Shown one piece after another: positions 1 through 64,000 of a stretch of DNA of 64,000 nucleotides. Below the pieces are notes generated by a model. The model ran no database searches and was not told the DNA's origin. It worked only from the letters and a program-made list of their open reading frames with translations. Within the stretch, counting starts at the first letter, position 1; each line of letters starts with the position of its first letter. The position numbers and the translations under genes were made by a program. This DNA comes from Lutibacter sp. (GTDB lineage Bacteria > Bacteroidota > Bacteroidia > Flavobacteriales > Flavobacteriaceae), in NCBI RefSeq assembly GCF_013041805.1, contig NZ_JABDRI010000015.1:1-64000 (forward strand), given 5' to 3'.

Positions 1-797
1 TCGTATACGAGGCTCATATACTCTTCTTCATTGTTTATAAGATCGTAATTTGGTAAGGTTCTACTGTTAACAGAAGTTTGAAAATCAAATTCTACAGTAC
101 TTTTACCTGCTTTACCTCTTTTTGTTGTTATTAACACTACACCATTCGCACCTCTAGAACCATAAATAGCTGTTGCAGATGCATCTTTTAAGATTGTTGT
201 TGATGCGATGTCATTAGGGTTAATAGCATTTATATCTCCAGAAAAAGGAACTCCATCAACCACATATAAAGGAGCACTATTACCTTCAATTGAACTAAAA
301 CCTCTAATTCGTATCGTAGCACCTGATCCAGGTCTACCATCTGTTCTCGTAACTGAAACACCTGATGATTCACCGATTAATGCTTGCGCAACGTTTGAAA
401 CTGCCTTTGCATCGATGTTTTCACTATTAACAACACTTGCTGTTCCAGTGAATGATTTTTTAGTTGTTGTTCCATATCCTACAACAACAACTTCTTCAAG
501 TAGGTTGGAGCCTACCATTGTTACATTCATAGTACTGGAAGCACCAACCGTAACTTCTTGAGTAGTCATACCAACGTAGCTAAAGACAACTATATCTCCA
601 TTGCTCGCACTTATGGTAAATTTACCGTCGAAATCTGTTTGTGTACCATTCGAAGTACCTTTAACAATAACATTTACTCCAGGTAATGGACCTGTTTCAT
701 CAGAAACAGTACCTGAAATCGTTTTTTCCTGTGCAAAGGATATTTGCACTAATAACGCTAAAAGTAGCGTTAATAAACCATTAAACTTTGTTTTCAT
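1..797 (-). CDS. SusC/RagA family TonB-linked outer membrane protein, N-terminal part
   Basis: This is the N-terminal 265 codons of a TonB-dependent outer-membrane transporter whose gene runs off the left edge. Reading from the ATG at 797, there is a signal peptide ending near FAQ (residue 22), a carboxypeptidase-D regulatory-like domain (about 23-110, with GPLPGVNVIVKGT and DFDG), and then the TonB plug (about 114 onward, with IRIRGFSSIEG, YVVDGVPF and IYGSRGANGVVLITT). Such proteins import oligosaccharides or peptides together with a SusD lipoprotein. No susD is visible because the gene is cut. Its first 50 residues and 5' leader closely resemble those of the susC at 3711-6935, so the two are paralogs. 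The substrate is unknown. Confidence 0.93.
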   Translation of the reverse strand, partial: MKTKFNGLLTLLLALLVQISFAQEKTISGTVSDETGPLPGVNVIVKGTSNGTQTDFDGKFTISASNGDIVVFSYVGMTTQEVTVGASSTMNVTMVGSNLLEEVVVVGYGTTTKKSFTGTASVVNSENIDAKAVSNVAQALIGESSGVSVTRTDGRPGSGATIRIRGFSSIEGNSAPLYVVDGVPFSGDINAINPNDIASTTILKDASATAIYGSRGANGVVLITTKRGKAGKSTVEFDFQTSVNSRTLPNYDLINNEEEYMSLVY

Positions 798-852
798 TAT
801 ATAATTATTTGAATTAATTTTTTGCTAAAATCTCACCTATTTGTAAGATTTC

Positions 853-860
853 CAAATTTA
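853..860 (-). promoter_or_regulatory. Predicted -7 element of the partial susC
   Basis: On the minus strand this reads TAAATTTG, an exact match to the Bacteroidota -7 consensus TAnnTTTG, 55 bases before the ATG. No clear -33 TTG lies at the usual spacing. Instead, TTAA-containing repeats occupy that zone, which suggests an activator-dependent promoter (inference). Confidence 0.5.
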
Positions 861-863
861 TTT

Positions 864-922
864 CGTTAAAGTCTTAAAATTTTCTTAATTATTTACATTA
901 AACTCTTAAAATATTCTTAAAA
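864..922 (-). repeat. Two imperfect 27-bp direct repeats upstream of the partial susC
   Basis: Units at 864-890 and 896-922 agree at 22 of 27 positions and each holds two CTTAA cores 11 bp apart. The array directly abuts the -7 element. It resembles phased binding sites for a transcription activator. The regulator is not known. Confidence 0.5.
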
Positions 923-990
923 GACTTACACTCTTAGATGAATAGATTGCAACATGGTTGCGTTGAATTCACAATTTTATTTAAAAAACA

Positions 991-1015
991 AAAAGGTTAC
1001 CTAAAAAGGTAACCT
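991..1015 (-). terminator. Intrinsic terminator of the susC-susD-lipoprotein operon
   Basis: An 8-bp inverted repeat AGGTTACC/GGTAACCT with a 6-base loop lies 26 bases after the stop of the lipoprotein gene. On the minus strand it is followed by a T-rich run, so it fits a rho-independent terminator. It separates the operon from the next susC. Confidence 0.8.
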
Positions 1016-1040
1016 CTTTATAAATTTTAAATTAGTTATT

Positions 1041-1955
1041 TTAAGGAGCACAAAGTGCAACTGGTAAATAACCAGCAGCAGTACCAGAGCCCATAGAATA
1101 TACTAATGTTCCGTCAGGAGCAATAATATCCATTTCTATTTCACCCCAATAGTCACCAGGGAAGTACCATAGTGCCTCAAGAGTTCCTTCAGGAATTGTA
1201 ATTGTTGTAGAACCAGAAGAACCATCATTTGGTGTACAATTGAAAGCACTACTATCATATGGACTACATAATCCAAATTCAATTACAGTACCATCATTAA
1301 GTTGTACTTCAACTGGATCTCCAGCATCACCGTTTGTGGTTTGCCATCCATCACCGTAAGAATCTCTCATGTTAATGGTCCAAACACCTGGATATGGAGC
1401 GCATTGAATCACCGTACTATACGCATAAGGCGATGCATAATATGCTGATTGTACACCCACACTAGATTGTGTATTGGTAAATGTTCTACCATCAGTTGTT
1501 TTTAATTCCAGTCTCATTGTAATGATGTCACCACCAGTAAATTCACCTTCTTGAAGTCCTAAAGTAGATAAAGCTTCACCTAAAGTAACAGTTACTGAAA
1601 TAGATGGTAATTGGTTAACTGCACTTGGTGAAAATTCACTAGCACCTATTGATTTTACAAGAGCATCTGCCTTGTTATTGTCAACGCCGTCATTTTGTCT
1701 ATCTATAAAAGATACATATACATCCATTGATTCTAGAAGTCCCCCATAATTTTCATCTTGAGCTTCAACAGATACATTGAATGAACTGTTCATATTCGCC
1801 GAATTGTAATTTGCACCTACAGATAGTGTTCTTAAGAAGGCTCCATATGTGTAGCCATCTTCAACCGTATATATTACATTATCAGGGTCTGAACAACTAA
1901 ATGTTGCCGACAGTACTAATGTAAAGATTAAAAGTTTATTTATTATTTTTTTCAT
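1041..1955 (-). CDS. Surface lipoprotein of a SusCD operon, unknown function
   Basis: This 304-residue lipoprotein has an N-terminal signal ending at Cys21, followed by acidic residues (CSDPDN), which in Bacteroidota often mark export to the cell surface. It is the third gene of the operon, 14 bases after susD. That is the position usually taken by a SusE/SusF-like or other accessory surface binding protein. The C-terminal third has a DSYGDGW motif, common in secreted proteins of marine bacteria, and several cysteines (CAPYPG, CSPYD, CTPND, final CAP) that may form disulfides. I do not recognise a catalytic domain. A role in capturing the substrate of the neighbouring transporter is inferred from position only. 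Confidence 0.8.
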   Translation of the reverse strand: MKKIINKLLIFTLVLSATFSCSDPDNVIYTVEDGYTYGAFLRTLSVGANYNSANMNSSFNVSVEAQDENYGGLLESMDVYVSFIDRQNDGVDNNKADALVKSIGASEFSPSAVNQLPSISVTVTLGEALSTLGLQEGEFTGGDIITMRLELKTTDGRTFTNTQSSVGVQSAYYASPYAYSTVIQCAPYPGVWTINMRDSYGDGWQTTNGDAGDPVEVQLNDGTVIEFGLCSPYDSSAFNCTPNDGSSGSTTITIPEGTLEALWYFPGDYWGEIEMDIIAPDGTLVYSMGSGTAAGYLPVALCAP

Positions 1956-1969
1956 TTTTCTTGTGTTAT

Positions 1970-3685
1970 TTAGTTAGAAACAGGGAATCCAGGTGATGCA
2001 GGATTCGTATCCCAAAATACTTGAACATCTATTCCGCTTTTTTGTGTCGCATTTGAATTTGTATTGGCGTAATTAGCAGGATAGAAGAATGATCTTATAA
2101 ATGTTCCTGGATTTGGTTCTAAGTTTGGTTGTAATGTAGTAGGATACCCAGTTCTTCTGTAGAAGTTGTAAGCATCAATACCGTTACCATACGTAGCTAC
2201 AAAATACTGCATCGCCATAATGTTCATTTTGTCTTCATTGCTTCCGCTATCCCAATCAGCTTCAAGGTCCATTTTAAACCAGTCGATATAATCAGATTCT
2301 AAAGCTAAAGCTGGTCCACCATCAAATGTTCCAAATATCCAGTTGAATCGTTCTGATTTAGCTGTAAAATTTGTTACTTTATCAATTGATAAATCAATTC
2401 CTTCAAATATGGAGGTTTTTGCATCACCAGTAGCACCACTTATCATTTGAGTTTCAGCAATCATAAATTTCACCCAAGATGCCTGCATCACAGGAGTAAT
2501 TCCATTACCACCATTACCATCACCGTTAACCTGACCTTCATATGTTAAATCATCTAAGGCACCTCCAGCAGGATATACTCCGGCTAAGGCTCTTAAGAAT
2601 CCATCTGGTGGAATACCTGAGTTGTTTCCATGGTCTCTACCCCACCATCCTTTAGCAACACCACAATAAGTGAAATCACCTTGAACATAATGTACAGGAG
2701 CAAAAGCTGCACTACAATCTAATGCTTCTTGGTTTGTTGGAGCACCACCTTGTCCCGGTGTTGCACTTACTTGTCTATAGAAATAGTATAATGTACGAAT
2801 GTCAAAGTTTAAAGGGTCAGAGTATGCTCCTTCATTTTTTCCAGTCATATAATCCATTAGAGAGTTTGACATATAGTCGTCTCCACCTGTTGGCGTATAA
2901 CTTCCAGAATATCTAGGATGACGTGTATCTGGTTGCACTTCATTCTTTCCCCAAGTAAACTCGAAGTTGTCAGAATTTGAGCTAATATAGTCACCTGAAG
3001 CAACAATAGCATTGAAACTGCTAACTGCACTTCCATCAACTAGTCTTGTAGTCATATATGCTTTCATTTTAAGCGTATTTGCTACTTTTATCCATTTATC
3101 CCAGTCTCCATCATAATAGAAATCTATTTCAGGTTCTGCTAAGGCATCTGCACTAAAATTAGCAATTGCTTCATCAAGTAATGCAATTGCTGCAGCATAA
3201 ATACTAGCTCCTGAATCGGCAGTTGGATTTAAGTTGTCAGCACCTGCTAAAGCTTCGGTATAAGGTACATCACCAAAAAAGTCTACTAAGGTCATCATAG
3301 TATAAGCTTGAAAAACTTGCCCCATACCAACGTGGTAGTTTAATCCAGAGTCTACAGATAACGTGTTCATAACTTTAATATCCTGCATCATACTTTGATA
3401 AGCAGTTGTCCATACGCCGTCAAAACCGGCAGGTGAATAGGCACTAGTATAATCTCTACCAGCCATATAGTCAATACGTGTCAATTCTGCACCTCTTCTA
3501 CCAAAGGTTTCAACAAACCTCGCAAAGTCTTCTTGAATTGAATTCATGAAGAAATCCGGATTAGCTTGCTCTGGCGAAAGTGCATTTGGATTTTGAGTAA
3601 TATCCAACTCAGTTGTTTCACACGAGCCTAAAACTAGGACTCCGCAAAATAACATAAGCTTTAATAATTTTGATATTTTTTTCAT
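1970..3685 (-). CDS. SusD/RagB family nutrient-binding outer membrane lipoprotein
   Basis: This 571-residue protein has a lipoprotein signal (Cys22 in LGSCETTELD) and the typical start of the SusD-like_2 subgroup (ITQNPNALSPEQANPDFFMNS, about residues 28-48). A helical TPR-like region follows (QAYTMMTLVDFFGDVPYTEAL). SusD proteins cap the SusC barrel from outside and deliver substrate to it. The gene lies 25 bases after its partner susC (3711-6935) and 14 bases before a lipoprotein gene, so the three form one operon. The subgroup resembles RagB-like proteins that bind varied nutrients, so the ligand need not be a sugar. Confidence 0.92.
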   Translation of the reverse strand: MKKISKLLKLMLFCGVLVLGSCETTELDITQNPNALSPEQANPDFFMNSIQEDFARFVETFGRRGAELTRIDYMAGRDYTSAYSPAGFDGVWTTAYQSMMQDIKVMNTLSVDSGLNYHVGMGQVFQAYTMMTLVDFFGDVPYTEALAGADNLNPTADSGASIYAAAIALLDEAIANFSADALAEPEIDFYYDGDWDKWIKVANTLKMKAYMTTRLVDGSAVSSFNAIVASGDYISSNSDNFEFTWGKNEVQPDTRHPRYSGSYTPTGGDDYMSNSLMDYMTGKNEGAYSDPLNFDIRTLYYFYRQVSATPGQGGAPTNQEALDCSAAFAPVHYVQGDFTYCGVAKGWWGRDHGNNSGIPPDGFLRALAGVYPAGGALDDLTYEGQVNGDGNGGNGITPVMQASWVKFMIAETQMISGATGDAKTSIFEGIDLSIDKVTNFTAKSERFNWIFGTFDGGPALALESDYIDWFKMDLEADWDSGSNEDKMNIMAMQYFVATYGNGIDAYNFYRRTGYPTTLQPNLEPNPGTFIRSFFYPANYANTNSNATQKSGIDVQVFWDTNPASPGFPVSN

Positions 3686-3710
3686 AATATAAATTCTTTA
3701 TTTAATTAAT

Positions 3711-6700
3711 TTAGAAAGAAGCTTTGATACTTACACCATATCTTCTTGCACTTGGTCCATTTAAATATTCAAAACCTGAACCATTACCTACACCTAATCC
3801 AGCTACGTTTGGATCGAAGTTTGAATTTTTAGGCATGTTAGGAGCAAGGAACCATAAGTTATTTCCTGTAAAGGTAATGCTTAAAGAACCGAAAGGAGTT
3901 TTGTCTAAAGCAGATGATGGAAGTCTATAGCTTAAAGATAATTCTTGTAAACGATATACAGTAGCATCGTAAATTAACATTTCATCTGGTCCGTAAAGCA
4001 CGTTATCAAAATAATAACCTGCATTTGAAATTTGTACAGTGTTTGCTTCTCCAGTTGATTGTTGAATACCTGGCAGGATAAATGAATTAGTTCTATCAAC
4101 ACCTTCACCATTAATAACACCTCTACCTAATAAAGTAGCAGGGGTCATTGAATACATATCTCCTCCTTCAGTCCAGCTAAATAAGAAACTTAGTGAGAAA
4201 TTTTTGTAAGATAATGAGTTCGCAACGTTTAACATAAAATCGGGATTTGCATCTCCAATAATATTATTTCCATTTTCAAATACATAGTTACCAGCAGCGT
4301 TCACCAATAAGTTTCCATTATCATCACGTTGTATAGCAGTACCAATAATAGTATTTAATGATTCACCTTTAATGGCAGCATTCCCTAAGTTGGAAAAACC
4401 AGCATACACAACAATATCTGTATCTAAACCTAAATCTGTAACAATTGCTTCATTGGTAGTCCAGTTTAAATTTGTACTCCAATTGAATCCATCACTATCA
4501 TTTTTAAACCAATCGTAGGTTGCATCAATTTCAATACCATCATTTTTAACTTCCCCAACATTTGTTTGAGTTGAAGTAAATCCTGTTGATGGATCCAAAG
4601 GTCTAGCAACAATTAAGTCTTTTGTTTTTCTTGAATACAATGATGCATCAAGCGTTAATCTGTTATTGAACATTCTTGTTTCAATACCAAATTCAATTTC
4701 ATCAATACGTTCTGGTTTTAGATCAGGATTTCCTAATAAGCTACCGGTTGTATTTGTTACTACATCCACACCTTCAGCATCTTGAAAATCTTGAGTATCT
4801 AGGTTTAACGTGGCTGCAATAGGATATCCCGTTGGGAAGTTTGCAGAAGTACCGTAACCTGCTCTAAGTTTTAAGTAGTTTACCGTGTTGTTTTCTCTAA
4901 GGGCTTCTATGATTTTAGAAGGTAAGAAAGAGACACTTGCTGATGGATACCCAATAGATCTGTTCTCAGCAGATAGATTTGATACCCAGTCATTACGACC
5001 CGCTAACGTTAAATATAAGTAGTCTTGGTAACCAACTTCTGCTTGTGCATAAGCTCCAAGAATATTTCTTTCTTCAAAATATTGAATTTCATCTTGTACC
5101 GCGAAGTTAAAATGTCTTAATACGCCAAAAACTTGTTGTCCTGTACTTCCTACACCATTTCTATCATATACATCACGTCTTGAAGTTGCTCCAACAGAGA
5201 ATGAAATATCTAAATCATCATTGATATCATAGTTACCATTAATGGTAAAGTTGTGGTCATCAATAGTATTAGTGTTATTCCAAGTTTGGTATACACCAGA
5301 TTGGTTGGCAACACTACCTGTTTTACCACCTTTTTGAGAGTAGTTTACGTTGTTCTCACTATAAACGTCAAATCCATATCTATACGTTAAGTTAAGATTG
5401 TCGTTCAATTCATATAATAAAGATAAACCACCAAATACTCTGTGAGTTCTTTGTTCGTTACCAGCATTATTTACTGTCCATAGTGGGTGCTGAATACTGT
5501 TGTCTTGTCTGTAGTAAACAGATTCTCCAGTTACTGGATTTTGGTAAGGTAAGCCCATTAAATCAACACTTCGAGGTGTGTAAAATAAGTTTCCAAAAAT
5601 AGAAGCGTTTTCCCCACTAACATTACTACCGTAACTTGCAGCTACAGGAGGTGTTTTGAAGTTAGTATTGGTATAATTCATGGTTCCATTTACCGTAAAC
5701 TTGTTAGAAAGTTTTGCGTTTCCCCCAACACTAAACGTGTTACGAGATAAATGGTTACCAGGCGTAAAACCTTGGTCATCTAAACTACCATAGTTTACGT
5801 TATAAGCAATATCACCATCAGATGATGCGCCACGAACGTTTACACTATTACTTTTAATAACCCCTGTTCTAAAGAAATCTTGAACACTATTATAAGGTTT
5901 CCAGTCATAACGTGCACCAGCAAATTCTGGAAATGCTGCAGGAATTCCTGTAGCTGCTCCTGCTGTAGAGAATGGATGTGCTAATGTACCATTTTCATCA
6001 AATGAAGCATCATTACCCCAACCTGCAGGACCACCTTGCTCAAAAGAAGGCCCCCAGTTACTAAAGAACCAACCAAAAGCTTGGTCAAAACCACCACCAA
6101 ATTCATCTTGGTAGTTTGGCATTGAAGCTATTTCGTTCGCAAACAGTGAACTTTGTACAGTTATTTCGGTCTTTTTAGCACCACCACCTTTTGCAGAACC
6201 AGATTTAGTTGTGATTAAAACCACACCATTTCTTCCTTGTGTTCCATAAAGTGTTGCTGCAGCAAGACCTTTTAATACGTTTACACTTTCAATGTTGTTT
6301 GGATCAAGATCTAAGAAACGACTAGAACCATTGTTACCATCTACGAAATCACCTTGAGCATTTGTATCACTACTAAATGGCACACCATCAACAATAAATA
6401 ACGGTTGGTTACTACCACTAAAAGAGTTCATACCACGAATAATGATACTTGTACCAGATCCTGACATACCACTTTGTTGCTGGATTTTCACACCAGATGC
6501 TTTCCCGTTTAATACACGAGCAATATCTCCTTCAGATTTTTCTTGAATATCTTCAGAGCTTACATTTGAAACAGCATAACCTAAGGCCTGCTTTTCTCTT
6601 TTAATACCAAGCCCAGTTACTACAACTTCTTCTAGGGCTTGTGCGTCTTCTGTCATAACAACATCTATTACGCTAGAAGCTCCTACTGTTTTTTCAACGG

Positions 6701-6935
6701 ATTGCATACCCATAAAACTATACTGAAGCACAGCTCCTGTATTTGCTTTAATTGAATAATTTCCATCGAAATCTGATTGAGTACCTACACTAGTACCCTT
6801 TACTACAACTGTTACTCCAGGTAAAGGTCCGCTTGCATCGGAAATTTTCCCTGTAACAGTTTTTTCTTGTGCAAATGTAATTTGCACGACTAACGCTAAT
6901 AGTAGCGTTAAAAAACCATCAAATTTTGTTCTCAT
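3711..6935 (-). CDS. SusC/RagA family TonB-linked outer membrane protein
   Basis: This complete 1074-residue transporter starts with a signal peptide (to VQITFAQ, about residue 22). A carboxypeptidase-D regulatory-like domain follows (about 23-110; GPLPGVTVVVKGTS, DFDGNYS), then a plug domain (about 115-240; FIVDGVPF, LYGTQGRNGVVLITT) and a 22-strand beta barrel ending in aromatic Phe. Energy comes from TonB-ExbBD through the N-terminal segment. It heads an operon with susD and a lipoprotein gene. The gene has no exact -7 consensus, but AATATTTG at 6990-6997 occupies the same position as in the neighbouring susC. The imported substrate cannot be told from sequence. Confidence 0.95.
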   Translation of the reverse strand: MRTKFDGFLTLLLALVVQITFAQEKTVTGKISDASGPLPGVTVVVKGTSVGTQSDFDGNYSIKANTGAVLQYSFMGMQSVEKTVGASSVIDVVMTEDAQALEEVVVTGLGIKREKQALGYAVSNVSSEDIQEKSEGDIARVLNGKASGVKIQQQSGMSGSGTSIIIRGMNSFSGSNQPLFIVDGVPFSSDTNAQGDFVDGNNGSSRFLDLDPNNIESVNVLKGLAAATLYGTQGRNGVVLITTKSGSAKGGGAKKTEITVQSSLFANEIASMPNYQDEFGGGFDQAFGWFFSNWGPSFEQGGPAGWGNDASFDENGTLAHPFSTAGAATGIPAAFPEFAGARYDWKPYNSVQDFFRTGVIKSNSVNVRGASSDGDIAYNVNYGSLDDQGFTPGNHLSRNTFSVGGNAKLSNKFTVNGTMNYTNTNFKTPPVAASYGSNVSGENASIFGNLFYTPRSVDLMGLPYQNPVTGESVYYRQDNSIQHPLWTVNNAGNEQRTHRVFGGLSLLYELNDNLNLTYRYGFDVYSENNVNYSQKGGKTGSVANQSGVYQTWNNTNTIDDHNFTINGNYDINDDLDISFSVGATSRRDVYDRNGVGSTGQQVFGVLRHFNFAVQDEIQYFEERNILGAYAQAEVGYQDYLYLTLAGRNDWVSNLSAENRSIGYPSASVSFLPSKIIEALRENNTVNYLKLRAGYGTSANFPTGYPIAATLNLDTQDFQDAEGVDVVTNTTGSLLGNPDLKPERIDEIEFGIETRMFNNRLTLDASLYSRKTKDLIVARPLDPSTGFTSTQTNVGEVKNDGIEIDATYDWFKNDSDGFNWSTNLNWTTNEAIVTDLGLDTDIVVYAGFSNLGNAAIKGESLNTIIGTAIQRDDNGNLLVNAAGNYVFENGNNIIGDANPDFMLNVANSLSYKNFSLSFLFSWTEGGDMYSMTPATLLGRGVINGEGVDRTNSFILPGIQQSTGEANTVQISNAGYYFDNVLYGPDEMLIYDATVYRLQELSLSYRLPSSALDKTPFGSLSITFTGNNLWFLAPNMPKNSNFDPNVAGLGVGNGSGFEYLNGPSARRYGVSIKASF

Positions 6936-6989
6936 TATATAATTATTTGAATTAATTGCGGTAAAAATCTGGTATTATTTGCTATAATC

Positions 6990-7038
6990 CAAATATTTTG
7001 TTAAAAAATAGTTAACTTATGTTAAAATATGTTAAAAT
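6990..7038 (-). promoter_or_regulatory. Promoter region with four phased GTTAA repeats upstream of susC
   Basis: On the given strand GTTAA occurs at 7000, 7011, 7021 and 7031, that is every 10-11 bp or one helical turn, and ends 3 bp from a near-consensus -7 element (AATATTTG on the minus strand, 6990-6997). The spacing to the start codon (54 bases) matches that in the neighbouring susC (55 bases). Binding sites for an activator are inferred. Confidence 0.45.
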
Positions 7039-7119
7039 AGCATATTTTATATTTTGTATAAATAGATAGATTTTACACTCTTAGTAGCTGCTTTTAGGGT
7101 TTTAAATCGTTTTGGGTAC

Positions 7120-8799
7120 TTAAAACGGAAAAGTTATTTTAACATGTATTCTTGAATTTTTAACATTGAAAGAGGTGCCTTCATTTTTTCCAATGGCATA
7201 GCTTATATTTAAAACACTATTTGTTGATGCAATTGAATAGCCAAGTCCAACACCGAATAGCAATGATGTTTTATTAAATATTTCATCTTGAATCACTGCC
7301 ATATCGGTTATGGAATAAAGAAAGGTTTCTTTATTAGTATAGTACTGATATTCAATATTAGTAATTGAATATTTTGAAGTGAAAATACTTTGCTCATCAA
7401 AACCTCTTATTGTATTTACTCCGCCAATTCTATAGAGTTCATTTTGAAATAAGTTTTTACCCATAAGCAATTCGCTTTTGTTTTTCAATAGAATAGATTG
7501 TTTTTGATTTAATTCAAAAAGGTACTCGGCAGAAAGCTTTATTTTTTCTTGATTGTTTTTAGTTGAGTTATTTATTCTTTCTCCTCGCAGGTATTCAAAA
7601 TTTAGGTGTTGATCTGTGTTTTTGGAACTGCTCAACAATTTATGATTGAATGAAAGTCCAATAAAAGTGCTTTTAAACTCAGAAATATTTAAAAGTGTGT
7701 TAGCATTTGAAGTTGTATTTGATTTTTCATTACTGTAAATTGTATTGATACTATTGCTCTTATTTAGATTGAAATTAACTTGTAAAAGTGATTTGGTATT
7801 TACAAAGGAGGAGTCTTGTTTTAAAATTGAGAATTCGCCTAATGTGCTAAACTTTGTATTAAACAAATATGGATTTTCAATTTTTAGATGTAAAGTTTCT
7901 GTATCATCACCATTATTTTTCCAATTTAAACCAAAAGATTCTCCTTTGTCAAATAAGTTGTTTAAGTTTAAATTTAAAAAACCATTAAAAACAAGTTTAT
8001 TTGTATTTTGTTGATTTGAAAAACCAATAATCCCATCAAATGAGCTTAGTGCTTTTTTTTCTACATATATATATAGTGATGTTGAATCCTTTGTAAATAA
8101 TACTTCAGGTTTCTTTAGTTGCGATATGAAAGGAATAGTATTTAAAGATGCATGTACTGCTTTAATCGTGTTCAAATTAAATATCGATTTTCTTTTTAAG
8201 CCAAGATGGTGTTTGATGTATTTTTTAGGAAATTGATCATAGCCTTTAATAACTATTTGGTTGATTATTCTTTTAGGTGAGATATTCAAGTCTAACTCGG
8301 CAATTATGTTATTATCGTGTTGTTTTAAATGAACCAATGAGGCATTTGAAAATGACGCTCCAGTATTTTCGAAATGATTGACTAAGGTATTTAGTACGAA
8401 TTCAATTCTATCTGTTTGTATTTCAAAAACAGTATCATTATAAGTTGTGCTTATCTTCTTTAAAAGTTTATCCTTTATAGAATTGCGTTGGTAATAAATT
8501 AATACGTTATCAATCTTATTGTTTAAATGAAATTCACAATTAAAAATGGTGTCATTTTGAGATAATGAATAACTGTTATTAATATATCCTTTAAGTGCTA
8601 GTTTTTTTGAAAATATATCAATCTCGTTTATAATATTTTCCTTTGCATGATGCTTTTCCACATAGTTTAAAGATTCAAGAATACTAGAATTGATTGAATC
8701 ATTTGCACGTATATTCAAGGTATAACTTTGAGCATAGATTGATGTCAAAGAAGTTATAGATAATAACAGAAAGAAAATGTGCTTAAAAACTGTTTTCAA
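7120..8799 (-). CDS. Omp85-family outer membrane protein (TamA/BamA-like)
   Basis: This 559-residue protein has a signal peptide (to SIYAQ, about residue 24), POTRA-like repeats (clearest at about 185-255, INQIVIKGYDQFPKKYI) and a C-terminal beta barrel from about residue 256 that ends in Phe. It carries the conserved loop-6 motif RGF within IGGVNTIRGFDEQ. Omp85 proteins insert or translocate proteins, or export other molecules, at the outer membrane. The barrel is full length but the POTRA region is short, so it is closer to TamA or a ShlB-like protein than to the essential BamA. The start codon is TTG, because the frame has a TAG just upstream and no nearby ATG. It is transcribed divergently from rpsL. 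The substrate is unknown. Confidence 0.8.
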   Translation of the reverse strand: MKTVFKHIFFLLLSITSLTSIYAQSYTLNIRANDSINSSILESLNYVEKHHAKENIINEIDIFSKKLALKGYINNSYSLSQNDTIFNCEFHLNNKIDNVLIYYQRNSIKDKLLKKISTTYNDTVFEIQTDRIEFVLNTLVNHFENTGASFSNASLVHLKQHDNNIIAELDLNISPKRIINQIVIKGYDQFPKKYIKHHLGLKRKSIFNLNTIKAVHASLNTIPFISQLKKPEVLFTKDSTSLYIYVEKKALSSFDGIIGFSNQQNTNKLVFNGFLNLNLNNLFDKGESFGLNWKNNGDDTETLHLKIENPYLFNTKFSTLGEFSILKQDSSFVNTKSLLQVNFNLNKSNSINTIYSNEKSNTTSNANTLLNISEFKSTFIGLSFNHKLLSSSKNTDQHLNFEYLRGERINNSTKNNQEKIKLSAEYLFELNQKQSILLKNKSELLMGKNLFQNELYRIGGVNTIRGFDEQSIFTSKYSITNIEYQYYTNKETFLYSITDMAVIQDEIFNKTSLLFGVGLGYSIASTNSVLNISYAIGKNEGTSFNVKNSRIHVKITFPF

Positions 8800-8875
8800 A
8801 ACGCTCTAATTTCGGTTGTCAATATACGAGATATATATGTTGTAAAAATCATTTAAAAAATAAAATATAATCATA

Positions 8876-8907
8876 TTTGAAAAAGAGAAAAATATTTGTA
8901 CATTTGC
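8876..8907 (+). promoter_or_regulatory. Promoter of the rpsL-led ribosomal protein run
   Basis: TTTG at 8876-8879, a 20-base spacer and TACATTTG at 8900-8907 match the Bacteroidota consensus TTTG-N19/21-TAnnTTTG. The leader to the rpsL ATG is about 50 bases. This is the strongest promoter candidate for the str genes. Confidence 0.8.
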
Positions 8908-8962
8908 AAACTCTTTGAAAAGAGCTAAACAATTAAAAAGTAATAAATAAGAAGATTTTAGT

Positions 8963-9337
8963 ATGCCAACAATTTCGCAATTAGTACGAAAAGGAAGAAC
9001 CAAAATAACTAAGAAGAGTAAATCGGCTGCTTTAAATTCATGTCCTCAAAGAAGAGGGGTATGTACACGTGTTTATACTACAACACCTAAAAAACCTAAC
9101 TCTGCAATGCGTAAAGTTGCAAGGGTAAGATTAACAAATGGTAATGAAGTAAATGCATACATTCCTGGAGAAGGACATAATTTACAAGAGCACTCGATAG
9201 TATTAGTTAGAGGTGGAAGGGTTAAAGATTTACCAGGAGTTAGGTATCATATTGTTCGTGGAGCATTAGATACTGCAGGTGTTGATGGAAGAACACAACG
9301 CCGCTCTAAATATGGTACAAAAGCACCTAAAAAGTAA
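8963..9337 (+). CDS. rpsL: 30S ribosomal protein uS12
   Basis: This 124-residue protein sits at the decoding centre of the 30S subunit. The family signature [12 protein letters not shown] (residues 40-51) and the conserved [10 protein letters not shown] loop are present. The lysines of the first motif, where streptomycin-resistance substitutions arise in other bacteria, are the usual ones. It is the first gene of the long ribosomal run, 24 bases before rpsG. Confidence 0.98.
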
Positions 9338-9361
9338 TTTTAAAAACTTTAATGTAAAGAC

Positions 9362-9838
9362 ATGAGAAAAAGAGCAGCGAAAAAAAGAGTGCTTTTACCA
9401 GATCCAAAATTTAACGATCAGTTAGTTACGCGTTTTGTGAACAACTTAATGTGGGCGGGTAAGAAATCAGTAGCTTTTAAAGTATTTTACGATGCGTTAG
9501 ACATTGTAGATCAGAAAAAACAAGATGAAGAAAAATCAGCATTAGAAATTTGGAAAGATGCATTGAGTAATGTAATGCCACAGGTTGAGGTTCGTAGCCG
9601 AAGAGTTGGAGGAGCAACATTTCAAATTCCATCACAAATTAGACCAGACCGTAAGGTGTCTATTGCAATTAAATGGTTAATTTCTTATTCAAGAAAAAGA
9701 AACGAAAAATCAATGGCTCAGCGTTTAGCTGCTGAGGTGTTAGCTGCTGCTAAAGAAGAAGGAGCTGCAGTTAAGAAAAGAATTGATGTTCATAAAATGG
9801 CTGATGCTAATAAAGCATTCTCTCACCTAAGATTTTAA
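9362..9838 (+). CDS. rpsG: 30S ribosomal protein uS7
   Basis: This 158-residue protein nucleates assembly of the 30S head and contacts E-site tRNA. It starts with MRKRAAKKR and carries the conserved helix segment [16 protein letters not shown] and the basic [11 protein letters not shown] stretch. Its length is normal. It lies between rpsL and fusA, with 12 bases to fusA, as in the classic str operon. Confidence 0.98.
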
Positions 9839-9850
9839 TTATAGTTAGAA

Positions 9851-11941
9851 ATGGCAAGAGATTTAAAATATACAAGAAACATAGGAATTGCTGCTCATAT
9901 TGATGCTGGTAAGACAACATGTACAGAGCGTATCCTTTATTATACAGGTGTTTCACATAAAATTGGTGAGGTGCACGATGGTGCCGCAACAATGGACTGG
10001 ATGGAGCAAGAGCAAGAAAGAGGTATTACAATTACTTCTGCCGCTACTCATTGTGAATGGCCTTACAGAGGGCAAAAGTATGTAGTTAATATTATTGATA
10101 CTCCAGGTCACGTTGATTTTACCGTTGAGGTAGAGCGTTCTCTACGTGTATTAGATGGTATGGTTGCTTTATTTAGTGCTGTTGATGGTGTTGAGCCTCA
10201 ATCAGAAACTGTTTGGAGACAAGCTGATAAGTACAAAGTACCAAGACTTGGTTTTGTAAATAAAATGGACCGTCAAGGTTCAGATTTCTTTAATGTGTGT
10301 ACTCAGGTTAAAGAAATGTTAGGAGGAAACCCAGTTCCTTTGCAAGTTCCAATTGGAGATGAAGATGAATTTAGAGGAGTTGTTGACTTAATTTCAAAGA
10401 AAGCAATTATTTGGAATGAAGAAGATAAAGGGATGACTTATGAAGAAATTGAAATTCCTGCAGAATTAGCTGATGAAGTGAATACTCGTCGTGCTGAATT
10501 AGTAGAAGCAGTTGCTGAATATGATGAAGAATTGTTAGAAAAATTCTTTGAGGATGAGGATTCAATTACTGAAGATGAAATAATTGCTGCATTACGTGCT
10601 GCAACTATTGATATGTCTATTATCCCAATGATGTGTGGTTCAGCTTTTAAAAATAAAGGTGTTCAAACAATGTTAGATGCGGTAATGAGATATTTACCAT
10701 CTCCATTAGATATTGAAGCAATTGAAGGAACTGATCCAGATTCTGGAGAACCAGCCTTTAGAAAGCCGAATGTATCTGAGCCTTTCTCAGCATTAGCTTT
10801 TAAAATTGCAACTGATCCTTTTGTAGGTAGGTTAGCATTTTTTAGAGTTTATTCTGGATTTTTAGATGCAGGTTCATATGTGTTAAATGTTCGTTCGGGT
10901 AAAAAAGAGCGTATTTCAAGAATATATCAAATGCACTCTAATAAACAAGAGCCAATTTCAAGAATTGAGGCTGGTGATATTGGAGCGGCAGTAGGTTTTA
11001 AAGATATTAAAACCGGAGATACAATGTCTGATCTTAAAAGCCCAATTATTTTAGAATCAATGTCTTTCCCTGATCCAGTAATTGGTATAGCTGTAGAGCC
11101 TAAAACGAAAGCTGATGTTGACAAGTTAGGAATGGCATTATCAAAATTAGCTGAAGAAGATCCAACATTTGTGGTTAAAACAGATGAGGCTTCTGGTCAA
11201 ACTATTATTTCAGGAATGGGTGAATTGCACCTTGAGATTTTAGTTGATCGTTTAAAGCGTGAATTTAAAGTAGAGGTTAACGAAGGTCAGCCACAAGTTG
11301 AATATAAAGAAGCGATTACTGCGAAAGCTGATCATCGTGAAGTTTATAAGAAGCAATCAGGTGGACGTGGTAAATTTGCTGATATCAAGTTTATTATGGA
11401 GCCAGCTGAAGAAGGAAAAGCAGGATTAACTTTTGTGAATGAAATTAAAGGTGGTAATGTACCTAAGGAATTTATTCCTTCTATTGAAAAAGGCTTTGTA
11501 TCCGCAATGAAAAATGGACCTTTAGCTGGTTACGAAATGGATAGTATGAAAATCACTTTATACGATGGTTCTTTCCACGCAGTGGATTCTGATCAACTAT
11601 CTTTTGAGTTAGCTGCAAAAATGGGTTATAAAGCTGCTGCAAAAGCTGCAAAAGCTGTGATTCTAGAACCAATTATGAAGCTAGAAGTTGTTACTCCTGA
11701 AGAAAATATGGGTGATATTGTTGGTGATTTAAATCGTAGAAGAGGACAAGTAAATGCGATGGATGATAGATCTGGAGCTAAAGTTGTAAAAGCAACTGTT
11801 CCGTTATCTGAAATGTTTGGTTATGTTACAACGTTAAGAACATTGTCATCTGGTAGAGCTACTTCATCTATGGAGTTTGCACACTATGCTCAATGTCCTA
11901 ATAACGTTGCTGAAGAAGTAATAGAAAAAGTAAAGGGTTAA
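9851..11941 (+). CDS. fusA: Elongation factor G
   Basis: This 696-residue GTPase drives tRNA-mRNA translocation. The G motifs are complete: AHIDAGKTT (G1), RGITITSAA (G2 region), DTPGHVDF (G3) and NKMDR (G4). Domains II to V follow, with the domain IV and V motifs SGGRGKFAD and the C-terminal [12 protein letters not shown]. The length is normal for bacterial EF-G. It is the third gene of the str cluster; tuf does not follow it here, and rpsJ comes next after 17 bases. Confidence 0.98.
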
Positions 11942-11958
11942 TCTCTAAATTATAAACG

Positions 11959-12264
11959 ATGAGTCAAAAAATTAGAATAAAATTAAAATCGTACGATTAC
12001 AATTTAGTAGATAAATCTGCTGAAAAAATAGTTAAAACGGTAAAAAACACGGGAGCAGTTGTAAACGGACCAATTCCTTTACCTACTCATAAAAAGATTT
12101 TCACAGTTTTACGTTCACCACACGTAAACAAAAAATCTAGAGAGCAATTCCAATTGAGTTCTTACAAAAGATTATTAGATATCTATAGTTCATCATCAAA
12201 AACTATTGATGCTTTAATGAAGTTAGAATTACCAAGTGGAGTTGAGGTAGAAATTAAAGTATAA
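11959..12264 (+). CDS. rpsJ: 30S ribosomal protein uS10
   Basis: This 101-residue protein belongs to the 30S head and, as NusE, also to antitermination complexes. The conserved GPIPLPT and [12 protein letters not shown] motifs are present. It closes the str part of the run. A 151-base gap with an intrinsic terminator separates it from rplC, although the two genes normally share the S10 operon. Confidence 0.98.
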
Positions 12265-12276
12265 GTACTTTAAATG

Positions 12277-12294
12277 TTGAAAGGAGGCTTTCAA
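12277..12294 (+). promoter_or_regulatory. Hairpin that holds a Shine-Dalgarno sequence in the rplC leader
   Basis: TTGAAAG (12277-12283) pairs with CTTTCAA (12288-12294) around a GAGG loop. The sequence AAAGGAGG inside it is a perfect match to the anti-Shine-Dalgarno region, which is rare in this AT-rich leader background. An ATG follows 11 bases after the GGAGG, so the hairpin could control translation of the 13-codon ORF that starts there. Confidence 0.55.
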
Positions 12295-12298
12295 TAAC

Positions 12299-12340
12299 AT
12301 GTCCGGAGCGGTTGACGAAGGAAAAACGAAAAGAAAATAA
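12299..12340 (+). CDS. Possible 13-residue leader peptide before rplC
   Basis: An ATG at 12299 opens a 13-codon frame (MSGAVDEGKTKRK) ending at TAA 12338-12340, four bases before a strong intrinsic terminator. It is preceded by AAAGGAGG at good spacing. Size and position fit a leader peptide of a transcription-attenuation system, but the frame is short enough to arise by chance. It is supported by context only, and conservation in related genomes has not been tested. Confidence 0.35.
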   Translation: MSGAVDEGKTKRK

Positions 12341-12343
12341 ATT

Positions 12344-12375
12344 CAGGGTTGAATTATTTTCAACCCTGTTTTTTT
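12344..12375 (+). terminator. Intrinsic terminator or attenuator between rpsJ and rplC
   Basis: A perfect 10-bp stem CAGGGTTGAA/TTCAACCCTG with a 5-base loop is followed directly by seven T residues. It is as strong as the terminators at operon ends in this window, yet it lies inside the S10 cluster. No TAnnTTTG promoter is visible between it and rplC, so controlled read-through is likely. Confidence 0.75.
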
Positions 12376-12415
12376 GTAATAAAAATAGAATAATAACAAT
12401 TAATAATTAATTTAA

Positions 12416-13033
12416 ATGTCTGGGTTAATAGGAAGAAAAATCGGAATGACCAGCTTATTTGATGAAAACGGGAAGAATATTCCTTGTACAGTAATCGAAG
12501 CAGGTCCATGCGTTGTTACCCAAGTCAGAACCGAAGAGGTAGATGGGTATAAAGCCCTTCAACTTGGTTTCGATGACAAAAAGGCAAAAAGCTCTAATAA
12601 AGCTTTAGATGGTCACTTTAAAAAGGCCGGAACAACTGCCAAAAGAAAAGTCGTTGAGTTTCAAAGTTTTGATGAGGAGTACAATTTAGGTGATCAACTT
12701 ACAGTTGAGTTGTTTGCGGAAGGTGAATTTGTTGATGTATCAGCAACTTCAAAAGGTAAAGGATTTCAGGGTGTTGTAAAACGTCATGGTTTTGCGGGTG
12801 TAGGTCAAGCTACTCACGGTCAACATAATCGTTTAAGAGCACCGGGGTCAATTGGAGCCGCATCTTATCCTGCTAGAGTATTCAAAGGAATGCGAATGGC
12901 TGGAAGAATGGGAGGAAAAAAAGTAACAGTTCAAAATTTAAGAGTTTTAAAAGTGGTTGCTGAAAAGAATCTACTTGTGGTTAAGGGAGCAGTTCCTGGC
13001 CATAAAAACGCTTATGTAATTATTCAGAAATAA
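12416..13033 (+). CDS. rplC: 50S ribosomal protein uL3
   Basis: This 205-residue protein is one of the first to bind 23S rRNA and reaches the peptidyl-transferase centre with its central loop. The start [15 protein letters not shown] and the signature [14 protein letters not shown] are typical. Its stop codon overlaps the start of rplD by one base (TAATG), which suggests translational coupling. It follows the 151-base leader with the terminator hairpin. Confidence 0.98.
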
Positions 13034-13662
13034 TGAAAGTATCAGTTTTAGACATACAAGGAAAAGATACAGGGAGAACAGTTGAACTTTCTGATGCTGT
13101 ATTTGGAATTGAGCCAAATAATCATGCTGTTTACTTAGATGTAAAACAGTTTTTGGCTAATAAGAGACAGGGAACTAGCAAAGCTAAAGAACGTGCTGAA
13201 ATTTCTGGTAGTACTAGAAAAATTAAGAAGCAAAAAGGTACTGGTACTGCACGTGCTGGTAGTATCAAATCTGGTGTATTCAGAGGTGGAGGACGTATTT
13301 TTGGCCCTAGACCACAAGATCACTCTTTTAAATTAAATAAAAATTTAAAAAGATTAGCACGTAAATCTGCATTAAGTATTCAAGCAAAAGATGAAAATAT
13401 TATAGTTGTTGAAGACTTTAATTTTGAATCTCCAAAAACAAAAAACTTTACAGCTGTTTTAGAGGCCTTTGGTATCGAAAACAAAAAATCGTTATTTGTG
13501 TTGGCTGAGTCAAATAATAATGTATATTTGTCATCGCGCAATTTAAAAAGAGCTAAAATCGTAACTAACACTGGATTAAGCACTTACGAGTTGTTGAATG
13601 TAAATAAAATATTTCTTTCGGAAGGATCTTTGGAAGGAATTGAGTCTAACTTAAGTAAATAG
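13033..13662 (+). CDS. rplD: 50S ribosomal protein uL4
   Basis: This 209-residue protein lines the peptide exit tunnel through its extended loop (GTGTARAGSIKSGVFRGGG). In gamma-proteobacteria uL4 represses its own S10 operon. This makes uL4 a candidate ligand for the leader upstream of rplC, but that is only inferred here. The gene overlaps rplC by one base and ends with TAG. Confidence 0.97.
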   Translation: MKVSVLDIQGKDTGRTVELSDAVFGIEPNNHAVYLDVKQFLANKRQGTSKAKERAEISGSTRKIKKQKGTGTARAGSIKSGVFRGGGRIFGPRPQDHSFKLNKNLKRLARKSALSIQAKDENIIVVEDFNFESPKTKNFTAVLEAFGIENKKSLFVLAESNNNVYLSSRNLKRAKIVTNTGLSTYELLNVNKIFLSEGSLEGIESNLSK

Positions 13663-13673
13663 GTATCAGAGTA

Positions 13674-13964
13674 ATGAATATTTTAATTAAACCTATTATT
13701 ACGGAAAAAGCAACAAACGATAGCGAATTATTTAATCGTTATGCCTTTGTTGTGAATAAAAAAGCTAACAAGCTTGAGATTAAAAATGCTGTAGCCAAGG
13801 CTTATGGTGTTGAAATTGAAAGTGTTAGAACTATGAATTATCCAGTTCAGCGCAATACTAAATTCACTAAAAGTGGAATGGTGCAAGCAATGAAAGGAGC
13901 TTATAAAAAAGCAATAGTTCAGTTAGCAGAAGGAGAGAGTATTGATTTTTATAGCAATATATAA
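13674..13964 (+). CDS. rplW: 50S ribosomal protein uL23
   Basis: This 96-residue protein forms the docking site for trigger factor and SRP at the tunnel exit. It begins MNILIKPIITEKAT and keeps the family pattern NKLEIKNAVAKAYGVEIESVRT. It lies in the normal order, 11 bases after rplD and 6 bases before rplB. Confidence 0.97.
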   Translation: MNILIKPIITEKATNDSELFNRYAFVVNKKANKLEIKNAVAKAYGVEIESVRTMNYPVQRNTKFTKSGMVQAMKGAYKKAIVQLAEGESIDFYSNI

Positions 13965-13970
13965 TAAAAA

Positions 13971-14795
13971 ATGTCAGTTAGAAAATTAAAACCAGTAACA
14001 CCAGGTCAGCGTTTTAGAGTAGTGAATGGGTTCGACACCATTACTACTGATAAGCCGGAGAAAAGTTTATTAGCTTCGAAAAAAAGGTCTGGAGGTCGAA
14101 ACAACAGTGGAAAAATGACAATGCGCCATTTAGGTGGTGGTCATAAAAAGAAATACCGTATTATCGATTTTAAAAGAGATAAAAGTGGTGTTCCTGCAAC
14201 AGTAAAATCTATAGAGTACGATCCAAATCGTACAGCGTTTATCGCTTTATTATCTTATGTAGATGGTGAGAAGCGTTATATAATTGCTCAAAATGGATTA
14301 AAGGTAGGGCAGAAATTAATTTCAGGTGAAGGAGCTACTCCAGATGTTGGAAATATGATGCTGTTAAGTGAAATACCTTTAGGAACTACAATCTCTTGTA
14401 TTGAGTTACACCCAGGTCAAGGAGCTGTTTTAGCTCGAAGTGCTGGTGCATTCGCTCAGTTAATGGCAAGAGAGGGGAAATACGCAACAATAAAATTACC
14501 ATCTGGAGAAACAAGATTAGTTCTTGTTACATGCAGTGCTGTAATTGGAGTTGTATCTAATTCAGATCATCAATTACTAGTTTCAGGAAAAGCGGGTAGA
14601 TCTAGATGGTTAGGAAGAAGACCTAGAGTACGACCTGTAGTAATGAATCCTGTTGATCATCCAATGGGTGGTGGAGAAGGAAAATCTTCAGGTGGTCATC
14701 CAAGATCTAAGAATGGAATTCCTGCAAAAGGGTTCAAAACTAGATCTAAGACTAAGGCGAGTAATAAATATATTATAGAACGTAGAAAAAAATAA
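13971..14795 (+). CDS. rplB: 50S ribosomal protein uL2
   Basis: This 274-residue protein supports the peptidyl-transferase centre and subunit joining. The C-terminal signature with the catalytically important histidine region, [17 protein letters not shown], is intact, as is the N-terminal [14 protein letters not shown] segment. Length and gene order are normal. Confidence 0.98.
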
Positions 14796-14802
14796 TTGAT
14801 AT

Positions 14803-15081
14803 ATGGCACGTTCATTAAAAAAAGGACCTTACGTTTTTCGTAAACTAGATAAGAAAGTTCAGTCAAATTTAGACTCAGGTAAAAAGGCAGTAATCAAAAC
14901 GTGGTCAAGAGCCTCTATGATTACACCTGACTTTGTTGGTCAAACAATTGCTGTTCACAATGGTCGTCAGTTTGTACCAGTTTATGTAACTGAAAACATG
15001 GTAGGGCATAAATTAGGAGAATTTTCGCCAACGCGTTCTTATAGAGGACACGCAGGTGCAAAAAACAAAGGAAAAAAATAG
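14803..15081 (+). CDS. rpsS: 30S ribosomal protein uS19
   Basis: This 92-residue protein of the 30S head starts with the family motif [11 protein letters not shown] and ends in the conserved [17 protein letters not shown] segment with a basic tail. It uses a TAG stop, one of several ordinary TAG stops in this window. It lies 9 bases before rplV. Confidence 0.98.
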
Positions 15082-15090
15082 TAGGTAATC

Positions 15091-15501
15091 ATGGGAGTTC
15101 GTAAAAAATTAAGAGCACAGCAGATAAAAGAGGAGAAAAAGCAAATAGCTTTTGCTAAGCTTACAGGTTGTCCTACATCACCGAGAAAAATGCGGTTAGT
15201 TGCAGATTTAGTAAGAGGTGTTGAAGTTGAAAAAGCACTTCAAATCTTAAAGTTTAACTCTAAAGAAGCATCAATTAATCTTGAGAAATTATTATTGAGT
15301 GCCATTGCAAATTGGCAAGCAAAAAATGAAGACGCAAGTATTGAAGATGCAGGTTTATTTGTTAAATCTATATTTGTAGATAGCGCAGGAATGTTAAAAA
15401 GATTAAGACCAGCACCTCAAGGGCGCGCACATCGTATTAGAAAACGTTCTAATCATGTAACTTTAATCTTAGGAAGTAAAAACGTTAGCAAACAATCATA
15501 A
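15091..15501 (+). CDS. rplV: 50S ribosomal protein uL22
   Basis: This 136-residue protein has a globular domain at the tunnel exit and a long beta hairpin in the tunnel, seen here as the segment around [19 protein letters not shown]. The N-terminus is somewhat longer and more basic than in E. coli ([18 protein letters not shown]). The order between rpsS and rpsC is normal. Confidence 0.97.
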
Positions 15502-15507
15502 GTAGAA

Positions 15508-16236
15508 ATGGGACAAAAAACAAATCCAATAGGAAATCGTTTAGGAATTATCAGAGGATGGGATTCTAACTGGTATGGAGGAAGAAACTACGGCGATAAA
15601 ATTGCTGAAGATGATAAAATAAGAAGGTATGTTCATGCCCGATTATCAAAAGCAAGTGTTTCAACTGTAATTATAGAGCGTACACTTAAACTTGTAACCG
15701 TTACTATCACTACTGCTAGACCTGGAATTATTATCGGGAAAGGTGGTCAAGAGGTAGACAAGTTAAAAGAAGAGCTTAAGAAAATTACAGGTAAAGAAGT
15801 GCAAATTAATATTTTTGAAATTAAACGTCCAGAATTAGACGCACGTTTAGTTGGTGCTAGCATCGCTCGTCAAATTGAGAATAGAATCTCATACCGTAGA
15901 GCAATAAAAATGGCTATTGCTGCTACAATGCGAATGAATGCTGAAGGAATTAAAGTTCAAATTTCAGGAAGATTAAATGGAGCTGAGATGGCAAGATCAG
16001 AACACTATAAAGAAGGTAGAATTCCTCTATCTACTTTTAGAGCTGATATTGACTATGCACTTGTTGAAGCTCATACTACATACGGACGTTTAGGCGTAAA
16101 AGTATGGATTATGAAAGGCGAGGTTTATGGTAAAAGAGAATTATCACCACTAGTAGGTCTTTCCAAAAAGCAAGGAAAAGGCGGTAATGATAGAGGTGGA
16201 AATTCAAAAAGACCACAGCCACGTAGAAGAAAATAA
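15508..16236 (+). CDS. rpsC: 30S ribosomal protein uS3
   Basis: This 242-residue protein lies at the mRNA entry site. It starts [20 protein letters not shown] and has a KH domain with the GxxG motif ([13 protein letters not shown], near residues 75-87). The C-terminal S3 domain follows and ends in a basic tail. Length and position are normal. Confidence 0.98.
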
Positions 16237-16259
16237 TTTTTTAAAATTTAGAATTTAAA

Positions 16260-16688
16260 ATGTTACAGCCAAAGAGAGTTAAATATCGTAAAGTACAGAA
16301 GGGTAAAGGGAACATGACAGGGAATTCTCAAAGAGGACACCAGCTTTCAAATGGAATGTTTGGGATAAAATCTTTAGAACAAGACTTACTTACTTCTCGT
16401 CAAATCGAAGCGGCACGTATTGCAGCAACTCGTCATATGAAAAGAGAAGGCCAGTTATGGATTAAAATATTTCCGGATAAACCAATTACCAAAAAACCAT
16501 TAGAAGTACGTATGGGTAAAGGTAAAGGTGCTCCAGAATATTTTGTTGCCGTAGTTAAGCCTGGTAGAATAATGTTTGAGGTAGGAGGAGTTCCTGCTCA
16601 CGTAGCAAAAGAAGCTTTGCGTTTAGCAGCACAAAAATTGCCTGTTAAAACTAAACTTGTTGTAGCTAGAGATTTTGATAACGCTTAA
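16260..16688 (+). CDS. rplP: 50S ribosomal protein uL16
   Basis: This 142-residue protein helps place aminoacyl-tRNA in the A site. It begins [16 protein letters not shown] and keeps the motifs [16 protein letters not shown] and [19 protein letters not shown]. The gene lies 23 bases after rpsC and 15 bases before rpmC, as expected. Confidence 0.98.
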
Positions 16689-16703
16689 TAACCGATTAAG
16701 AAA

Positions 16704-16895
16704 ATGAAACAATCTGAAATTATAGGATTATCAACAGAAGAGTTGCAAGAGAAGCTTGGAAGTTTAAAGAAGAGTTATACTGATCTAAAATTGGCTCATT
16801 CAATTTCACCATTGGAAACACCAATGCAGTTGAGAGCACTTAGAAGAACTGTTGCACGCGTTGCTACAGAATTAACTAAAAGAGATTTACAATAA
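16704..16895 (+). CDS. rpmC: 50S ribosomal protein uL29
   Basis: This 63-residue protein is a two-helix hairpin at the tunnel exit. The family pattern LSTEELQEKL and the arginine-rich LRALRRTVARVATEL helix are clear. It sits between rplP and rpsQ. Confidence 0.96.
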   Translation: MKQSEIIGLSTEELQEKLGSLKKSYTDLKLAHSISPLETPMQLRALRRTVARVATELTKRDLQ

Positions 16896-16910
16896 TTGTA
16901 TTCAGTAAAG

Positions 16911-17168
16911 ATGGAAAAAAGAAATCTTAGAAAAGAAAGAATAGGGGTAGTTTCTAGCAATAAAATGGAGAAGTCTATTGTTGTTGCGGAAGTTAAAAAG
17001 GTGAAGCACCCTATGTACGGAAAATTCGTGTTAAGTACAAAAAAGTATGTAGCACACGATGAGACAAATGATTGCAATATTGGAGATACTGTTAGAATAA
17101 TGGAAACACGTCCAATGAGTAAATCTAAACGTTGGAGGTTAGTAGAAATCCTAGAAAGAGCTAAATAA
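16911..17168 (+). CDS. rpsQ: 30S ribosomal protein uS17
   Basis: This OB-fold protein binds early in 30S assembly. The start is set at the ATG at 16911 ([16 protein letters not shown]), giving 85 residues, the usual length. A TTG at 16896 would add five residues with no family support and would directly follow the rpmC stop. The motifs [13 protein letters not shown] and [15 protein letters not shown] are typical. Confidence 0.96.
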
Positions 17169-17170
17169 TT

Positions 17171-17542
17171 ATGTTACAAACAGAATCAAGATTACGAGTA
17201 GCTGATAATACTGGAGCTAAAGAAGTTTTAGTAATACGAGTTTTAGGAGGAACCAAAAAGAGATATGCTTCTATTGGAGATAAAATTGTAGTAACTATTA
17301 AAGATGCTACACCTAATGGAACTGTTAAAAAAGGACAAGTGTCTAAAGCAGTAGTTGTCAGAACGAAGAAAGAAATCAGAAGAAAAGACGGATCTTATAT
17401 AAGATTTGATGATAATGCTTGTGTATTATTAGATGCTACTTCTGGTGAAATGAAAGGAACACGTGTATTTGGACCTGTTGCTAGAGAACTTCGTGAAAAA
17501 CAATTTATGAAAATTGTATCATTAGCACCTGAAGTGCTTTAA
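17171..17542 (+). CDS. rplN: 50S ribosomal protein uL14
   Basis: This 123-residue protein contacts 16S rRNA at an intersubunit bridge and is the docking site of RsfS-type silencing factors. It has the near-invariant start [18 protein letters not shown] and the ending [19 protein letters not shown]. It lies two bases after rpsQ. Confidence 0.98.
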
Positions 17543-17557
17543 TAAACTATTTATACG

Positions 17558-17863
17558 ATGAAGTTAAAGATTAAATCAGGAGATAGTGTTCGAGTTATGG
17601 CAGGAGACCATAAGGGTGAAGAAGGAAAGGTAGTCACTATTTTTCCAAATAAAAATAGAGCTATTGTTGAAGGTGTCAATATGATATCTAAACATACAAA
17701 ACCTAGTGCACAGAATCCTCAAGGAGGAATTGTTAAAAAGGAAGCTTCTATACATATTTCAAACTTAATGTTACTTGAAAATGGAGAAGTAACAAAGGTT
17801 GGTTATAAAATGGAGGCTGATAAGAAAATTAGAGTTTCTAAAAAAACTGATAAAGCAATTTAG
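17558..17863 (+). CDS. rplX: 50S ribosomal protein uL24
   Basis: This 101-residue protein is an initiator of 50S assembly with a KOW motif ([17 protein letters not shown], near residue 8-24). It also has the conserved [17 protein letters not shown] segment. It ends with a TAG stop two bases before rplE. Confidence 0.97.
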
Positions 17864-17865
17864 TT

Positions 17866-18417
17866 ATGAGTTATATACCAAGACTTAAAGAAGAGTATAA
17901 GACTAGAGTAATTAAGGCTCTTACTGAAGAATTTAGTTACAAAAATGTAATGCAAGTTCCTAGATTACAGAAAATTGTAATTAGTAAAGGTGTAGGTGCT
18001 GCTGTAGCTGATAAGAAATTAGTTGATTATGCTGTAGATGAATTGACTATGATTTCAGGTCAAAAAGCCGTATCAACAATATCAAAAAAGGATGTTGCTG
18101 CATTTAAATTACGTAAAGGTGTGCCAATTGGTGCGAAAGTTACTTTACGTGGGGTTAAAATGTATGAATTTTTAGATAGGTTAGTAACTGCATCATTACC
18201 TCGTGTAAGAGATTTTAACGGTATCAAAGCAAATGGTTTTGATGGTAGAGGAAATTATAATTTAGGTATTACTGAGCAAATAATCTATCCAGAAATAGAT
18301 ATTGATAAAGTAAATAAAATTAGTGGAATGGATATTACTTTTGTAACATCTGCAAACACTGATAAAGAAGCAAAATCATTATTGAGTGAACTAGGTTTAC
18401 CATTTAAAAAGAATTAA
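17866..18417 (+). CDS. rplE: 50S ribosomal protein uL5
   Basis: This 183-residue protein binds 5S rRNA in the central protuberance. The motifs [25 protein letters not shown] and the C-terminal [20 protein letters not shown] are typical. Length and order (rplX-rplE-rpsN) are normal. Confidence 0.98.
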
Positions 18418-18420
18418 GGA

Positions 18421-18690
18421 ATGGCTAAAGAATCAATGAAAGCCCGTGAGGTTAAGAGACAAAAAGTAGTTGCTAAATATGCTGAGAAAAGAAAGGCTTT
18501 AAAAGAAGCTGGAGATTATGAAGCATTGCAAAAGTTACCAAAAAATGCATCACCTATTCGTTTACACAACCGTTGTAAATTAACTGGTAGACCAAAAGGT
18601 TATATGAGACAATTTGGAATCTCACGTGTTACATTTCGTGAAATGGCAAATCAAGGTTTAATACCGGGAGTTAGAAAAGCTAGCTGGTAA
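18421..18690 (+). CDS. rpsN: 30S ribosomal protein uS14, zinc-independent form
   Basis: This 89-residue protein is the long form of uS14. It lacks the paired CxxC zinc ligands of the short form; only one Cys is present ([18 protein letters not shown]). It therefore does not need zinc. The bL36 protein in this run is also zinc-free. A 62-base gap with a possible hairpin separates it from rpsH. Confidence 0.96.
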
Positions 18691-18701
18691 AATTATAAAT
18701 T

Positions 18702-18738
18702 GGTTATAGGTTCATTTGTAAAATTGAAAACCCTAACC
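18702..18738 (+). promoter_or_regulatory. Candidate leader hairpin before rpsH
   Basis: GGTTA (18702-18706) pairs with TAACC (18734-18738), and after a small internal loop GGTT (18709-18712) pairs with AACC (18729-18732), closing a 16-base loop. It lies in the largest gap within the spc part except for those before rplC and rpsD. In E. coli uS8 controls the spc operon through mRNA. A similar role here is only inferred. Confidence 0.3.
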
Positions 18739-18752
18739 GCAAATTAATAAAA

Positions 18753-19151
18753 ATGATTACAGATCCAATTGCAGATTATCTAACTCGAGTTAGAAACGCT
18801 ATTATGGCGGGCCATAGAGTTGTTGAAGTTCCAGCATCTAAGGTAAAGAAAGAAATAACCAAGATTTTATTTGATCAAGGTTATATACTAAGCTACAAAT
18901 TTGAAGACACAAGTTTTCAAGGTACAATTAAGATAGCTTTGAAATATGACAAAGCGACGAAAGCTTCTGTTATTAAAAAATTACAACGTGTAAGTACACC
19001 TGGTGTTCGTAGATATGTTGGTGCAAATGAAATGCCTCGTGTATTGAACGGATTAGGAATAGCGATAGTTTCAACATCTCATGGTGTGATGACTGGTAAA
19101 AAAGCTACTCAGGAGCACGTAGGTGGTGAGGTTTTATGTTACGTATATTAA
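18753..19151 (+). CDS. rpsH: 30S ribosomal protein uS8
   Basis: This 132-residue protein binds the central domain of 16S rRNA and in E. coli represses the spc operon. It starts MITDPIADYLTRVRNAIMAGH and ends with the conserved STSHGVMTGKKATQEHVGGEVLCYVY pattern, here split over its last 26 residues. It follows the hairpin-bearing gap after rpsN. Confidence 0.97.
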   Translation: MITDPIADYLTRVRNAIMAGHRVVEVPASKVKKEITKILFDQGYILSYKFEDTSFQGTIKIALKYDKATKASVIKKLQRVSTPGVRRYVGANEMPRVLNGLGIAIVSTSHGVMTGKKATQEHVGGEVLCYVY

Positions 19152-19168
19152 TAAAGAACTAAGTAGAG

Positions 19169-19714
19169 ATGTCAAGAATAGGAAATAACCCAATTACTTT
19201 ACCAGCAGGTATTACTCTCGATATTAAAGAGAATGTTGTAACTGTAAAAGGTAAGTTGGGAGAGTTAACTCAGGAAATAACAGACGGTATTACAGTAAAA
19301 GTTGAAGAAGGGAAAGTTATTGTAGAGCGCCCATCAGATAGTAAAACACACAGAGCAAAACATGGTTTGTACAGATCTTTACTAAACAATATGATTTTTG
19401 GTGTTGCTGAAGGATGGACTAAAGAATTAGAACTTGTAGGTGTAGGATATAGAGCAAGTAACCAAGGGCAAGTTTTAGATTTAGCTTTAGGTTTTTCGCA
19501 TAATATTGTTTTAGATATTGCTCCTGAAGTTAAAGTAGAAGCTGTATCAGAAAAAGGGAAAAATCCAAGAGTAAAATTAACTTCATTTGATAAACAATTG
19601 GTTGGTGCTGTTGCGGCTAAGATTCGTTCTTTCCGTAAACCTGAACCATACAAAGGAAAAGGAGTTAAATTTGTAGGAGAAATATTAAGAAGAAAAGCAG
19701 GAAAATCTGCATAA
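19169..19714 (+). CDS. rplF: 50S ribosomal protein uL6
   Basis: This 181-residue protein sits near the sarcin-ricin loop. Two alpha/beta repeats are visible, with the start MSRIGNNPITLPAGI and the C-terminal signature PEPYKGKGVKFVGE followed by a basic tail. Length and order are normal. Confidence 0.98.
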   Translation: MSRIGNNPITLPAGITLDIKENVVTVKGKLGELTQEITDGITVKVEEGKVIVERPSDSKTHRAKHGLYRSLLNNMIFGVAEGWTKELELVGVGYRASNQGQVLDLALGFSHNIVLDIAPEVKVEAVSEKGKNPRVKLTSFDKQLVGAVAAKIRSFRKPEPYKGKGVKFVGEILRRKAGKSA

Positions 19715-19727
19715 TAAGTAAAGTATT

Positions 19728-20081
19728 ATGGCATTATCAAAGCTTCAAAGAAGGCAAAGAATTAAGCATAGAATCAGAAAGGTTATTTTTGGTACCGCTA
19801 CTAAACCGAGATTATCGGTATTTAGAAGCAACAAAGAAATTTATGCTCAATTAGTAGATGACAATTCTGGTGCTACTTTAGTATCGGTTTCATCTAGAAA
19901 TAAAGAAATAGAAACAGCAGGTTCAAAATCAGACGTTGCAAAAGCAGTAGGTAAAACTATCGCAGAAAAAGCAAAGAGTGCTGGTATTGAAACAGTTGCT
20001 TTTGATAGAAATGGATTTTTATATCACGGTAGAGTTAAAGCTCTAGCAGACGCTGCAAGAGAAGCAGGTTTAAAATTTTAA
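19728..20081 (+). CDS. rplR: 50S ribosomal protein uL18
   Basis: This 117-residue protein binds 5S rRNA with uL5. It has the motifs [20 protein letters not shown] and [24 protein letters not shown]. It lies 6 bases before rpsE. Confidence 0.98.
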
Positions 20082-20087
20082 TATATT

Positions 20088-20612
20088 ATGTATCACAAAT
20101 ACAAAAACGTAGAAAGAGTTAAGCCTAGCGGGTTAGAACTACAGGATCACTTAGTTGGTGTACAAAGAGTTACTAAAGTAACAAAAGGGGGTAGAGCATT
20201 TGGTTTTTCAGCTATTGTTGTAGTTGGAGATGGAAATGGTGTTGTTGGACAAGGACTAGGAAAGTCTAAGGATGTTGCATCTGCTATTGCAAAAGCAATC
20301 GAAGATGCAAAGAAAAATTTGGTTAGAATACCAATTATTAAACAAACATTACCACATGAACAAAAGGGTAAGTTTGGTGGAGCAAGAGTATTCTTGAAGC
20401 CAGCTTCACATGGTACCGGAGTTATAGCTGGTGGTGCTGTGCGTGCCGTACTAGAGTCTGTTGGTGTACATGACGTACTTTCAAAATCTCAAGGATCTTC
20501 AAACCCACACAATGTTGTAAAAGCTACTTTTGATGCTTTATTACAATTGCGTAGTGCAAGTATGATTGCTAAGGAAAGAGGTATTTCTTTAGAAAAAGTT
20601 TTTAACGGATAA
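20088..20612 (+). CDS. rpsE: 30S ribosomal protein uS5
   Basis: This 174-residue protein acts in decoding accuracy and mRNA unwinding. The double-stranded-RNA-binding N domain has [18 protein letters not shown]. The C domain has the [19 protein letters not shown] motif and the ending [15 protein letters not shown]. Length and order are normal. Confidence 0.98.
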
Positions 20613-20617
20613 AAGGG

Positions 20618-20806
20618 ATGGCGATGGCAAAAATAAAAGTAACACAAGTAAAAAGTAAAATTAGACGTCCTCAAAATCAGAAAAGAACTCTTGAGGCTCT
20701 TGGTTTAAGAAAGATTAATCAAGTTGTTGAACATGATGCTACTCCTGCTATTTTAGGAATGGTAGATACTGTTTCACACTTAGTTTCTGTTGAGGAAATT
20801 AAATAA
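20618..20806 (+). CDS. rpmD: 50S ribosomal protein uL30
   Basis: This small protein (62 residues from the ATG at 20618, or 60 from the ATG two codons on) has the family motifs IKVTQVKSKIRRPQNQKRTLEALGLRK over two segments, and VEHDATPAILGMVDTVSHLV. It lies between rpsE and rplO as usual. The choice between the two ATGs cannot be settled from sequence. Confidence 0.95.
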   Translation: MAMAKIKVTQVKSKIRRPQNQKRTLEALGLRKINQVVEHDATPAILGMVDTVSHLVSVEEIK

Positions 20807-20819
20807 TATTTTATAAGAG

Positions 20820-21272
20820 ATGACATTAAATAACTTACAACCTGCAAAGGGATCGGTTAAAACACAAGGAAAACGTGTAGGTAGAGGACAAGGTTCTGGT
20901 AAAGGTGGCACAGCAACAAGAGGTCATAAAGGTGCTAAATCTCGTTCAGGATATTCACGAAAAGTTGGTTTTGAAGGTGGTCAAATGCCTTTACAACGTC
21001 GTGTTCCTAAATTTGGTTTCACAAATATTAATCGTAAAGAATATGTTGGTGTAAACTTACATAAATTACAAGAACTTGTTGATAATAAGAAAATTTCGGA
21101 TACAGTAACATTTGATATATTAGTTGAGAATAGATTAGCACGTAAAAATGACCTAGTGAAAATATTAGGAAGTGGTGAGCTAACAGCAAAATTAAATGTG
21201 AAAGTTCATAAATTTACTGCAACTGCAAAAGCAGCAATTGAAAAAGCTGGAGGCTCAGCTGAAATGTTATAA
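20820..21272 (+). CDS. rplO: 50S ribosomal protein uL15
   Basis: This 150-residue protein has a long glycine- and arginine-rich N-terminal extension (KRVGRGQGSGKGGTATRGHK) that threads into the 50S core, and a globular C-terminal domain ending in HKFTATAKAAIEKAGGS. It lies 12 bases before secY. Confidence 0.98.
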   Translation: MTLNNLQPAKGSVKTQGKRVGRGQGSGKGGTATRGHKGAKSRSGYSRKVGFEGGQMPLQRRVPKFGFTNINRKEYVGVNLHKLQELVDNKKISDTVTFDILVENRLARKNDLVKILGSGELTAKLNVKVHKFTATAKAAIEKAGGSAEML

Positions 21273-21284
21273 TACTTAGCTATA

Positions 21285-22619
21285 ATGAAAAAATTTATTC
21301 AAACCATTAAAGACATTTGGAGTATAGAGGAACTTAGAAATAAGATTCTTTTGACACTTGGATTTATGGCAATTTATCGTTTAGCTGCTCAAGTGCCGCT
21401 GCCAGGAATTGATATTACTGTTGCTCAAGCAGCACTTAAAAATCAAACAAGTGGTGGAGGAATTCTTGGATTATTAGATATGTTTACAGGAGGTGCGTTT
21501 GCGCAAGCCTCTATTGTTGCATTAGGTATAATGCCTTATATCTCAGCCTCTATTGTTGTTCAGTTAATGGGAATTGCTGTTCCTTATTTACAAAAGCTTC
21601 AAAAGGATGGTGAAAGTGGTAGAAAGAAGATCAATCAAATAACTCGTTGGCTAACTATTGCTATTACAATGGTTCAAGGTCCTGCATATATTACTAATAT
21701 TTATCAACTTATACCTTCTGAAGCATTTTATATTAGCGGAAGTATGTTCTGGTTGTCATCTATGGTGATTTTAACAGCAGGTACTATTTTTGCAATGTGG
21801 TTAGGAGAAAAAATTACAGATAAAGGAATTGGAAATGGTATTTCATTATTGATAATGATTGGTATTATTGCTCGTTTCCCATCATCTTTTATACAAGAAG
21901 TGGTTTCAAAAGTTACTGCATCTAATGGTGGTTTGATAATGATCCTACTTGAAGTTATCGTATGGTTTTTAGTAATATTAGTATGTGTTTATTTAGTGAC
22001 GGCTGTTCGTAGAATTGCAGTACAATATGCTCGTAAAACGGTTGCTGGTAATATTAAAAATGTTGCGGGTTCAAGAGATTACATACCTTTAAAGTTAAAT
22101 TCATCAGGGGTTATGCCTATTATATTTGCTCAAGCTATTATGTTTGCGCCTGCATTAATGGCTAACTCTGATAATAATACAATTAAATCAATTGGAATTG
22201 AGTTTTCAAATATGTTTGGTTTGTGGTATAATTTGTTATTTGCATTCTTAATTATAGTATTTAGTTATTTTTATACTGCAATTACGATTCCTACGAACAA
22301 AATGGCTGATGATTTAAAAAGAAGTGGTGGATTTATACCAGGTATTAGACCTGGAAAAGATACGGGTGAATTATTAGATCGAGTATTGTCGTTAATTACA
22401 TTTCCGGGATCTATATTTTTAGCATTAGTAGCTATTTTACCAGCAATAGTGGTTAAGTTTGGATTAACACAATCGTGGGCATTATTTTATGGTGGTACTT
22501 CATTATTAATTATGGTTGGAGTAGCTATAGATACTATTCAGCAGATTAATTCACATTTATTGAATCGTCATTATGATGGCTTAATGAAAAAAGGAACTAA
22601 ACGAAAATCAGTAGCATAA
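21285..22619 (+). CDS. secY: Preprotein translocase subunit SecY
   Basis: This 444-residue integral membrane protein forms the Sec channel. Ten hydrophobic helices can be recognised. The conserved [21 protein letters not shown] region, the loop [21 protein letters not shown] and the C-terminal cytosolic loop with [14 protein letters not shown] are present. SecY-dependent export feeds the many lipoproteins and outer-membrane proteins encoded here. It is followed after one base by infA, without adk or map between them. Confidence 0.98.
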
Positions 22620-22620
22620 T

Positions 22621-22836
22621 ATGGCAAAACAACCAGCAATACAGCAAGACGGGACAATTACGGAAGCATTGTCAAATGCAATGTTTCGTGTAGAGTTGGA
22701 AAATGGACATGTTGTAACTGCACATATTTCAGGTAAAATGCGTATGCATTATATTAAATTATTACCAGGTGATAAGGTGAAGTTAGAAATGAGTCCATAC
22801 GATTTATCAAAAGCAAGAATTACTTACAGATATTAA
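22621..22836 (+). CDS. infA: Translation initiation factor IF-1
   Basis: This 71-residue OB-fold protein blocks the A site during initiation. It begins [20 protein letters not shown] and carries the motifs [20 protein letters not shown] and [13 protein letters not shown]. It starts one base after secY, which suggests coupled translation. Confidence 0.97.
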
Positions 22837-22846
22837 AGTATAAACG

Positions 22847-22963
22847 ATGAAAGTTAGAACATCAGTAAAAAAGAGAAGTGCCGAGTGCAAGATTGTGCGT
22901 AGAAAAGGCAGATTATATGTAATCAATAAAAAGAATCCTAGATTTAAACAAAGACAAGGATAA
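22847..22963 (+). CDS. rpmJ: 50S ribosomal protein bL36, zinc-independent form
   Basis: This 38-residue protein starts at the ATG at 22847 ([15 protein letters not shown]) and ends RFKQRQG. It lies in the usual place between infA and rpsM. Compared with the zinc-binding form (C-x2-C, C, H), three of the four ligands are replaced: the first Cys is Ser, the third is Asn and the His is Phe. Only one Cys remains. It is thus the zinc-free type, in line with the zinc-free uS14 of the same cluster. Confidence 0.95.
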
Positions 22964-22965
22964 TT

Positions 22966-23340
22966 ATGGCAAGAATAGCAGGTATTGATATTCCAAAAAA
23001 TAAAAGAGGAGTTATTGCATTAACTTATATTTTTGGAATTGGAAAAAGCAGAGCTAAAGAAATTTTAGCTGCAGCAAAAGTTGATGAAGGTACAAAAGTT
23101 CAAGATTGGACTGATGAAGAAATTCACGACATTAGAGAGCAAGTAGGTGATTACACTATTGAAGGTGAATTGCGTTCGGAAACTCAGTTAAACATTAAGC
23201 GTTTAATGGACATTGGGTGTTACAGAGGAATTCGTCACAGATCAGGATTGCCATTAAGAGGTCAAAGAACTAAGAATAACTCTAGGACCAGAAAAGGTAA
23301 GCGTAAAACTGTAGCTAACAAGAAAAAAGCAACTAAATAA
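22966..23340 (+). CDS. rpsM: 30S ribosomal protein uS13
   Basis: This 124-residue protein contacts P-site tRNA and 50S bridges. It has the motif [20 protein letters not shown] and the C-terminal signature [19 protein letters not shown] with a basic tail. It starts two bases after rpmJ and heads the alpha part of the run. Confidence 0.98.
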
Positions 23341-23351
23341 TAACTAAGATT

Positions 23352-23735
23352 ATGGCGAAAGCAAGTACTAAAAAACGTAAAGTTATTGTTGAGACTGTTG
23401 GTGAAGCTCATATCACTGCTTCATTCAACAATATTATTATCTCATTAACTAATAAGAAAGGTGACGTAATTTCATGGTCATCAGCTGGAAAAATGGGTTT
23501 TAGAGGTTCTAAAAAGAACACACCATATGCAGCTCAATTGGCTGCTGAAGATTGTGCAAAAATAGCGCATGAAGCTGGTATGAGAAAAGTAAAAGTGTAT
23601 GTAAAAGGGCCAGGTAACGGAAGAGAATCAGCAATTAGATCAATCCATAATTTAGGAATAGAAGTTTCTGAAATTATCGATGTTACACCTGCACCGCATA
23701 ATGGTTGTAGACCACCAAAGAGAAGAAGAGTATAA
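23352..23735 (+). CDS. rpsK: 30S ribosomal protein uS11
   Basis: This 127-residue platform protein has the conserved [19 protein letters not shown] and [15 protein letters not shown] motifs, and ends in [16 protein letters not shown]. An 81-base gap with a structured element separates it from rpsD. Confidence 0.98.
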
Positions 23736-23752
23736 TTAATTAATTTTTAACA

Positions 23753-23801
23753 GATAGGAATTAGATTATCGAAGGATTAGCCTTAATTCATAATCCCTAT
23801 C
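23753..23801 (+). promoter_or_regulatory. Candidate structured leader of rpsD
   Basis: A nested fold is visible. GATAGG (23753-23758) pairs with CCTATC (23796-23801), GATTAT (23764-23769) with ATAATC (23790-23795), and AAGG (23772-23775) with CCTT (23781-23784). A 5-base bulge lies on the left side. The fold ends 15 bases before the ATG. uS4 is the known autoregulator of the alpha operon in several phyla, so a uS4-binding leader is a reasonable guess. No terminator is present, so control would be translational. Confidence 0.5.
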
Positions 23802-23816
23802 ATATAATAATAAAAA

Positions 23817-24422
23817 ATGGCAAGATATACAGGACCAAAAACAAAAATTGCACGTAAATTCGGAGAAGCAATATTTGGAGAAGATAAATCTTTTGAAAAA
23901 AGAAATTATCCTCCAGGACAACATGGTAATAACAGACGTAGAGGAAAAAAATCTGAATACGCAATGCAGTTGTCTGAGAAGCAAAAAGCTAAATATACGT
24001 ATGGTATTTTAGAAAGACAGTTTTCAAACTTATTTAAAAAAGCATCTGCTTCGTCTGGAGTAACAGGTGAAATCTTATTACAACTTTGTGAAGCTCGTTT
24101 AGATAACGTTGTGTTTAGATTGGGTGTTGCTCCTAGTCGTAGTGCAGCTCGACAATTAGTTTCTCACCGTCACATTACTGTAAATGGTGAAATTGTTAGT
24201 ATTCCTTCATATACTTTAAACGCAGGGGATGTTGTAGCTGTAAGAGAAAAATCGAAATCATTAACTGCAATTGAAGATTCTTTAGCAGCAAGAAATGATG
24301 TTTATGAATGGCTTTCGTGGAATTCTGAAACAAAACAAGGTAATTTTGTTAGTGTTCCAGAAAGAATGCAAATTCCAGAAAATATCAAGGAGCAATTAAT
24401 AGTAGAGTTATACTCTAAATAA
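23817..24422 (+). CDS. rpsD: 30S ribosomal protein uS4
   Basis: This 201-residue primary 16S-binding protein has the start [19 protein letters not shown]. It also has an S4 RNA-binding domain at about residues 91-155 ([32 protein letters not shown]). It is of the zinc-free type, since no N-terminal Cys cluster is present. In several bacteria uS4 represses its own operon by binding the leader, and a structured gap precedes it here. Confidence 0.97.
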
Positions 24423-24444
24423 TCTTAAAGATACCAATTCAATT

Positions 24445-25437
24445 ATGGCAATTTTAAATTTTCAAAAGCCCGATAAAGTAATAATGATTGATTCTACTGA
24501 TTATAGTGGTAGATTCGAGTTTAGACCTCTTGAACCAGGATTTGGTTTAACTGTAGGAAATGCTTTGAGAAGAGTACTATTATCTTCTTTAGAAGGTTTT
24601 GCAATTACATCACTTCGTATAGAAGGTATCGAACATGAATTTTCTACAATTAAAGGTGTTGTAGAGGATGTTACTGAAATCATTTTAAACTTAAAACAAG
24701 TACGTTTTAAAAAACAAATTGATGACTCAGAAAGAGAAACTGTAAGCATCTCAATTTCTAATCAAGAGCAATTAACAGCTGGAGATTTACAAAAATTTAT
24801 TTCAGGATTTCAAGTGTTAAATCATGATTTAGTAATTTGTAATATGGAAAAATCTGTTAAACTTGATTTTGAGATTTCTATTGAAAAGGGAAGAGGGTTT
24901 GTTCCTGCTGATGAAAATAAAAAGACTGGTGTTGCACTAGGAACTATTTTTACAGATTCAATTTTCACACCAATAATTAATGTAAAATATGGTGTAGAAA
25001 ACTTCCGTGTAGAACAAAAAACAGATTATGAAAAATTAGTTTTTGATATTACTACAGATGGATCAATTGCACCAAAAGACGCTTTAACTGAGGCTGCTAA
25101 AATATTAATACACCATTTCATGTTATTTTCGGATGAGCGTATTACTTTGGAAGCTGATGAAATTGCACAAACAGAAACATATGATGAAGAATCATTACAT
25201 ATGCGTCAATTGTTAAAAACAAAATTAGTTGATATGGACTTATCCGTACGAGCACTAAATTGTTTAAAAGCGGCAGAAGTTGATACATTAGGAGACTTAG
25301 TATCATTTAACAAAAATGACTTAATGAAGTTCCGTAACTTCGGAAAAAAATCTTTAACTGAATTAGATGAATTAGTTCACAATAAAGGTTTAAATTTTGG
25401 TATGGATTTAGGTAAATATAAATTAGATAAAGATTAA
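24445..25437 (+). CDS. rpoA: DNA-directed RNA polymerase subunit alpha
   Basis: This 330-residue subunit nucleates RNA polymerase assembly. The N-terminal dimerisation domain has [20 protein letters not shown] and [14 protein letters not shown]. The C-terminal domain (about 250-320) has the helix-hairpin-helix pattern with [20 protein letters not shown] and [11 protein letters not shown], which in other bacteria binds UP elements and activators. The length is normal. It lies 36 bases before rplQ. Confidence 0.98.
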
Positions 25438-25473
25438 GTTAAAACTTTGGTTTTAATTAAGACAAGATAAGAG

Positions 25474-25941
25474 ATGAGACACGGAAAGAAATTTAATCAC
25501 TTAGGAAGACAAACAGCGCACAGAAAAGCTATGTTTGCTAATATGGCATGTTCTTTAATTGAGCACAAACGTATTAATACAACTGTTGCTAAAGCTAAAG
25601 CTTTACGTCAATTTGTTGAGCCTTTAATTACTAAATCTAAAGATGATACTACTCATAATCGTAGAGTTGTATTTAGCTATTTAAGAAATAAGTATGCAGT
25701 TACTGAATTATTTAAAGAAGTTTCTGTAAAAGTGGCAGATAGACCAGGTGGATATGTGCGTATTATAAAATTAGGAAATCGTCAAGGTGATAATGCACCA
25801 ATGGCAATGGTTGAACTAGTTGATTATAATACTACTTATAATCCGAATGGAGCCAAGAAAAAGAAAACTACGCGTAGAGGTAGATCAAAAAAAGTTGAAA
25901 CAACTGTTGAATCTGCCGAAGAAAGCAAAGAAACGAACTAA
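25474..25941 (+). CDS. rplQ: 50S ribosomal protein bL17
   Basis: The core (residues 1-about 118) matches bL17, with [20 protein letters not shown] and [17 protein letters not shown]-terminal extension follows, first lysine-rich and then acidic ([10 protein letters not shown]), for 155 residues in all. Such tails are common in this phylum. It is the last gene of the ribosomal run, and a strong terminator follows. Confidence 0.97.
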
Positions 25942-25966
25942 CTAATGAAAACTAGTTAATAACATT

Positions 25967-26000
25967 AAAAGGATAAGCTAAATTTAGTTTATCCTTTTTT
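25967..26000 (+). terminator. Terminator after rplQ
   Basis: GGATAAGCTAA (25971-25981) pairs with TTAGTTTATCC (25984-25994, one G-T pair) around a 2-base loop. It is flanked by A residues and followed by T residues. It ends the ribosomal run. The promoter of carA begins right behind it. Confidence 0.85.
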
Positions 26001-26001
26001 T

Positions 26002-26009
26002 TATATTTG
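26002..26009 (+). promoter_or_regulatory. -7 element of carA
   Basis: TATATTTG matches TAnnTTTG exactly and lies 27 bases before the ATG at 26037. It immediately follows the rplQ terminator, so no good -33 TTG is left at the right spacing. A TTG within this element is in frame with carA but cannot be the start if this is the promoter. Confidence 0.6.
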
Positions 26010-26036
26010 AAAACGAATAAAGTAAATGATGAAAGA

Positions 26037-27143
26037 ATGAAATATACTCAGCGAAAAAAAGCAATATTATTATTAGCAGATGGTACTGTATTTGAAGGAA
26101 AGTCTATTGGTATTGACGGAACTTCTTTTGGTGAAATATGTTATAATACCGGTATGACTGGATATCAAGAAATATTTACAGACCCTTCTTACTTTGGTCA
26201 ATTAATGTTAGCAACAAATGCTCATATTGGAAATTATGGTGTAAATAATAATGAAGTTGAATCTGATTCAATTAAAATTGCAGGATTAGTTTGTAAGAAT
26301 TTCAGTTTTAATTATTCTAGATATGGCGCCGATGGATCTTTAGAAAATTATTTTGAAAAGGAAAAGGTTTTAGCAATTTCTGATATAGATACAAGAGCTG
26401 TTGTTCGTTATATAAGAGATAAAGGAGCTATGAATGCGGTAATTTCTACTGAAACAGATTTAAAGGTGTTAAAGGAGAAACTAAAATCTATTCCAAATAT
26501 GAAAGGGTTAGAGTTAGCCTCAAAAGTTTCGACTAAAGAATCTTATTTTTATGGAGAGGCTAACGCACCATATAAAATTTCGGCATTAGACATAGGTATC
26601 AAAAAGAATATATTAAAGAATTTAGTGAGTAGAGGATGTTATATTAAAGTATTTCCATACAATGCTAGTTTTGAAGAAATGAATGCTTTTCAACCTGATG
26701 GTTTCTTTTTGTCTAACGGTCCTGGAGATCCAGAACCTTTAAAAGAAGCTCAAGAATTAGCAAAAGAAATTATTAAAAGAGATATTCCTTTGTTTGGGAT
26801 ATGTTTAGGGCATCAAGTCATTGCCTTAGCAAATGGAATTTCAACATATAAAATGCATAATGGTCATCGAGGAATTAACCATCCTGTTAAAAATATTATT
26901 ACAGGGAAAGGAGAAGTTACATCACAAAATCATGGGTTTGTTGTAAAGAGAGAAGAAGTTGAAAATCATAAAGATTTTGAAGTAACTCATATCCATTTAA
27001 ATGATGAAACACTTGCAGGAATGAAGATGAAAAATAAGAATTGTTTTTCAGTACAATATCATCCTGAAGCTAGTCCAGGGCCGCATGATTCATCTTATTT
27101 ATTCGATCAGTTTATCGAGAATATTAAGGAATCAAAAAAATAG
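26037..27143 (+). CDS. carA: Carbamoyl-phosphate synthase small subunit
   Basis: This 368-residue glutaminase subunit hydrolyses glutamine and passes ammonia to CarB for carbamoyl phosphate, used in pyrimidine and arginine synthesis. The N-terminal domain has the pattern FGEICYNTGMTGYQEIFTDP. The class I amidotransferase domain has the nucleophile in FGICLGHQ and the His-Glu pair in VQYHPEASPGPHD. The start is placed at the ATG at 26037, because an upstream in-frame TTG lies inside the -7 element. carB is not in the window. Confidence 0.96.
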   Translation: MKYTQRKKAILLLADGTVFEGKSIGIDGTSFGEICYNTGMTGYQEIFTDPSYFGQLMLATNAHIGNYGVNNNEVESDSIKIAGLVCKNFSFNYSRYGADGSLENYFEKEKVLAISDIDTRAVVRYIRDKGAMNAVISTETDLKVLKEKLKSIPNMKGLELASKVSTKESYFYGEANAPYKISALDIGIKKNILKNLVSRGCYIKVFPYNASFEEMNAFQPDGFFLSNGPGDPEPLKEAQELAKEIIKRDIPLFGICLGHQVIALANGISTYKMHNGHRGINHPVKNIITGKGEVTSQNHGFVVKREEVENHKDFEVTHIHLNDETLAGMKMKNKNCFSVQYHPEASPGPHDSSYLFDQFIENIKESKK

Positions 27144-27239
27144 TATTAATTTTCATTAAATGTTTTACACGTTTTAAAAAAGCGAAAACGTTATCGCAAT
27201 AAGGGATTAAATTAAAAAGATAATTACGTATGAAATGCG

Positions 27240-27247
27240 TAACTTTG
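27240..27247 (+). promoter_or_regulatory. Predicted -7 element of eno
   Basis: TAACTTTG matches TAnnTTTG exactly, 34 bases before the eno start. No TTG is found at the usual -33 distance, so this rests on one element only. No terminator is visible between carA and eno, so some co-transcription is possible. Confidence 0.45.
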
Positions 27248-27269
27248 AAACACAAAAAATAACCAATAA

Positions 27270-28568
<1,299 letters not shown>

Positions 28569-28625
28569 TTTTAAATAGCTCTAAAAAGTCAATCAATTAG
28601 ATTGATAGTATACATATAAAATTTT

Positions 28626-28660
28626 AAAAACCAGTGAAATAGACTTCACTGGTTTTTATT
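28626..28660 (+). terminator. Terminator after eno
   Basis: A perfect 13-bp stem AAAAACCAGTGAA/TTCACTGGTTTTT with a 6-base loop is followed by further T residues. The A and T tracts make it symmetric. The 165 bases from here to the next ATG hold no other feature that I can support. Confidence 0.85.
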
Positions 28661-28825
28661 TTTAAAGATATTATCAGGTTACAATTCAATTAAAACTGAT
28701 GTTTATAAGTGCTTGTTTTTCAAGGTAATAATTGTTACATCTAAGTTTCAACATGATAAATATCAGGTTTTAATAATGGTTTCAGTTGTAAATTTATGGG
28801 AATAATTATTAAAAGGTTAAATATT

Positions 28826-30136
28826 ATGAACACTTTGAAACATAAATTGCACGAAAAAATTCAATTACACAGGTTAAGAACTACTAAATTATTAAAAGAG
28901 CACGGAGATAAGGTTATAGATAAAGTAACTGTAGCACAGGCTATTGGAGGTATGAGAGGTATTAAAAGTTTAGTAACTGATATTTCTTATCTAGATCCGT
29001 TTGAAGGAATTCGTTATAGAGGTTTTACGCTTCCTGAAGTTTTGGAAAAACTTCCAAAGCCAGAAGGAGCTGAAATGCCTTATGTTGAAGGATTATACCA
29101 TCTTTTGTTAACAGGTGATATTCCAACTCAAACTGAAGTTGAAGATTTAATGGTTGATTTTAATAATCGCAGAATGATACCTCGTTACGTTTGGGATGTT
29201 ATTGATGCATTTCCAAGCAATAGCCATCCGATGGCAATTCTTTCTGCTGCAGTTATGAGCTTAGAAAGAGAATCTCATTTCAATATAAAATATAAAAAGG
29301 GAATGAGTAAAATGGATTACTGGGATTCAACTTATGAAGACTCAACAAATTTGCTAGCTAAAATGCCTCTAATTGGCGCTTATATTTATAATAAATTATA
29401 TAGTCCTGAAAAAGGGCACAGATATCCAGATCCTACTCTAGATTTAGGTGCAAATTTTGCATATATGATGGGAAAAGATAAACCGTATGATGATGTATCT
29501 CGTATGTATTTTATTATTCATGCAGATCACGAAAGTGGAAATGTAAGTGCACACACAGGACATTTAGTGGCTAGTTCATTGTCTGATGTATATTATGCAA
29601 CTTCTGCAATGATTAATGGTTTAGCGGGGCCTTTACATGGTTTAGCAAATCAAGAGGTATTACGTTGGTTACAAGGGTTAATTGAGCAAATGGGAGGAGA
29701 AGAACCAACTGAGGAAGAAATGAAAAAATATGTGTGGGATACTTTAAATAGCGGACAAGTAATTCCTGGATACGGTCATGCAGTTTTAAGAAAAACAGAC
29801 CCTCGTTATACTGTGCAGCGTGAGTTTTGTTTAAAACATTTACCAGATGATAAAATATTTAAATATGTAGATGCTTTATATAAAGTTGTGCCTGATATTT
29901 TAGTAGAACAAGGAAAAGCTAAAAACCCTTGGCCTAATGTAGATGCACAATCTGGAGTTGTTCAATGGCATTATGGTGTGCGTGAGTATGATTTTTATAC
30001 AGTTCTATTCTCAATAGGACGGGCATTTGGTGTACTTTCAAATATAATCTGGGATAGAGCATTAGGTTATTCTTTAGAAAGACCAAAATCGGTTACCACC
30101 GATATGCTTGAAAAAATGGTTGGAATTAAAAAATAA
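28826..30136 (+). CDS. Citrate synthase, eukaryotic/mitochondrial-like type
   Basis: This enzyme condenses acetyl-CoA and oxaloacetate to citrate. From the ATG at 28826 it has 436 residues, close to the mature mitochondrial enzyme. The active-site motifs GPLHGLANQEV, PGYGHAVLRKTDPRYT and KNPWPNVDAQSG are those of the mitochondrial type, not those of bacterial hexameric GltA. The catalytic His, His and Asp are all present. An ATG 30 bases upstream (28796) is in frame but adds residues with no family support. A second citrate synthase of the bacterial type follows. Which of the two carries the main flux cannot be told from sequence. Confidence 0.93.
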   Translation: MNTLKHKLHEKIQLHRLRTTKLLKEHGDKVIDKVTVAQAIGGMRGIKSLVTDISYLDPFEGIRYRGFTLPEVLEKLPKPEGAEMPYVEGLYHLLLTGDIPTQTEVEDLMVDFNNRRMIPRYVWDVIDAFPSNSHPMAILSAAVMSLERESHFNIKYKKGMSKMDYWDSTYEDSTNLLAKMPLIGAYIYNKLYSPEKGHRYPDPTLDLGANFAYMMGKDKPYDDVSRMYFIIHADHESGNVSAHTGHLVASSLSDVYYATSAMINGLAGPLHGLANQEVLRWLQGLIEQMGGEEPTEEEMKKYVWDTLNSGQVIPGYGHAVLRKTDPRYTVQREFCLKHLPDDKIFKYVDALYKVVPDILVEQGKAKNPWPNVDAQSGVVQWHYGVREYDFYTVLFSIGRAFGVLSNIIWDRALGYSLERPKSVTTDMLEKMVGIKK

Positions 30137-30187
30137 TTGGTTGACTCAAATTAATTGTTATTAAATATTTAAACAAATTGTTTGCTT

Positions 30188-30216
30188 AAAAAGTCGAGAT
30201 TTTCTCGACTTTTTTT
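30188..30216 (+). terminator. Terminator after the first citrate synthase gene
   Basis: AAAAAGTCGAGA pairs with TCTCGACTTTTT around a 3-base loop, with a T run behind it. It separates the two citrate synthase genes into different transcription units. Confidence 0.9.
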
Positions 30217-30341
30217 GTTTAATTTAGTTTAAGTATAATTAACAAATCATTAATAATATTTGTAACTTAAATTGCTTAAAATTCCTTAAATTCGTTACTC
30301 AGAAAATAATAGTATAATTACATTAAAATATATTAAGAAAT

Positions 30342-31628
30342 ATGTCAGATAAAGCAATTTTAGAATTAGATGGTAAAAAATTTGAATTTCCTGTTTTTAA
30401 GGGGCCTGAAAATGAAACTGCCATTGATATTAGTACTTTAAGAGGTTCAACAAATGGAGTAATAACATTAGATCCAGGTTTTAAAAACACCGGATCTTGC
30501 GAAAGTAAAATCACCTTTTTAGATGGTGAGAAAGGAATTTTAAGACATCGTGGTTATGCAATTGAAGAGTTAACCAAAAAGGCAAGTTTTTTAGAGGTTG
30601 CATTTTTAGTAATTTTTGGCGAATTACCAACTAAAGCTGAACTCAAGAAGTTTGAAGATGATATTAAATCACATTCTTTAGTTAATGAAGAGATGAAAGA
30701 TATAGTTGTTGGTTTTCCAAAATCAGCTCATCCTATGGGTATGCTGTCTTCTTTTACAAGTGCATTAACATCGTTTAATCCAGGTGTAGTTGATATAAAT
30801 TCTAAGGAAGACATGTACAATGCTATCGTTAAAATATTAGGTAAATTTCCTGTATTAGCAACTTGGGCTCATAGAAGAAATCATGGATTACCTCTTAATT
30901 ATGCCGACAATTCTTTAGGATATATTGAAAACCTAATGCAGCTTATGTTTAAAATTCCAACTGAGGATTATAAAATAAACCCAATAGCAGTAAAAGCGTT
31001 AGATGAATTATTAATCTTGCACGAAGATCACGAACAAAATTGTTCAACTTCAACGGTGAGAATAGTTGGTTCATCAGGAGCTGGTTTATTCGCTTCACTT
31101 GCTGCTGGAGTTTCTGCTCTTTGGGGACCTCTTCATGGAGGAGCAAACCAAGCGGTAATAGAAATGTTAGAAGCCATTCAAAAAGATGGAGGTGACGTAG
31201 CTAAGTATATTGCAAAAGCAAAAGATAAGAATGATCCTTTCCGTTTAATGGGATTTGGGCACAGAGTATATAAAAACTTTGACCCAAGAGCACGAATTAT
31301 TAAAAATGCTGCTGATGAGTTGTTTGAAGATTTAAATTTAAATGATCCTATTTTAGATATAGCAAAGCATTTAGAAGAAGTAGCTTTAAAAGATGAATAT
31401 TTTGCAGAGCGTAAATTATATCCAAATGTAGATTTCTATTCAGGAATTATTTACAGAGCTTTGGGAATTCCAGTTTCAATGTTTACAGTAATGTTTGCAA
31501 TTGGAAGATTACCAGGCTGGATTGCTCAATGGAAAGAAATGCGTGAAAATGGTGAGCCAATTGGAAGACCACGTCAATTATATACTGGAGAAACACTACG
31601 TTCTTTTCTTCCATTTGAAAAAAGGTAA
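30342..31628 (+). CDS. gltA: Citrate synthase, bacterial type II
   Basis: This 428-residue protein is of the bacterial GltA type. It has the N-terminal beta domain (LDGKKFEFPVFKG, about 7-20), FLDGEKGILRHRGYAIEEL, and the catalytic motifs GPLHGGANQAV, MGFGHRVYKNFDPRA and YPNVDFYSG. Such enzymes are hexameric and in some bacteria are inhibited by NADH. It lies 205 bases after an unrelated-type citrate synthase and has its own terminators on both sides. The two are clearly different subfamilies and not a recent duplication. Confidence 0.96.
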   Translation: MSDKAILELDGKKFEFPVFKGPENETAIDISTLRGSTNGVITLDPGFKNTGSCESKITFLDGEKGILRHRGYAIEELTKKASFLEVAFLVIFGELPTKAELKKFEDDIKSHSLVNEEMKDIVVGFPKSAHPMGMLSSFTSALTSFNPGVVDINSKEDMYNAIVKILGKFPVLATWAHRRNHGLPLNYADNSLGYIENLMQLMFKIPTEDYKINPIAVKALDELLILHEDHEQNCSTSTVRIVGSSGAGLFASLAAGVSALWGPLHGGANQAVIEMLEAIQKDGGDVAKYIAKAKDKNDPFRLMGFGHRVYKNFDPRARIIKNAADELFEDLNLNDPILDIAKHLEEVALKDEYFAERKLYPNVDFYSGIIYRALGIPVSMFTVMFAIGRLPGWIAQWKEMRENGEPIGRPRQLYTGETLRSFLPFEKR

Positions 31629-31647
31629 ATATTTTTAAATTATATTT

Positions 31648-31679
31648 AAAACCTCATATTAATCTATGAGGTTTTTTTA
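31648..31679 (+). terminator. Terminator after gltA
   Basis: AAAACCTCATA pairs with TATGAGGTTTT around a 6-base loop, followed by T residues, 19 bases after the gltA stop. Confidence 0.88.
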
Positions 31680-31703
31680 TTTTTACGCTTAAATAAATAG
31701 TAT

Positions 31704-32618
31704 ATGATGAAACTAAATGTTCAAGATGAAACTTCTCGCTTAAGGGCTGTGGTTTTGGGAATTGCAAAAAATAATGGACCAACTCCAAAATTAGAAGATG
31801 CTTATGATCCTAAATCAAGAGAACATATAGAAGCAGGAACCTATCCTTTAGAAAAAGATATGGTTTTTGAAATGCAAGCTTTTAATAAAGTTTTTGAAAA
31901 ATACAATGTAAAGGTTTACAGACCTAATGTTATTGAAGATTACAATCAAATATTTTCTAGGGATATTGCTTTTGTTATTGGAGATACATTGATTAAATCA
32001 AACATTTTACCTGATAGAGAAAAAGAAATTGAAGCTATTCAGCACGTATTAAATCAAATTGAACCTTCTAAAATAATTGAAACCACAGATGATATTCATT
32101 TTGAAGGTGGAGATGTTATGTTATGGAATAATCATATATTTATTGGAACTTACAAAGGAGATGATTATAAAAATTACATTACGGCCCGCACAAATATGAA
32201 GGCAGTTAATTTTATAAAAAAAATATTTCCGAATAAAATTGTTAAAGAATTTGATTTGGTGAAATCAAATACAAATGCTAGAGAAAATGCATTACATTTG
32301 GATTGCTGTTTTCAGCCAGTTGGTAAAAGTAAGGCAATTATACATAAGGAAGGTTTCAGAGATGTGAATGATTATAATTATTTGTTAGATTTATTTGGAG
32401 CAGATAATTTATTCCATATTTCAAAAGATGAAATGTATCAAATGTTTTCAAATGTATTTTCAATTTCAGATAAAGTTATCGTATCTGAACAAAATTTTAC
32501 CAGATTAAATAGCTGGTTGAGAGCTCAAGGATTTATTGTTGAAGAAATTCCATATGCTGAAATTGCAAAGCAAGAGGGTTTACTAAGATGTTCAACAATG
32601 CCATTAATAAGAGATTAA
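31704..32618 (+). CDS. Arginine deiminase superfamily (pentein) enzyme
   Basis: This 304-residue enzyme belongs to the guanidino-modifying superfamily that includes arginine deiminase, dimethylargininase and amidinotransferases. The active-site motifs are FSRD (84-87), EGGD (134-137), HLDCCF (198-203) and the nucleophile Cys296 in RCSTMPLIR. The set is complete, so an active Cys-His-Asp enzyme is likely. It is shorter than classic arginine deiminase, so dimethylargininase-like hydrolysis or an amidinotransferase reaction is possible. It lies 3 bases before ctlX and likely shares its operon. The substrate is not certain. Confidence 0.85.
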   Translation: MMKLNVQDETSRLRAVVLGIAKNNGPTPKLEDAYDPKSREHIEAGTYPLEKDMVFEMQAFNKVFEKYNVKVYRPNVIEDYNQIFSRDIAFVIGDTLIKSNILPDREKEIEAIQHVLNQIEPSKIIETTDDIHFEGGDVMLWNNHIFIGTYKGDDYKNYITARTNMKAVNFIKKIFPNKIVKEFDLVKSNTNARENALHLDCCFQPVGKSKAIIHKEGFRDVNDYNYLLDLFGADNLFHISKDEMYQMFSNVFSISDKVIVSEQNFTRLNSWLRAQGFIVEEIPYAEIAKQEGLLRCSTMPLIRD

Positions 32619-32621
32619 ATT

Positions 32622-33569
32622 ATGAGACAAATTACAAATACCATATTAATGGTTCGACCAGTTTCATTTCGTACAAATGAACAAACTGCAGTAAATAATT
32701 ATTATCAAAAAGTATTAGATGGTTTAACTCCTGAAACAATTCAATTTAAGGCTTTACAAGAGTTTGATAATCATGCTAATAAATTACGAGAAATTGGGGT
32801 TGAGGTTATAGTAATTGACGATACAAAAGAATTTGATACACCAGATTCGATTTTCCCAAATAATTGGATGTCATTTCATCAAAATGGTGATGTAGCTATA
32901 TATCCTATGTTTGCCGAAAATAGACGTTTAGAAAGAAGAGATGATATTTTTCAAACGTTAGAAAGCTTAGGGTTTGTTATTGAAAACATGATTGACTATA
33001 CCTCTGCTGAAGCCGAAGAGATATTTTTAGAAGGTACCGGAAGTTTGCTTTTAGATAGAGTCAACAGAAAAGCGTATTGCTCTCTATCTCCAAGAGCTGA
33101 TGAAGATTTATTTATTGAATTTTGTGAAGATTTTGAATATACTCCTGTTCCATTTATATCATACCAAACAGTGAATGGTAAGCGACTACCAATATATCAT
33201 ACCAATGTGATGATGTGTCTAGGTGAAAATTTTGCTGTAATATGTTTAGATAGTATAGACGATAAAAAAGATCGTAAAAATGTGTTAAAACATTTAAAGG
33301 AAGATCGTAAAGAAGTAATTATTATATCTGAAGATCAAGTAAATAATTTTGCCGGAAATATGTTACAAGTAATTGGGAAAAACAATGAGCGTTATATTGT
33401 AATGTCAAAATCAGCATATGAAAGTTTAACAAAGCAACAAATAAACCAACTTAAAAAACACGGTACTTTAGTAAATAGTTCTTTAGATACAATTGAAGCG
33501 TGTGGTGGTGGAAGTGCACGTTGTATGATGGCTGATGTATTTTTACCTAAGAACAAACAACTAGCTTAA
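32622..33569 (+). CDS. ctlX: Citrulline utilization hydrolase CtlX-like
   Basis: This 315-residue protein also belongs to the pentein superfamily and resembles CtlX, which is needed for citrulline use in Francisella. Visible motifs are FPNNWMSFH (78-86), EGTGS (137-141), YHTNVMM with His193 and the nucleophile Cys301 in GGGSARCMMAD. It starts 3 bases after a second pentein gene and 8 bases before an Rrf2-type regulator. Two different pentein enzymes side by side suggest steps of one guanidine or citrulline route (inference). Confidence 0.85.
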   Translation: MRQITNTILMVRPVSFRTNEQTAVNNYYQKVLDGLTPETIQFKALQEFDNHANKLREIGVEVIVIDDTKEFDTPDSIFPNNWMSFHQNGDVAIYPMFAENRRLERRDDIFQTLESLGFVIENMIDYTSAEAEEIFLEGTGSLLLDRVNRKAYCSLSPRADEDLFIEFCEDFEYTPVPFISYQTVNGKRLPIYHTNVMMCLGENFAVICLDSIDDKKDRKNVLKHLKEDRKEVIIISEDQVNNFAGNMLQVIGKNNERYIVMSKSAYESLTKQQINQLKKHGTLVNSSLDTIEACGGGSARCMMADVFLPKNKQLA

Positions 33570-33577
33570 TTTTAAGA

Positions 33578-33994
33578 ATGCTTTCTAAAAAAACAAAATA
33601 TGGACTTAAAGCACTAAGCTATTTAGCAAAGAAGAAGAAAAATGAACCGGTTTTGATTTCTGAGATTTCTGAATCCGAAAATATATCTCAAAAATATTTA
33701 GAAAGTATTTTATTAACGTTAAAAAAAAGCGGAATACTTTCTTCAAAAAAAGGAAAAGGAGGTGGTTATTTCTTACTTCAAAATCCAAAAGAGATCAAGA
33801 TCTCAACTATTATGAGAGTTCTAGAAGGTCCAATTGCAATGTTACCTTGTGTAAGCTTAAATTATTATGAAAAGTGTGATGATTGTATAAATGAGGAAGA
33901 ATGTAGTTTGAGTATTTTAATGGCAGAAGTTAGAGATAGTACTTTAAAAATACTTGAAAATAAAACACTTGCAAATTTTCATTGTGGAGAATAA
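33578..33994 (+). CDS. Rrf2 family transcriptional regulator
   Basis: This 138-residue protein has a winged helix-turn-helix (about 1-70, with ISQKYLESILLTLKKSGIL and GKGGGYFL) typical of Rrf2 proteins. The C-terminal part has Cys91, Cys100, Cys103 and Cys109, a spacing that could hold an Fe-S cluster as in IscR or NsrR. It is the last gene of the pentein operon, so it may regulate it in response to redox or nitric oxide. That role is inferred. Confidence 0.85.
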   Translation: MLSKKTKYGLKALSYLAKKKKNEPVLISEISESENISQKYLESILLTLKKSGILSSKKGKGGGYFLLQNPKEIKISTIMRVLEGPIAMLPCVSLNYYEKCDDCINEEECSLSILMAEVRDSTLKILENKTLANFHCGE

Positions 33995-34011
33995 GTTGTG
34001 AGAAATTAAAT

Positions 34012-34043
34012 AAAAAAAGCCTTTCAAATGAAAGGCTTTTTTT
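34012..34043. terminator. Bidirectional terminator between convergent genes
   Basis: AAAAAAAGCCTTTC and GAAAGGCTTTTTTT form a perfect stem around a 4-base loop. An A tract on the left and a T tract on the right let it work for the Rrf2 gene on the plus strand and for the convergent 34048-35844 gene on the minus strand. Confidence 0.9.
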
Positions 34044-34047
34044 AGAA

Positions 34048-35844
34048 CTATATTTTAACTAAAATTGGTATATGAACATTAAACAATTTGTTTTTTAAAT
34101 GCTGCAAATCGTTTAATAAATTTTCTTTGTTTACTTCAAAATTGGAAAATAAATCTTGGTAATATTCAATACCATCATTTAAATTACTTTGAAATGTTGT
34201 TAAATATTTTTCGTTTTTACTATTGAGTGAATCTTTTAATTCATCTACTTTATTAGAAAAATAATCAACATACATAGATAATTCTTTGATAAACATATGT
34301 GGTCGATTATTTGTTGCAATTACATTTGCTTTACCATAAATGTGGTTTATCATTTCTTTTAAAGAAAGTTCTTTTGAAAAATATGCCATATTTGGGCCGG
34401 GACAAATAGCAACTCCTTGGTCTTCTCCTTTTTGATCCAGATTATAATTAATTAAGGCAGCATTTGATAAACCCTCGCATAAACAAGCTTTATCAGTAAT
34501 TTGACTTGATTTCTTAGAATATTCGTCAGAAGTTAAGCACTCATCTTTTAATTCATTTAGCTTCATCGTTTGAAACTTTTTTGACGCGGTACAAATTACT
34601 TTTTCTGAAAAATCTTTATTCGATGCTAAAAATTTCTTAGGACATGAACTTCCGGCTTTGTTGTTTGCTATTCTTTCATTTTTAAGAATTTCGTTTGTGT
34701 TTCCTCTTAAACTATTAAAAGGAACGCCTAAAGGAGAAATATTACTTAAAAATAAATCCTTTTCTTTTGCTACTTTTAAAGTATCAATTGTTTGTTTATC
34801 AACTGTTGAAGCTTCAGGGACTAATAAAAAAGGGGTTCCCCATCCTACAGAATCGATATTATAATTATCTAATAAAAATTCGTGTTCTTCTGAAGTTCCA
34901 ACACCACCTTGAGCGGTAATTTTTAATTCTAAAGGAACATTTGGTATGCTTTTCCCTTTATGGTTTAAAGCAGCAATCAATATATTGTGGACATCAGAAA
35001 TTAAATCGTTTTTATGATTTTTAAATTCCTCTAAAATAGGTCCCATTAAGTAACCATCAGAAGCAAACGCATGACCACCACAATTTAAACCAGATTCAAT
35101 TCTATATTCAGAAACCCATAATCCTTTTTTAGCTAAAAATTTACCTTGAATTAAGGCTGATCTATAATCGCTAACTTTCAAAATAATTTTCTTTTTTTGA
35201 AAACCATTTTCATCTGGATAGAAATCATTAAATTTCTCAAAATAGCTATATAATCTAGGATTCATACCCGCAGAAAGCACAACAGATGATTCTAAATTAC
35301 TATTGGCAAAACCTCTCAGTGCCGCATGGGCATCATTAAATTCAGATGGTAATAATTCATTTTTATTATAATTATCCTTGTCAAGCTTAGTCATAATATT
35401 TACGTCAATAGCACCTGGCATCAAATTATTTTGTATCCAATTAGAGATGTCTTTTTTTAAATGATTATTTTGAATCGTTTCTAAGAAGTTTTGTTTTACT
35501 TCGGAAAAATCAGGAAGCATGTCCATATATTTCTCAAACTCACTACTTTTTTCTTCGAAACTCTTTTTGAGTGTTTCAAATTTATGTTTTACAATAGTAT
35601 CAACCGTATTTAGATACGATGTAATTCTCTTCGCCCTATAATCTTCAACTTTCGTTGAAATTGCTTTAAAAGGAATTTCAAATTTTGAAGAATAATATTC
35701 ATTCATCTTTTCAATTAACACATCATCTACAATTGAAACAACTGATGAAATACCATATTTTGCAACTTTAATTGGACTATCTATTGTAAAAGCAAGCCCC
35801 ATCACAGGAATATGAAATGAGTGAGGGTTGTTTTTTTTACGCAT
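34048..35844 (-). CDS. Nitronate-monooxygenase-like protein with Cys-rich region, unknown function
   Basis: This 598-residue cytosolic protein has no signal peptide. The N-terminal segment HIPVMGLAFTIDSPIKVAKY (11-30) resembles the first strand of nitronate monooxygenase-like TIM barrels. Residues 311-345 (AQGGVGTSEE, VGWGTPFLLVPEA) match the FMN-phosphate-binding pattern of that fold. Between them is a helical insertion (about 40-150), and after the barrel come Cys401, 418, 436, 454, 456 and 481, which could bind an Fe-S cluster. The C-terminal 80 residues are helical. It is much longer than the usual 320-380-residue enzymes. It is transcribed alone from a good promoter. A flavin-dependent oxidoreductase is likely, but its reaction is unknown. 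Confidence 0.65.
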   Translation of the reverse strand: MRKKNNPHSFHIPVMGLAFTIDSPIKVAKYGISSVVSIVDDVLIEKMNEYYSSKFEIPFKAISTKVEDYRAKRITSYLNTVDTIVKHKFETLKKSFEEKSSEFEKYMDMLPDFSEVKQNFLETIQNNHLKKDISNWIQNNLMPGAIDVNIMTKLDKDNYNKNELLPSEFNDAHAALRGFANSNLESSVVLSAGMNPRLYSYFEKFNDFYPDENGFQKKKIILKVSDYRSALIQGKFLAKKGLWVSEYRIESGLNCGGHAFASDGYLMGPILEEFKNHKNDLISDVHNILIAALNHKGKSIPNVPLELKITAQGGVGTSEEHEFLLDNYNIDSVGWGTPFLLVPEASTVDKQTIDTLKVAKEKDLFLSNISPLGVPFNSLRGNTNEILKNERIANNKAGSSCPKKFLASNKDFSEKVICTASKKFQTMKLNELKDECLTSDEYSKKSSQITDKACLCEGLSNAALINYNLDQKGEDQGVAICPGPNMAYFSKELSLKEMINHIYGKANVIATNNRPHMFIKELSMYVDYFSNKVDELKDSLNSKNEKYLTTFQSNLNDGIEYYQDLFSNFEVNKENLLNDLQHLKNKLFNVHIPILVKI

Positions 35845-35880
35845 ATTAGTTATGTTTTAATTTAGCTTTTATTCTTAAAT

Positions 35881-35911
35881 CAAACGTAAAAGTAAACAAC
35901 TTGTTTTCAAA
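35881..35911 (-). promoter_or_regulatory. Promoter of the nitronate-monooxygenase-like gene
   Basis: On the minus strand TTTG (35911-35908), a 19-base spacer and TACGTTTG (35888-35881) match the Bacteroidota consensus fully. The spacer holds an inverted repeat AAACAA-N-TTGTTT (35894-35906), which may be an operator. The start codon lies 36 bases downstream. Confidence 0.7.
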
Positions 35912-35980
35912 CTAGTTGACTATTGTCATACTTTTGATAAAATTGTGATATTATTATGAATAAATATTCTTTTAAAAAAA

Positions 35981-36005
35981 GCCAGTTCACACGAGTTGAA
36001 CTGGC
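35981..36005 (-). terminator. Terminator of the DUF2807 gene
   Basis: GCCAGTTCA/TGAACTGGC forms a 9-bp stem with a 7-base loop. On the minus strand it is followed by a T run, and it lies 27 bases after the stop at 36033. Confidence 0.85.
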
Positions 36006-36032
36006 TTAACAATTTAAATATATAAATTGGAA

Positions 36033-36755
36033 TTAGCTTCCTGATACACTACCACCTGAAGAGGTGTCTTTGTTGATACTTGTAGGTCCACCTTCATAAT
36101 CAATATCTCCACCGCTACTAGCTTTGGCCGTTAAATTACCTTTTACTTGCACATCTATATTTGCTCCGCTACTAGCTTTTGCAAGGACATCTATTGCTTC
36201 TAGTTCGTCAGCATCAATTGTACTTCCGCTACTAGCGTTAGCTGAAAATGTTTCTGTTTTTCCATAAATATCAATGTCTGCTCCGCTCGAACATTCACTG
36301 GTTATATCTGTAGCGTTTACATAAATTTTAATTGAGCTTCCGCTACTTGAATCAAGTTCTAATTTAGTGGTTTGTAGGGTATTTTCAGATTTTACTGAAG
36401 CCCCGCTCGACGTACTTATTTTGGAAATTTCTTTTGTAGTTACATACACATTTCGCTTTTTTGCGCGATATACATTTTTCTCAAAGTATACTTTTAATTC
36501 TCCATTTTTAACTTCTGTAATTAATAATTCTAAGATATTTTCATCAGCTTCTACATTTAATTCTGTTGAATTTCCTTGGGTTAGATATAAACTAATTCCT
36601 TGTTGTACTTTAATGGCATCAAAATCTGAACTAATTTTTCTATCTTCTGAAACTACATTTCCATTCCCTTTAATTCCCGTAATACTTTCCATAAAGCAAG
36701 ACGATGTTGTAATAAGTAGCACTAGTATTGCCGTTATCCTTGTCAAAGTTTTCAT
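36033..36755 (-). CDS. DUF2807 (head GIN) lipoprotein with SSG repeats
   Basis: This lipoprotein (241 residues from the ATG at 36755) has a signal ending at Cys20 (TTSSC). A DUF2807 beta-helix-like domain follows, with the typical opening GNGNVVSEDRKISSDFDAIK. SSG motifs recur every 17-20 residues (STSSGA, DSSSGS, ECSSGA, NASSGS, KASSGA, KASSGG, DTSSGG), which is the turn signature of a beta-solenoid. The upstream in-frame TTG at 36779 overlaps the -7 element and is rejected as start. It follows the padR-pspC genes, and related proteins are often near PspC in this phylum. Its function is unknown. Confidence 0.85.
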   Translation of the reverse strand: MKTLTRITAILVLLITTSSCFMESITGIKGNGNVVSEDRKISSDFDAIKVQQGISLYLTQGNSTELNVEADENILELLITEVKNGELKVYFEKNVYRAKKRNVYVTTKEISKISTSSGASVKSENTLQTTKLELDSSSGSSIKIYVNATDITSECSSGADIDIYGKTETFSANASSGSTIDADELEAIDVLAKASSGANIDVQVKGNLTAKASSGGDIDYEGGPTSINKDTSSGGSVSGS

Positions 36756-36776
36756 AATATAATGTTTTTGTTTGTT

Positions 36777-36784
36777 CAAATATA
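36777..36784 (-). promoter_or_regulatory. -7 element of the DUF2807 gene
   Basis: On the minus strand TATATTTG matches TAnnTTTG exactly, 21 bases before the ATG at 36755. The -33 position has only TTTT. It gives this gene its own promoter in addition to possible read-through from padR-pspC. Confidence 0.55.
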
Positions 36785-36849
36785 TTTTTAAACTTGGTTA
36801 GTTAAAATATATTATGGCCAAGTTGTTGAATTTATTGTTTGAATTGTAA

Positions 36850-38592
36850 CTATTTAATGATTAAGCCGTTTTCGTCTAATTTAATTTCAGCATCTCCTCC
36901 GTCGTTATCTTTTACTTTAATCTCCAAACCATTTCTATCAATGTTTAAATTAAAATGTTCATTGTCTCTTTTAAATGAATCTCCAAAAATATCTGGATCA
37001 CAATCTAAACATTCTAGTCCGTTCTCTGTCATTTTATAATAGTGCTTTGGCATATCTCTATCGCGAATTTCTTGAATATTATCTACATCATCTAAGAACG
37101 TACGAGTAGAATTGTCTAAATAAATTAATGAATAAACAGGTAAATAAATCGTTACATCAATTAATTGATCTTTAAATTTATGTTTAAAGTCAGATAAGAA
37201 ATATCCGTTTAATTCTAAATTTTTATCATTTAAGTTAAATTGATATTCTATAGATTCTGCATCATTATTAGCACTTAAACGACTTTTTCCTTCTGATTCT
37301 TTTCTTATTTTAACATATCCAATTGTATTATCTGTAGGTTTTACATCTACATTTATTCTTGTTGAATATAATTTTTGAATATCGTTGTCAATAACTGTTT
37401 CAGAGTTATAACGTCTTCTTAATTCTTTATAAGTTGATAAATTGTCATTCCCAATCATCTTTACTTTAAGCGTATCACTTGCAATTAATGGTAATTCTTC
37501 AGTTTGGTTGTGTACACCATCATATGCTGTTCTAGTTGCAAAGTCTGCTATTGCCAAACCTAATCCTAGTAGTGAAATTATCCAAATACCAAGTAATGAT
37601 AATTTTGTAGTTGTGCTGAAAGACTTAACATTGCTTGATATTATTTTTAAACCTAACATAAACAAAACAACAAACGGAATTCCAATTGCAATAAATCCAA
37701 ATATAATAATTAACCAACTAGGCATTATTGAATCGAATACGAATGGAGGATACGTTACGAATTCCTCACCAAACCCTAATATTTCAATTCCACCCCACGA
37801 AAAGGCACCAATAATTAGTCCTATTAAAGTAAGGGAAGCAACTAAAATGAGTAGCGCTCCAATAAATTTCCCAAATACATTAAATATTGCAAGAAAAATT
37901 TTAGTTAAAGTTTCAATGACATCTTGTAAACCCGATTTTGCTTTATTCTGAAATTCAGTGTTTCTAACTTTACTAGTAACATCGTTTACCCCATCCTTTA
38001 CGCGAGATGAAACATCTTGAAATTCTTCTCTAATTTTTTTTTCAATATTACTAATATTTACTGGCTCGCCTTTCATTTGTAATTTTTCGGCTGTTGTTGT
38101 CGCTTCAGGAATTAATATCCAAAGTAAAATATAAATTGGAATTCCCGTTCCAAATCCTGCAACAACTAATACTATCCAGATTAGGCGTACCCATAAGGAG
38201 TCGATACCTAAATAATGTGCTAAACCAGAAGAAACACCACCTAAAAACTTATCTTCACCATCTCTAAATAATTTTTTGGAAGAACTTTTAGGTCTGTATG
38301 ATGGTTCGTCTTCAAATATTTCCTCATCCACTAAATAATCTTCTGGTTTTCCCATAATTTTAGTGATTTCATCAATGTCATTTTCGTTAACAACTTGACG
38401 TTCGTCTTTTACTCTTTCAGAAAGTAATTCACCAATTCGATGCTCAATATCATTTAATATTTCATCTCTACCTTGTGGATCATCACTTAAAGATCGTCTT
38501 ATGGCATCTAAATAAAGTTTTAGCTTTTGATAAGCTATTTCATCAATGTGAAAGAAAATGCCTCCTAAATTAATATTTATTGTCTTATTCAT
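36850..38592 (-). CDS. PspC domain membrane protein
   Basis: This 580-residue protein begins with a cytosolic segment (MNKTININLGGIFFHIDEIA) containing an HHI-like region (DEILNDIEHRIGELL). The PspC domain is at about 105-165 (FRDGEDKFLGGVSSGLAHYLGID, then the membrane helix VRLIWIVLVVAGFGTGI). Several more membrane helices and a C-terminal beta-rich extracytoplasmic part follow. PspC proteins sense or counter envelope stress. The start overlaps the end of the padR gene by 8 bases, so the pair is translationally coupled and PadR probably controls it. Confidence 0.88.
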   Translation of the reverse strand: MNKTININLGGIFFHIDEIAYQKLKLYLDAIRRSLSDDPQGRDEILNDIEHRIGELLSERVKDERQVVNENDIDEITKIMGKPEDYLVDEEIFEDEPSYRPKSSSKKLFRDGEDKFLGGVSSGLAHYLGIDSLWVRLIWIVLVVAGFGTGIPIYILLWILIPEATTTAEKLQMKGEPVNISNIEKKIREEFQDVSSRVKDGVNDVTSKVRNTEFQNKAKSGLQDVIETLTKIFLAIFNVFGKFIGALLILVASLTLIGLIIGAFSWGGIEILGFGEEFVTYPPFVFDSIMPSWLIIIFGFIAIGIPFVVLFMLGLKIISSNVKSFSTTTKLSLLGIWIISLLGLGLAIADFATRTAYDGVHNQTEELPLIASDTLKVKMIGNDNLSTYKELRRRYNSETVIDNDIQKLYSTRINVDVKPTDNTIGYVKIRKESEGKSRLSANNDAESIEYQFNLNDKNLELNGYFLSDFKHKFKDQLIDVTIYLPVYSLIYLDNSTRTFLDDVDNIQEIRDRDMPKHYYKMTENGLECLDCDPDIFGDSFKRDNEHFNLNIDRNGLEIKVKDNDGGDAEIKLDENGLIIK

Positions 38593-38929
38593 TTTTTGTT
38601 GATTTTTTGGTAGTTACTATATTTACTGCTTCTACAAGGTCACTCCAAGTGCCATTCAATTCTTTTAAAAATAATTTACCAGTTTCTGTTAAGGCATAAT
38701 ATTTTCGTGGTGGTCCAGAAGTTGATTCTTCCCAGCGATAGCTAAGTAGACCAGCGTTTTTTAATCGAGTTAGTAAAGGATAAACGGTACCCTCTACAAC
38801 TAATAATTTTGCGTCTTTTAAATGCGATAAGATCTCAGATGTGTAGGCATCTCCATGTTGTAAAATGGAAAGTATACAGTATTCTAAAACTCCTTTTCGC
38901 ATTTGAGCTTTTGTATTTTCTATCTTCAT
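38585..38929 (-). CDS. PadR family transcriptional regulator
   Basis: This 114-residue winged helix-turn-helix protein has the PadR pattern LEYCILSILQHGDAYTSEIL and VEGTVYPLLTRLKNAGLLSYR, followed by a short C-terminal helix. It overlaps the PspC gene by 8 bases and lies 31 bases after the DUF4870 gene. Such PadR-PspC pairs are common in Bacteroidota, and local autoregulation is likely. Confidence 0.92.
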   Translation of the reverse strand: MKIENTKAQMRKGVLEYCILSILQHGDAYTSEILSHLKDAKLLVVEGTVYPLLTRLKNAGLLSYRWEESTSGPPRKYYALTETGKLFLKELNGTWSDLVEAVNIVTTKKSTKNE

Positions 38930-38960
38930 AAGTTAAGATTTAAGAGTTAAAAGCATATTG

Positions 38961-39332
38961 CTATTTAATAAATTCTATAGTGAAAGGATACGTATAATAT
39001 TCGCCACTATTTGCTTTCATGCTTGCTAAAATAATAAGTGCAATTTTTAATAATATTGCAGGTATTATTCCTATAATAATTGCAATAATACCAAGTCCTA
39101 AAGTGAATATTGCTATAGGAACAAATAAGATTGCTAATAAAAATCCGTATACGATTAAACTAAGCTGGAAATTCACAGCAGATTTTCCGTGAGTATCTAT
39201 ATAAGCGCTTTCATTTTTTTTAGCAGTCCAAAGAACTAATGGAGCGATAATGTTTCCAAAGGGGAAAAACCACCCCGCAAAACCGCTTAAGTGTGTAATT
39301 GAGCTGTAGTTTTTATCGTTTTGTGTGATCAT
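38961..39332 (-). CDS. DUF4870 domain membrane protein
   Basis: This 123-residue protein has three hydrophobic segments, the motif ITHLSGFAGWFFPFGNIIAP, and the ending ANSGEYYTYPFTIEFIK of the DUF4870 family, which is of unknown function. The start is the ATG at 39332, because the upstream frame start at 39395 would lie before the promoter. It heads the DUF4870-padR-pspC unit. Confidence 0.88.
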   Translation of the reverse strand: MITQNDKNYSSITHLSGFAGWFFPFGNIIAPLVLWTAKKNESAYIDTHGKSAVNFQLSLIVYGFLLAILFVPIAIFTLGLGIIAIIIGIIPAILLKIALIILASMKANSGEYYTYPFTIEFIK

Positions 39333-39360
39333 AATTAAAAGTATATAGTAATTTCTTATG

Positions 39361-39392
39361 CAAATATATAAATAATAAACAGTAGTATGCAA
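39361..39392 (-). promoter_or_regulatory. Promoter of the DUF4870-padR-pspC unit
   Basis: On the minus strand TTG (39392-39390), a 21-base spacer and TATATTTG (39368-39361) match the phylum consensus. The DUF4870 ATG is 29 bases downstream. No obvious palindrome for PadR was seen within it. Confidence 0.65.
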
Positions 39393-39489
39393 CACATAGT
39401 ACCTTAATTTAACATTTATTTAACAAATAAACATTTTTTAACGCTCATTTATTTTGAGTAACTTGACCTCAAAATAATAAAGATTTTAT

Positions 39490-39954
39490 ATGGAGGTGAC
39501 TGTAAAAAATATGAATAAGTTTTTGATGTTTAAATTGCCATCAGCGTTTTTATGCGGTGTAAAACTAAAAGAGCTTGATGATACTAAATCTGTGGTTAAA
39601 GTGAAGCATAGGTGGATCAATCAGAATCCATTTAATTCCATGTATTTTGCGGTACAATCAATGGCTGCAGAACTTACAACAGGAGCCATTGTTATAAAAA
39701 AAATTAAGGAAAGTGGTCAACGCGTTTCAATGCTAGTAACAAACCACAACGGGACATTTACTAAAAAAGCTGTAGGTTTAATAACCTTTACTTGTAACGA
39801 TGGTAGTTTAATTGATGATGCTTTGAAAAGAACTATTAAAACGGGAGAAGGTCAAACAATTCTTATGAAATCTATTGGTGTTAATGAAAATGGAGAACAG
39901 GTTTCTGCTTATGAATTTGAATGGAGTATAAAATTAAAAACAGGTAAAAAATAA
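39490..39954 (+). CDS. DUF4442 domain protein (hotdog-fold thioesterase-like)
   Basis: This 154-residue protein matches the DUF4442 hotdog family, related to PaaI-type acyl-CoA thioesterases. Characteristic segments are NPFNSMYFAVQSMAAELTTG and MLVTNHNGTFTKKAVG. The N-terminal ATG at 39490 gives MEVTVKNMNKF, and the internal ATG seven codons later is an equally good start. It lies 12 bases before the AIM24-family gene and shares its operon. The substrate is unknown. Confidence 0.82.
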   Translation: MEVTVKNMNKFLMFKLPSAFLCGVKLKELDDTKSVVKVKHRWINQNPFNSMYFAVQSMAAELTTGAIVIKKIKESGQRVSMLVTNHNGTFTKKAVGLITFTCNDGSLIDDALKRTIKTGEGQTILMKSIGVNENGEQVSAYEFEWSIKLKTGKK

Positions 39955-39966
39955 AAAATTTAAACT

Positions 39967-40767
39967 ATGAATGCACACGAAATTGATTACGAAATAATAG
40001 GGGAAGAAATGCAATTTATCGAAATTGAATTAGATCCTCAAGAAGGCGTTGTTGCCGAATCTGGTAGTTTTATGATGATGCATGAGGGAATACAAATGGA
40101 AACTATTTTTGGAGATGGTTCTAACCAAGATGAAGGTATTTTAGGGAAACTCTTTTCAGCAGGGAAAAGATTATTAACAGGAGAGAGCTTATTTATGACT
40201 GTTTTTTCAAACGTTGGAAGCGGTAAAAAAAAGGTTTCATTTGCAGCTCCATACCCAGGTCAAATTTTTCCAATTGATTTAAGTGAAATGGGAGGTAAGT
40301 TTATTTGCCAAAAAGATGCATTTTTATGCGCAGCTAAAGGAGTTTCGGTAGGAATTGAGTTCTCAAAAAAATTGGGTAGAGGTTTATTTGGTGGTGAAGG
40401 TTTTATTATGCAAAAATTAGAAGGAGATGGAATGGCGTTTGTTCACGCAGGAGGTAACATGTCTAAAAAAGAATTAAAAGCAGGTGAAGTTTTAAAAGTT
40501 GATACTGGTTGTGTTGTTGGGTTTACCAAGGATGTTAATTATGATATTGAATTTGTTGGGGGAATTAAAAACACCGTGTTTGGAGGTGAAGGTTTGTTTT
40601 TTGCTACATTAAAAGGGCCCGGGACAGTTTACGTACAATCTTTACCGTTTAGTCGATTAGCAGGAAGAGTTTTAGCATTAGCTCCTAAAACAGGAAATAA
40701 AACAAGAGGAGAAGGTAGTATACTTGGTGGAATAGGAGACTTAATAGATGGTGATAACAGAATTTAG
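39967..40767 (+). CDS. TIGR00266/AIM24 family protein
   Basis: This 266-residue protein has the AIM24 beta-roll fold signs: VVAESGSFMMMHEGIQMET, glycine-rich turns (GRGLFGGEGFIMQKLEGDG) and PGTVYVQSLPFSRLAGRV. Its length is normal for the TIGR00266 family. The family is named after a yeast mitochondrial protein, but its bacterial role is not known. It ends with TAG and is followed by a bidirectional terminator. Confidence 0.9.
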   Translation: MNAHEIDYEIIGEEMQFIEIELDPQEGVVAESGSFMMMHEGIQMETIFGDGSNQDEGILGKLFSAGKRLLTGESLFMTVFSNVGSGKKKVSFAAPYPGQIFPIDLSEMGGKFICQKDAFLCAAKGVSVGIEFSKKLGRGLFGGEGFIMQKLEGDGMAFVHAGGNMSKKELKAGEVLKVDTGCVVGFTKDVNYDIEFVGGIKNTVFGGEGLFFATLKGPGTVYVQSLPFSRLAGRVLALAPKTGNKTRGEGSILGGIGDLIDGDNRI

Positions 40768-40771
40768 TAAT

Positions 40772-40803
40772 AAAAAAAACCGGATTTAATCCGGTTTTTT
40801 TTA
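40772..40803. terminator. Bidirectional terminator between convergent genes
   Basis: ACCGGAT/ATCCGGT with a 3-base loop is flanked by an A tract on the left and a T tract on the right. It can serve the AIM24 gene and the convergent gene that ends at 40804. Confidence 0.88.
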
Positions 40804-41439
40804 TTATTCTAAAGTAGCCAATTCTTTATAGTTTTTATTTAATTTTTTTAATAGAATACCATAAATAATTCGGTAATATATCCATAAGAAAAGAATTATT
40901 ATTACAAGGCCAATAACTTGGCTAATCAATAAAATATTAAATAATTTATCACCTCCAATATCTAAGTTTTTAGGATTAAAAACTTGCATTAAAAGTTCTT
41001 CATCAGAAAACATCATAAAATTGATAATGAAAGATAAAATAATAGTAGCTATAATGTTATAATAAACGTAATAATTAACAGTTCTTCTAGTTCTTATAAT
41101 TTTCTTCATTAATAAGTTTGTACTGTCTATAACACAAATGGAATTGTAATTTTTATAAAATAAATAAATAAAACCAATCACAACAGCATAATGAATCACA
41201 TATGATATAGATAGTACAGTTTTTAAATGTAACTTTTCATAAATTTCAAAATAACTATCAGGAATTAATAAATTAATTACATTCCAAAATATTAATTCAG
41301 CAATGCAAATTATAAATATCCACTTTACAACAGAAGACGATTTTTTATGAACTATCGTATAAATTTCTTCATATGATAATTTTGGATAATCAGCATCTTG
41401 CTTCTTCCAGTCTTTTTTCAGTAAATCTAATTCATCCAT
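40804..41439 (-). CDS. Membrane protein paired with a sigma factor, possible anti-sigma factor
   Basis: This 211-residue protein starts with a cytosolic stretch (MDELDLLKKDWKKQDADYPK), followed by four hydrophobic segments (about 39-58, 78-95, 122-143 and 172-195). It lies 3 bases after a sigma-70 family gene on the same strand. In flavobacteria such sigma-membrane protein pairs usually act as sigma and anti-sigma. No zinc anti-sigma motif is visible. The function is inferred from position. Confidence 0.7.
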   Translation of the reverse strand: MDELDLLKKDWKKQDADYPKLSYEEIYTIVHKKSSSVVKWIFIICIAELIFWNVINLLIPDSYFEIYEKLHLKTVLSISYVIHYAVVIGFIYLFYKNYNSICVIDSTNLLMKKIIRTRRTVNYYVYYNIIATIILSFIINFMMFSDEELLMQVFNPKNLDIGGDKLFNILLISQVIGLVIIILFLWIYYRIIYGILLKKLNKNYKELATLE

Positions 41440-41442
41440 AGT

Positions 41443-41937
41443 TTACGGATTTAATATTGTTTTAAGTCGAGTTTTAATTCTGTTCATTTTCACTCTTGCA
41501 TTCACTTCTGAAATACCAATAGTTTCAGATATTTCTTTATAATTTTTATCTTCTAAGTATAAAAAAATTAATGCTTTATCAATATCTGATAATTGATGAA
41601 TTGCTTTATACATTAGTTTTAATTGTTCCTCTTCTGTATCATCATAACTAGTAGATTGAATTCTATGTAGTACTGTATCAAAATCTTGTGTTTTTATAGT
41701 TCTTTTAGATTTTCTATACAGTGTAATGGCAGTGTTTAGCCCAATTCTATACATCCAAGTACTTAGTTTAGAATCACCTCTAAATTTGGGATATGCTTTC
41801 CAAAGTTGAATGGTGATTTCTTGAAACAAATCATTATGAGCTTCTTGATTATTTGTGTAAATTCTACACACTTTGTGAATAATGTTCTGATTTTCTTGAA
41901 ATTCAGAAATAAATTTATGTTCAAGTTCTTTAGTCAC
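41443..41937 (-). CDS. Sigma-70 family RNA polymerase sigma factor, ECF type
   Basis: This 164-residue protein has region 2 (about 20-80; AHNDLFQEITIQLWKAYPKFRGDSKLSTW, split over two helices, with WMYRIGLNTAI) and region 4 (about 110-160; KEISETIGISEVNARVKMNRIKTRL). The short linker and lack of regions 1 and 3 mark an extracytoplasmic-function sigma factor. It is coupled to a downstream membrane protein gene by a 3-base gap. The signal is not known. Confidence 0.92.
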   Translation of the reverse strand: MTKELEHKFISEFQENQNIIHKVCRIYTNNQEAHNDLFQEITIQLWKAYPKFRGDSKLSTWMYRIGLNTAITLYRKSKRTIKTQDFDTVLHRIQSTSYDDTEEEQLKLMYKAIHQLSDIDKALIFLYLEDKNYKEISETIGISEVNARVKMNRIKTRLKTILNP

Positions 41938-42005
41938 AAGTTTTGTTTCGTTCTTTTAATAAGTATGTTTTGTTCTTGAAATGTTACAAATTCAAGATTA
42001 AAAAT

Positions 42006-42036
42006 AAAAAAAGCAACTCTATTGAGTTGCTTTTTT
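42006..42036 (-). terminator. Terminator after the DUF4369 gene
   Basis: AAAAAAGCAACTC/GAGTTGCTTTTTT with a 4-base loop lies 18 bases after the stop of the DUF4369 gene and before the sigma factor gene. This puts the two in different transcription units. Confidence 0.88.
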
Positions 42037-42053
42037 ATAGAAAATTCAATTAA

Positions 42054-42752
42054 TTAATTTTCAGTCTTTTTAATTTCACTAATAAATTTATTAAGCTCTA
42101 ATCCATATTTAGATTCTTTTACTTTCTTGGATAATGAGTTGTTTACCGTATCTAACAATTTAATATTTGCATAATATAACTCAGTTAATGCAATATAAGG
42201 AGCTACTTCATACTCTCCGTGATTTATTGCAAAATTTGTTGAGAAATAGTATTTTCTTCTAATTAGGCTTTTTTCATCATTTTCTAATTTTACAAGAAGT
42301 TCAGTATCACCAGCTTTTTGGGCTTCAAATTTCTCTTTAAGCAAATCTAATTGTTTTCCACTAAATTTTTGAACCATCGCTTTATGTTCCTCTAAAAGTT
42401 CTTGATTTTTAGATCCAGAAATTTTGGCTGATGTCGCAAATTTTTCAAGTTTAGAGGTAATATTTATTTCTTTTTTTTCACCAAAAAAAGTTATTTTTTG
42501 ATCTTCATTTTTGTCAAGTTGAACAAGATAAATTTCAGGGCTTTCAATATTATCAACTAATGTAAAACTATTTTCATTATTTAACATGACCGAATCAACC
42601 GAAACTAATAAAGTATCATTAAATTTTTGAAGATATACAGTTCCTTTTTTCAATCCATTAATAGTTCCATGGACTGTCATTGTTCCTTTTTTCTCATTTC
42701 CACATGAAATTAAAAGGCTGATAATAATAAAAGAGTAAATTATTTTTTTCAT
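42054..42752 (-). CDS. DUF4369 domain lipoprotein
   Basis: This 232-residue lipoprotein starts at the ATG at 42752 with a short signal (MKKIIYSFIIISLLISC, Cys17). A DUF4369 domain follows (about 22-115; VHGTINGLKKGTVYLQK). In this phylum DUF4369 often precedes a thioredoxin-like domain, but here the C-terminal half is a charged helical stretch (ELLVKLENDEKSLIRRKY) without a CxxC motif, so no thiol redox activity is expected. An in-frame ATG 42 bases upstream would bury the signal peptide and is rejected. Confidence 0.85.
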   Translation of the reverse strand: MKKIIYSFIIISLLISCGNEKKGTMTVHGTINGLKKGTVYLQKFNDTLLVSVDSVMLNNENSFTLVDNIESPEIYLVQLDKNEDQKITFFGEKKEINITSKLEKFATSAKISGSKNQELLEEHKAMVQKFSGKQLDLLKEKFEAQKAGDTELLVKLENDEKSLIRRKYYFSTNFAINHGEYEVAPYIALTELYYANIKLLDTVNNSLSKKVKESKYGLELNKFISEIKKTEN

Positions 42753-42800
42753 TTCTAAAATTTTAACCACGCAAATATCTAATTTAAATTTCATTTTTCA

Positions 42801-44108
42801 CTATAATTGTGGTGCAACAATTCGCATTAATTCTGCTGTTAGCATAGCTCCGTAAGTACCAACAACATAACCAAATACTGCAAGTAATACTCCAACAGTA
42901 GCTAAAGACGGATGGAAAGCAGCAGCAACAACCGGTGCAGAGGCAGCTCCACCAACATTTGCTTTACTACCAACTGCTAAAAAGAAATATGGAGCTCTTA
43001 TTAATTTAGCCATAATAATTAATAATAGTACGTGTATTATCATCCAAATTAGGCCTACAACTAGCAATCCTGGATTATCTAAAATTTTTGACAAATCCAT
43101 TTTCATACCTATAGAAGCTACTAAAATATAAATAAAAACACTACCTATTTTACTTGCTCCTGCTCCTTCATATTTTTTTAAGCTAGTAAAAGAAAGTATA
43201 ATTCCAAGAAAAGTTGCGATTGTAATCATCCAAAAGAATTGCGATCCAAATGATGACATTGCCGAAGTTTTATCTGCCACGGCTTCTACATTTTCAACTA
43301 AAAAAGATGAAATAGCATTGGCACCTAAATGTGAAATTCCTACAACTACGAATCCAATAGAAAGTATTACCATAAAATCTGATAAGGAAGGGTTTCTAAC
43401 ATTTTGGGAGGCATAATTAGATACCTTTTCTTTTAAAGTTTCAATAGCTGAAGTATCGGCTTTTAACCATTTATCAATTTTTTCAGATTTTCCTATTCCT
43501 AATAATAAAATAGCCATCCAAATATTTGCAACTACAATATCTACTATAACATAACTAGCATAGTTGGCAGTATTAAATTCGTAAATTTCTAACATTGCTG
43601 CTTGGTTGGCACCACCGCCAATCCAACTTCCGGCTAAGGTAGATAGACCTCTCCATACGGCATCAAATCCAGCACCGCCAACAGTTTCTGGAGATATAAT
43701 AGAAACCAACAGAATCGCTAACGGACCTCCAATAATAATACCTACGGTACCTGTTAAAAACATAATTAGTGCTTTTGGTCCTAAATTAAATACAGCTTTT
43801 AAGTCTATACTCAGCGTCATCAATACTAATGCAGCTGGTAACAGATATCTACTAGCAATGTAATATACTTGCGATCCATGTTCAGTAATTTCACCAGTAT
43901 CATTTACGGTTGTCCATTCTGGTGAAATAACGCCAAGAGTTGTAAATACAGCTGGCATCATATAGGCCATTAATAAAGCTGGTATATATTTATAAAATTT
44001 TTTCCAAGCACTATTTTCACTTGATGATGTGTAAAAAACAAATCCAAGTGTTAACATAAGTATTCCAAAGACAATTGTGTCTTGGGTAATTAAAGGTGTT
44101 GTATCCAT
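42801..44108 (-). CDS. DUF819 family membrane protein
   Basis: This 435-residue integral membrane protein has about 11 hydrophobic segments. The DUF819 motifs are present: YKYIPALLMAYMMPAVFTTLG, LAGSWIGGGANQAAM and GSKANVGGAASAPVVAAAF. The two glycine-rich boxes resemble inverted-repeat transporters of the glutamate:sodium symporter type, so it is probably a secondary carrier. The substrate is unknown. It is divergent from the S46 peptidase genes with a shared 98-base gap, so a link to peptide or amino-acid use is possible. Confidence 0.85.
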   Translation of the reverse strand: MDTTPLITQDTIVFGILMLTLGFVFYTSSSENSAWKKFYKYIPALLMAYMMPAVFTTLGVISPEWTTVNDTGEITEHGSQVYYIASRYLLPAALVLMTLSIDLKAVFNLGPKALIMFLTGTVGIIIGGPLAILLVSIISPETVGGAGFDAVWRGLSTLAGSWIGGGANQAAMLEIYEFNTANYASYVIVDIVVANIWMAILLLGIGKSEKIDKWLKADTSAIETLKEKVSNYASQNVRNPSLSDFMVILSIGFVVVGISHLGANAISSFLVENVEAVADKTSAMSSFGSQFFWMITIATFLGIILSFTSLKKYEGAGASKIGSVFIYILVASIGMKMDLSKILDNPGLLVVGLIWMIIHVLLLIIMAKLIRAPYFFLAVGSKANVGGAASAPVVAAAFHPSLATVGVLLAVFGYVVGTYGAMLTAELMRIVAPQL

Positions 44109-44180
44109 ATTATTTGAGTTTTGGCTAAAATACTATTTTTTTTAATGAATATTGAACTTATACATGTGAGAATGGTTAGT

Positions 44181-44188
44181 TATATTTG
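44181..44188 (+). promoter_or_regulatory. -7 element of the S46 peptidase pair
   Basis: TATATTTG matches TAnnTTTG exactly, 18 bases before the ATG at 44207. The nearest TTG upstream is at 26 bases, longer than usual. An in-frame TTG inside this element is not a credible start. Confidence 0.5.
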
Positions 44189-44206
44189 TGCATAAAATAT
44201 AAACAA

Positions 44207-46408
44207 ATGAAATATATAAAACTCTATTTTTTAGTAGCACTGTTAATCGTTTCGTGTAATACCGTGAAACAAACAACACAAGTTGTTGAAAATGAAGTCG
44301 CTATTGTTGATACTCGTGAAATTCAAGGAGGGATGTGGATTCCTTCATTATTGAAAGGAATGAACGAAAATGAAATGCAATTATTGGGAAGTAAAATGAC
44401 TGCTGAAGACATTTACTCGGTAAATAATTCAAGTTTAAAAGATGCCATTGTTCACTTTAATGGTGGATGTACATCAGAAATTATTTCGCCTAACGGATTG
44501 TTATTAACAAATCATCACTGTGGTTACGGTGTAATTCAATCTCACTCATCTGTTGAAAACGATTATTTAAAAGATGGTTTTTGGGCAATGAGTTATGACG
44601 AAGAATTGCCAAATGAAAATTTTTCTGTAACCTTTATTAAAAGAATTGATGATGTAACCTTAGCAGTTTTTGAAGGTGTAACTCCAGATATGGATGAAGC
44701 AGCTAAAATGAAACTAATTAATCAGAATATTCTAAAAGTTAGTAAAGCCGCACAAAAGGAAACTTGGCAAGATGCCAATGTAAAATCTTTCTATAATGGA
44801 AATCAGTACTTACTTTTTGTAACTGAAGAATTTAAAGATGTTCGTTTAGTTGGTGCTCCACCAACTTCTATAGGTAAATTTGGATCGGATACTGATAACT
44901 GGATGTGGCCTCGTCATACAGGCGATTTCTCAATGTTTAGAATCTATGCTGATGCAAATAATAAACCGGCAGCTTACTCTAAAGATAATGTTCCTTATAA
45001 ACCAGCACATCATTTACCGGTTTCATTGGATGGTGTTGAAGAAAACGACTTTACCTTAGTTTTTGGTTTCCCAGGAAGAACAAATGAATATTTACCAGCT
45101 GTTGGCGTTGATCAAATTGTAAATGTTTTAAACCCAGCAAAAATTGAAGTGAGAGAAAATGCATTAAAAATTGTTGACGGGTTTATGCGTAATGATACTG
45201 AGATTAAAATTAAATATGCATCTAAATACGCCTCAATAGCAAATTATTGGAAAAAGTGGATTGGTGAAAATCAAGGAATTGAAAAGTCAAATGCAATTCA
45301 AAAGAAGCGTGACTTAGAAACGGAGTTTTCTAAAATCGTTGAAGAGAAAGATTTGGTTGGGTACAAAACATTGTTATCAGATTTTGAGCGATTATACAAA
45401 GAAATTGAAAGCGTTTCTTTAGCCCGTGATTATTGGGTTGAAGTAGCTTATAGAAATGTTGAATTATTGAATATTACTTTTAGTGCATTTCAATTAGAGC
45501 AGGCTTTTTTAAGAGGAGGAGAACAAGCTTTTGAAAGTAGAAAAAAATCCCTTCTAAATAGTTTTAAAGGGAAATTTAAAAACTATAGTGCAAAAGTTGA
45601 TCAACCAGTATTTGAAAAATTAGTAAGTCTATATGCTGAAAAAGCTCCAAAAGAGTTTATGCCATCAAATATGATGAATGTAGACTTTAAAGCTTTATCA
45701 AACGATATTTATGCAAACTCTAAATTAACAAGTTTAGAAGGAGCAACTGAATTATTGAGTGGAACAGCTGATGAAGTAATTAAAAAGTTAAACGAAGATA
45801 AAGCTTATGTGTTTGGAAAAGAGTTGCATACAATTTTCTATGCGAAGCTTGAACCAAAATATCAAGAGTTAAATCTACAGTTAGCTGCAGTTCAGAAAAA
45901 ATATATGAAAGCGCTTATGGAAGTATTTCCAAACAAACGATTTTTTCCAGATGCAAATAGTACGTTACGTGTAACTTACGGACAAGTAAAAGGTTACGCT
46001 CCAAAGGATGGAATGCGTTATGCAAATACTACTTATTTGAAAGGTGTAATTGAAAAATTTGTGCCAGGAGATTATGAATTTGATGTTCCTAAGAAACTAG
46101 TAGAATTATACAATGCCAAAGATTTTGGTCAATATGGAGATAATGGAAAAATGCCAGTATGTTTTATTGGTACTAATCACACAACAGGAGGTAATTCTGG
46201 TAGTCCTGCAATTGATGCCCACGGAAATTTAATTGGATTAAATTTTGACAGAGTTTGGGAAGGAACTATGAGTGATATGAATTATGACCCAGATATTTGT
46301 AGAAATATTATGGTTGATGTTCGTTATGTGCTATTTATAATTGATAAATATGCTGGTGCGCAAAATTTAATTAATGAAATGACTTTAGTACATTCAAAAA
46401 AGAAATAA
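44207..46408 (+). CDS. S46 family dipeptidyl-peptidase, DPP11-like, lipoprotein
   Basis: This 733-residue serine exopeptidase removes dipeptides from peptide N-termini. From the ATG at 44207 it has a lipoprotein signal (Cys17 in LLIVSC). The catalytic triad lies in TNHHCG (101-106), SDTDNWMWPRHTGDF and GGNSGSP with Ser664. Residue 682, 18 positions after the Ser, is Arg. In Porphyromonas gingivalis DPP11 the Arg at this position gives specificity for Asp/Glu at P1, so this copy probably cleaves after acidic residues. A close paralog follows after 20 bases. Confidence 0.92.
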   Translation: MKYIKLYFLVALLIVSCNTVKQTTQVVENEVAIVDTREIQGGMWIPSLLKGMNENEMQLLGSKMTAEDIYSVNNSSLKDAIVHFNGGCTSEIISPNGLLLTNHHCGYGVIQSHSSVENDYLKDGFWAMSYDEELPNENFSVTFIKRIDDVTLAVFEGVTPDMDEAAKMKLINQNILKVSKAAQKETWQDANVKSFYNGNQYLLFVTEEFKDVRLVGAPPTSIGKFGSDTDNWMWPRHTGDFSMFRIYADANNKPAAYSKDNVPYKPAHHLPVSLDGVEENDFTLVFGFPGRTNEYLPAVGVDQIVNVLNPAKIEVRENALKIVDGFMRNDTEIKIKYASKYASIANYWKKWIGENQGIEKSNAIQKKRDLETEFSKIVEEKDLVGYKTLLSDFERLYKEIESVSLARDYWVEVAYRNVELLNITFSAFQLEQAFLRGGEQAFESRKKSLLNSFKGKFKNYSAKVDQPVFEKLVSLYAEKAPKEFMPSNMMNVDFKALSNDIYANSKLTSLEGATELLSGTADEVIKKLNEDKAYVFGKELHTIFYAKLEPKYQELNLQLAAVQKKYMKALMEVFPNKRFFPDANSTLRVTYGQVKGYAPKDGMRYANTTYLKGVIEKFVPGDYEFDVPKKLVELYNAKDFGQYGDNGKMPVCFIGTNHTTGGNSGSPAIDAHGNLIGLNFDRVWEGTMSDMNYDPDICRNIMVDVRYVLFIIDKYAGAQNLINEMTLVHSKKK

Positions 46409-46428
46409 TATAATTAAACAATAATAAT

Positions 46429-48591
46429 ATGAAATTTATAAAACAATATGTATTTGTAATAATTGCATTTATAACCCTTAGTATAAGTGCGCAAGACACA
46501 CGTGATATACAAGGTGGAATGTGGATTCCTTCCTTATTAAAAGGAATGAATGAGCAAGAAATGCAGCAGTTAGGAAGTAAAATGACCGCTGAAGATATTT
46601 ATTCTGTAAATAATTCAAGTTTAAAAGATGCTATTGCTCATTTTGGTGGAGGTTGTACATCTGAAATGATATCGCCAAATGGTTTATTACTTACAAACCA
46701 TCATTGTGGATTCGGTGTAATTCAATCACATTCTTCAGTTGAAAATGATTATTTAAAAGATGGATTTTGGGCGAAAAGTTATGAAGAGGAAAAAATAAAT
46801 GAAAGCCTAACAGCAACGTTTATTAAAAGAATAGACGATGTTACAGCTGAAGTATTTAAAGGTGTTACTAATGATATGGATGAAGCATCAAAAATGAGAT
46901 TGATTAGTCAAAATATAAATAAAGTAACAGCAGCTGCGCAAAAAGAAGAATGGCAAAAAGCTTCTGTTAGAGAGTTTTTTAAAGGAAACCAATATTTATT
47001 GTTTATAACAGAAGTTTTTACAGATGTGCGTTTAGTTGGTGCTCCACCATCAGCAATTGGAAAATTTGGAGCTGATACAGATAACTGGATGTGGCCTCGT
47101 CATACTGGAGATTTTTCTATGTTTAGAGTGTACGCTGATGCAAACAACAGACCCGCAAATTACTCAAAAGAAAATGTACCTTATAAACCAAATCATTATT
47201 TACCAATTTCATTAGATGGTGTAGAAGAAAATGATTTTACGTTGGTATTTGGTTTTCCGGGTAGAACAAATGAATATTTGCCTGCTGTTGGTGTAGATCA
47301 AATTGCGAATGTTTTAAATCCTGCAAAAATTGAAATAAGAGATAACGCTTTAAAAATAGTTGACTCTTATATGCGTAAGGATGCAGATATAAAAATTAAA
47401 TATGCATCTAAATTTGCTTCAACAGCTAATTATTGGAAAAAGTGGATTGGTGAAAGTCAAGGAATTAATCAAACTAATGCTATTGAGAAAAAAAGAGCAT
47501 TGGAACAAGAATTTTCAAAAATTGTAAAAGAAAAAGATTTAGTAGGTTACCAAACATTATTAGCTGATTTTGAACGATTATATAAAGAAATAGAAGGTGT
47601 TTCTTTAGCACGTGATTATTGGATTGAAGTAGCATACAGAAATGTAGAATTATTAAATATTACGTTTAGTGCATTTCAATTGGAGCAAGCTTTTTTAAGA
47701 GGAGGTGAACAAGCCTTTAATCAAAGAAGAGATGCTGTTTTAGGAAGTTTAGAAGGTAAATTTAAAAACTATAGTGCAGAAGTTGATAAACCTGTTTTTG
47801 AGAAATTAGTTAAATTATATGCTGATAATTCTCCAAAAGAATATATTTCTTCAAATATGGTTGGTGCAGATTTTACAGCCTTAGCAAACGATATTTATGC
47901 AAATACAAAATTAGCATCATTAGCAGGTGCAAATGAACTAATGACTGGTTCAGCTGAAGAGGTTATTAAAAAACTGAATGAAGATAAGGCGTATGCTTTT
48001 GGGAAAGAACTGCATACTATTTTTTATTCTAAAATTGAGCCTAAATTTCAAGAGTTAAATTTACAATTAGGAGCTGTTCAAAAAACGTATATGAAAGCGC
48101 TTATGGAAGTGTTTCCAAACAAACGTTTCTTCCCAGATGCAAATAGTACGTTAAGAGTAAATTACGGTTTAGTGCAAGGATATGAGCCAAAAGACGGTAT
48201 TTATTACACTACTCAAACCTATTTAAAAGGGGTAATGGAAAAATATGTTCCTGGAGATTATGAGTTTGATGTACCTCAAAAATTACAAGATTTATATGAG
48301 ACGAAGGATTATGGGCCATATGGTGAAAATGGAAAAATGCCTGTAAATATTATGTCAACTAACCATATGACAGGTGGAAATTCTGGAAGTCCTGTTGTTG
48401 ATGCTTATGGAAATATGATTGGTTTAGCTTTCGACACAACTTGGGAAGGTACAATGAGTGATTTATATTATGATGCAGATATTGTAAGAAGTATCATGGT
48501 TGATATTCGTTATGTATTATTTATTATTGACAAATATGCTGGCGCTCAAAATTTAATTGATGAGATGACGCTCGTACATCCAAAGAAATAA
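46429..48591 (+). CDS. S46 family dipeptidyl-peptidase, second copy
   Basis: This 720-residue enzyme is a close paralog of the gene upstream. It carries a normal signal peptide (to SISAQ, about residue 21) in place of a lipoprotein signal, so it should be soluble in the periplasm. The triad motifs TNHHCG, ADTDNWMWPRHTGDF and GGNSGSP (Ser652) are intact. The specificity position (residue 670) is Thr, neither the Arg of DPP11 nor the Gly of DPP7, so a different and probably non-acidic P1 preference is expected. The pair together would widen the range of dipeptides released. Confidence 0.92.
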   Translation: MKFIKQYVFVIIAFITLSISAQDTRDIQGGMWIPSLLKGMNEQEMQQLGSKMTAEDIYSVNNSSLKDAIAHFGGGCTSEMISPNGLLLTNHHCGFGVIQSHSSVENDYLKDGFWAKSYEEEKINESLTATFIKRIDDVTAEVFKGVTNDMDEASKMRLISQNINKVTAAAQKEEWQKASVREFFKGNQYLLFITEVFTDVRLVGAPPSAIGKFGADTDNWMWPRHTGDFSMFRVYADANNRPANYSKENVPYKPNHYLPISLDGVEENDFTLVFGFPGRTNEYLPAVGVDQIANVLNPAKIEIRDNALKIVDSYMRKDADIKIKYASKFASTANYWKKWIGESQGINQTNAIEKKRALEQEFSKIVKEKDLVGYQTLLADFERLYKEIEGVSLARDYWIEVAYRNVELLNITFSAFQLEQAFLRGGEQAFNQRRDAVLGSLEGKFKNYSAEVDKPVFEKLVKLYADNSPKEYISSNMVGADFTALANDIYANTKLASLAGANELMTGSAEEVIKKLNEDKAYAFGKELHTIFYSKIEPKFQELNLQLGAVQKTYMKALMEVFPNKRFFPDANSTLRVNYGLVQGYEPKDGIYYTTQTYLKGVMEKYVPGDYEFDVPQKLQDLYETKDYGPYGENGKMPVNIMSTNHMTGGNSGSPVVDAYGNMIGLAFDTTWEGTMSDLYYDADIVRSIMVDIRYVLFIIDKYAGAQNLIDEMTLVHPKK

Positions 48592-48621
48592 TAAGAATTT
48601 TATTATAAAATATTTAATTTT

Positions 48622-48660
48622 AAAAAATCTCAGAATCACTTTTTGGTCCTGAGATTTTTT
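48622..48660 (+). terminator. Terminator after the S46 pair
   Basis: AAAAAATCTCAG pairs with CTGAGATTTTTT around a 15-base loop, with T residues at the 3' side. It ends the two-gene peptidase operon before menC. Confidence 0.8.
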
Positions 48661-48720
48661 AATATCATAAGCTATTTAAAAAAAATTAAATAGTTGTACC
48701 TTTCGATTTTTAATAGAACA

Positions 48721-49758
48721 ATGAAAGCACTATTTAAAAAGTACATTCTTAACTTTAAACAAGCCAGCGGAACTTCAAGAGGTGTTTTACACACAAAAGA
48801 AACGTATTTTTTAAAGATAACTGATAGTGAAAAAGTTGGTATTGGAGAGTGCGCTGTATTTAAAGGTTTAAGTAGTGATGATAGACCTGATTATGAAGAT
48901 AAATTGCATTGGTTATGCGAACATATACACTTAAAAGTTGATTTTTTATTAAATGAGTTGATTGAATTTCCTTCCATACAGTTTGGTTTGGAGCAAGCAA
49001 TGTTATCATTACAAAGTTCAAATTTATTTGAATTATTTCCCTCAAAATTTACGCAAAATAAAGATGCTATTGATATTAATGGTTTAATTTGGATGGGAAG
49101 TGAGTCTTTTATGAAGCAACAAATTAAAGATAAATTGGCCGTAGGTTTTTCAGTGATAAAAATGAAAATTGGAGCTATTGATTTTGAAACTGAAATAGCG
49201 TTATTAAAAAGTATTAGAAATGAGTTTTCTTCAGAAGAAATTGAATTACGAGTTGATGCGAATGGTGCATTTTCGCCTAAAGAAGCACAAGAGAAATTAA
49301 AAATATTATCAGATTTTGATATTCACTCCATTGAACAACCAATAAAACAGGGACAAATTGAAGAAATGGCAGAATTGTGTTCTAAAACTCCAATTCCAAT
49401 TGCGTTAGATGAAGAATTAATTGGTGTTTTTGATGTAACAAATAAGAAAGAAATGCTACACATAATAAATCCTCAGTATATTATTTTAAAACCAAGTTTG
49501 GTTGGTGGATTTAATGGGAGCGAAGAATGGATTGAATTAGCAGATGAGCAATATATTGGTTGGTGGATTACATCAGCTTTAGAAAGTAATATTGGGTTGA
49601 ATGCAATTGCTCAATGGACATATAAATTAAATTCGAAAATGCCGCAAGGATTAGGAACTGGAAGCTTATTTACCAATAATTTTGAGAGCCCGTTAGCTGT
49701 AAAAAACGGACATTTACATTATAACAAAAATAAAAGTTGGAACTTTAATTTATTTTAA
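48721..49758 (+). CDS. menC: o-Succinylbenzoate synthase
   Basis: This 345-residue enzyme of the enolase superfamily dehydrates SHCHC to o-succinylbenzoate in menaquinone synthesis. Visible signs are the KxK motif (KMKIG), metal ligands in RVDANG, EQP and ALDEE, and the later LKPSLVGG. The start is the ATG at 48721; an in-frame TTG nine codons upstream has no family support. It heads menC-CPBP-menE with gaps of 2 bases, so a single transcript is likely. The other men genes are not in the window. Confidence 0.92.
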   Translation: MKALFKKYILNFKQASGTSRGVLHTKETYFLKITDSEKVGIGECAVFKGLSSDDRPDYEDKLHWLCEHIHLKVDFLLNELIEFPSIQFGLEQAMLSLQSSNLFELFPSKFTQNKDAIDINGLIWMGSESFMKQQIKDKLAVGFSVIKMKIGAIDFETEIALLKSIRNEFSSEEIELRVDANGAFSPKEAQEKLKILSDFDIHSIEQPIKQGQIEEMAELCSKTPIPIALDEELIGVFDVTNKKEMLHIINPQYIILKPSLVGGFNGSEEWIELADEQYIGWWITSALESNIGLNAIAQWTYKLNSKMPQGLGTGSLFTNNFESPLAVKNGHLHYNKNKSWNFNLF

Positions 49759-49760
49759 GA

Positions 49761-50723
49761 ATGAAATTTATACAACAAGCATATAAAGGAGAAAATGAAT
49801 GGTGGGCTTATTTAGTAACCATATTTATTTTATTTTTTGGGTGGCAATTTTTAGGTGTAATTCCTTTGGTTGGAACTGCATTTTTTTACGCTAAGGATAC
49901 TAGTGAGTTTATTACATCTGCAAATGATAATTTTACAACTTTAGGAATTGATTCTAATTTATATTTATTATTAGTAATATTCACGTTTTTAGCGGGCTTA
50001 TTATCGCTTTTTTTTGGAATCAAACAAATTCATAAACGAAAAATTATAACCTTAATTACGAGTAGAGATAGGGTAGATTGGAATCGTGTTTTTTTTGCTT
50101 TTTTAATTTGGGCTGTAATTGGTGTTCTTATGATTACTGCGGGATATTTTATGTCTCCTGAAGATTTTATTTGGAATTTTAAGCCTCTACCATTTTTTTT
50201 ATTAGTTATTATTTCATTTTTGTTTTTACCAATTCAAACGAGTATGGAAGAAATATTGTTTCGAGGTTATTTAATGCAAGGTTTTGGTACTTGGTTTAAA
50301 AAAACATTCGTAGCATTACTATTAACATCTGTAATTTTTGGTTTGTTACATGGTTTAAATCCTGAGGTTGAAAAACTAGGCTGGATTACTATGGTATATT
50401 ATATTGGAACAGGTTTAGTTTTAGGAATTTTCACCTTAATGGATGAAGGAACAGAGTTGGCTTTAGGTTTTCATGCGGCTAATAATATTATTGCTGCGGT
50501 TTTAGTTACAGCAAATTGGACCGTTTTTCAAACAGATGCATTACTGATTGACACCTCAGAGCCATCAGTTGGTTGGGAAATGTTTGTGCCTGTATTCATT
50601 TTGTATCCGTTAGTTTTATTTATTTTTTCTAAAAAATATGGATGGAGTAATTGGAAAGAGAAGTTATTTGGGCATATTTATAAACCTATTGAGTTAAACG
50701 AGGACGAATTTATAGCTAATTAA
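49761..50723 (+). CDS. CPBP family intramembrane metalloprotease
   Basis: This 320-residue membrane protein has seven to eight hydrophobic segments and the CPBP/Rce1-type motifs: Glu163-Glu164 in EEILFRGY, His197 in LLHGLNP and His238 in GFHAANN. These form the metal-dependent active site of the family. It is packed between menC and menE with 2-base gaps, an arrangement without an obvious enzymatic reason. The substrate is unknown. Confidence 0.9.
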   Translation: MKFIQQAYKGENEWWAYLVTIFILFFGWQFLGVIPLVGTAFFYAKDTSEFITSANDNFTTLGIDSNLYLLLVIFTFLAGLLSLFFGIKQIHKRKIITLITSRDRVDWNRVFFAFLIWAVIGVLMITAGYFMSPEDFIWNFKPLPFFLLVIISFLFLPIQTSMEEILFRGYLMQGFGTWFKKTFVALLLTSVIFGLLHGLNPEVEKLGWITMVYYIGTGLVLGIFTLMDEGTELALGFHAANNIIAAVLVTANWTVFQTDALLIDTSEPSVGWEMFVPVFILYPLVLFIFSKKYGWSNWKEKLFGHIYKPIELNEDEFIAN

Positions 50724-50725
50724 AC

Positions 50726-51784
50726 GTGACGAGTGAAACTGTATTTCATAAAGCATTTAAATTACAAGGAGAATCATTTAATTCTACCGAAGAAATAATT
50801 ACATTTTCTAAAAATATATCTTTAGAAGTTTACAACTTTTTTATAGAATGGTTTAATTCATCTTCATTTATAGAAGTGAATACTTCCGGTTCTACAGGTA
50901 CACCAAAATTAATTCAATTGCAAAAAGCGTATATGGTTAACAGTGCTAAAGCTACTGGTGATTTCTTTGATTTACGTGAAGGAACAAAGGCGCTATTATG
51001 TATGTCTGCTAATTATATTGCCGGAAAGATGATGTTGGTAAGAGCCTTAGAATTAGGATGGAACTTAGATATTGTTAATGCAGTTTCAAATCCTTTAGAA
51101 GGAATAAATAATATATATGATTTTTGTGCAATGGTTCCGTTGCAATTGCATAATTCATTGACTGAAGTTTACAAGGTGAAACAATTAATTGTTGGAGGTG
51201 GAGTGGTTTCAAAAGAGTTACTCAATAAAATTCAAAATATTGATACAGCTGTTTATGCAACTTACGGAATGACTGAAACCGTGACTCATATTGCTATTAA
51301 AAAGCTAAATAATAGAGCGCAATCAAAACTTGGTTCAGAAACGTATTACAATACACTTCCAAATATAAAATTAAGCAAAGATTCAAGAGGTTGTTTGGTA
51401 ATTGATGCTCCAAAAATTTCATCAGAAAGAATTGTGACCAACGATTTAGTTGATTTAATCTCTGAAAATCAATTTAAATGGTTGGGAAGGTTTGATTCAA
51501 TTATAAATTCAGGAGGTATTAAATTAATTCCAGAACAAATTGAATTGAATATTTCGGAAATACTCTCTAATCGATTTTTTGTCACCGGAATACCAGATGC
51601 AGTATTAGGTGAGAAGTTAGTGCTTATAGTTGAAGGTGAAATAAAAAAGGACATACTAAAAGAAATAGCATTTTTAAAAACGCTTTCAAAATTTGAAAAC
51701 CCTAAAGAAGTTTATTTCCTTCCTAAATTTATTGAAACTGAAACTCAAAAAATTAATAGAAAAGCTACAATTTCTTTGCTCTAA
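50726..51784 (+). CDS. menE: o-Succinylbenzoate-CoA ligase-like protein
   Basis: This 352-residue adenylate-forming enzyme would activate o-succinylbenzoate to its CoA ester. The P-loop-like TSGSTGTPK (53-61) and the motif TYGMTETVTHIA are present, as is the C-terminal lysine region (KINRKATISLL). The N-terminal subdomain is short, which is usual for MenE of this phylum. The start codon is GTG, 2 bases after the CPBP gene. Its place in one operon with menC supports the menE assignment. Confidence 0.88.
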   Translation: MTSETVFHKAFKLQGESFNSTEEIITFSKNISLEVYNFFIEWFNSSSFIEVNTSGSTGTPKLIQLQKAYMVNSAKATGDFFDLREGTKALLCMSANYIAGKMMLVRALELGWNLDIVNAVSNPLEGINNIYDFCAMVPLQLHNSLTEVYKVKQLIVGGGVVSKELLNKIQNIDTAVYATYGMTETVTHIAIKKLNNRAQSKLGSETYYNTLPNIKLSKDSRGCLVIDAPKISSERIVTNDLVDLISENQFKWLGRFDSIINSGGIKLIPEQIELNISEILSNRFFVTGIPDAVLGEKLVLIVEGEIKKDILKEIAFLKTLSKFENPKEVYFLPKFIETETQKINRKATISLL

Positions 51785-51793
51785 TTTAATTTT

Positions 51794-54085
51794 TTAATTT
51801 TTTATTATTTTAAATTGATACTCTTTATCTAAGTGAATTTTCACAAAATAAACTCCTTTTTTTATGTGGCTTAAATCTAGCTGAACTATTGAGTTTTGTA
51901 CTTTAAAAGTGTTTGATAGTACTAGCTGTGAAGTACTGTTATAGACACTAATTTCTACTTTTTTATTGGTAGTTAAAACCGGTATTGAAAACATTCCTTG
52001 AGAAGGATTTGGGTAAATAGAAGCCAGTTCAAAGAATTCAATTTCTTTTGAAAAGATACCTTCACATTCATTTTTAGTTTTTACTTCAATCAAATCTCCT
52101 TGATTTACTTCAAAATTAAAATCGTTTTGAAAAGTTTCAAACTTAAAAGAACCATTCACAAAAACCCGATAAGGTAATGTGCCTTCGGAAACTTGAACAT
52201 ACAATTGTTTGTTTTCTATATTCGATTTTCCTGAAATTTCGGTTGCTTCAGCTATTTCAATTACATAGCAATAAGGAGAAGTAACACCAACTACTTCAAT
52301 ACAAATTTCGTATGTTCCAGTAGCAATATTTTCGATAGTTATACCTTCAGTTGAGAAACCATAATTTTCTCCGTTAAAAGTAAGTTGATAATCTCGTGTT
52401 TCATTTGGAGAAACTATAAGTTGTCCATTATTTTCTCCAGGACAAGTTTCACCAATAATTTCTATATTGAAGTTGTTAGAGCTCAATAACTCGCAACCAA
52501 ATGCATCGACAGAAACACCTGATGGAGTATTTGGACAATTATCATTTTGGTCTAAAATTCCATCACCATCACCATCAGTTTCGTCTATATCTCCTTCAAC
52601 ACCGAAAACTCTTAATTCGGATAAACTAATCCAGTCACCTGTATAAGTTTCAGAGCCTGTTACAGTAATTTTTACAAAACGAGCTTCAATTTCAGAGAAT
52701 AAATTAATATTTGGATTTTGTTCAGTAGTTGGAGACGTATTTTGAGATCTATCAACAATTTGTGTATAGGTATCATTTTCGGTGTTTGAAACAGCAATAG
52801 TGTATTGATAGTCTCTTTCTGAATACGTAACTAATTCTGTTCTGTCTATTTTGGAAATACTACCTAAATCTATTGTTGCTGTTTGAGGATACCCTGAAAC
52901 CGACCATCTTGTAGTTGTTAAACCATCTACAAGGTTGGTTGCTACATTGTCTCCATCCGCTGTTCCAGTTCCTGTTATAGACTTGTTTAAAGCAAGGTTA
53001 GGAACAATGGCAAGATCTACCACATTTATTTCAGTTGTATCTGTAAATCCTCCATCATTAGTTGTTACAGTAATTGTTGCACTACCTTCAGAAACGGCTG
53101 TAACAAGTCCGTTTGTATCTACAGTTGCCACATTAATATTGCTAGAGCTATAACTTACTCCTACATCAACGGCGTTTGTAGGTTTTACGGAAGTAGATAA
53201 TTGATATGTGTTGTTTGTTAGAAGGTCTATAGTAGTTGGTGATAATTCTACGCTTGAAACATTATCTTCATCATGTTCCACATAAAAGTCATAGACTAAA
53301 ACTTCACCATAATTAGTTGGATTGTCGGTATCAGACCCTTCTTCATCAGCATTACTTTGAGTGTAATTACCAACTTTAAAATAGGATTGATCGTAGTTTA
53401 AATCCATGACAAAGTCATTACCATCTGCTTTTATCAAATAGGAAGTAGGGTCTCCACTTGTATACGCGTTTAAAAGATTTCCATCTTCTGCATAGTAACA
53501 ATAATGTTTCCCATCAACTACAAGAAAAATAACCTCATGAATTGTTCCTAGGCTATAGTTTGATTTAATAGTTATTTCATCTCTTAATTGACCACCATTA
53601 AATGATAAGAAAAGATGTGAGTTTTCAAGTCTCATTACCATAGCGTCATCAATACCATCATCTTTATTTCCATGTATTTGTGTGGCTACTAAATGTGGTT
53701 TATTAATAGGTAAATGTGTAATAGCTTGTTTTACATATACCATATGTGAACCTTCAGTGGTCCAGTAAATATCAACAGTTCCGTCAGCTACTCGTTCTCT
53801 TAATTCAGAACGAATATTACTCGAGTTTGGTGTTGTTCCATTATCACTTCTTATTGGGGCACGAAAAACGATAGCATTATTGGTATCATTCACATAAAAA
53901 AATTCGTTATTTGGCTCGTCACAAAGTGTTTTATCTTCTTCTCCAGTAGGGTATGTAATTTTCCATTGATTGCAATTCTTCATTAGATCAGATGGAACTA
54001 CTTGCGCAGTAATAGGAAGTATAAAACTTGTGAGTAGTATGCTTAATAAAAAAAAGTGTATATGATTTTTTAACTGTTTTTTCAT
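51794..54085 (-). CDS. Modular PL7 alginate lyase with T9SS sorting domain
   Basis: This 763-residue secreted protein has a signal peptide (to about 28) and a PL7 alginate lyase domain (about 30-272) with RSELRER (92-98), QIHG (136-139) and YFKVGNYTQ (235-243). The QIH form is often linked to guluronate-containing substrate. A Big2 Ig-like domain (277-355), a discoidin/CBM32-like domain (363-496), a thrombospondin type 3-like calcium motif (DGDGDGILDQNDNCP, 504-518) and a beta domain follow. Last comes a type A T9SS C-terminal domain (about 690-763; IYPNPSQGMF). It is thus surface-bound or released. A perfect palindrome lies in its promoter region. Confidence 0.93.
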   Translation of the reverse strand: MKKQLKNHIHFFLLSILLTSFILPITAQVVPSDLMKNCNQWKITYPTGEEDKTLCDEPNNEFFYVNDTNNAIVFRAPIRSDNGTTPNSSNIRSELRERVADGTVDIYWTTEGSHMVYVKQAITHLPINKPHLVATQIHGNKDDGIDDAMVMRLENSHLFLSFNGGQLRDEITIKSNYSLGTIHEVIFLVVDGKHYCYYAEDGNLLNAYTSGDPTSYLIKADGNDFVMDLNYDQSYFKVGNYTQSNADEEGSDTDNPTNYGEVLVYDFYVEHDEDNVSSVELSPTTIDLLTNNTYQLSTSVKPTNAVDVGVSYSSSNINVATVDTNGLVTAVSEGSATITVTTNDGGFTDTTEINVVDLAIVPNLALNKSITGTGTADGDNVATNLVDGLTTTRWSVSGYPQTATIDLGSISKIDRTELVTYSERDYQYTIAVSNTENDTYTQIVDRSQNTSPTTEQNPNINLFSEIEARFVKITVTGSETYTGDWISLSELRVFGVEGDIDETDGDGDGILDQNDNCPNTPSGVSVDAFGCELLSSNNFNIEIIGETCPGENNGQLIVSPNETRDYQLTFNGENYGFSTEGITIENIATGTYEICIEVVGVTSPYCYVIEIAEATEISGKSNIENKQLYVQVSEGTLPYRVFVNGSFKFETFQNDFNFEVNQGDLIEVKTKNECEGIFSKEIEFFELASIYPNPSQGMFSIPVLTTNKKVEISVYNSTSQLVLSNTFKVQNSIVQLDLSHIKKGVYFVKIHLDKEYQFKIIKN

Positions 54086-54112
54086 TTTTACTTAATTTGG
54101 GTAAATGATTTA

Positions 54113-54128
54113 AATTGGTTAACCAATT
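54113..54128 (-). promoter_or_regulatory. Perfect 16-bp palindrome upstream of the alginate lyase gene
   Basis: AATTGGTTAACCAATT is a complete inverted repeat, 27 bases before the start codon. It has the TGGT-N-ACCA form seen for GntR/FadR-family operators. A GntR-family repressor controls alginate use in the flavobacterium Zobellia. The likely -7 (TAACTTGC, minus strand 54145-54138, imperfect) is just upstream, so a bound repressor would cover the transcription start. Confidence 0.6.
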
Positions 54129-54347
54129 ATTTGTTTTGCAAGTTAAGTAAATATATGATGAAATCATATAATTTAGATGTGTTGAAAATTAATATAATTG
54201 AAAGTAAATAAATGTTAATTTATTAGTTATTAAAAGCGATGTGCTTTATGTTTTTATGAAAACTAAAGTGTTTTTAAGGATGATTATAATAACAAAAACT
54301 AAATTGAAATTATTTGTGAGGTAAACTTGAAAGTTTGAATATAATAA

Positions 54348-54680
54348 TTACATATACTTGCTAAAAATTTTAATTAGCACCAAAGTTTTTATAATTATTA
54401 ATCCACTATAAAACCAAATAGGTGTTTTAACAGTTTCTTTTAATTCAAAATATGCTAATTTAATTGAATCTGGCATTAATTGATGTTCAAAGTGTTGATT
54501 ACAGTTTAAACATTTGGATATGCCATACTTTCCTCCTGATAAAAAAGGAATTTGAATTAAATGTTTATAAACTCCTATAATAGAAACTTTTGTTGAATTT
54601 TTAGCACTACAAGTTGGGCAAATAACTTCCTTAGAAGTTTTACTTTTTAAAACGAATGTTTTTTTGCCAGCTATAAACAT
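54348..54680 (-). CDS. Small zinc-ribbon membrane protein, unknown function
   Basis: This 110-residue protein has two CxxC pairs (CPTC at 21-24 and CLNC at 57-60), which form a probable zinc ribbon. It also has a C-terminal membrane helix (about 87-105, FYSGLIIIKTLVLIKIF). No family name is certain. It starts 3 bases after the yebC stop and is co-transcribed with it. Confidence 0.75.
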   Translation of the reverse strand: MFIAGKKTFVLKSKTSKEVICPTCSAKNSTKVSIIGVYKHLIQIPFLSGGKYGISKCLNCNQHFEHQLMPDSIKLAYFELKETVKTPIWFYSGLIIIKTLVLIKIFSKYM

Positions 54681-54683
54681 AAA

Positions 54684-55400
54684 TTAGAGCTCCATAGAAT
54701 GGTAAACATTTTGAACATCATCATCTTCCTCTAAACGTTCTAATAATTTTTCAACATCCGCTTGCTGTTCTTCATTTAACTTTACAGTGGTTGTAGGTAT
54801 ACGCTCAAATCCAGAAGAAAGAATTTCTAAATTATTTTCTTCTAAATACTTTTGAATAGCTCCAAATTGTTCAAATGGCGCGTATATTAGAATTCCATCT
54901 TCATCTTCAAAAACTTCTTCAACATCAAAGTCAATAAGTTCTAATTCGAATTCTTCTAAATCAATTTTTAAATCTTCAGATTTAATTCTGAAATTACACG
55001 TATGATCGAACATAAATACTACAGATCCTGATGTGCCTAAATTTCCATCACATTTATTAAAAGCTGCTCTAACATTAGCAACTGAGCGATTATTATTATC
55101 TGTTGCCGTTTCTACAACCACAGCAATTCCATGTGGGGCATAACCCTCAAATAATACTTCTTTATAGTCTGCAGTATCTTTATCACTTGCTTTTTTAATG
55201 GCTCTTTCAACATTGTCTTTCGGCATATTTGCTGCCTTGGCATTTTGAATTACAGCTCTTAAGCGTGCATTGGTTTCAGGATTTGCCCCACCTTCCTTCA
55301 CAGCCATTACAATATCTTTACCAATTCTAGTAAAAGTTTTTGCCATTGCTGACCACCGTTTCATTTTTCTAGCTTTTCTAAATTCAAAGGCTCTTCCCAT
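54684..55400 (-). CDS. YebC/PmpR family protein
   Basis: This 238-residue protein has the YebC start MGRAFEFRKARKMKRWSAMA, the motif GANPETNARLRAVIQNAKAANMPKDN and an acidic C-terminus. YebC-type proteins were first described as transcription regulators and have more recently been linked to translation of proline-rich stretches. Which role holds here is open. A good promoter lies upstream and a zinc-ribbon gene follows after 3 bases. Confidence 0.93.
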   Translation of the reverse strand: MGRAFEFRKARKMKRWSAMAKTFTRIGKDIVMAVKEGGANPETNARLRAVIQNAKAANMPKDNVERAIKKASDKDTADYKEVLFEGYAPHGIAVVVETATDNNNRSVANVRAAFNKCDGNLGTSGSVVFMFDHTCNFRIKSEDLKIDLEEFELELIDFDVEEVFEDEDGILIYAPFEQFGAIQKYLEENNLEILSSGFERIPTTTVKLNEEQQADVEKLLERLEEDDDVQNVYHSMEL

Positions 55401-55425
55401 ACGTAAATATTAATTTTTTGTGTTG

Positions 55426-55456
55426 CAAATGTAATTATTAGTAATTATTTCTACAA
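55426..55456 (-). promoter_or_regulatory. Promoter of yebC
   Basis: On the minus strand TTG (55456-55454), a 20-base spacer and TACATTTG (55433-55426) match the phylum consensus. The start codon lies 25 bases downstream. Confidence 0.75.
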
Positions 55457-55461
55457 TTATT

Positions 55462-57090
55462 TTATACTTGAATAACACCTAAGTTAAATTGCTTTTCAAT
55501 AGGAGCCTGGTTCGCAGCTTCAATTCCCATACTTATCCATTTTCGAGTATCTAACGGATTAATTACAGCATCAGTCCAAATGCGAGCTGCAGCGTAATAA
55601 GGAGATGTTTGCTCATCATAACGTTGTTGAATTGATTCTAAAATTTCTTGCTCTTTTTCTGAAGTAATTTTTTCACCTTTCTTTTTTAATGAAGCTGTTT
55701 CAATTTGCAATAATACTTTTGCTGCTTGTTCACCACCCATAACTGCTAGGCGAGCAGATGGCCATGCAACAATTAGTCTTGGATCATAGGCCTTTCCACA
55801 CATAGCATAATTTCCGGCTCCATATGAATTACCAATTATAATTGTAAATTTTGGTACCACTGAATTACTTACAGCATTGACCATTTTAGCACCGTCTTTT
55901 ATAATTCCACCGTGCTCACTTTTACTTCCAACCATAAATCCAGTTACATCTTGTAAAAATACCAGCGGAATCTTTTTTTGATTGCAATTAGCTATAAATC
56001 GGGTTGCTTTATCTGCAGAATCTGAATAAATCACACCTCCAAATTGCATTTCTTTTTTTGCATTTTTTACAACTTTACGCTGATTAGCAACAATACCAAC
56101 TGCCCAACCATCTATTCTGGCGTAACCGCAGATAATTGTTTTACCATAATCTTCTTTATATTCTTCAATTTCAGAATTATCTACAATACGTTTTATGATT
56201 TCGTGCATATCATATTGCTCACTTCTTGATGATGGTAAAATTCCAAAAATTCCCTCTGGATTTTCTATAGGATTTTTAGCAATCGCTCGGTTAAAACCTG
56301 CTTTATCAAAATCACCAATTTTATCAACTATATTTTTTATTTTATTTAAAGCGTCATAATCATCTTTGGCTTTATAATCAGTAACTCCGCTTATTTCGCA
56401 ATGTGTTGTTGCTCCTCCTAAAGTTTCATTATCGATGCTTTCACCAATGGCAGCTTTTACTAAATAACTTCCAGCTAAAAAAATACTTCCAGTTTTATCT
56501 ACAATCATTGCCTCATCACTCATAATTGGTAAATAAGCGCCTCCTGCAACACAGCTTCCCATAACGGCAGCAATTTGAGTAATTCCCATACTACTCATAA
56601 TTGCATTATTTCTAAATATACGTCCAAAATGCTCTTTGTCAGGAAAAATTTCATCTTGCATTGGTAAATACACACCAGCACTATCTACCAAATAAATAAT
56701 AGGTAATTTGTTTTCTATTGCAATTTCCTGGGCACGTAAATTCTTCTTTCCTGTAATTGGAAACCAAGCACCCGCTTTTACAGTTGCATCATTGGCTACA
56801 ACAATGCATTGCTTTCCTTTAATATATCCAATTTTCACCACAACTCCTCCAGAAGGACAACCTCCGTGCTCTTTATACATATCTTCACCGGCGAATGCTC
56901 CAATTTCTAAAGTATCACTGTTTTTGTCTAACAGATTTTCGATTCGTTCACGAGCTGTAAGTTTGCCTTTTAATTTATGTTTCTCAATCGCTTTATCACC
57001 CCCACCTTTATAAACTTTTAATAGCTTTTTTTTAAGTTCTGATAATTGAAGTTTATTAAAATCTTCATTTTTATTGAAGTTGATATCCAT
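55462..57090 (-). CDS. Acyl-CoA carboxylase beta subunit, methylcrotonyl-CoA carboxylase-like
   Basis: This 542-residue carboxyltransferase moves the carboxyl group from biotin to an acyl-CoA. The motifs QDVTGFMVGSKSEHGGIIKDGAKM and GNSYGAGNYAMCGKAYDPR (each within a longer conserved block), and GSCVAGGAYLPIM, fit the methylcrotonyl- or geranyl-CoA carboxylase type better than propionyl-CoA carboxylase. That places it in leucine degradation, though the substrate is inferred. The biotin carboxylase (alpha) subunit is not next to it; yebC follows and the FMN reductase operon is divergent. Confidence 0.88.
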   Translation of the reverse strand: MDINFNKNEDFNKLQLSELKKKLLKVYKGGGDKAIEKHKLKGKLTARERIENLLDKNSDTLEIGAFAGEDMYKEHGGCPSGGVVVKIGYIKGKQCIVVANDATVKAGAWFPITGKKNLRAQEIAIENKLPIIYLVDSAGVYLPMQDEIFPDKEHFGRIFRNNAIMSSMGITQIAAVMGSCVAGGAYLPIMSDEAMIVDKTGSIFLAGSYLVKAAIGESIDNETLGGATTHCEISGVTDYKAKDDYDALNKIKNIVDKIGDFDKAGFNRAIAKNPIENPEGIFGILPSSRSEQYDMHEIIKRIVDNSEIEEYKEDYGKTIICGYARIDGWAVGIVANQRKVVKNAKKEMQFGGVIYSDSADKATRFIANCNQKKIPLVFLQDVTGFMVGSKSEHGGIIKDGAKMVNAVSNSVVPKFTIIIGNSYGAGNYAMCGKAYDPRLIVAWPSARLAVMGGEQAAKVLLQIETASLKKKGEKITSEKEQEILESIQQRYDEQTSPYYAAARIWTDAVINPLDTRKWISMGIEAANQAPIEKQFNLGVIQV

Positions 57091-57148
57091 TGGTTTCTAT
57101 AATTTTAATAGCTGCTAAAGTACAAAATGAATGTTAATTTTCATCTTA

Positions 57149-57181
57149 TATTTACCTAGAAAATAAATACCCGGGTAAATA
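57149..57181. promoter_or_regulatory. Candidate MarR operator between divergent genes
   Basis: A perfect palindrome TACCCGGGTA (57168-57177) sits within a larger inverted repeat TATTTACC (57149-57156) / GGTAAATA (57174-57181). It overlaps the place where the -33 element of the FMN reductase-marR-pirin operon should be. Autoregulation by the MarR protein of that operon is inferred. Confidence 0.5.
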
Positions 57182-57195
57182 TAAAATATTTTTAT

Positions 57196-57203
57196 TATAT
57201 TTG
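57196..57203 (+). promoter_or_regulatory. -7 element of the FMN reductase-marR-pirin operon
   Basis: TATATTTG matches TAnnTTTG exactly, 19 bases before the ATG at 57223. The palindrome TACCCGGGTA ends 18 bases upstream of it. Confidence 0.65.
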
Positions 57204-57222
57204 CAATCTAAAAATAAACAGA

Positions 57223-57756
57223 ATGGACAAAAAAATTATTACAATTGGAGCAAGTACAAGTAAAAATTCAATAAACAAAGTATTGGCAGAATATACCGGC
57301 GGACTAATAAACGGTGCAGAAATTATAAATGTAGATTTAAATAATTATGAAATGCCTTTATTTTCTTTAGATGTTGAAGCTGAAAATGGTTTTCCAAAGG
57401 GGGCAATTCAATTGAATGAGCTGTTAGATGAAGCAAATGGTTTTATAATTTCTTTTGCAGAGCATAATGGAGCATATTCAGCAGCTTTTAAGAATGCGTT
57501 TGATTGGTTATCTAGAATTGATGGTAAAGTTTGGAGAGATAAACCAATGTTATTATTAGCGACATCTCCAGGTGAACGCGGTGGACAAACAGTTTTAGAT
57601 ATTGCTTTAGGAAGATTTCCATTTAATGGTGGAAAAATTGTAGGGAGTATGTCATTTCCTTCGTTCTTTGAAAATTTCAAGAATGGAGAAATAGTTAATG
57701 AACCTCTAAAATCTGATTTGTTAGAGCGAGTAAAAGATTTTCAACAAGCAATCTAA
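57223..57756 (+). CDS. NADPH-dependent FMN reductase family protein
   Basis: This 177-residue flavodoxin-like oxidoreductase has the phosphate-binding start KIITIGASTSKNSINKVLAEY and the motifs FSLDVEAENGFP and FAEHNGAYSAAFKNAFDW of the NADPH_FMN_red family (quinone or azo-type reductases). It is the first gene of an operon with marR and pirin (2-base gap, then a 4-base overlap). This set resembles electrophile- or quinone-stress operons, so detoxification of quinones is a reasonable guess. Confidence 0.88.
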   Translation: MDKKIITIGASTSKNSINKVLAEYTGGLINGAEIINVDLNNYEMPLFSLDVEAENGFPKGAIQLNELLDEANGFIISFAEHNGAYSAAFKNAFDWLSRIDGKVWRDKPMLLLATSPGERGGQTVLDIALGRFPFNGGKIVGSMSFPSFFENFKNGEIVNEPLKSDLLERVKDFQQAI

Positions 57757-57758
57757 GG

Positions 57759-58202
57759 ATGGCTGAGTTTTCACAAGAAATTAATTCTACGTTTCCCAAT
57801 GAGCGTGTAAAAGCTTTATTGAATGTAAAGTTTACAGCCAATTATTTAGATACTGTTGGTTCAAAAATTTTGAAACCGTTTAACATTTCAGAACAGCAAT
57901 ATAACATACTTAGAATTTTACGAGGAGCAAAAGGTTCAATTTCAGTAACTACCGTTAAAGAAAGAATGGTTCAAAAATCACCTAATTCTACACGATTAAT
58001 GGATAAATTATGTGATAAGGGTCTAATTGGGCGTGTAAGATGTGAAAATGATAGGCGTGTTGTTTATATAGAAATTACTAAAAAAGGATTGACTCTATTG
58101 GATGAAATAAAAATAGATGATTTCTATGATTATTCGCATTCTCTATCTGAAAGTGAAGCTAAGCTGTTAAACGAATTACTTGATAAAATAAGAGAAAAAT
58201 GA
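57759..58202 (+). CDS. MarR family transcriptional regulator
   Basis: This 147-residue winged helix-turn-helix protein has the MarR core FNISEQQYNILRILRGAKG, VKERMVQKSPNSTRLMDKL and the wing RCENDRRVVYIEITKKG. It lies within the operon it probably represses, and the candidate operator overlaps the promoter. There is no Cys in the N-terminal helix. One Cys in DKLCDKG lies next to the recognition helix and one in the wing, either of which could sense electrophiles. Confidence 0.92.
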   Translation: MAEFSQEINSTFPNERVKALLNVKFTANYLDTVGSKILKPFNISEQQYNILRILRGAKGSISVTTVKERMVQKSPNSTRLMDKLCDKGLIGRVRCENDRRVVYIEITKKGLTLLDEIKIDDFYDYSHSLSESEAKLLNELLDKIREK

Positions 58203-58921
58203 AACATAAAATATATAAAGCAAATGAAAGAGGAACAGCTGACCACGGTTGGTTAAAAGCAAATTTTTCGTTTAGTTTTGCGCATTATTATAATCCGGAA
58301 AATATAAATTTTGGAGCCCTGAGGGTTTTAAATGATGATATCATTACTGGAGGTATGGGTTTTGGAACTCATCCTCATGATAATATGGAAATAATTTCAA
58401 TTCCGTTAAAAGGTGCTTTAAAACATAGGGATTCTATGAGTAATACTTGGATTCCTTTGCATACTGGAGAGGTTCAAGTAATGTCTGCAGGAACAGGGAT
58501 ACAACATTCTGAAATGAATAATCATCCGGCAGAAGAGGTGAATTTATTTCAAATTTGGATAATGCCAAAAGAGTATAATATAGCCCCTAGATATGACCAA
58601 AAAACTTTTGAAGTTAGTCAGCGATTAAACAAGTTACAAACTTTAGTTTCTTCAATTGAAAATCCTGTAGAAGGTTCTTTAACAATTAATCAGAACGCAA
58701 AAATATCACGGATAGATTTAGATGAAAATACAACTTTTAATTACCAATTAATGACTGAAACTAATGGTGTTTATGTAATGGTTATAAATGGTGAACTTTC
58801 AATTAATAATATACAATTAGAGAAAAGAGATGCAATTGGAATCGAGCAAACAAATCTTTTTCAAATTAGCAGTACTAAAAAATCAGAGGTGCTTTTTATA
58901 GAAGTTCCAATGAAATTTTAA
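58199..58921 (+). CDS. Pirin family protein
   Basis: This 240-residue bicupin has the pirin metal-binding pattern in THPHDNMEIISIPLKGAL and TGIQHSEMN. Bacterial pirins such as YhhW can act as quercetinases on flavonoids, which fits the quinone-reductase neighbour. Its start overlaps the marR stop by 4 bases (ATGA), so translation is coupled. The substrate is not known. Confidence 0.92.
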   Translation: MKHKIYKANERGTADHGWLKANFSFSFAHYYNPENINFGALRVLNDDIITGGMGFGTHPHDNMEIISIPLKGALKHRDSMSNTWIPLHTGEVQVMSAGTGIQHSEMNNHPAEEVNLFQIWIMPKEYNIAPRYDQKTFEVSQRLNKLQTLVSSIENPVEGSLTINQNAKISRIDLDENTTFNYQLMTETNGVYVMVINGELSINNIQLEKRDAIGIEQTNLFQISSTKKSEVLFIEVPMKF

Positions 58922-58924
58922 GCA

Positions 58925-60163
58925 CTATTTATTCAAAATTTTCATCATTTCTATTGCAGCCACGCGCGCCTTTTCCTTAACAAAGTCTCGTGGCGTTTCA
59001 TCACCAATTTCATACGTAATTGCAGTAGCTTTAAAATAGCTTAAAAACCATCCTTTAGAAACGGGCTGTGTGCTATCATCTCTTATTTCATTTGGTGTGT
59101 AATTTGGAAAAGTAGCGTCAATTTTGCTAAACCAGTCATCATAAAAATTTGGGATCGTAGTTCCTTCAAGTGTATGACTAGTATAATATAAATCTTCTTG
59201 TGTTGAGTGAAAATCGATACCTAAAACAACTTTTCCTTTAGATTTTTTTGACGCTTTTACTATAGTCTTTGTAACTGCTTTAACCTCGGGTTGTCTATAA
59301 TTACCCCAATCTCTGTTTAAATCAATTCCATTAGCATTGTGCCTCCAATGCCCAAGATCAACACCATCTGGATTTACAATTGGAAATACTAAAAGTCTAT
59401 ATTTTGAGAAAAATGATTTAGAAAGTTCACTGTCTTGAAGTAACGTCTCTAAAAAACTTTGAAATGCCATAAAGCCTGTAACTTCTGGAGGATGTTGTCT
59501 AGAAAGTAATACAACGATATCTTTACTTTCAGCATCTCCAATATAAATGTCTAACATTGGCAAATCTCTTCCTTGAACCGATTTACCAATAGCCTTATAA
59601 TGAATAAAATTTGTATTTGCTTCAATTATTTTTGAATACCAATTTTTAGTGTCTGTTGAGGTAATAATTTCTTGAGCAGCAACAGTTAGAGGTTCTTTTG
59701 AAAGTTGTAGCTTAATGGTATAAACAGAATCAATCAGAATTATATTTTCAGCACTTAATGGAGCCCAATCAGAATTAGTGGTTTTAATTTTCGGAATATA
59801 TCTATGCTCATAATCTTTTGGATATTTAAACTGAACATAGGTTGTTTTAGGATTTTTTGACCAAATTTTAAAGGCATAATGAGCGCTATTATTAATTGGA
59901 GCATTTTCAGGATAGATGGAAACTGAGATTATAGTATCATTTATTTCTTCAGCATTATTTAATCTCGCAGCATCAAAATTGTTCGATAACTGAACTCCGA
60001 TATTTTCAAGATTGAATATTTTTTTTTCTTGAAGAAATATCTTTTTATTTGAAGTATCAAAAGGTTTTTCAGCAATAACCGGTTTTACAATGCTGCAACT
60101 CGATATTAGAATAGTAAAAAATAGAAAAGAAAATATTTTTAAATGTAAGTTCGAAATGTTCAT
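58925..60163 (-). CDS. M14 family zinc carboxypeptidase-like lipoprotein
   Basis: This 412-residue lipoprotein (Cys23 in LISSC) has an N-terminal beta domain (about 50-170) and an M14 peptidase domain. The zinc ligands are His224 and Glu227 in RQHPPEVTG and His319 in IDFHSTQED, and the catalytic Glu is in TYEIGDETPR. The motif NPDGVDLGHWRHNANGIDLNRDW is typical. The arrangement resembles cytosolic carboxypeptidase-like bacterial M14 proteins. It is convergent with the pirin gene, with only 3 bases between them. Confidence 0.9.
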   Translation of the reverse strand: MNISNLHLKIFSFLFFTILISSCSIVKPVIAEKPFDTSNKKIFLQEKKIFNLENIGVQLSNNFDAARLNNAEEINDTIISVSIYPENAPINNSAHYAFKIWSKNPKTTYVQFKYPKDYEHRYIPKIKTTNSDWAPLSAENIILIDSVYTIKLQLSKEPLTVAAQEIITSTDTKNWYSKIIEANTNFIHYKAIGKSVQGRDLPMLDIYIGDAESKDIVVLLSRQHPPEVTGFMAFQSFLETLLQDSELSKSFFSKYRLLVFPIVNPDGVDLGHWRHNANGIDLNRDWGNYRQPEVKAVTKTIVKASKKSKGKVVLGIDFHSTQEDLYYTSHTLEGTTIPNFYDDWFSKIDATFPNYTPNEIRDDSTQPVSKGWFLSYFKATAITYEIGDETPRDFVKEKARVAAIEMMKILNK

Positions 60164-60400
60164 TTTTTAATGATATATAAAATTGAAAGTTATGCAATAT
60201 TATTAAATTTAATTTTAAAATATGTGATAATCTTACGTTAAGTATTCGTATTTAAAATTACTCGTAACAAACAGGTTTGGCGAACTCAATAATAGTTCTG
60301 ATAGTTTTTTAAGATAGATGTATATATACTATTTCGCATAAATTTACGATATTTGCCTACTACTTAATTTTTAAAAGTAAAACATTAAAACACACATAAA

Positions 60401-60577
60401 ATGAATAAAAATACTGTATTGGCTTGGGCAACAGCAATTATGATAATAGTTGGATTAGCATTGATAGCTCTTGGAGCATTTAGATATGATGATGTTGCAG
60501 GATGGGGTTTTGCATCAGTTGGGATTGGTTTTTTTGCTATCGCTTGGGTATTTAATGCTTTGAAAGGTAGAGTATAA
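60401..60577 (+). CDS. Small membrane protein, CAL67264-like family
   Basis: This 58-residue protein runs from the ATG at 60401 (MNKNTVLAWATAIMIIVGLA) to TAA at 60577. It has two hydrophobic helices (about 8-27 and 36-53) split by the polar turn RYDDVAG. It resembles the small flavobacterial membrane proteins annotated as the CAL67264 family, whose function is unknown. It lies 40 bases before ettA on the same strand. Such proteins are easily missed because of size. Confidence 0.8.
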   Translation: MNKNTVLAWATAIMIIVGLALIALGAFRYDDVAGWGFASVGIGFFAIAWVFNALKGRV

Positions 60578-60617
60578 TTCTATAATTGAACAATATTAAT
60601 AATTTATATAGTAGACT

Positions 60618-62309
60618 ATGGCTGAAGATAAGAAAGTTATTTTTTCTATGTCTGGTGTAAGTAAAACTTACCAAGGGGCAAATAAACAAGTTTTAAAAAA
60701 TATTTATTTAAGCTTTTTTTATGGAGCTAAAATTGGGATTTTAGGTTTAAATGGTTCAGGGAAATCAACTTTGTTGAAAATTATTTCTGGACTCGAAAAA
60801 AGTTATCAAGGTGATGTTGTATTCTCTCCAGGTTATTCAGTAGGTTATTTATCTCAAGAACCTCAATTAGATGATTCAAAAACCGTTTTGGATATTGTAA
60901 AGGAAGGTGTTGCTGAAACAGTTGCAATTTTAGATGAGTACAATAAGATAAATGATATGTTCGGCTTGGAAGAAGTATATTCTGATGCTGATAAAATGGA
61001 TAAGTTAATGGCACAACAAGCTGTGCTTCAAGATAAAATTGATGCAGCTAATGCTTGGGAATTAGATACTAAATTGGAGATAGCTATGGATGCTTTGCGA
61101 ACTCCTGAAGGAGATACTCCAATTAAAAACTTGTCGGGAGGTGAGAGAAGGAGAGTTGCACTATGCAGATTATTATTGCAAGAACCAGATGTACTATTGC
61201 TAGATGAGCCAACAAACCATTTAGATGCGGAGTCCGTACATTGGTTAGAGCATCATTTACAGCAATATAAGGGAACTGTTATTGCAGTTACGCATGATAG
61301 ATACTTTTTAGATAATGTTGCTGGATGGATTCTTGAACTGGATCGAGGAGAAGGCATTCCTTGGAAGGGGAATTATTCTTCTTGGTTAGATCAAAAATCG
61401 AAGCGATTAGCATTAGAATCAAAAACAGCTTCTAAACGTCAAAAGACATTAGAGCGTGAGCTAGAATAGGTGAGAATGGCACCAAAAGGACGTCATGCAA
61501 AATCTAAAGCTCGTTTGGCTAACTATGATAAATTAATGAATCAAGATCAGAATAAGTTAGATGAAAAATTAGAAATCTATATTCCAAACGGTCCACGTTT
61601 AGGAACAAATGTCATTGAATCAGTTGGTGTATCAAAAGCTTATGGAGATAAATTGCTGTATGAAAATTTAAATTTTAATTTACCACAAGCAGGAATTGTT
61701 GGTATTATTGGTCCAAACGGAGCCGGTAAAACTACAATTTTTAGAATGATAATGGGTGAAGAAACTCCAGATAAGGGAGAATTTAAGGTTGGAGATACTG
61801 CTAAAATTGCCTATGTAGATCAAAGCCATTCAAATATTGATCCAGAAAAAACGATTTGGCAAAATTTTGCTGATGAACAAGAATTAATTTTAATGGGAGG
61901 CAAACAAGTAAACTCAAGAGCTTATTTAAGTCGTTTTAATTTTTCAGGTAGCGAACAAAATAAAAAAGTAAGTGCACTTTCTGGGGGAGAACGAAATAGA
62001 TTACATTTAGCCATGACGTTAAGAGAGGAAGGAAATGTATTGTTGTTAGATGAGCCAACAAACGATTTGGATGTTAATACGCTAAGGGCTTTAGAGGAAG
62101 GTTTAGAAAATTTTGCAGGTTGTGCTGTTGTAATTAGTCATGACCGTTGGTTTTTAGATAGAATTTGTACGCATATTTTAGCTTTTGAAGGAGATTCTCA
62201 AGTTTATTTCTTTGAAGGTTCATTCTCAGATTACGAAGAAAATAAAAAAGCTAGGCTTGGTGGAGATTTAATGCCAAAACGGATTAAGTATAAAAAGTTA
62301 GTTAGATAA
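60618..62309 (+). pseudogene. ettA: ABC-F energy-dependent translational throttle EttA, split by an in-frame amber codon
   Basis: The whole frame encodes a complete EttA (563 codons with the stop counted as one residue). EttA binds the ribosomal E site and gates the first elongation step by ATP level. The first ABC domain has [24 protein letters not shown] and [11 protein letters not shown]. The second has GPNGAGKTT, LSGGERNRLHLAM and [11 protein letters not shown]. At 61467-61469 a TAG replaces the Trp codon of the linker motif ELE-W-VRMAPKGR. Everything after it stays in frame and conserved, so the change is a single G-to-A. It may be a real nonsense mutation, a sequence error, or a split gene with reinitiation at the GTG or ATG just behind the stop. 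Confidence 0.88.
61467..61469 (+). other. ettA: In-frame TAG at a conserved Trp position of ettA
   Basis: The context is GAA TAG GTG AGA ATG GCA. A TGG here would restore the EttA linker motif ELEWVRMAPKG. TAG is an ordinary stop elsewhere in the window (rpsS, rplD, rplX, carA), so codon reassignment is excluded. GTG directly follows and ATG comes two codons later. Confidence 0.9.
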
Positions 62310-62314
62310 TTAAT

Positions 62315-62347
62315 AAAAGCTTAGATATTTTTCTAAGCTTTTTTTAT
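62315..62347. terminator. Terminator between ettA and the convergent DUF6122 gene
   Basis: AAAAGCTTAGA/TCTAAGCTTTT with a 6-base loop is followed by a T run on the plus strand. It serves ettA and may also serve the convergent gene. Confidence 0.85.
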
Positions 62348-62658
62348 ATCCATAAACAGTCAATTGCATCTGTGAGCATATGAAATAATAGTCCAATAGC
62401 TATTATTCTTGTTTTGAATGGAACAAGTAATATTAAATAAACCCCAATAGCGTAATAACTGTGAAGAGGATGATAATTTATACTACATCTTGTAGCATCA
62501 AAAATAGGATTTGCAATTAAATGATCTACATCAACAAGCATTGTTAGTATAAAAATAAACCAAACTTTTATCCATTGCTCGTTGAAAAACAAATAAGCAA
62601 GGACGCCCGGAGCTAAAAAATGCATTCCATAGTGTGATATAAACCTTAGAATTTCCAC
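62344..62658 (-). CDS. DUF6122-like small membrane protein
   Basis: This 104-residue protein has three hydrophobic segments and many His/Asp residues (MLVDVDHLIANP, YHPLHSYYAIG, FHMLTDAIDCLWI). This pattern resembles DUF6122 and other LexA-binding/YdjM-like metal-dependent membrane hydrolases. The conserved HxxxD placements suggest a metal site in the membrane. It lies 2 bases after the WbqC gene. Its function is unknown. Confidence 0.75.
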   Translation of the reverse strand: MEILRFISHYGMHFLAPGVLAYLFFNEQWIKVWFIFILTMLVDVDHLIANPIFDATRCSINYHPLHSYYAIGVYLILLVPFKTRIIAIGLLFHMLTDAIDCLWI

Positions 62659-62660
62659 AA

Positions 62661-63275
62661 TTAATAATTAATAGTTTGATTTTCTAAATAGTTCAAGGCA
62701 TTTGGCCCTTCCATAAATAGTAAGTCTAAAATACTCAAGTTACTAAGAAATCCTTTGTTTTGTTGAAAACCTTGTATGTACCTTTCTAATATAAATTGAT
62801 CTTTAATTTTTGCAGTTGCGAGTATTCTTGCATCCAACATTTTGGGTTCTTTTTGATATTCTGAAGTAATTCTAAATGGAGTTTGGAGTTGTAAAGCATC
62901 CATAATTAATTCATGGCACTTTAAATTTAAGTCTAATAAAAATGTAAATCTTTTTTCAAAAACTAGCTTCAATTCATCTATATAAAATTCAAAAAAGGGA
63001 GAAGAATTATATGCTGTTTGTAGTGTTTTAAGATGTAGTTTATTCCAATCGTATTTATAGTCAATTTTTACATCTTTTGTTTTTTCTTTGATTCCTTTAG
63101 CGTGCTGAATGGGAACATTTAGTAAATGTTTACCATCGGCCGTGTAAATATAACAACGATTTCTATAGGTTTGCTTTTGAAAATTATCTTCTACTTCAAA
63201 AATAATTTCCTTTGCATTAGCTATTTCAACATATTGACAAATTGGAGGAAAATATGTTGGTTGAAGTAATACCAT
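62661..63275 (-). CDS. WbqC family protein
   Basis: This 204-residue protein has the WbqC opening LLQPTYFPPICQYVEIANAK (4-23). It also has the motif NRCYIYTADGKHLLNVPIQH and the pairs of aromatic residues typical of the family. WbqC-like proteins occur near polysaccharide or lipopolysaccharide genes but also alone, and their reaction is unknown. In flavobacteria it often lies next to lepB, as here (24-base gap). Confidence 0.88.
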   Translation of the reverse strand: MVLLQPTYFPPICQYVEIANAKEIIFEVEDNFQKQTYRNRCYIYTADGKHLLNVPIQHAKGIKEKTKDVKIDYKYDWNKLHLKTLQTAYNSSPFFEFYIDELKLVFEKRFTFLLDLNLKCHELIMDALQLQTPFRITSEYQKEPKMLDARILATAKIKDQFILERYIQGFQQNKGFLSNLSILDLLFMEGPNALNYLENQTINY

Positions 63276-63299
63276 AATTAAAAGCCCAATGTATAATTA

Positions 63300-64000
63300 T
63301 TAGGCATTTTTACGTTTTCTATATGAACTATATCCAAACCAAAGCGCAAGAGCAGCAAGGAAATAATATAAATAAGAAACGGGTTCTCCATCACCATGAA
63401 CAGTTGTAAAAACGCGTTCCCATCTAATTTTATTTCCAATTCCTTGTTCATTACTATCCCAGCTAAACCAAATAAATACAGGTTTACCTACAATATGGTC
63501 AAAGGGTACATATCCCCAAAAACGCGCATCTTCAGAGTTATGCCTATTATCACCCATCATCCAGTAATAATTTTGTTTAAAAGTATAGGTAGTTGCTAAT
63601 TTTCCATTGATAAAAATTTCATCACCATTTACAGTTAAATTATTTTTTTCATAAACTTCAATAATTCTTTTGTAAAATGGTAAAGATTGTGAGTTTAATT
63701 CAACTGTTTTCCCTTCTTCAGGAATGTAAATTGGTCCATAATTATCAGCAGACCAAGCAAATTGTTCACTATGTGGAAAAAAGCTAGAAGTATAATTACC
63801 TTTAGGTTCAATTTGTTTAGTTACACTTTTTACTAACGGGTTATTTTTAAGCTTAGCTGCATTTTTATCTGTTAAATTGAGCATATAAAATTCTCCATAA
63901 AAACTGCCTTCGGTTACGTTGTATCGTTTTAAAGCAGTAGCACTTAATTGTTGTCCATCGGTTACAACTTTATGCATATATTGAGGTTTAGCTCTATCAG
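63300..64000 (-). CDS. lepB: Signal peptidase I, C-terminal part
   Basis: The visible 233 codons hold the C-terminal half of a type I signal peptidase, which removes signal peptides of exported proteins. The box E signature GDNRHNSEDARFWGYVP is present, followed by GKPVFIWFSW. A C-terminal membrane helix with a basic end (YLYYFLAALALWFGYSSYRKRKN) lies after it. The Ser-Lys dyad lies in the part beyond the right edge. The long insert before box E is normal for Bacteroidota. No stop is found up to base 64000, so an ATG at 63977 is internal. Confidence 0.93.
   Translation of the reverse strand, partial: DRAKPQYMHKVVTDGQQLSATALKRYNVTEGSFYGEFYMLNLTDKNAAKLKNNPLVKSVTKQIEPKGNYTSSFFPHSEQFAWSADNYGPIYIPEEGKTVELNSQSLPFYKRIIEVYEKNNLTVNGDEIFINGKLATTYTFKQNYYWMMGDNRHNSEDARFWGYVPFDHIVGKPVFIWFSWDSNEQGIGNKIRWERVFTTVHGDGEPVSYLYYFLAALALWFGYSSYRKRKNA

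Follow-up and report, generated by a model that had tools for sequence, protein, structure and literature searches.

In Escherichia coli, transcription is believed to terminate in the leader of the S10 operon through the action of uL4 together with NusA, as stated in the accessible portion of PMC10931766. For the same operon, r-protein leaders have been predicted for S10 in Firmicutes/Clostridia and for L4 in Archaeoglobi (Eckert and Weinberg 2020, PMC7247131, text available in part); the Bacteroidota leaders named in that portion of the article are those of L13, S4, S15, S16 and L19, with none for rplC or S10. The S4-Flavobacteria leader is described there as a hairpin that resembles neither other S4 leaders nor rRNA to any meaningful degree. 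A survey across 50 bacterial genomes reported an S10 leader in Peptostreptococcaceae and 30 leader candidates (PMC11109978, in excerpt), and in the excerpted main text neither "flavobacteri" nor "bacteroid" occurs. The transcriptome of Flavobacterium psychrophilum yielded 64 structured 5′ regions (PMC9723704, in excerpt). No report of an rplC leader in Bacteroidota was found in the open-licence PMC library. To our knowledge, little has been established about how Bacteroidota control r-protein synthesis.

The window analyzed here is a stretch of 64,000 nucleotides of Lutibacter sp., from a genome of 2.8 Mb in 107 contigs. Among named relatives its uL3 is closest to that of Lutibacter citreus, with 95% identity, which points to the same genus. 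Its gap between rpsJ and rplC holds a structured RNA element of about 100 nt that recurs between the same genes in relatives (Table 1). From 5′ to 3′, the element presents the hairpin P0, the motif ACAUG, the hairpin P2, the motif AAAAACGG, a linker, and the mutually exclusive antiterminator and terminator hairpins. Behind rplC follow rplD and then more ribosomal genes up to rplQ (gene names assigned by reading the translations). Of 200 dinucleotide shuffles of the gap, all but one fold less well than the gap itself (z -3.4). In a terminator scan of positions 8000-27000 the hairpin of the element ranks first, its 10 pairs including 5 of G-C; weaker terminator-like sites are common, as the same scan returned 14 sites against 7.6 expected (sd 3.0). 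The initial annotation had pointed to a TTGAAAG-GAGG-CTTTCAA hairpin at 12277-12294 and to a 10-bp terminator stem with seven T, and both are present as claimed. The antiterminator was absent from that reading.

Table 1 Genes and parts of the element around the rpsJ-rplC gap of the Lutibacter sp. window
Feature	Position	Strand	Remarks
rpsJ (uS10)	11959..12264	+	final gene 5′ of the element
P0, 5′ hairpin	12275..12296	+	from the fold; loop side in the window reads AAAGGAGG
Conserved ACAUG, including the ATG of the 13-codon frame	12297..12301	+	100 aligned copies
P2, small UCC...GGA hairpin with variable apical part, putative sensor	12302..12322	+	paired changes
AAAACGG motif 3′ of P2, AAAACGA in the window	12323..12329	+	100 aligned copies
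Predicted antiterminator hairpin AAAAUAA(A)UUCA-GGGU-UGAAUUAUUUU	12334..12360	+	fold of truncated transcripts; outer arms change jointly
Predicted terminator hairpin CAGGGUUGAA-UUAUU-UUCAACCCUG	12344..12368	+	perfect 10-bp stem 12344-12353/12359-12368, loop of 5; bases in common with the antiterminator; both-side changes in 7/8 modelled pairs
U run 3′ of the terminator	12369..12375	+	seven T in the window; T run of at least 5 in 93/128 copies
rplC (uL3)	12416..13033	+	first gene 3′ of the element

Two other structured sites belong to the surroundings of the element. The S4-Flavobacteria r-leader (RF03141, 51.9 bits) lies upstream of rpsD in the same cluster, at 23764-23795 (+), and a 14-bp hairpin with a T-rich tail at 25967-25998 (+), 3′ of rplQ, probably marks the end of the ribosomal cluster. 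At the gathering threshold, Rfam 15 recognizes only S4-Flavobacteria in the whole window, away from the element, and six loci carrying the element gave no Rfam 15 match at E ≤5. We rate the element as a putative new r-protein leader or attenuator that is not matched in Rfam 15.

TAnnTTTG is the promoter box of Bacteroidota. It is absent from positions 12101-12420, in keeping with the earlier remark that no promoter of the phylum type is visible before rplC; with no box seen in the window, the element here would control transcripts that read through from rpsJ or from further upstream. The gap could be read in 73 of 80 named loci. As raw counts, uncorrected for chance occurrence, these 73 gaps comprise 9 with both element and box, 31 with the element and no box (32 with L163, whose element the search pattern missed), 13 with the box and no element, and 20 with neither (19 if L163 is taken out). 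In 15 of the last group the gap is at most 60 nt long. A two-box pattern, counted in the same raw manner, places a promoter-like site 5′ of the element in 10 of 108 copies. For the minority of genomes with a box between rpsJ and the element, the latter would form the 5′ leader of the rplC transcript.

Conserved core and genomic context

The motifs on either side of P2 are nearly invariant. Over 100 aligned copies, the positions of ACAUG keep A in 100, C in 91, A in 99, U in 100 and G in 100, and those of AAAACGG keep A in 100, A in 100, A in 97, A in 100, C in 93, G in 100 and G in 98; the last place is A, as in the window, in 2 copies. The flanks of P2 are thus almost invariant on both sides in these copies. 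The tip of P2 varies in form and is seen as a GA/GA internal loop, fully paired or longer.

Among 60 sampled genomes of the family, 59 yielded rpsJ; the gaps that follow carry the core in 50 of the 59, with 9 lacking it. A covariance model (R1; 82 positions, 14 pairs) was run on 299 genomes of the family. At E ≤0.01 it matches 245, four of these matches being weak (E 3.5e-4 to 6e-3), and leaves 54 without a match. Multiple matches were listed for 24 genomes; the 22 that were searched again with R1 have one strong match each, the others reaching at most 33.3 bits. Beyond the family, an order-wide draw gave 27 matches among 296 genomes at E ≤0.001, of which 24 lie in the family and 3, all weak, in another family, and a class-wide draw gave 13 among 295, of which 4 belong to the family and the other 9 are weak. 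Neither draw produced a strong R1 match in other families. The 12 matches outside the family (L132-L143, 30-40 bits) are read as chance terminators, because their loci are without rplC or rpsJ, and the 8 weak second matches inside it (L110-L117) are read likewise.

All 62 strong loci fetched by the genome-wide R1 search have rpsJ before the element and rplC within 600 nt after it, the consistent position upstream of r-protein genes that is asked of an r-leader. Counting every distinct copy, 130 of 130 precede rplC and 108 also have rpsJ in the locus; many of these were fetched via rpsJ or rplC and constitute no test of context, and the fair count is 62.

The element is not uniform in its presence. 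In the genus of the window, 19 of 24 genomes have a match; among the 5 unmatched, 4 assemblies show no rplC and 1 has rplC cut at a contig end. In the order draw, one large genus (g127) accounts for at least 19 of the listed genomes without a match and for none of those with one. The gaps of five chosen g127 members resemble those of named Flavobacterium, and R1 has no match on the named Flavobacterium loci. Gaps of the Flavobacterium type (L186, L188, L189, L194, L238, L239, L240) show, in their last 120 nt, a TAnnTTTG box and a near-identical CUCCCUGUUUGGAAAUUUCUGUUAUUUUCAAAUUGAAGGGAAUUUUAG, a candidate for another leader of the same operon. In Chryseobacterium and kin (L210, L216, L242, L243, L244) the last 150 nt hold a promoter-like box and a leader resembling GGGGCGUAGUAUGCCUACAUCAAACGUAGAAAUUACUUCAGAC, with L244 more diverged. 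In Pedobacter/Sphingobacterium (L207, L209, L211, L217, L221) the last 150 nt before rplC show a promoter-like box followed by a conserved CUUGARCGAAGCCCUACUGCUUCGAUGG hairpin, whose closing stem varies in a paired way (CACC/GGGUG, GUCU/GGAC) and which is possibly another rplC leader. Kinship of the element with this Sphingobacteriaceae hairpin was considered; the P2 model (R2) fails to match it. The same gap hence differs by Bacteroidota lineage, being filled by this element, by other conserved candidate leaders behind promoter boxes, or by a close junction of rpsJ and rplC, and these differences offer a natural series for the rewiring of r-protein control.

Shine-Dalgarno sequence and short reading frame

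Bacteroidota ribosomes generally make no use of Shine-Dalgarno sequences. The initial annotation had proposed an attenuator in which a Shine-Dalgarno hairpin and a 13-codon leader ORF are the working parts. The idea of an attenuator between rpsJ and rplC stands in outline, as its hairpins are kept and covary among relatives; the mechanism by Shine-Dalgarno sequence and short ORF is rejected on 108 and 131 copies plus 20 sequences of the genus. The frame itself exists, running from the ATG at 12299 to the TAA at 12338-12340, with three bases, not four, between it and the terminator stem. The comparison of relatives' gaps that had been proposed as a check bears out the hairpin structure and its covariation, but not the conservation of the ORF or of GGAGG.

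The 60 nt upstream contain GGAGG or AAGGAG in 4 of 108 copies, that of the window being one of these four; among genus sequences, 1 of 20 has it. A use of the strong Shine-Dalgarno sequence like that before rpsU, to which the initial annotation had pointed, would need this sequence to be conserved, and these counts speak against it. Elsewhere in the genus the loop GAGG of the window reads AAAA, AACA or GCAA, and the stem is rebuilt with other bases. The hairpin as such is common. Of 137 distinct upstream 40-mers, 117 have one of at least 5 bp that ends no more than 6 nt from ACAUG, whereas 49% of mononucleotide shuffles do; the mean energies are -8.1 and -3.6 kcal/mol, respectively. P0 is therefore likely a real part of the element, its stem being kept while its sequence is free, and the AAAGGAGG on the loop side in the window seems to be there by chance.

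That translation of the 13-codon ORF, aided by the AAAGGAGG hairpin, picks termination or read-through according to a leader peptide or the ribosome state is hardly credible. It would account for the ATG, which is kept in 130 of 131 frames; the ATG is there as part of the near-invariant ACAUG. A precedent is given by the extended Shine-Dalgarno sequence before rpsU, found in many Flavobacteriales and tied to regulation, which in F. johnsoniae involves ribosomes lacking bS21 (PMC9976891, text available in part). Against this, a conserved short ORF with regulatory codons was not found among the 131 frames (one of which is a spurious match): they range from 2 to 49 codons, 52 reach the stop right after two codons, and a length of 13 codons occurs 5 times. 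The genus shows Met-Ser-stop in 4 of 20 sequences and 13 codons twice (the window and L249). Moreover, P2 varies in length by single bases, and the frame shifts accordingly.

Alternative hairpins

The pairing of terminator and P2 is supported in two alignments. In 100 aligned copies, 95.2% of the cells pair against 85.4% in shuffles, with both-side changes in 11 of 14 pairs, in an alignment that was fitted to the structure and so is biased towards it; versions of the same alignment with the partners slid pair in 25-45% of cells. A MAFFT alignment of 40 copies, with the structure drawn by eye, gives 95.7% paired against 87.9% in shuffles. On four of five covariation measures none of 500 shuffles reaches the observed value in either alignment, and on the fifth 3 of 500 and 2 of 500 do. 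These results give the conserved, covariation-backed RNA structure that is asked of an r-leader, by tests that ignore shared ancestry. In P2, the third CG pair changes to UA, and the apical pairs GC and CG both change to AU; its weak pairs are the fourth, unpaired in 35 of 100 copies, and the last apical one, unpaired in 14 of 100. In 35 of 128 copies the T run behind the terminator is no longer than four, so in about a quarter of the copies termination may be inefficient or the hairpin may have another use.

The linker 5′ of the terminator is complementary to the terminator loop. Over 106 distinct pairs, the complementarity of the arms is 13.8 with the own loop and 12.1 (sd 0.19) with exchanged loops, and over 91 distinct copies the antiterminator energy is -4.87 kcal/mol for the own linker and loop and -3.08 kcal/mol (sd 0.17) for chimeras; in each case 0 of 20,000 permutations reaches the observed value, ancestry being ignored. 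The signal resides in the ensemble and not in single copies, where the own loop has a median rank of 0.40 among all loops because the arms are rich in A and U and the same type recurs in many copies. Many different arm sequences take part in the joint changes, such as AAAAUAC/GUAUUUU, AAACAAU/AUUGUUU, AAAAGAAAA/UUUUCUUUU and AAAAAUG/CAUUUUU. The near-invariant UUC and GAA have a double use, as partners in the antiterminator and, in part, in pairing with the 3′ arm of the terminator; where they vary, they too can do so jointly, as with UUU facing AAA in L052 and UCUA facing UAGA in L160.

In folds of transcripts truncated after the loop, the linker pairs with the loop in 122 of 124 copies, and in transcripts one arm longer the terminator forms in 124 of 124. 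The predicted energies in the window are -3.5 kcal/mol for the antiterminator, which by this model is weak, and -14.9 kcal/mol for the terminator. An H-type pseudoknot of the linker with the terminator loop was the initial interpretation of the covarying arms; it was dropped because the arms together with UUC/GAA make one hairpin in the truncated transcripts, using bases in common with the terminator. As predicted structures, then, two mutually exclusive hairpins are present and the later one is the terminator. The modelled order of parts, in which a conserved domain is followed by an early antiterminator and then by a later, stronger terminator, matches an attenuator. Support is good for the element as an RNA and, at the level of prediction, for its being a switch.

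Two other roles bear on these hairpins. An unregulated intrinsic terminator that ends the str-rpsJ transcript with a constant leak would suit the good hairpin and its U run, as well as the simple hairpins seen in the gap of several relatives that do not have the element; it leaves both the joint changes of the antiterminator arms and the near-invariant ACAUG, P2 and AAAAACGG unexplained, and we regard it as unlikely. Still a little less probable is an element of processing or stability, in which cleavage separates the rpsJ and rplC messages, or a small RNA is made, and transcription is not decided. The weak U run of 35 of 128 copies and the location between two coding units agree with such a role, whereas the order of the alternative hairpins, antiterminator and then terminator, disagrees with it, as do the upstream promoter-like boxes of some genomes, which would make the element an rplC leader.

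Proposed mechanism and relation to known leaders

We consider it somewhat better than an even bet that the element, kept in most of the Flavobacteriaceae sampled, is a cis-regulatory RNA controlling whether transcription continues into rplC and the ribosomal genes behind it, with an r-protein of the cluster as presumed ligand. By analogy, it probably gates the S10-spc-alpha genes through feedback by such a protein, uL4 or uL3. As RNA polymerase leaves rpsJ, the antiterminator could form first, because its 3′ arm is transcribed ahead of the 3′ arm of the terminator. Its displacement by the stronger terminator would depend on the P2 domain, which adjoins the 5′ arm of the antiterminator. An r-protein in excess over rRNA would bind P2 and its flanks and block the pairing of this arm, so that transcription would stop near 12375; with the r-protein scarce, transcription would continue. 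Among possible ligands, a protein encoded in the cluster ranks first, with uL4 ahead of uL3, since the element is found only before rplC/rplD and uL4 has the precedent of E. coli. Binding of either protein had been suggested in the initial annotation and is possible under the present model.

Many r-leaders resemble the rRNA site of their ligand, although this is no requirement. Mimicry of rRNA was not seen, because the P2 model (R2) has no match in the 23S record of one relative (E ≤10, default filters). In local alignments of five elements with a 23S record, the scores likewise stay below the best of 100 shuffles each. A short likeness in 23S rRNA, AUGUCC GAG AGGGAAA, was noticed post hoc and is not counted: in the 23S rRNA of a relative (L060, 2491-2513), AUGUCCGAGAGGGAAAGAAC resembles AUGUCC...GAGGGAAAAAC minus the tip of P2, a resemblance that the model missed. 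A looser 23S likeness, also noticed post hoc and not counted, falls in what we take to be the uL4 site.

The lack of rRNA likeness in the model search would also suit a small-molecule riboswitch, in which P2 with its flanks would recognize an indicator of growth rate, either a metabolite or an alarmone, and act through the same antiterminator and terminator. Its compact, highly conserved domain beside a standard expression platform fits this description. Riboswitches often serve several genes, and the single rpsJ-rplC context in 62 of 62 strong loci is instead typical of r-protein leaders; we find the riboswitch improbable. We are equally doubtful of the broader proposal that P2, ACAUG and AAAAACGG form a receptor for a signal other than a cluster protein, such as an alarmone or another growth-rate signal. 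If this were true, the element would be a switch of ribosome supply with a new class of ligand, one gate for the S10, spc and alpha genes including rpoA, and this gate would set their expression by deciding read-through from the str-rpsJ transcript.

On the favored reading, with an r-protein of the cluster as ligand, the element would control entry into the largest cluster of ribosomal genes, as well as into rpoA, and it is defined and testable, with named arms. The S10 leader of E. coli lies before rpsJ and has other hairpins, whereas the element lies between rpsJ and rplC. The two are alike in serving the same genes, in being structured leaders and in their intrinsic terminator, which is believed to be used in E. 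coli (PMC10931766, accessible portion). The S10 and L4 r-leaders predicted in the available portion of PMC7247131 concern the same operon in other lineages. The S4-Flavobacteria leader differs from the element in being a 33-position model before rpsD, for which that portion of PMC7247131 describes no antiterminator/terminator pair. It resembles the element as a flavobacterial r-leader of the same gene cluster, which therefore seemingly has at least two RNA control points.
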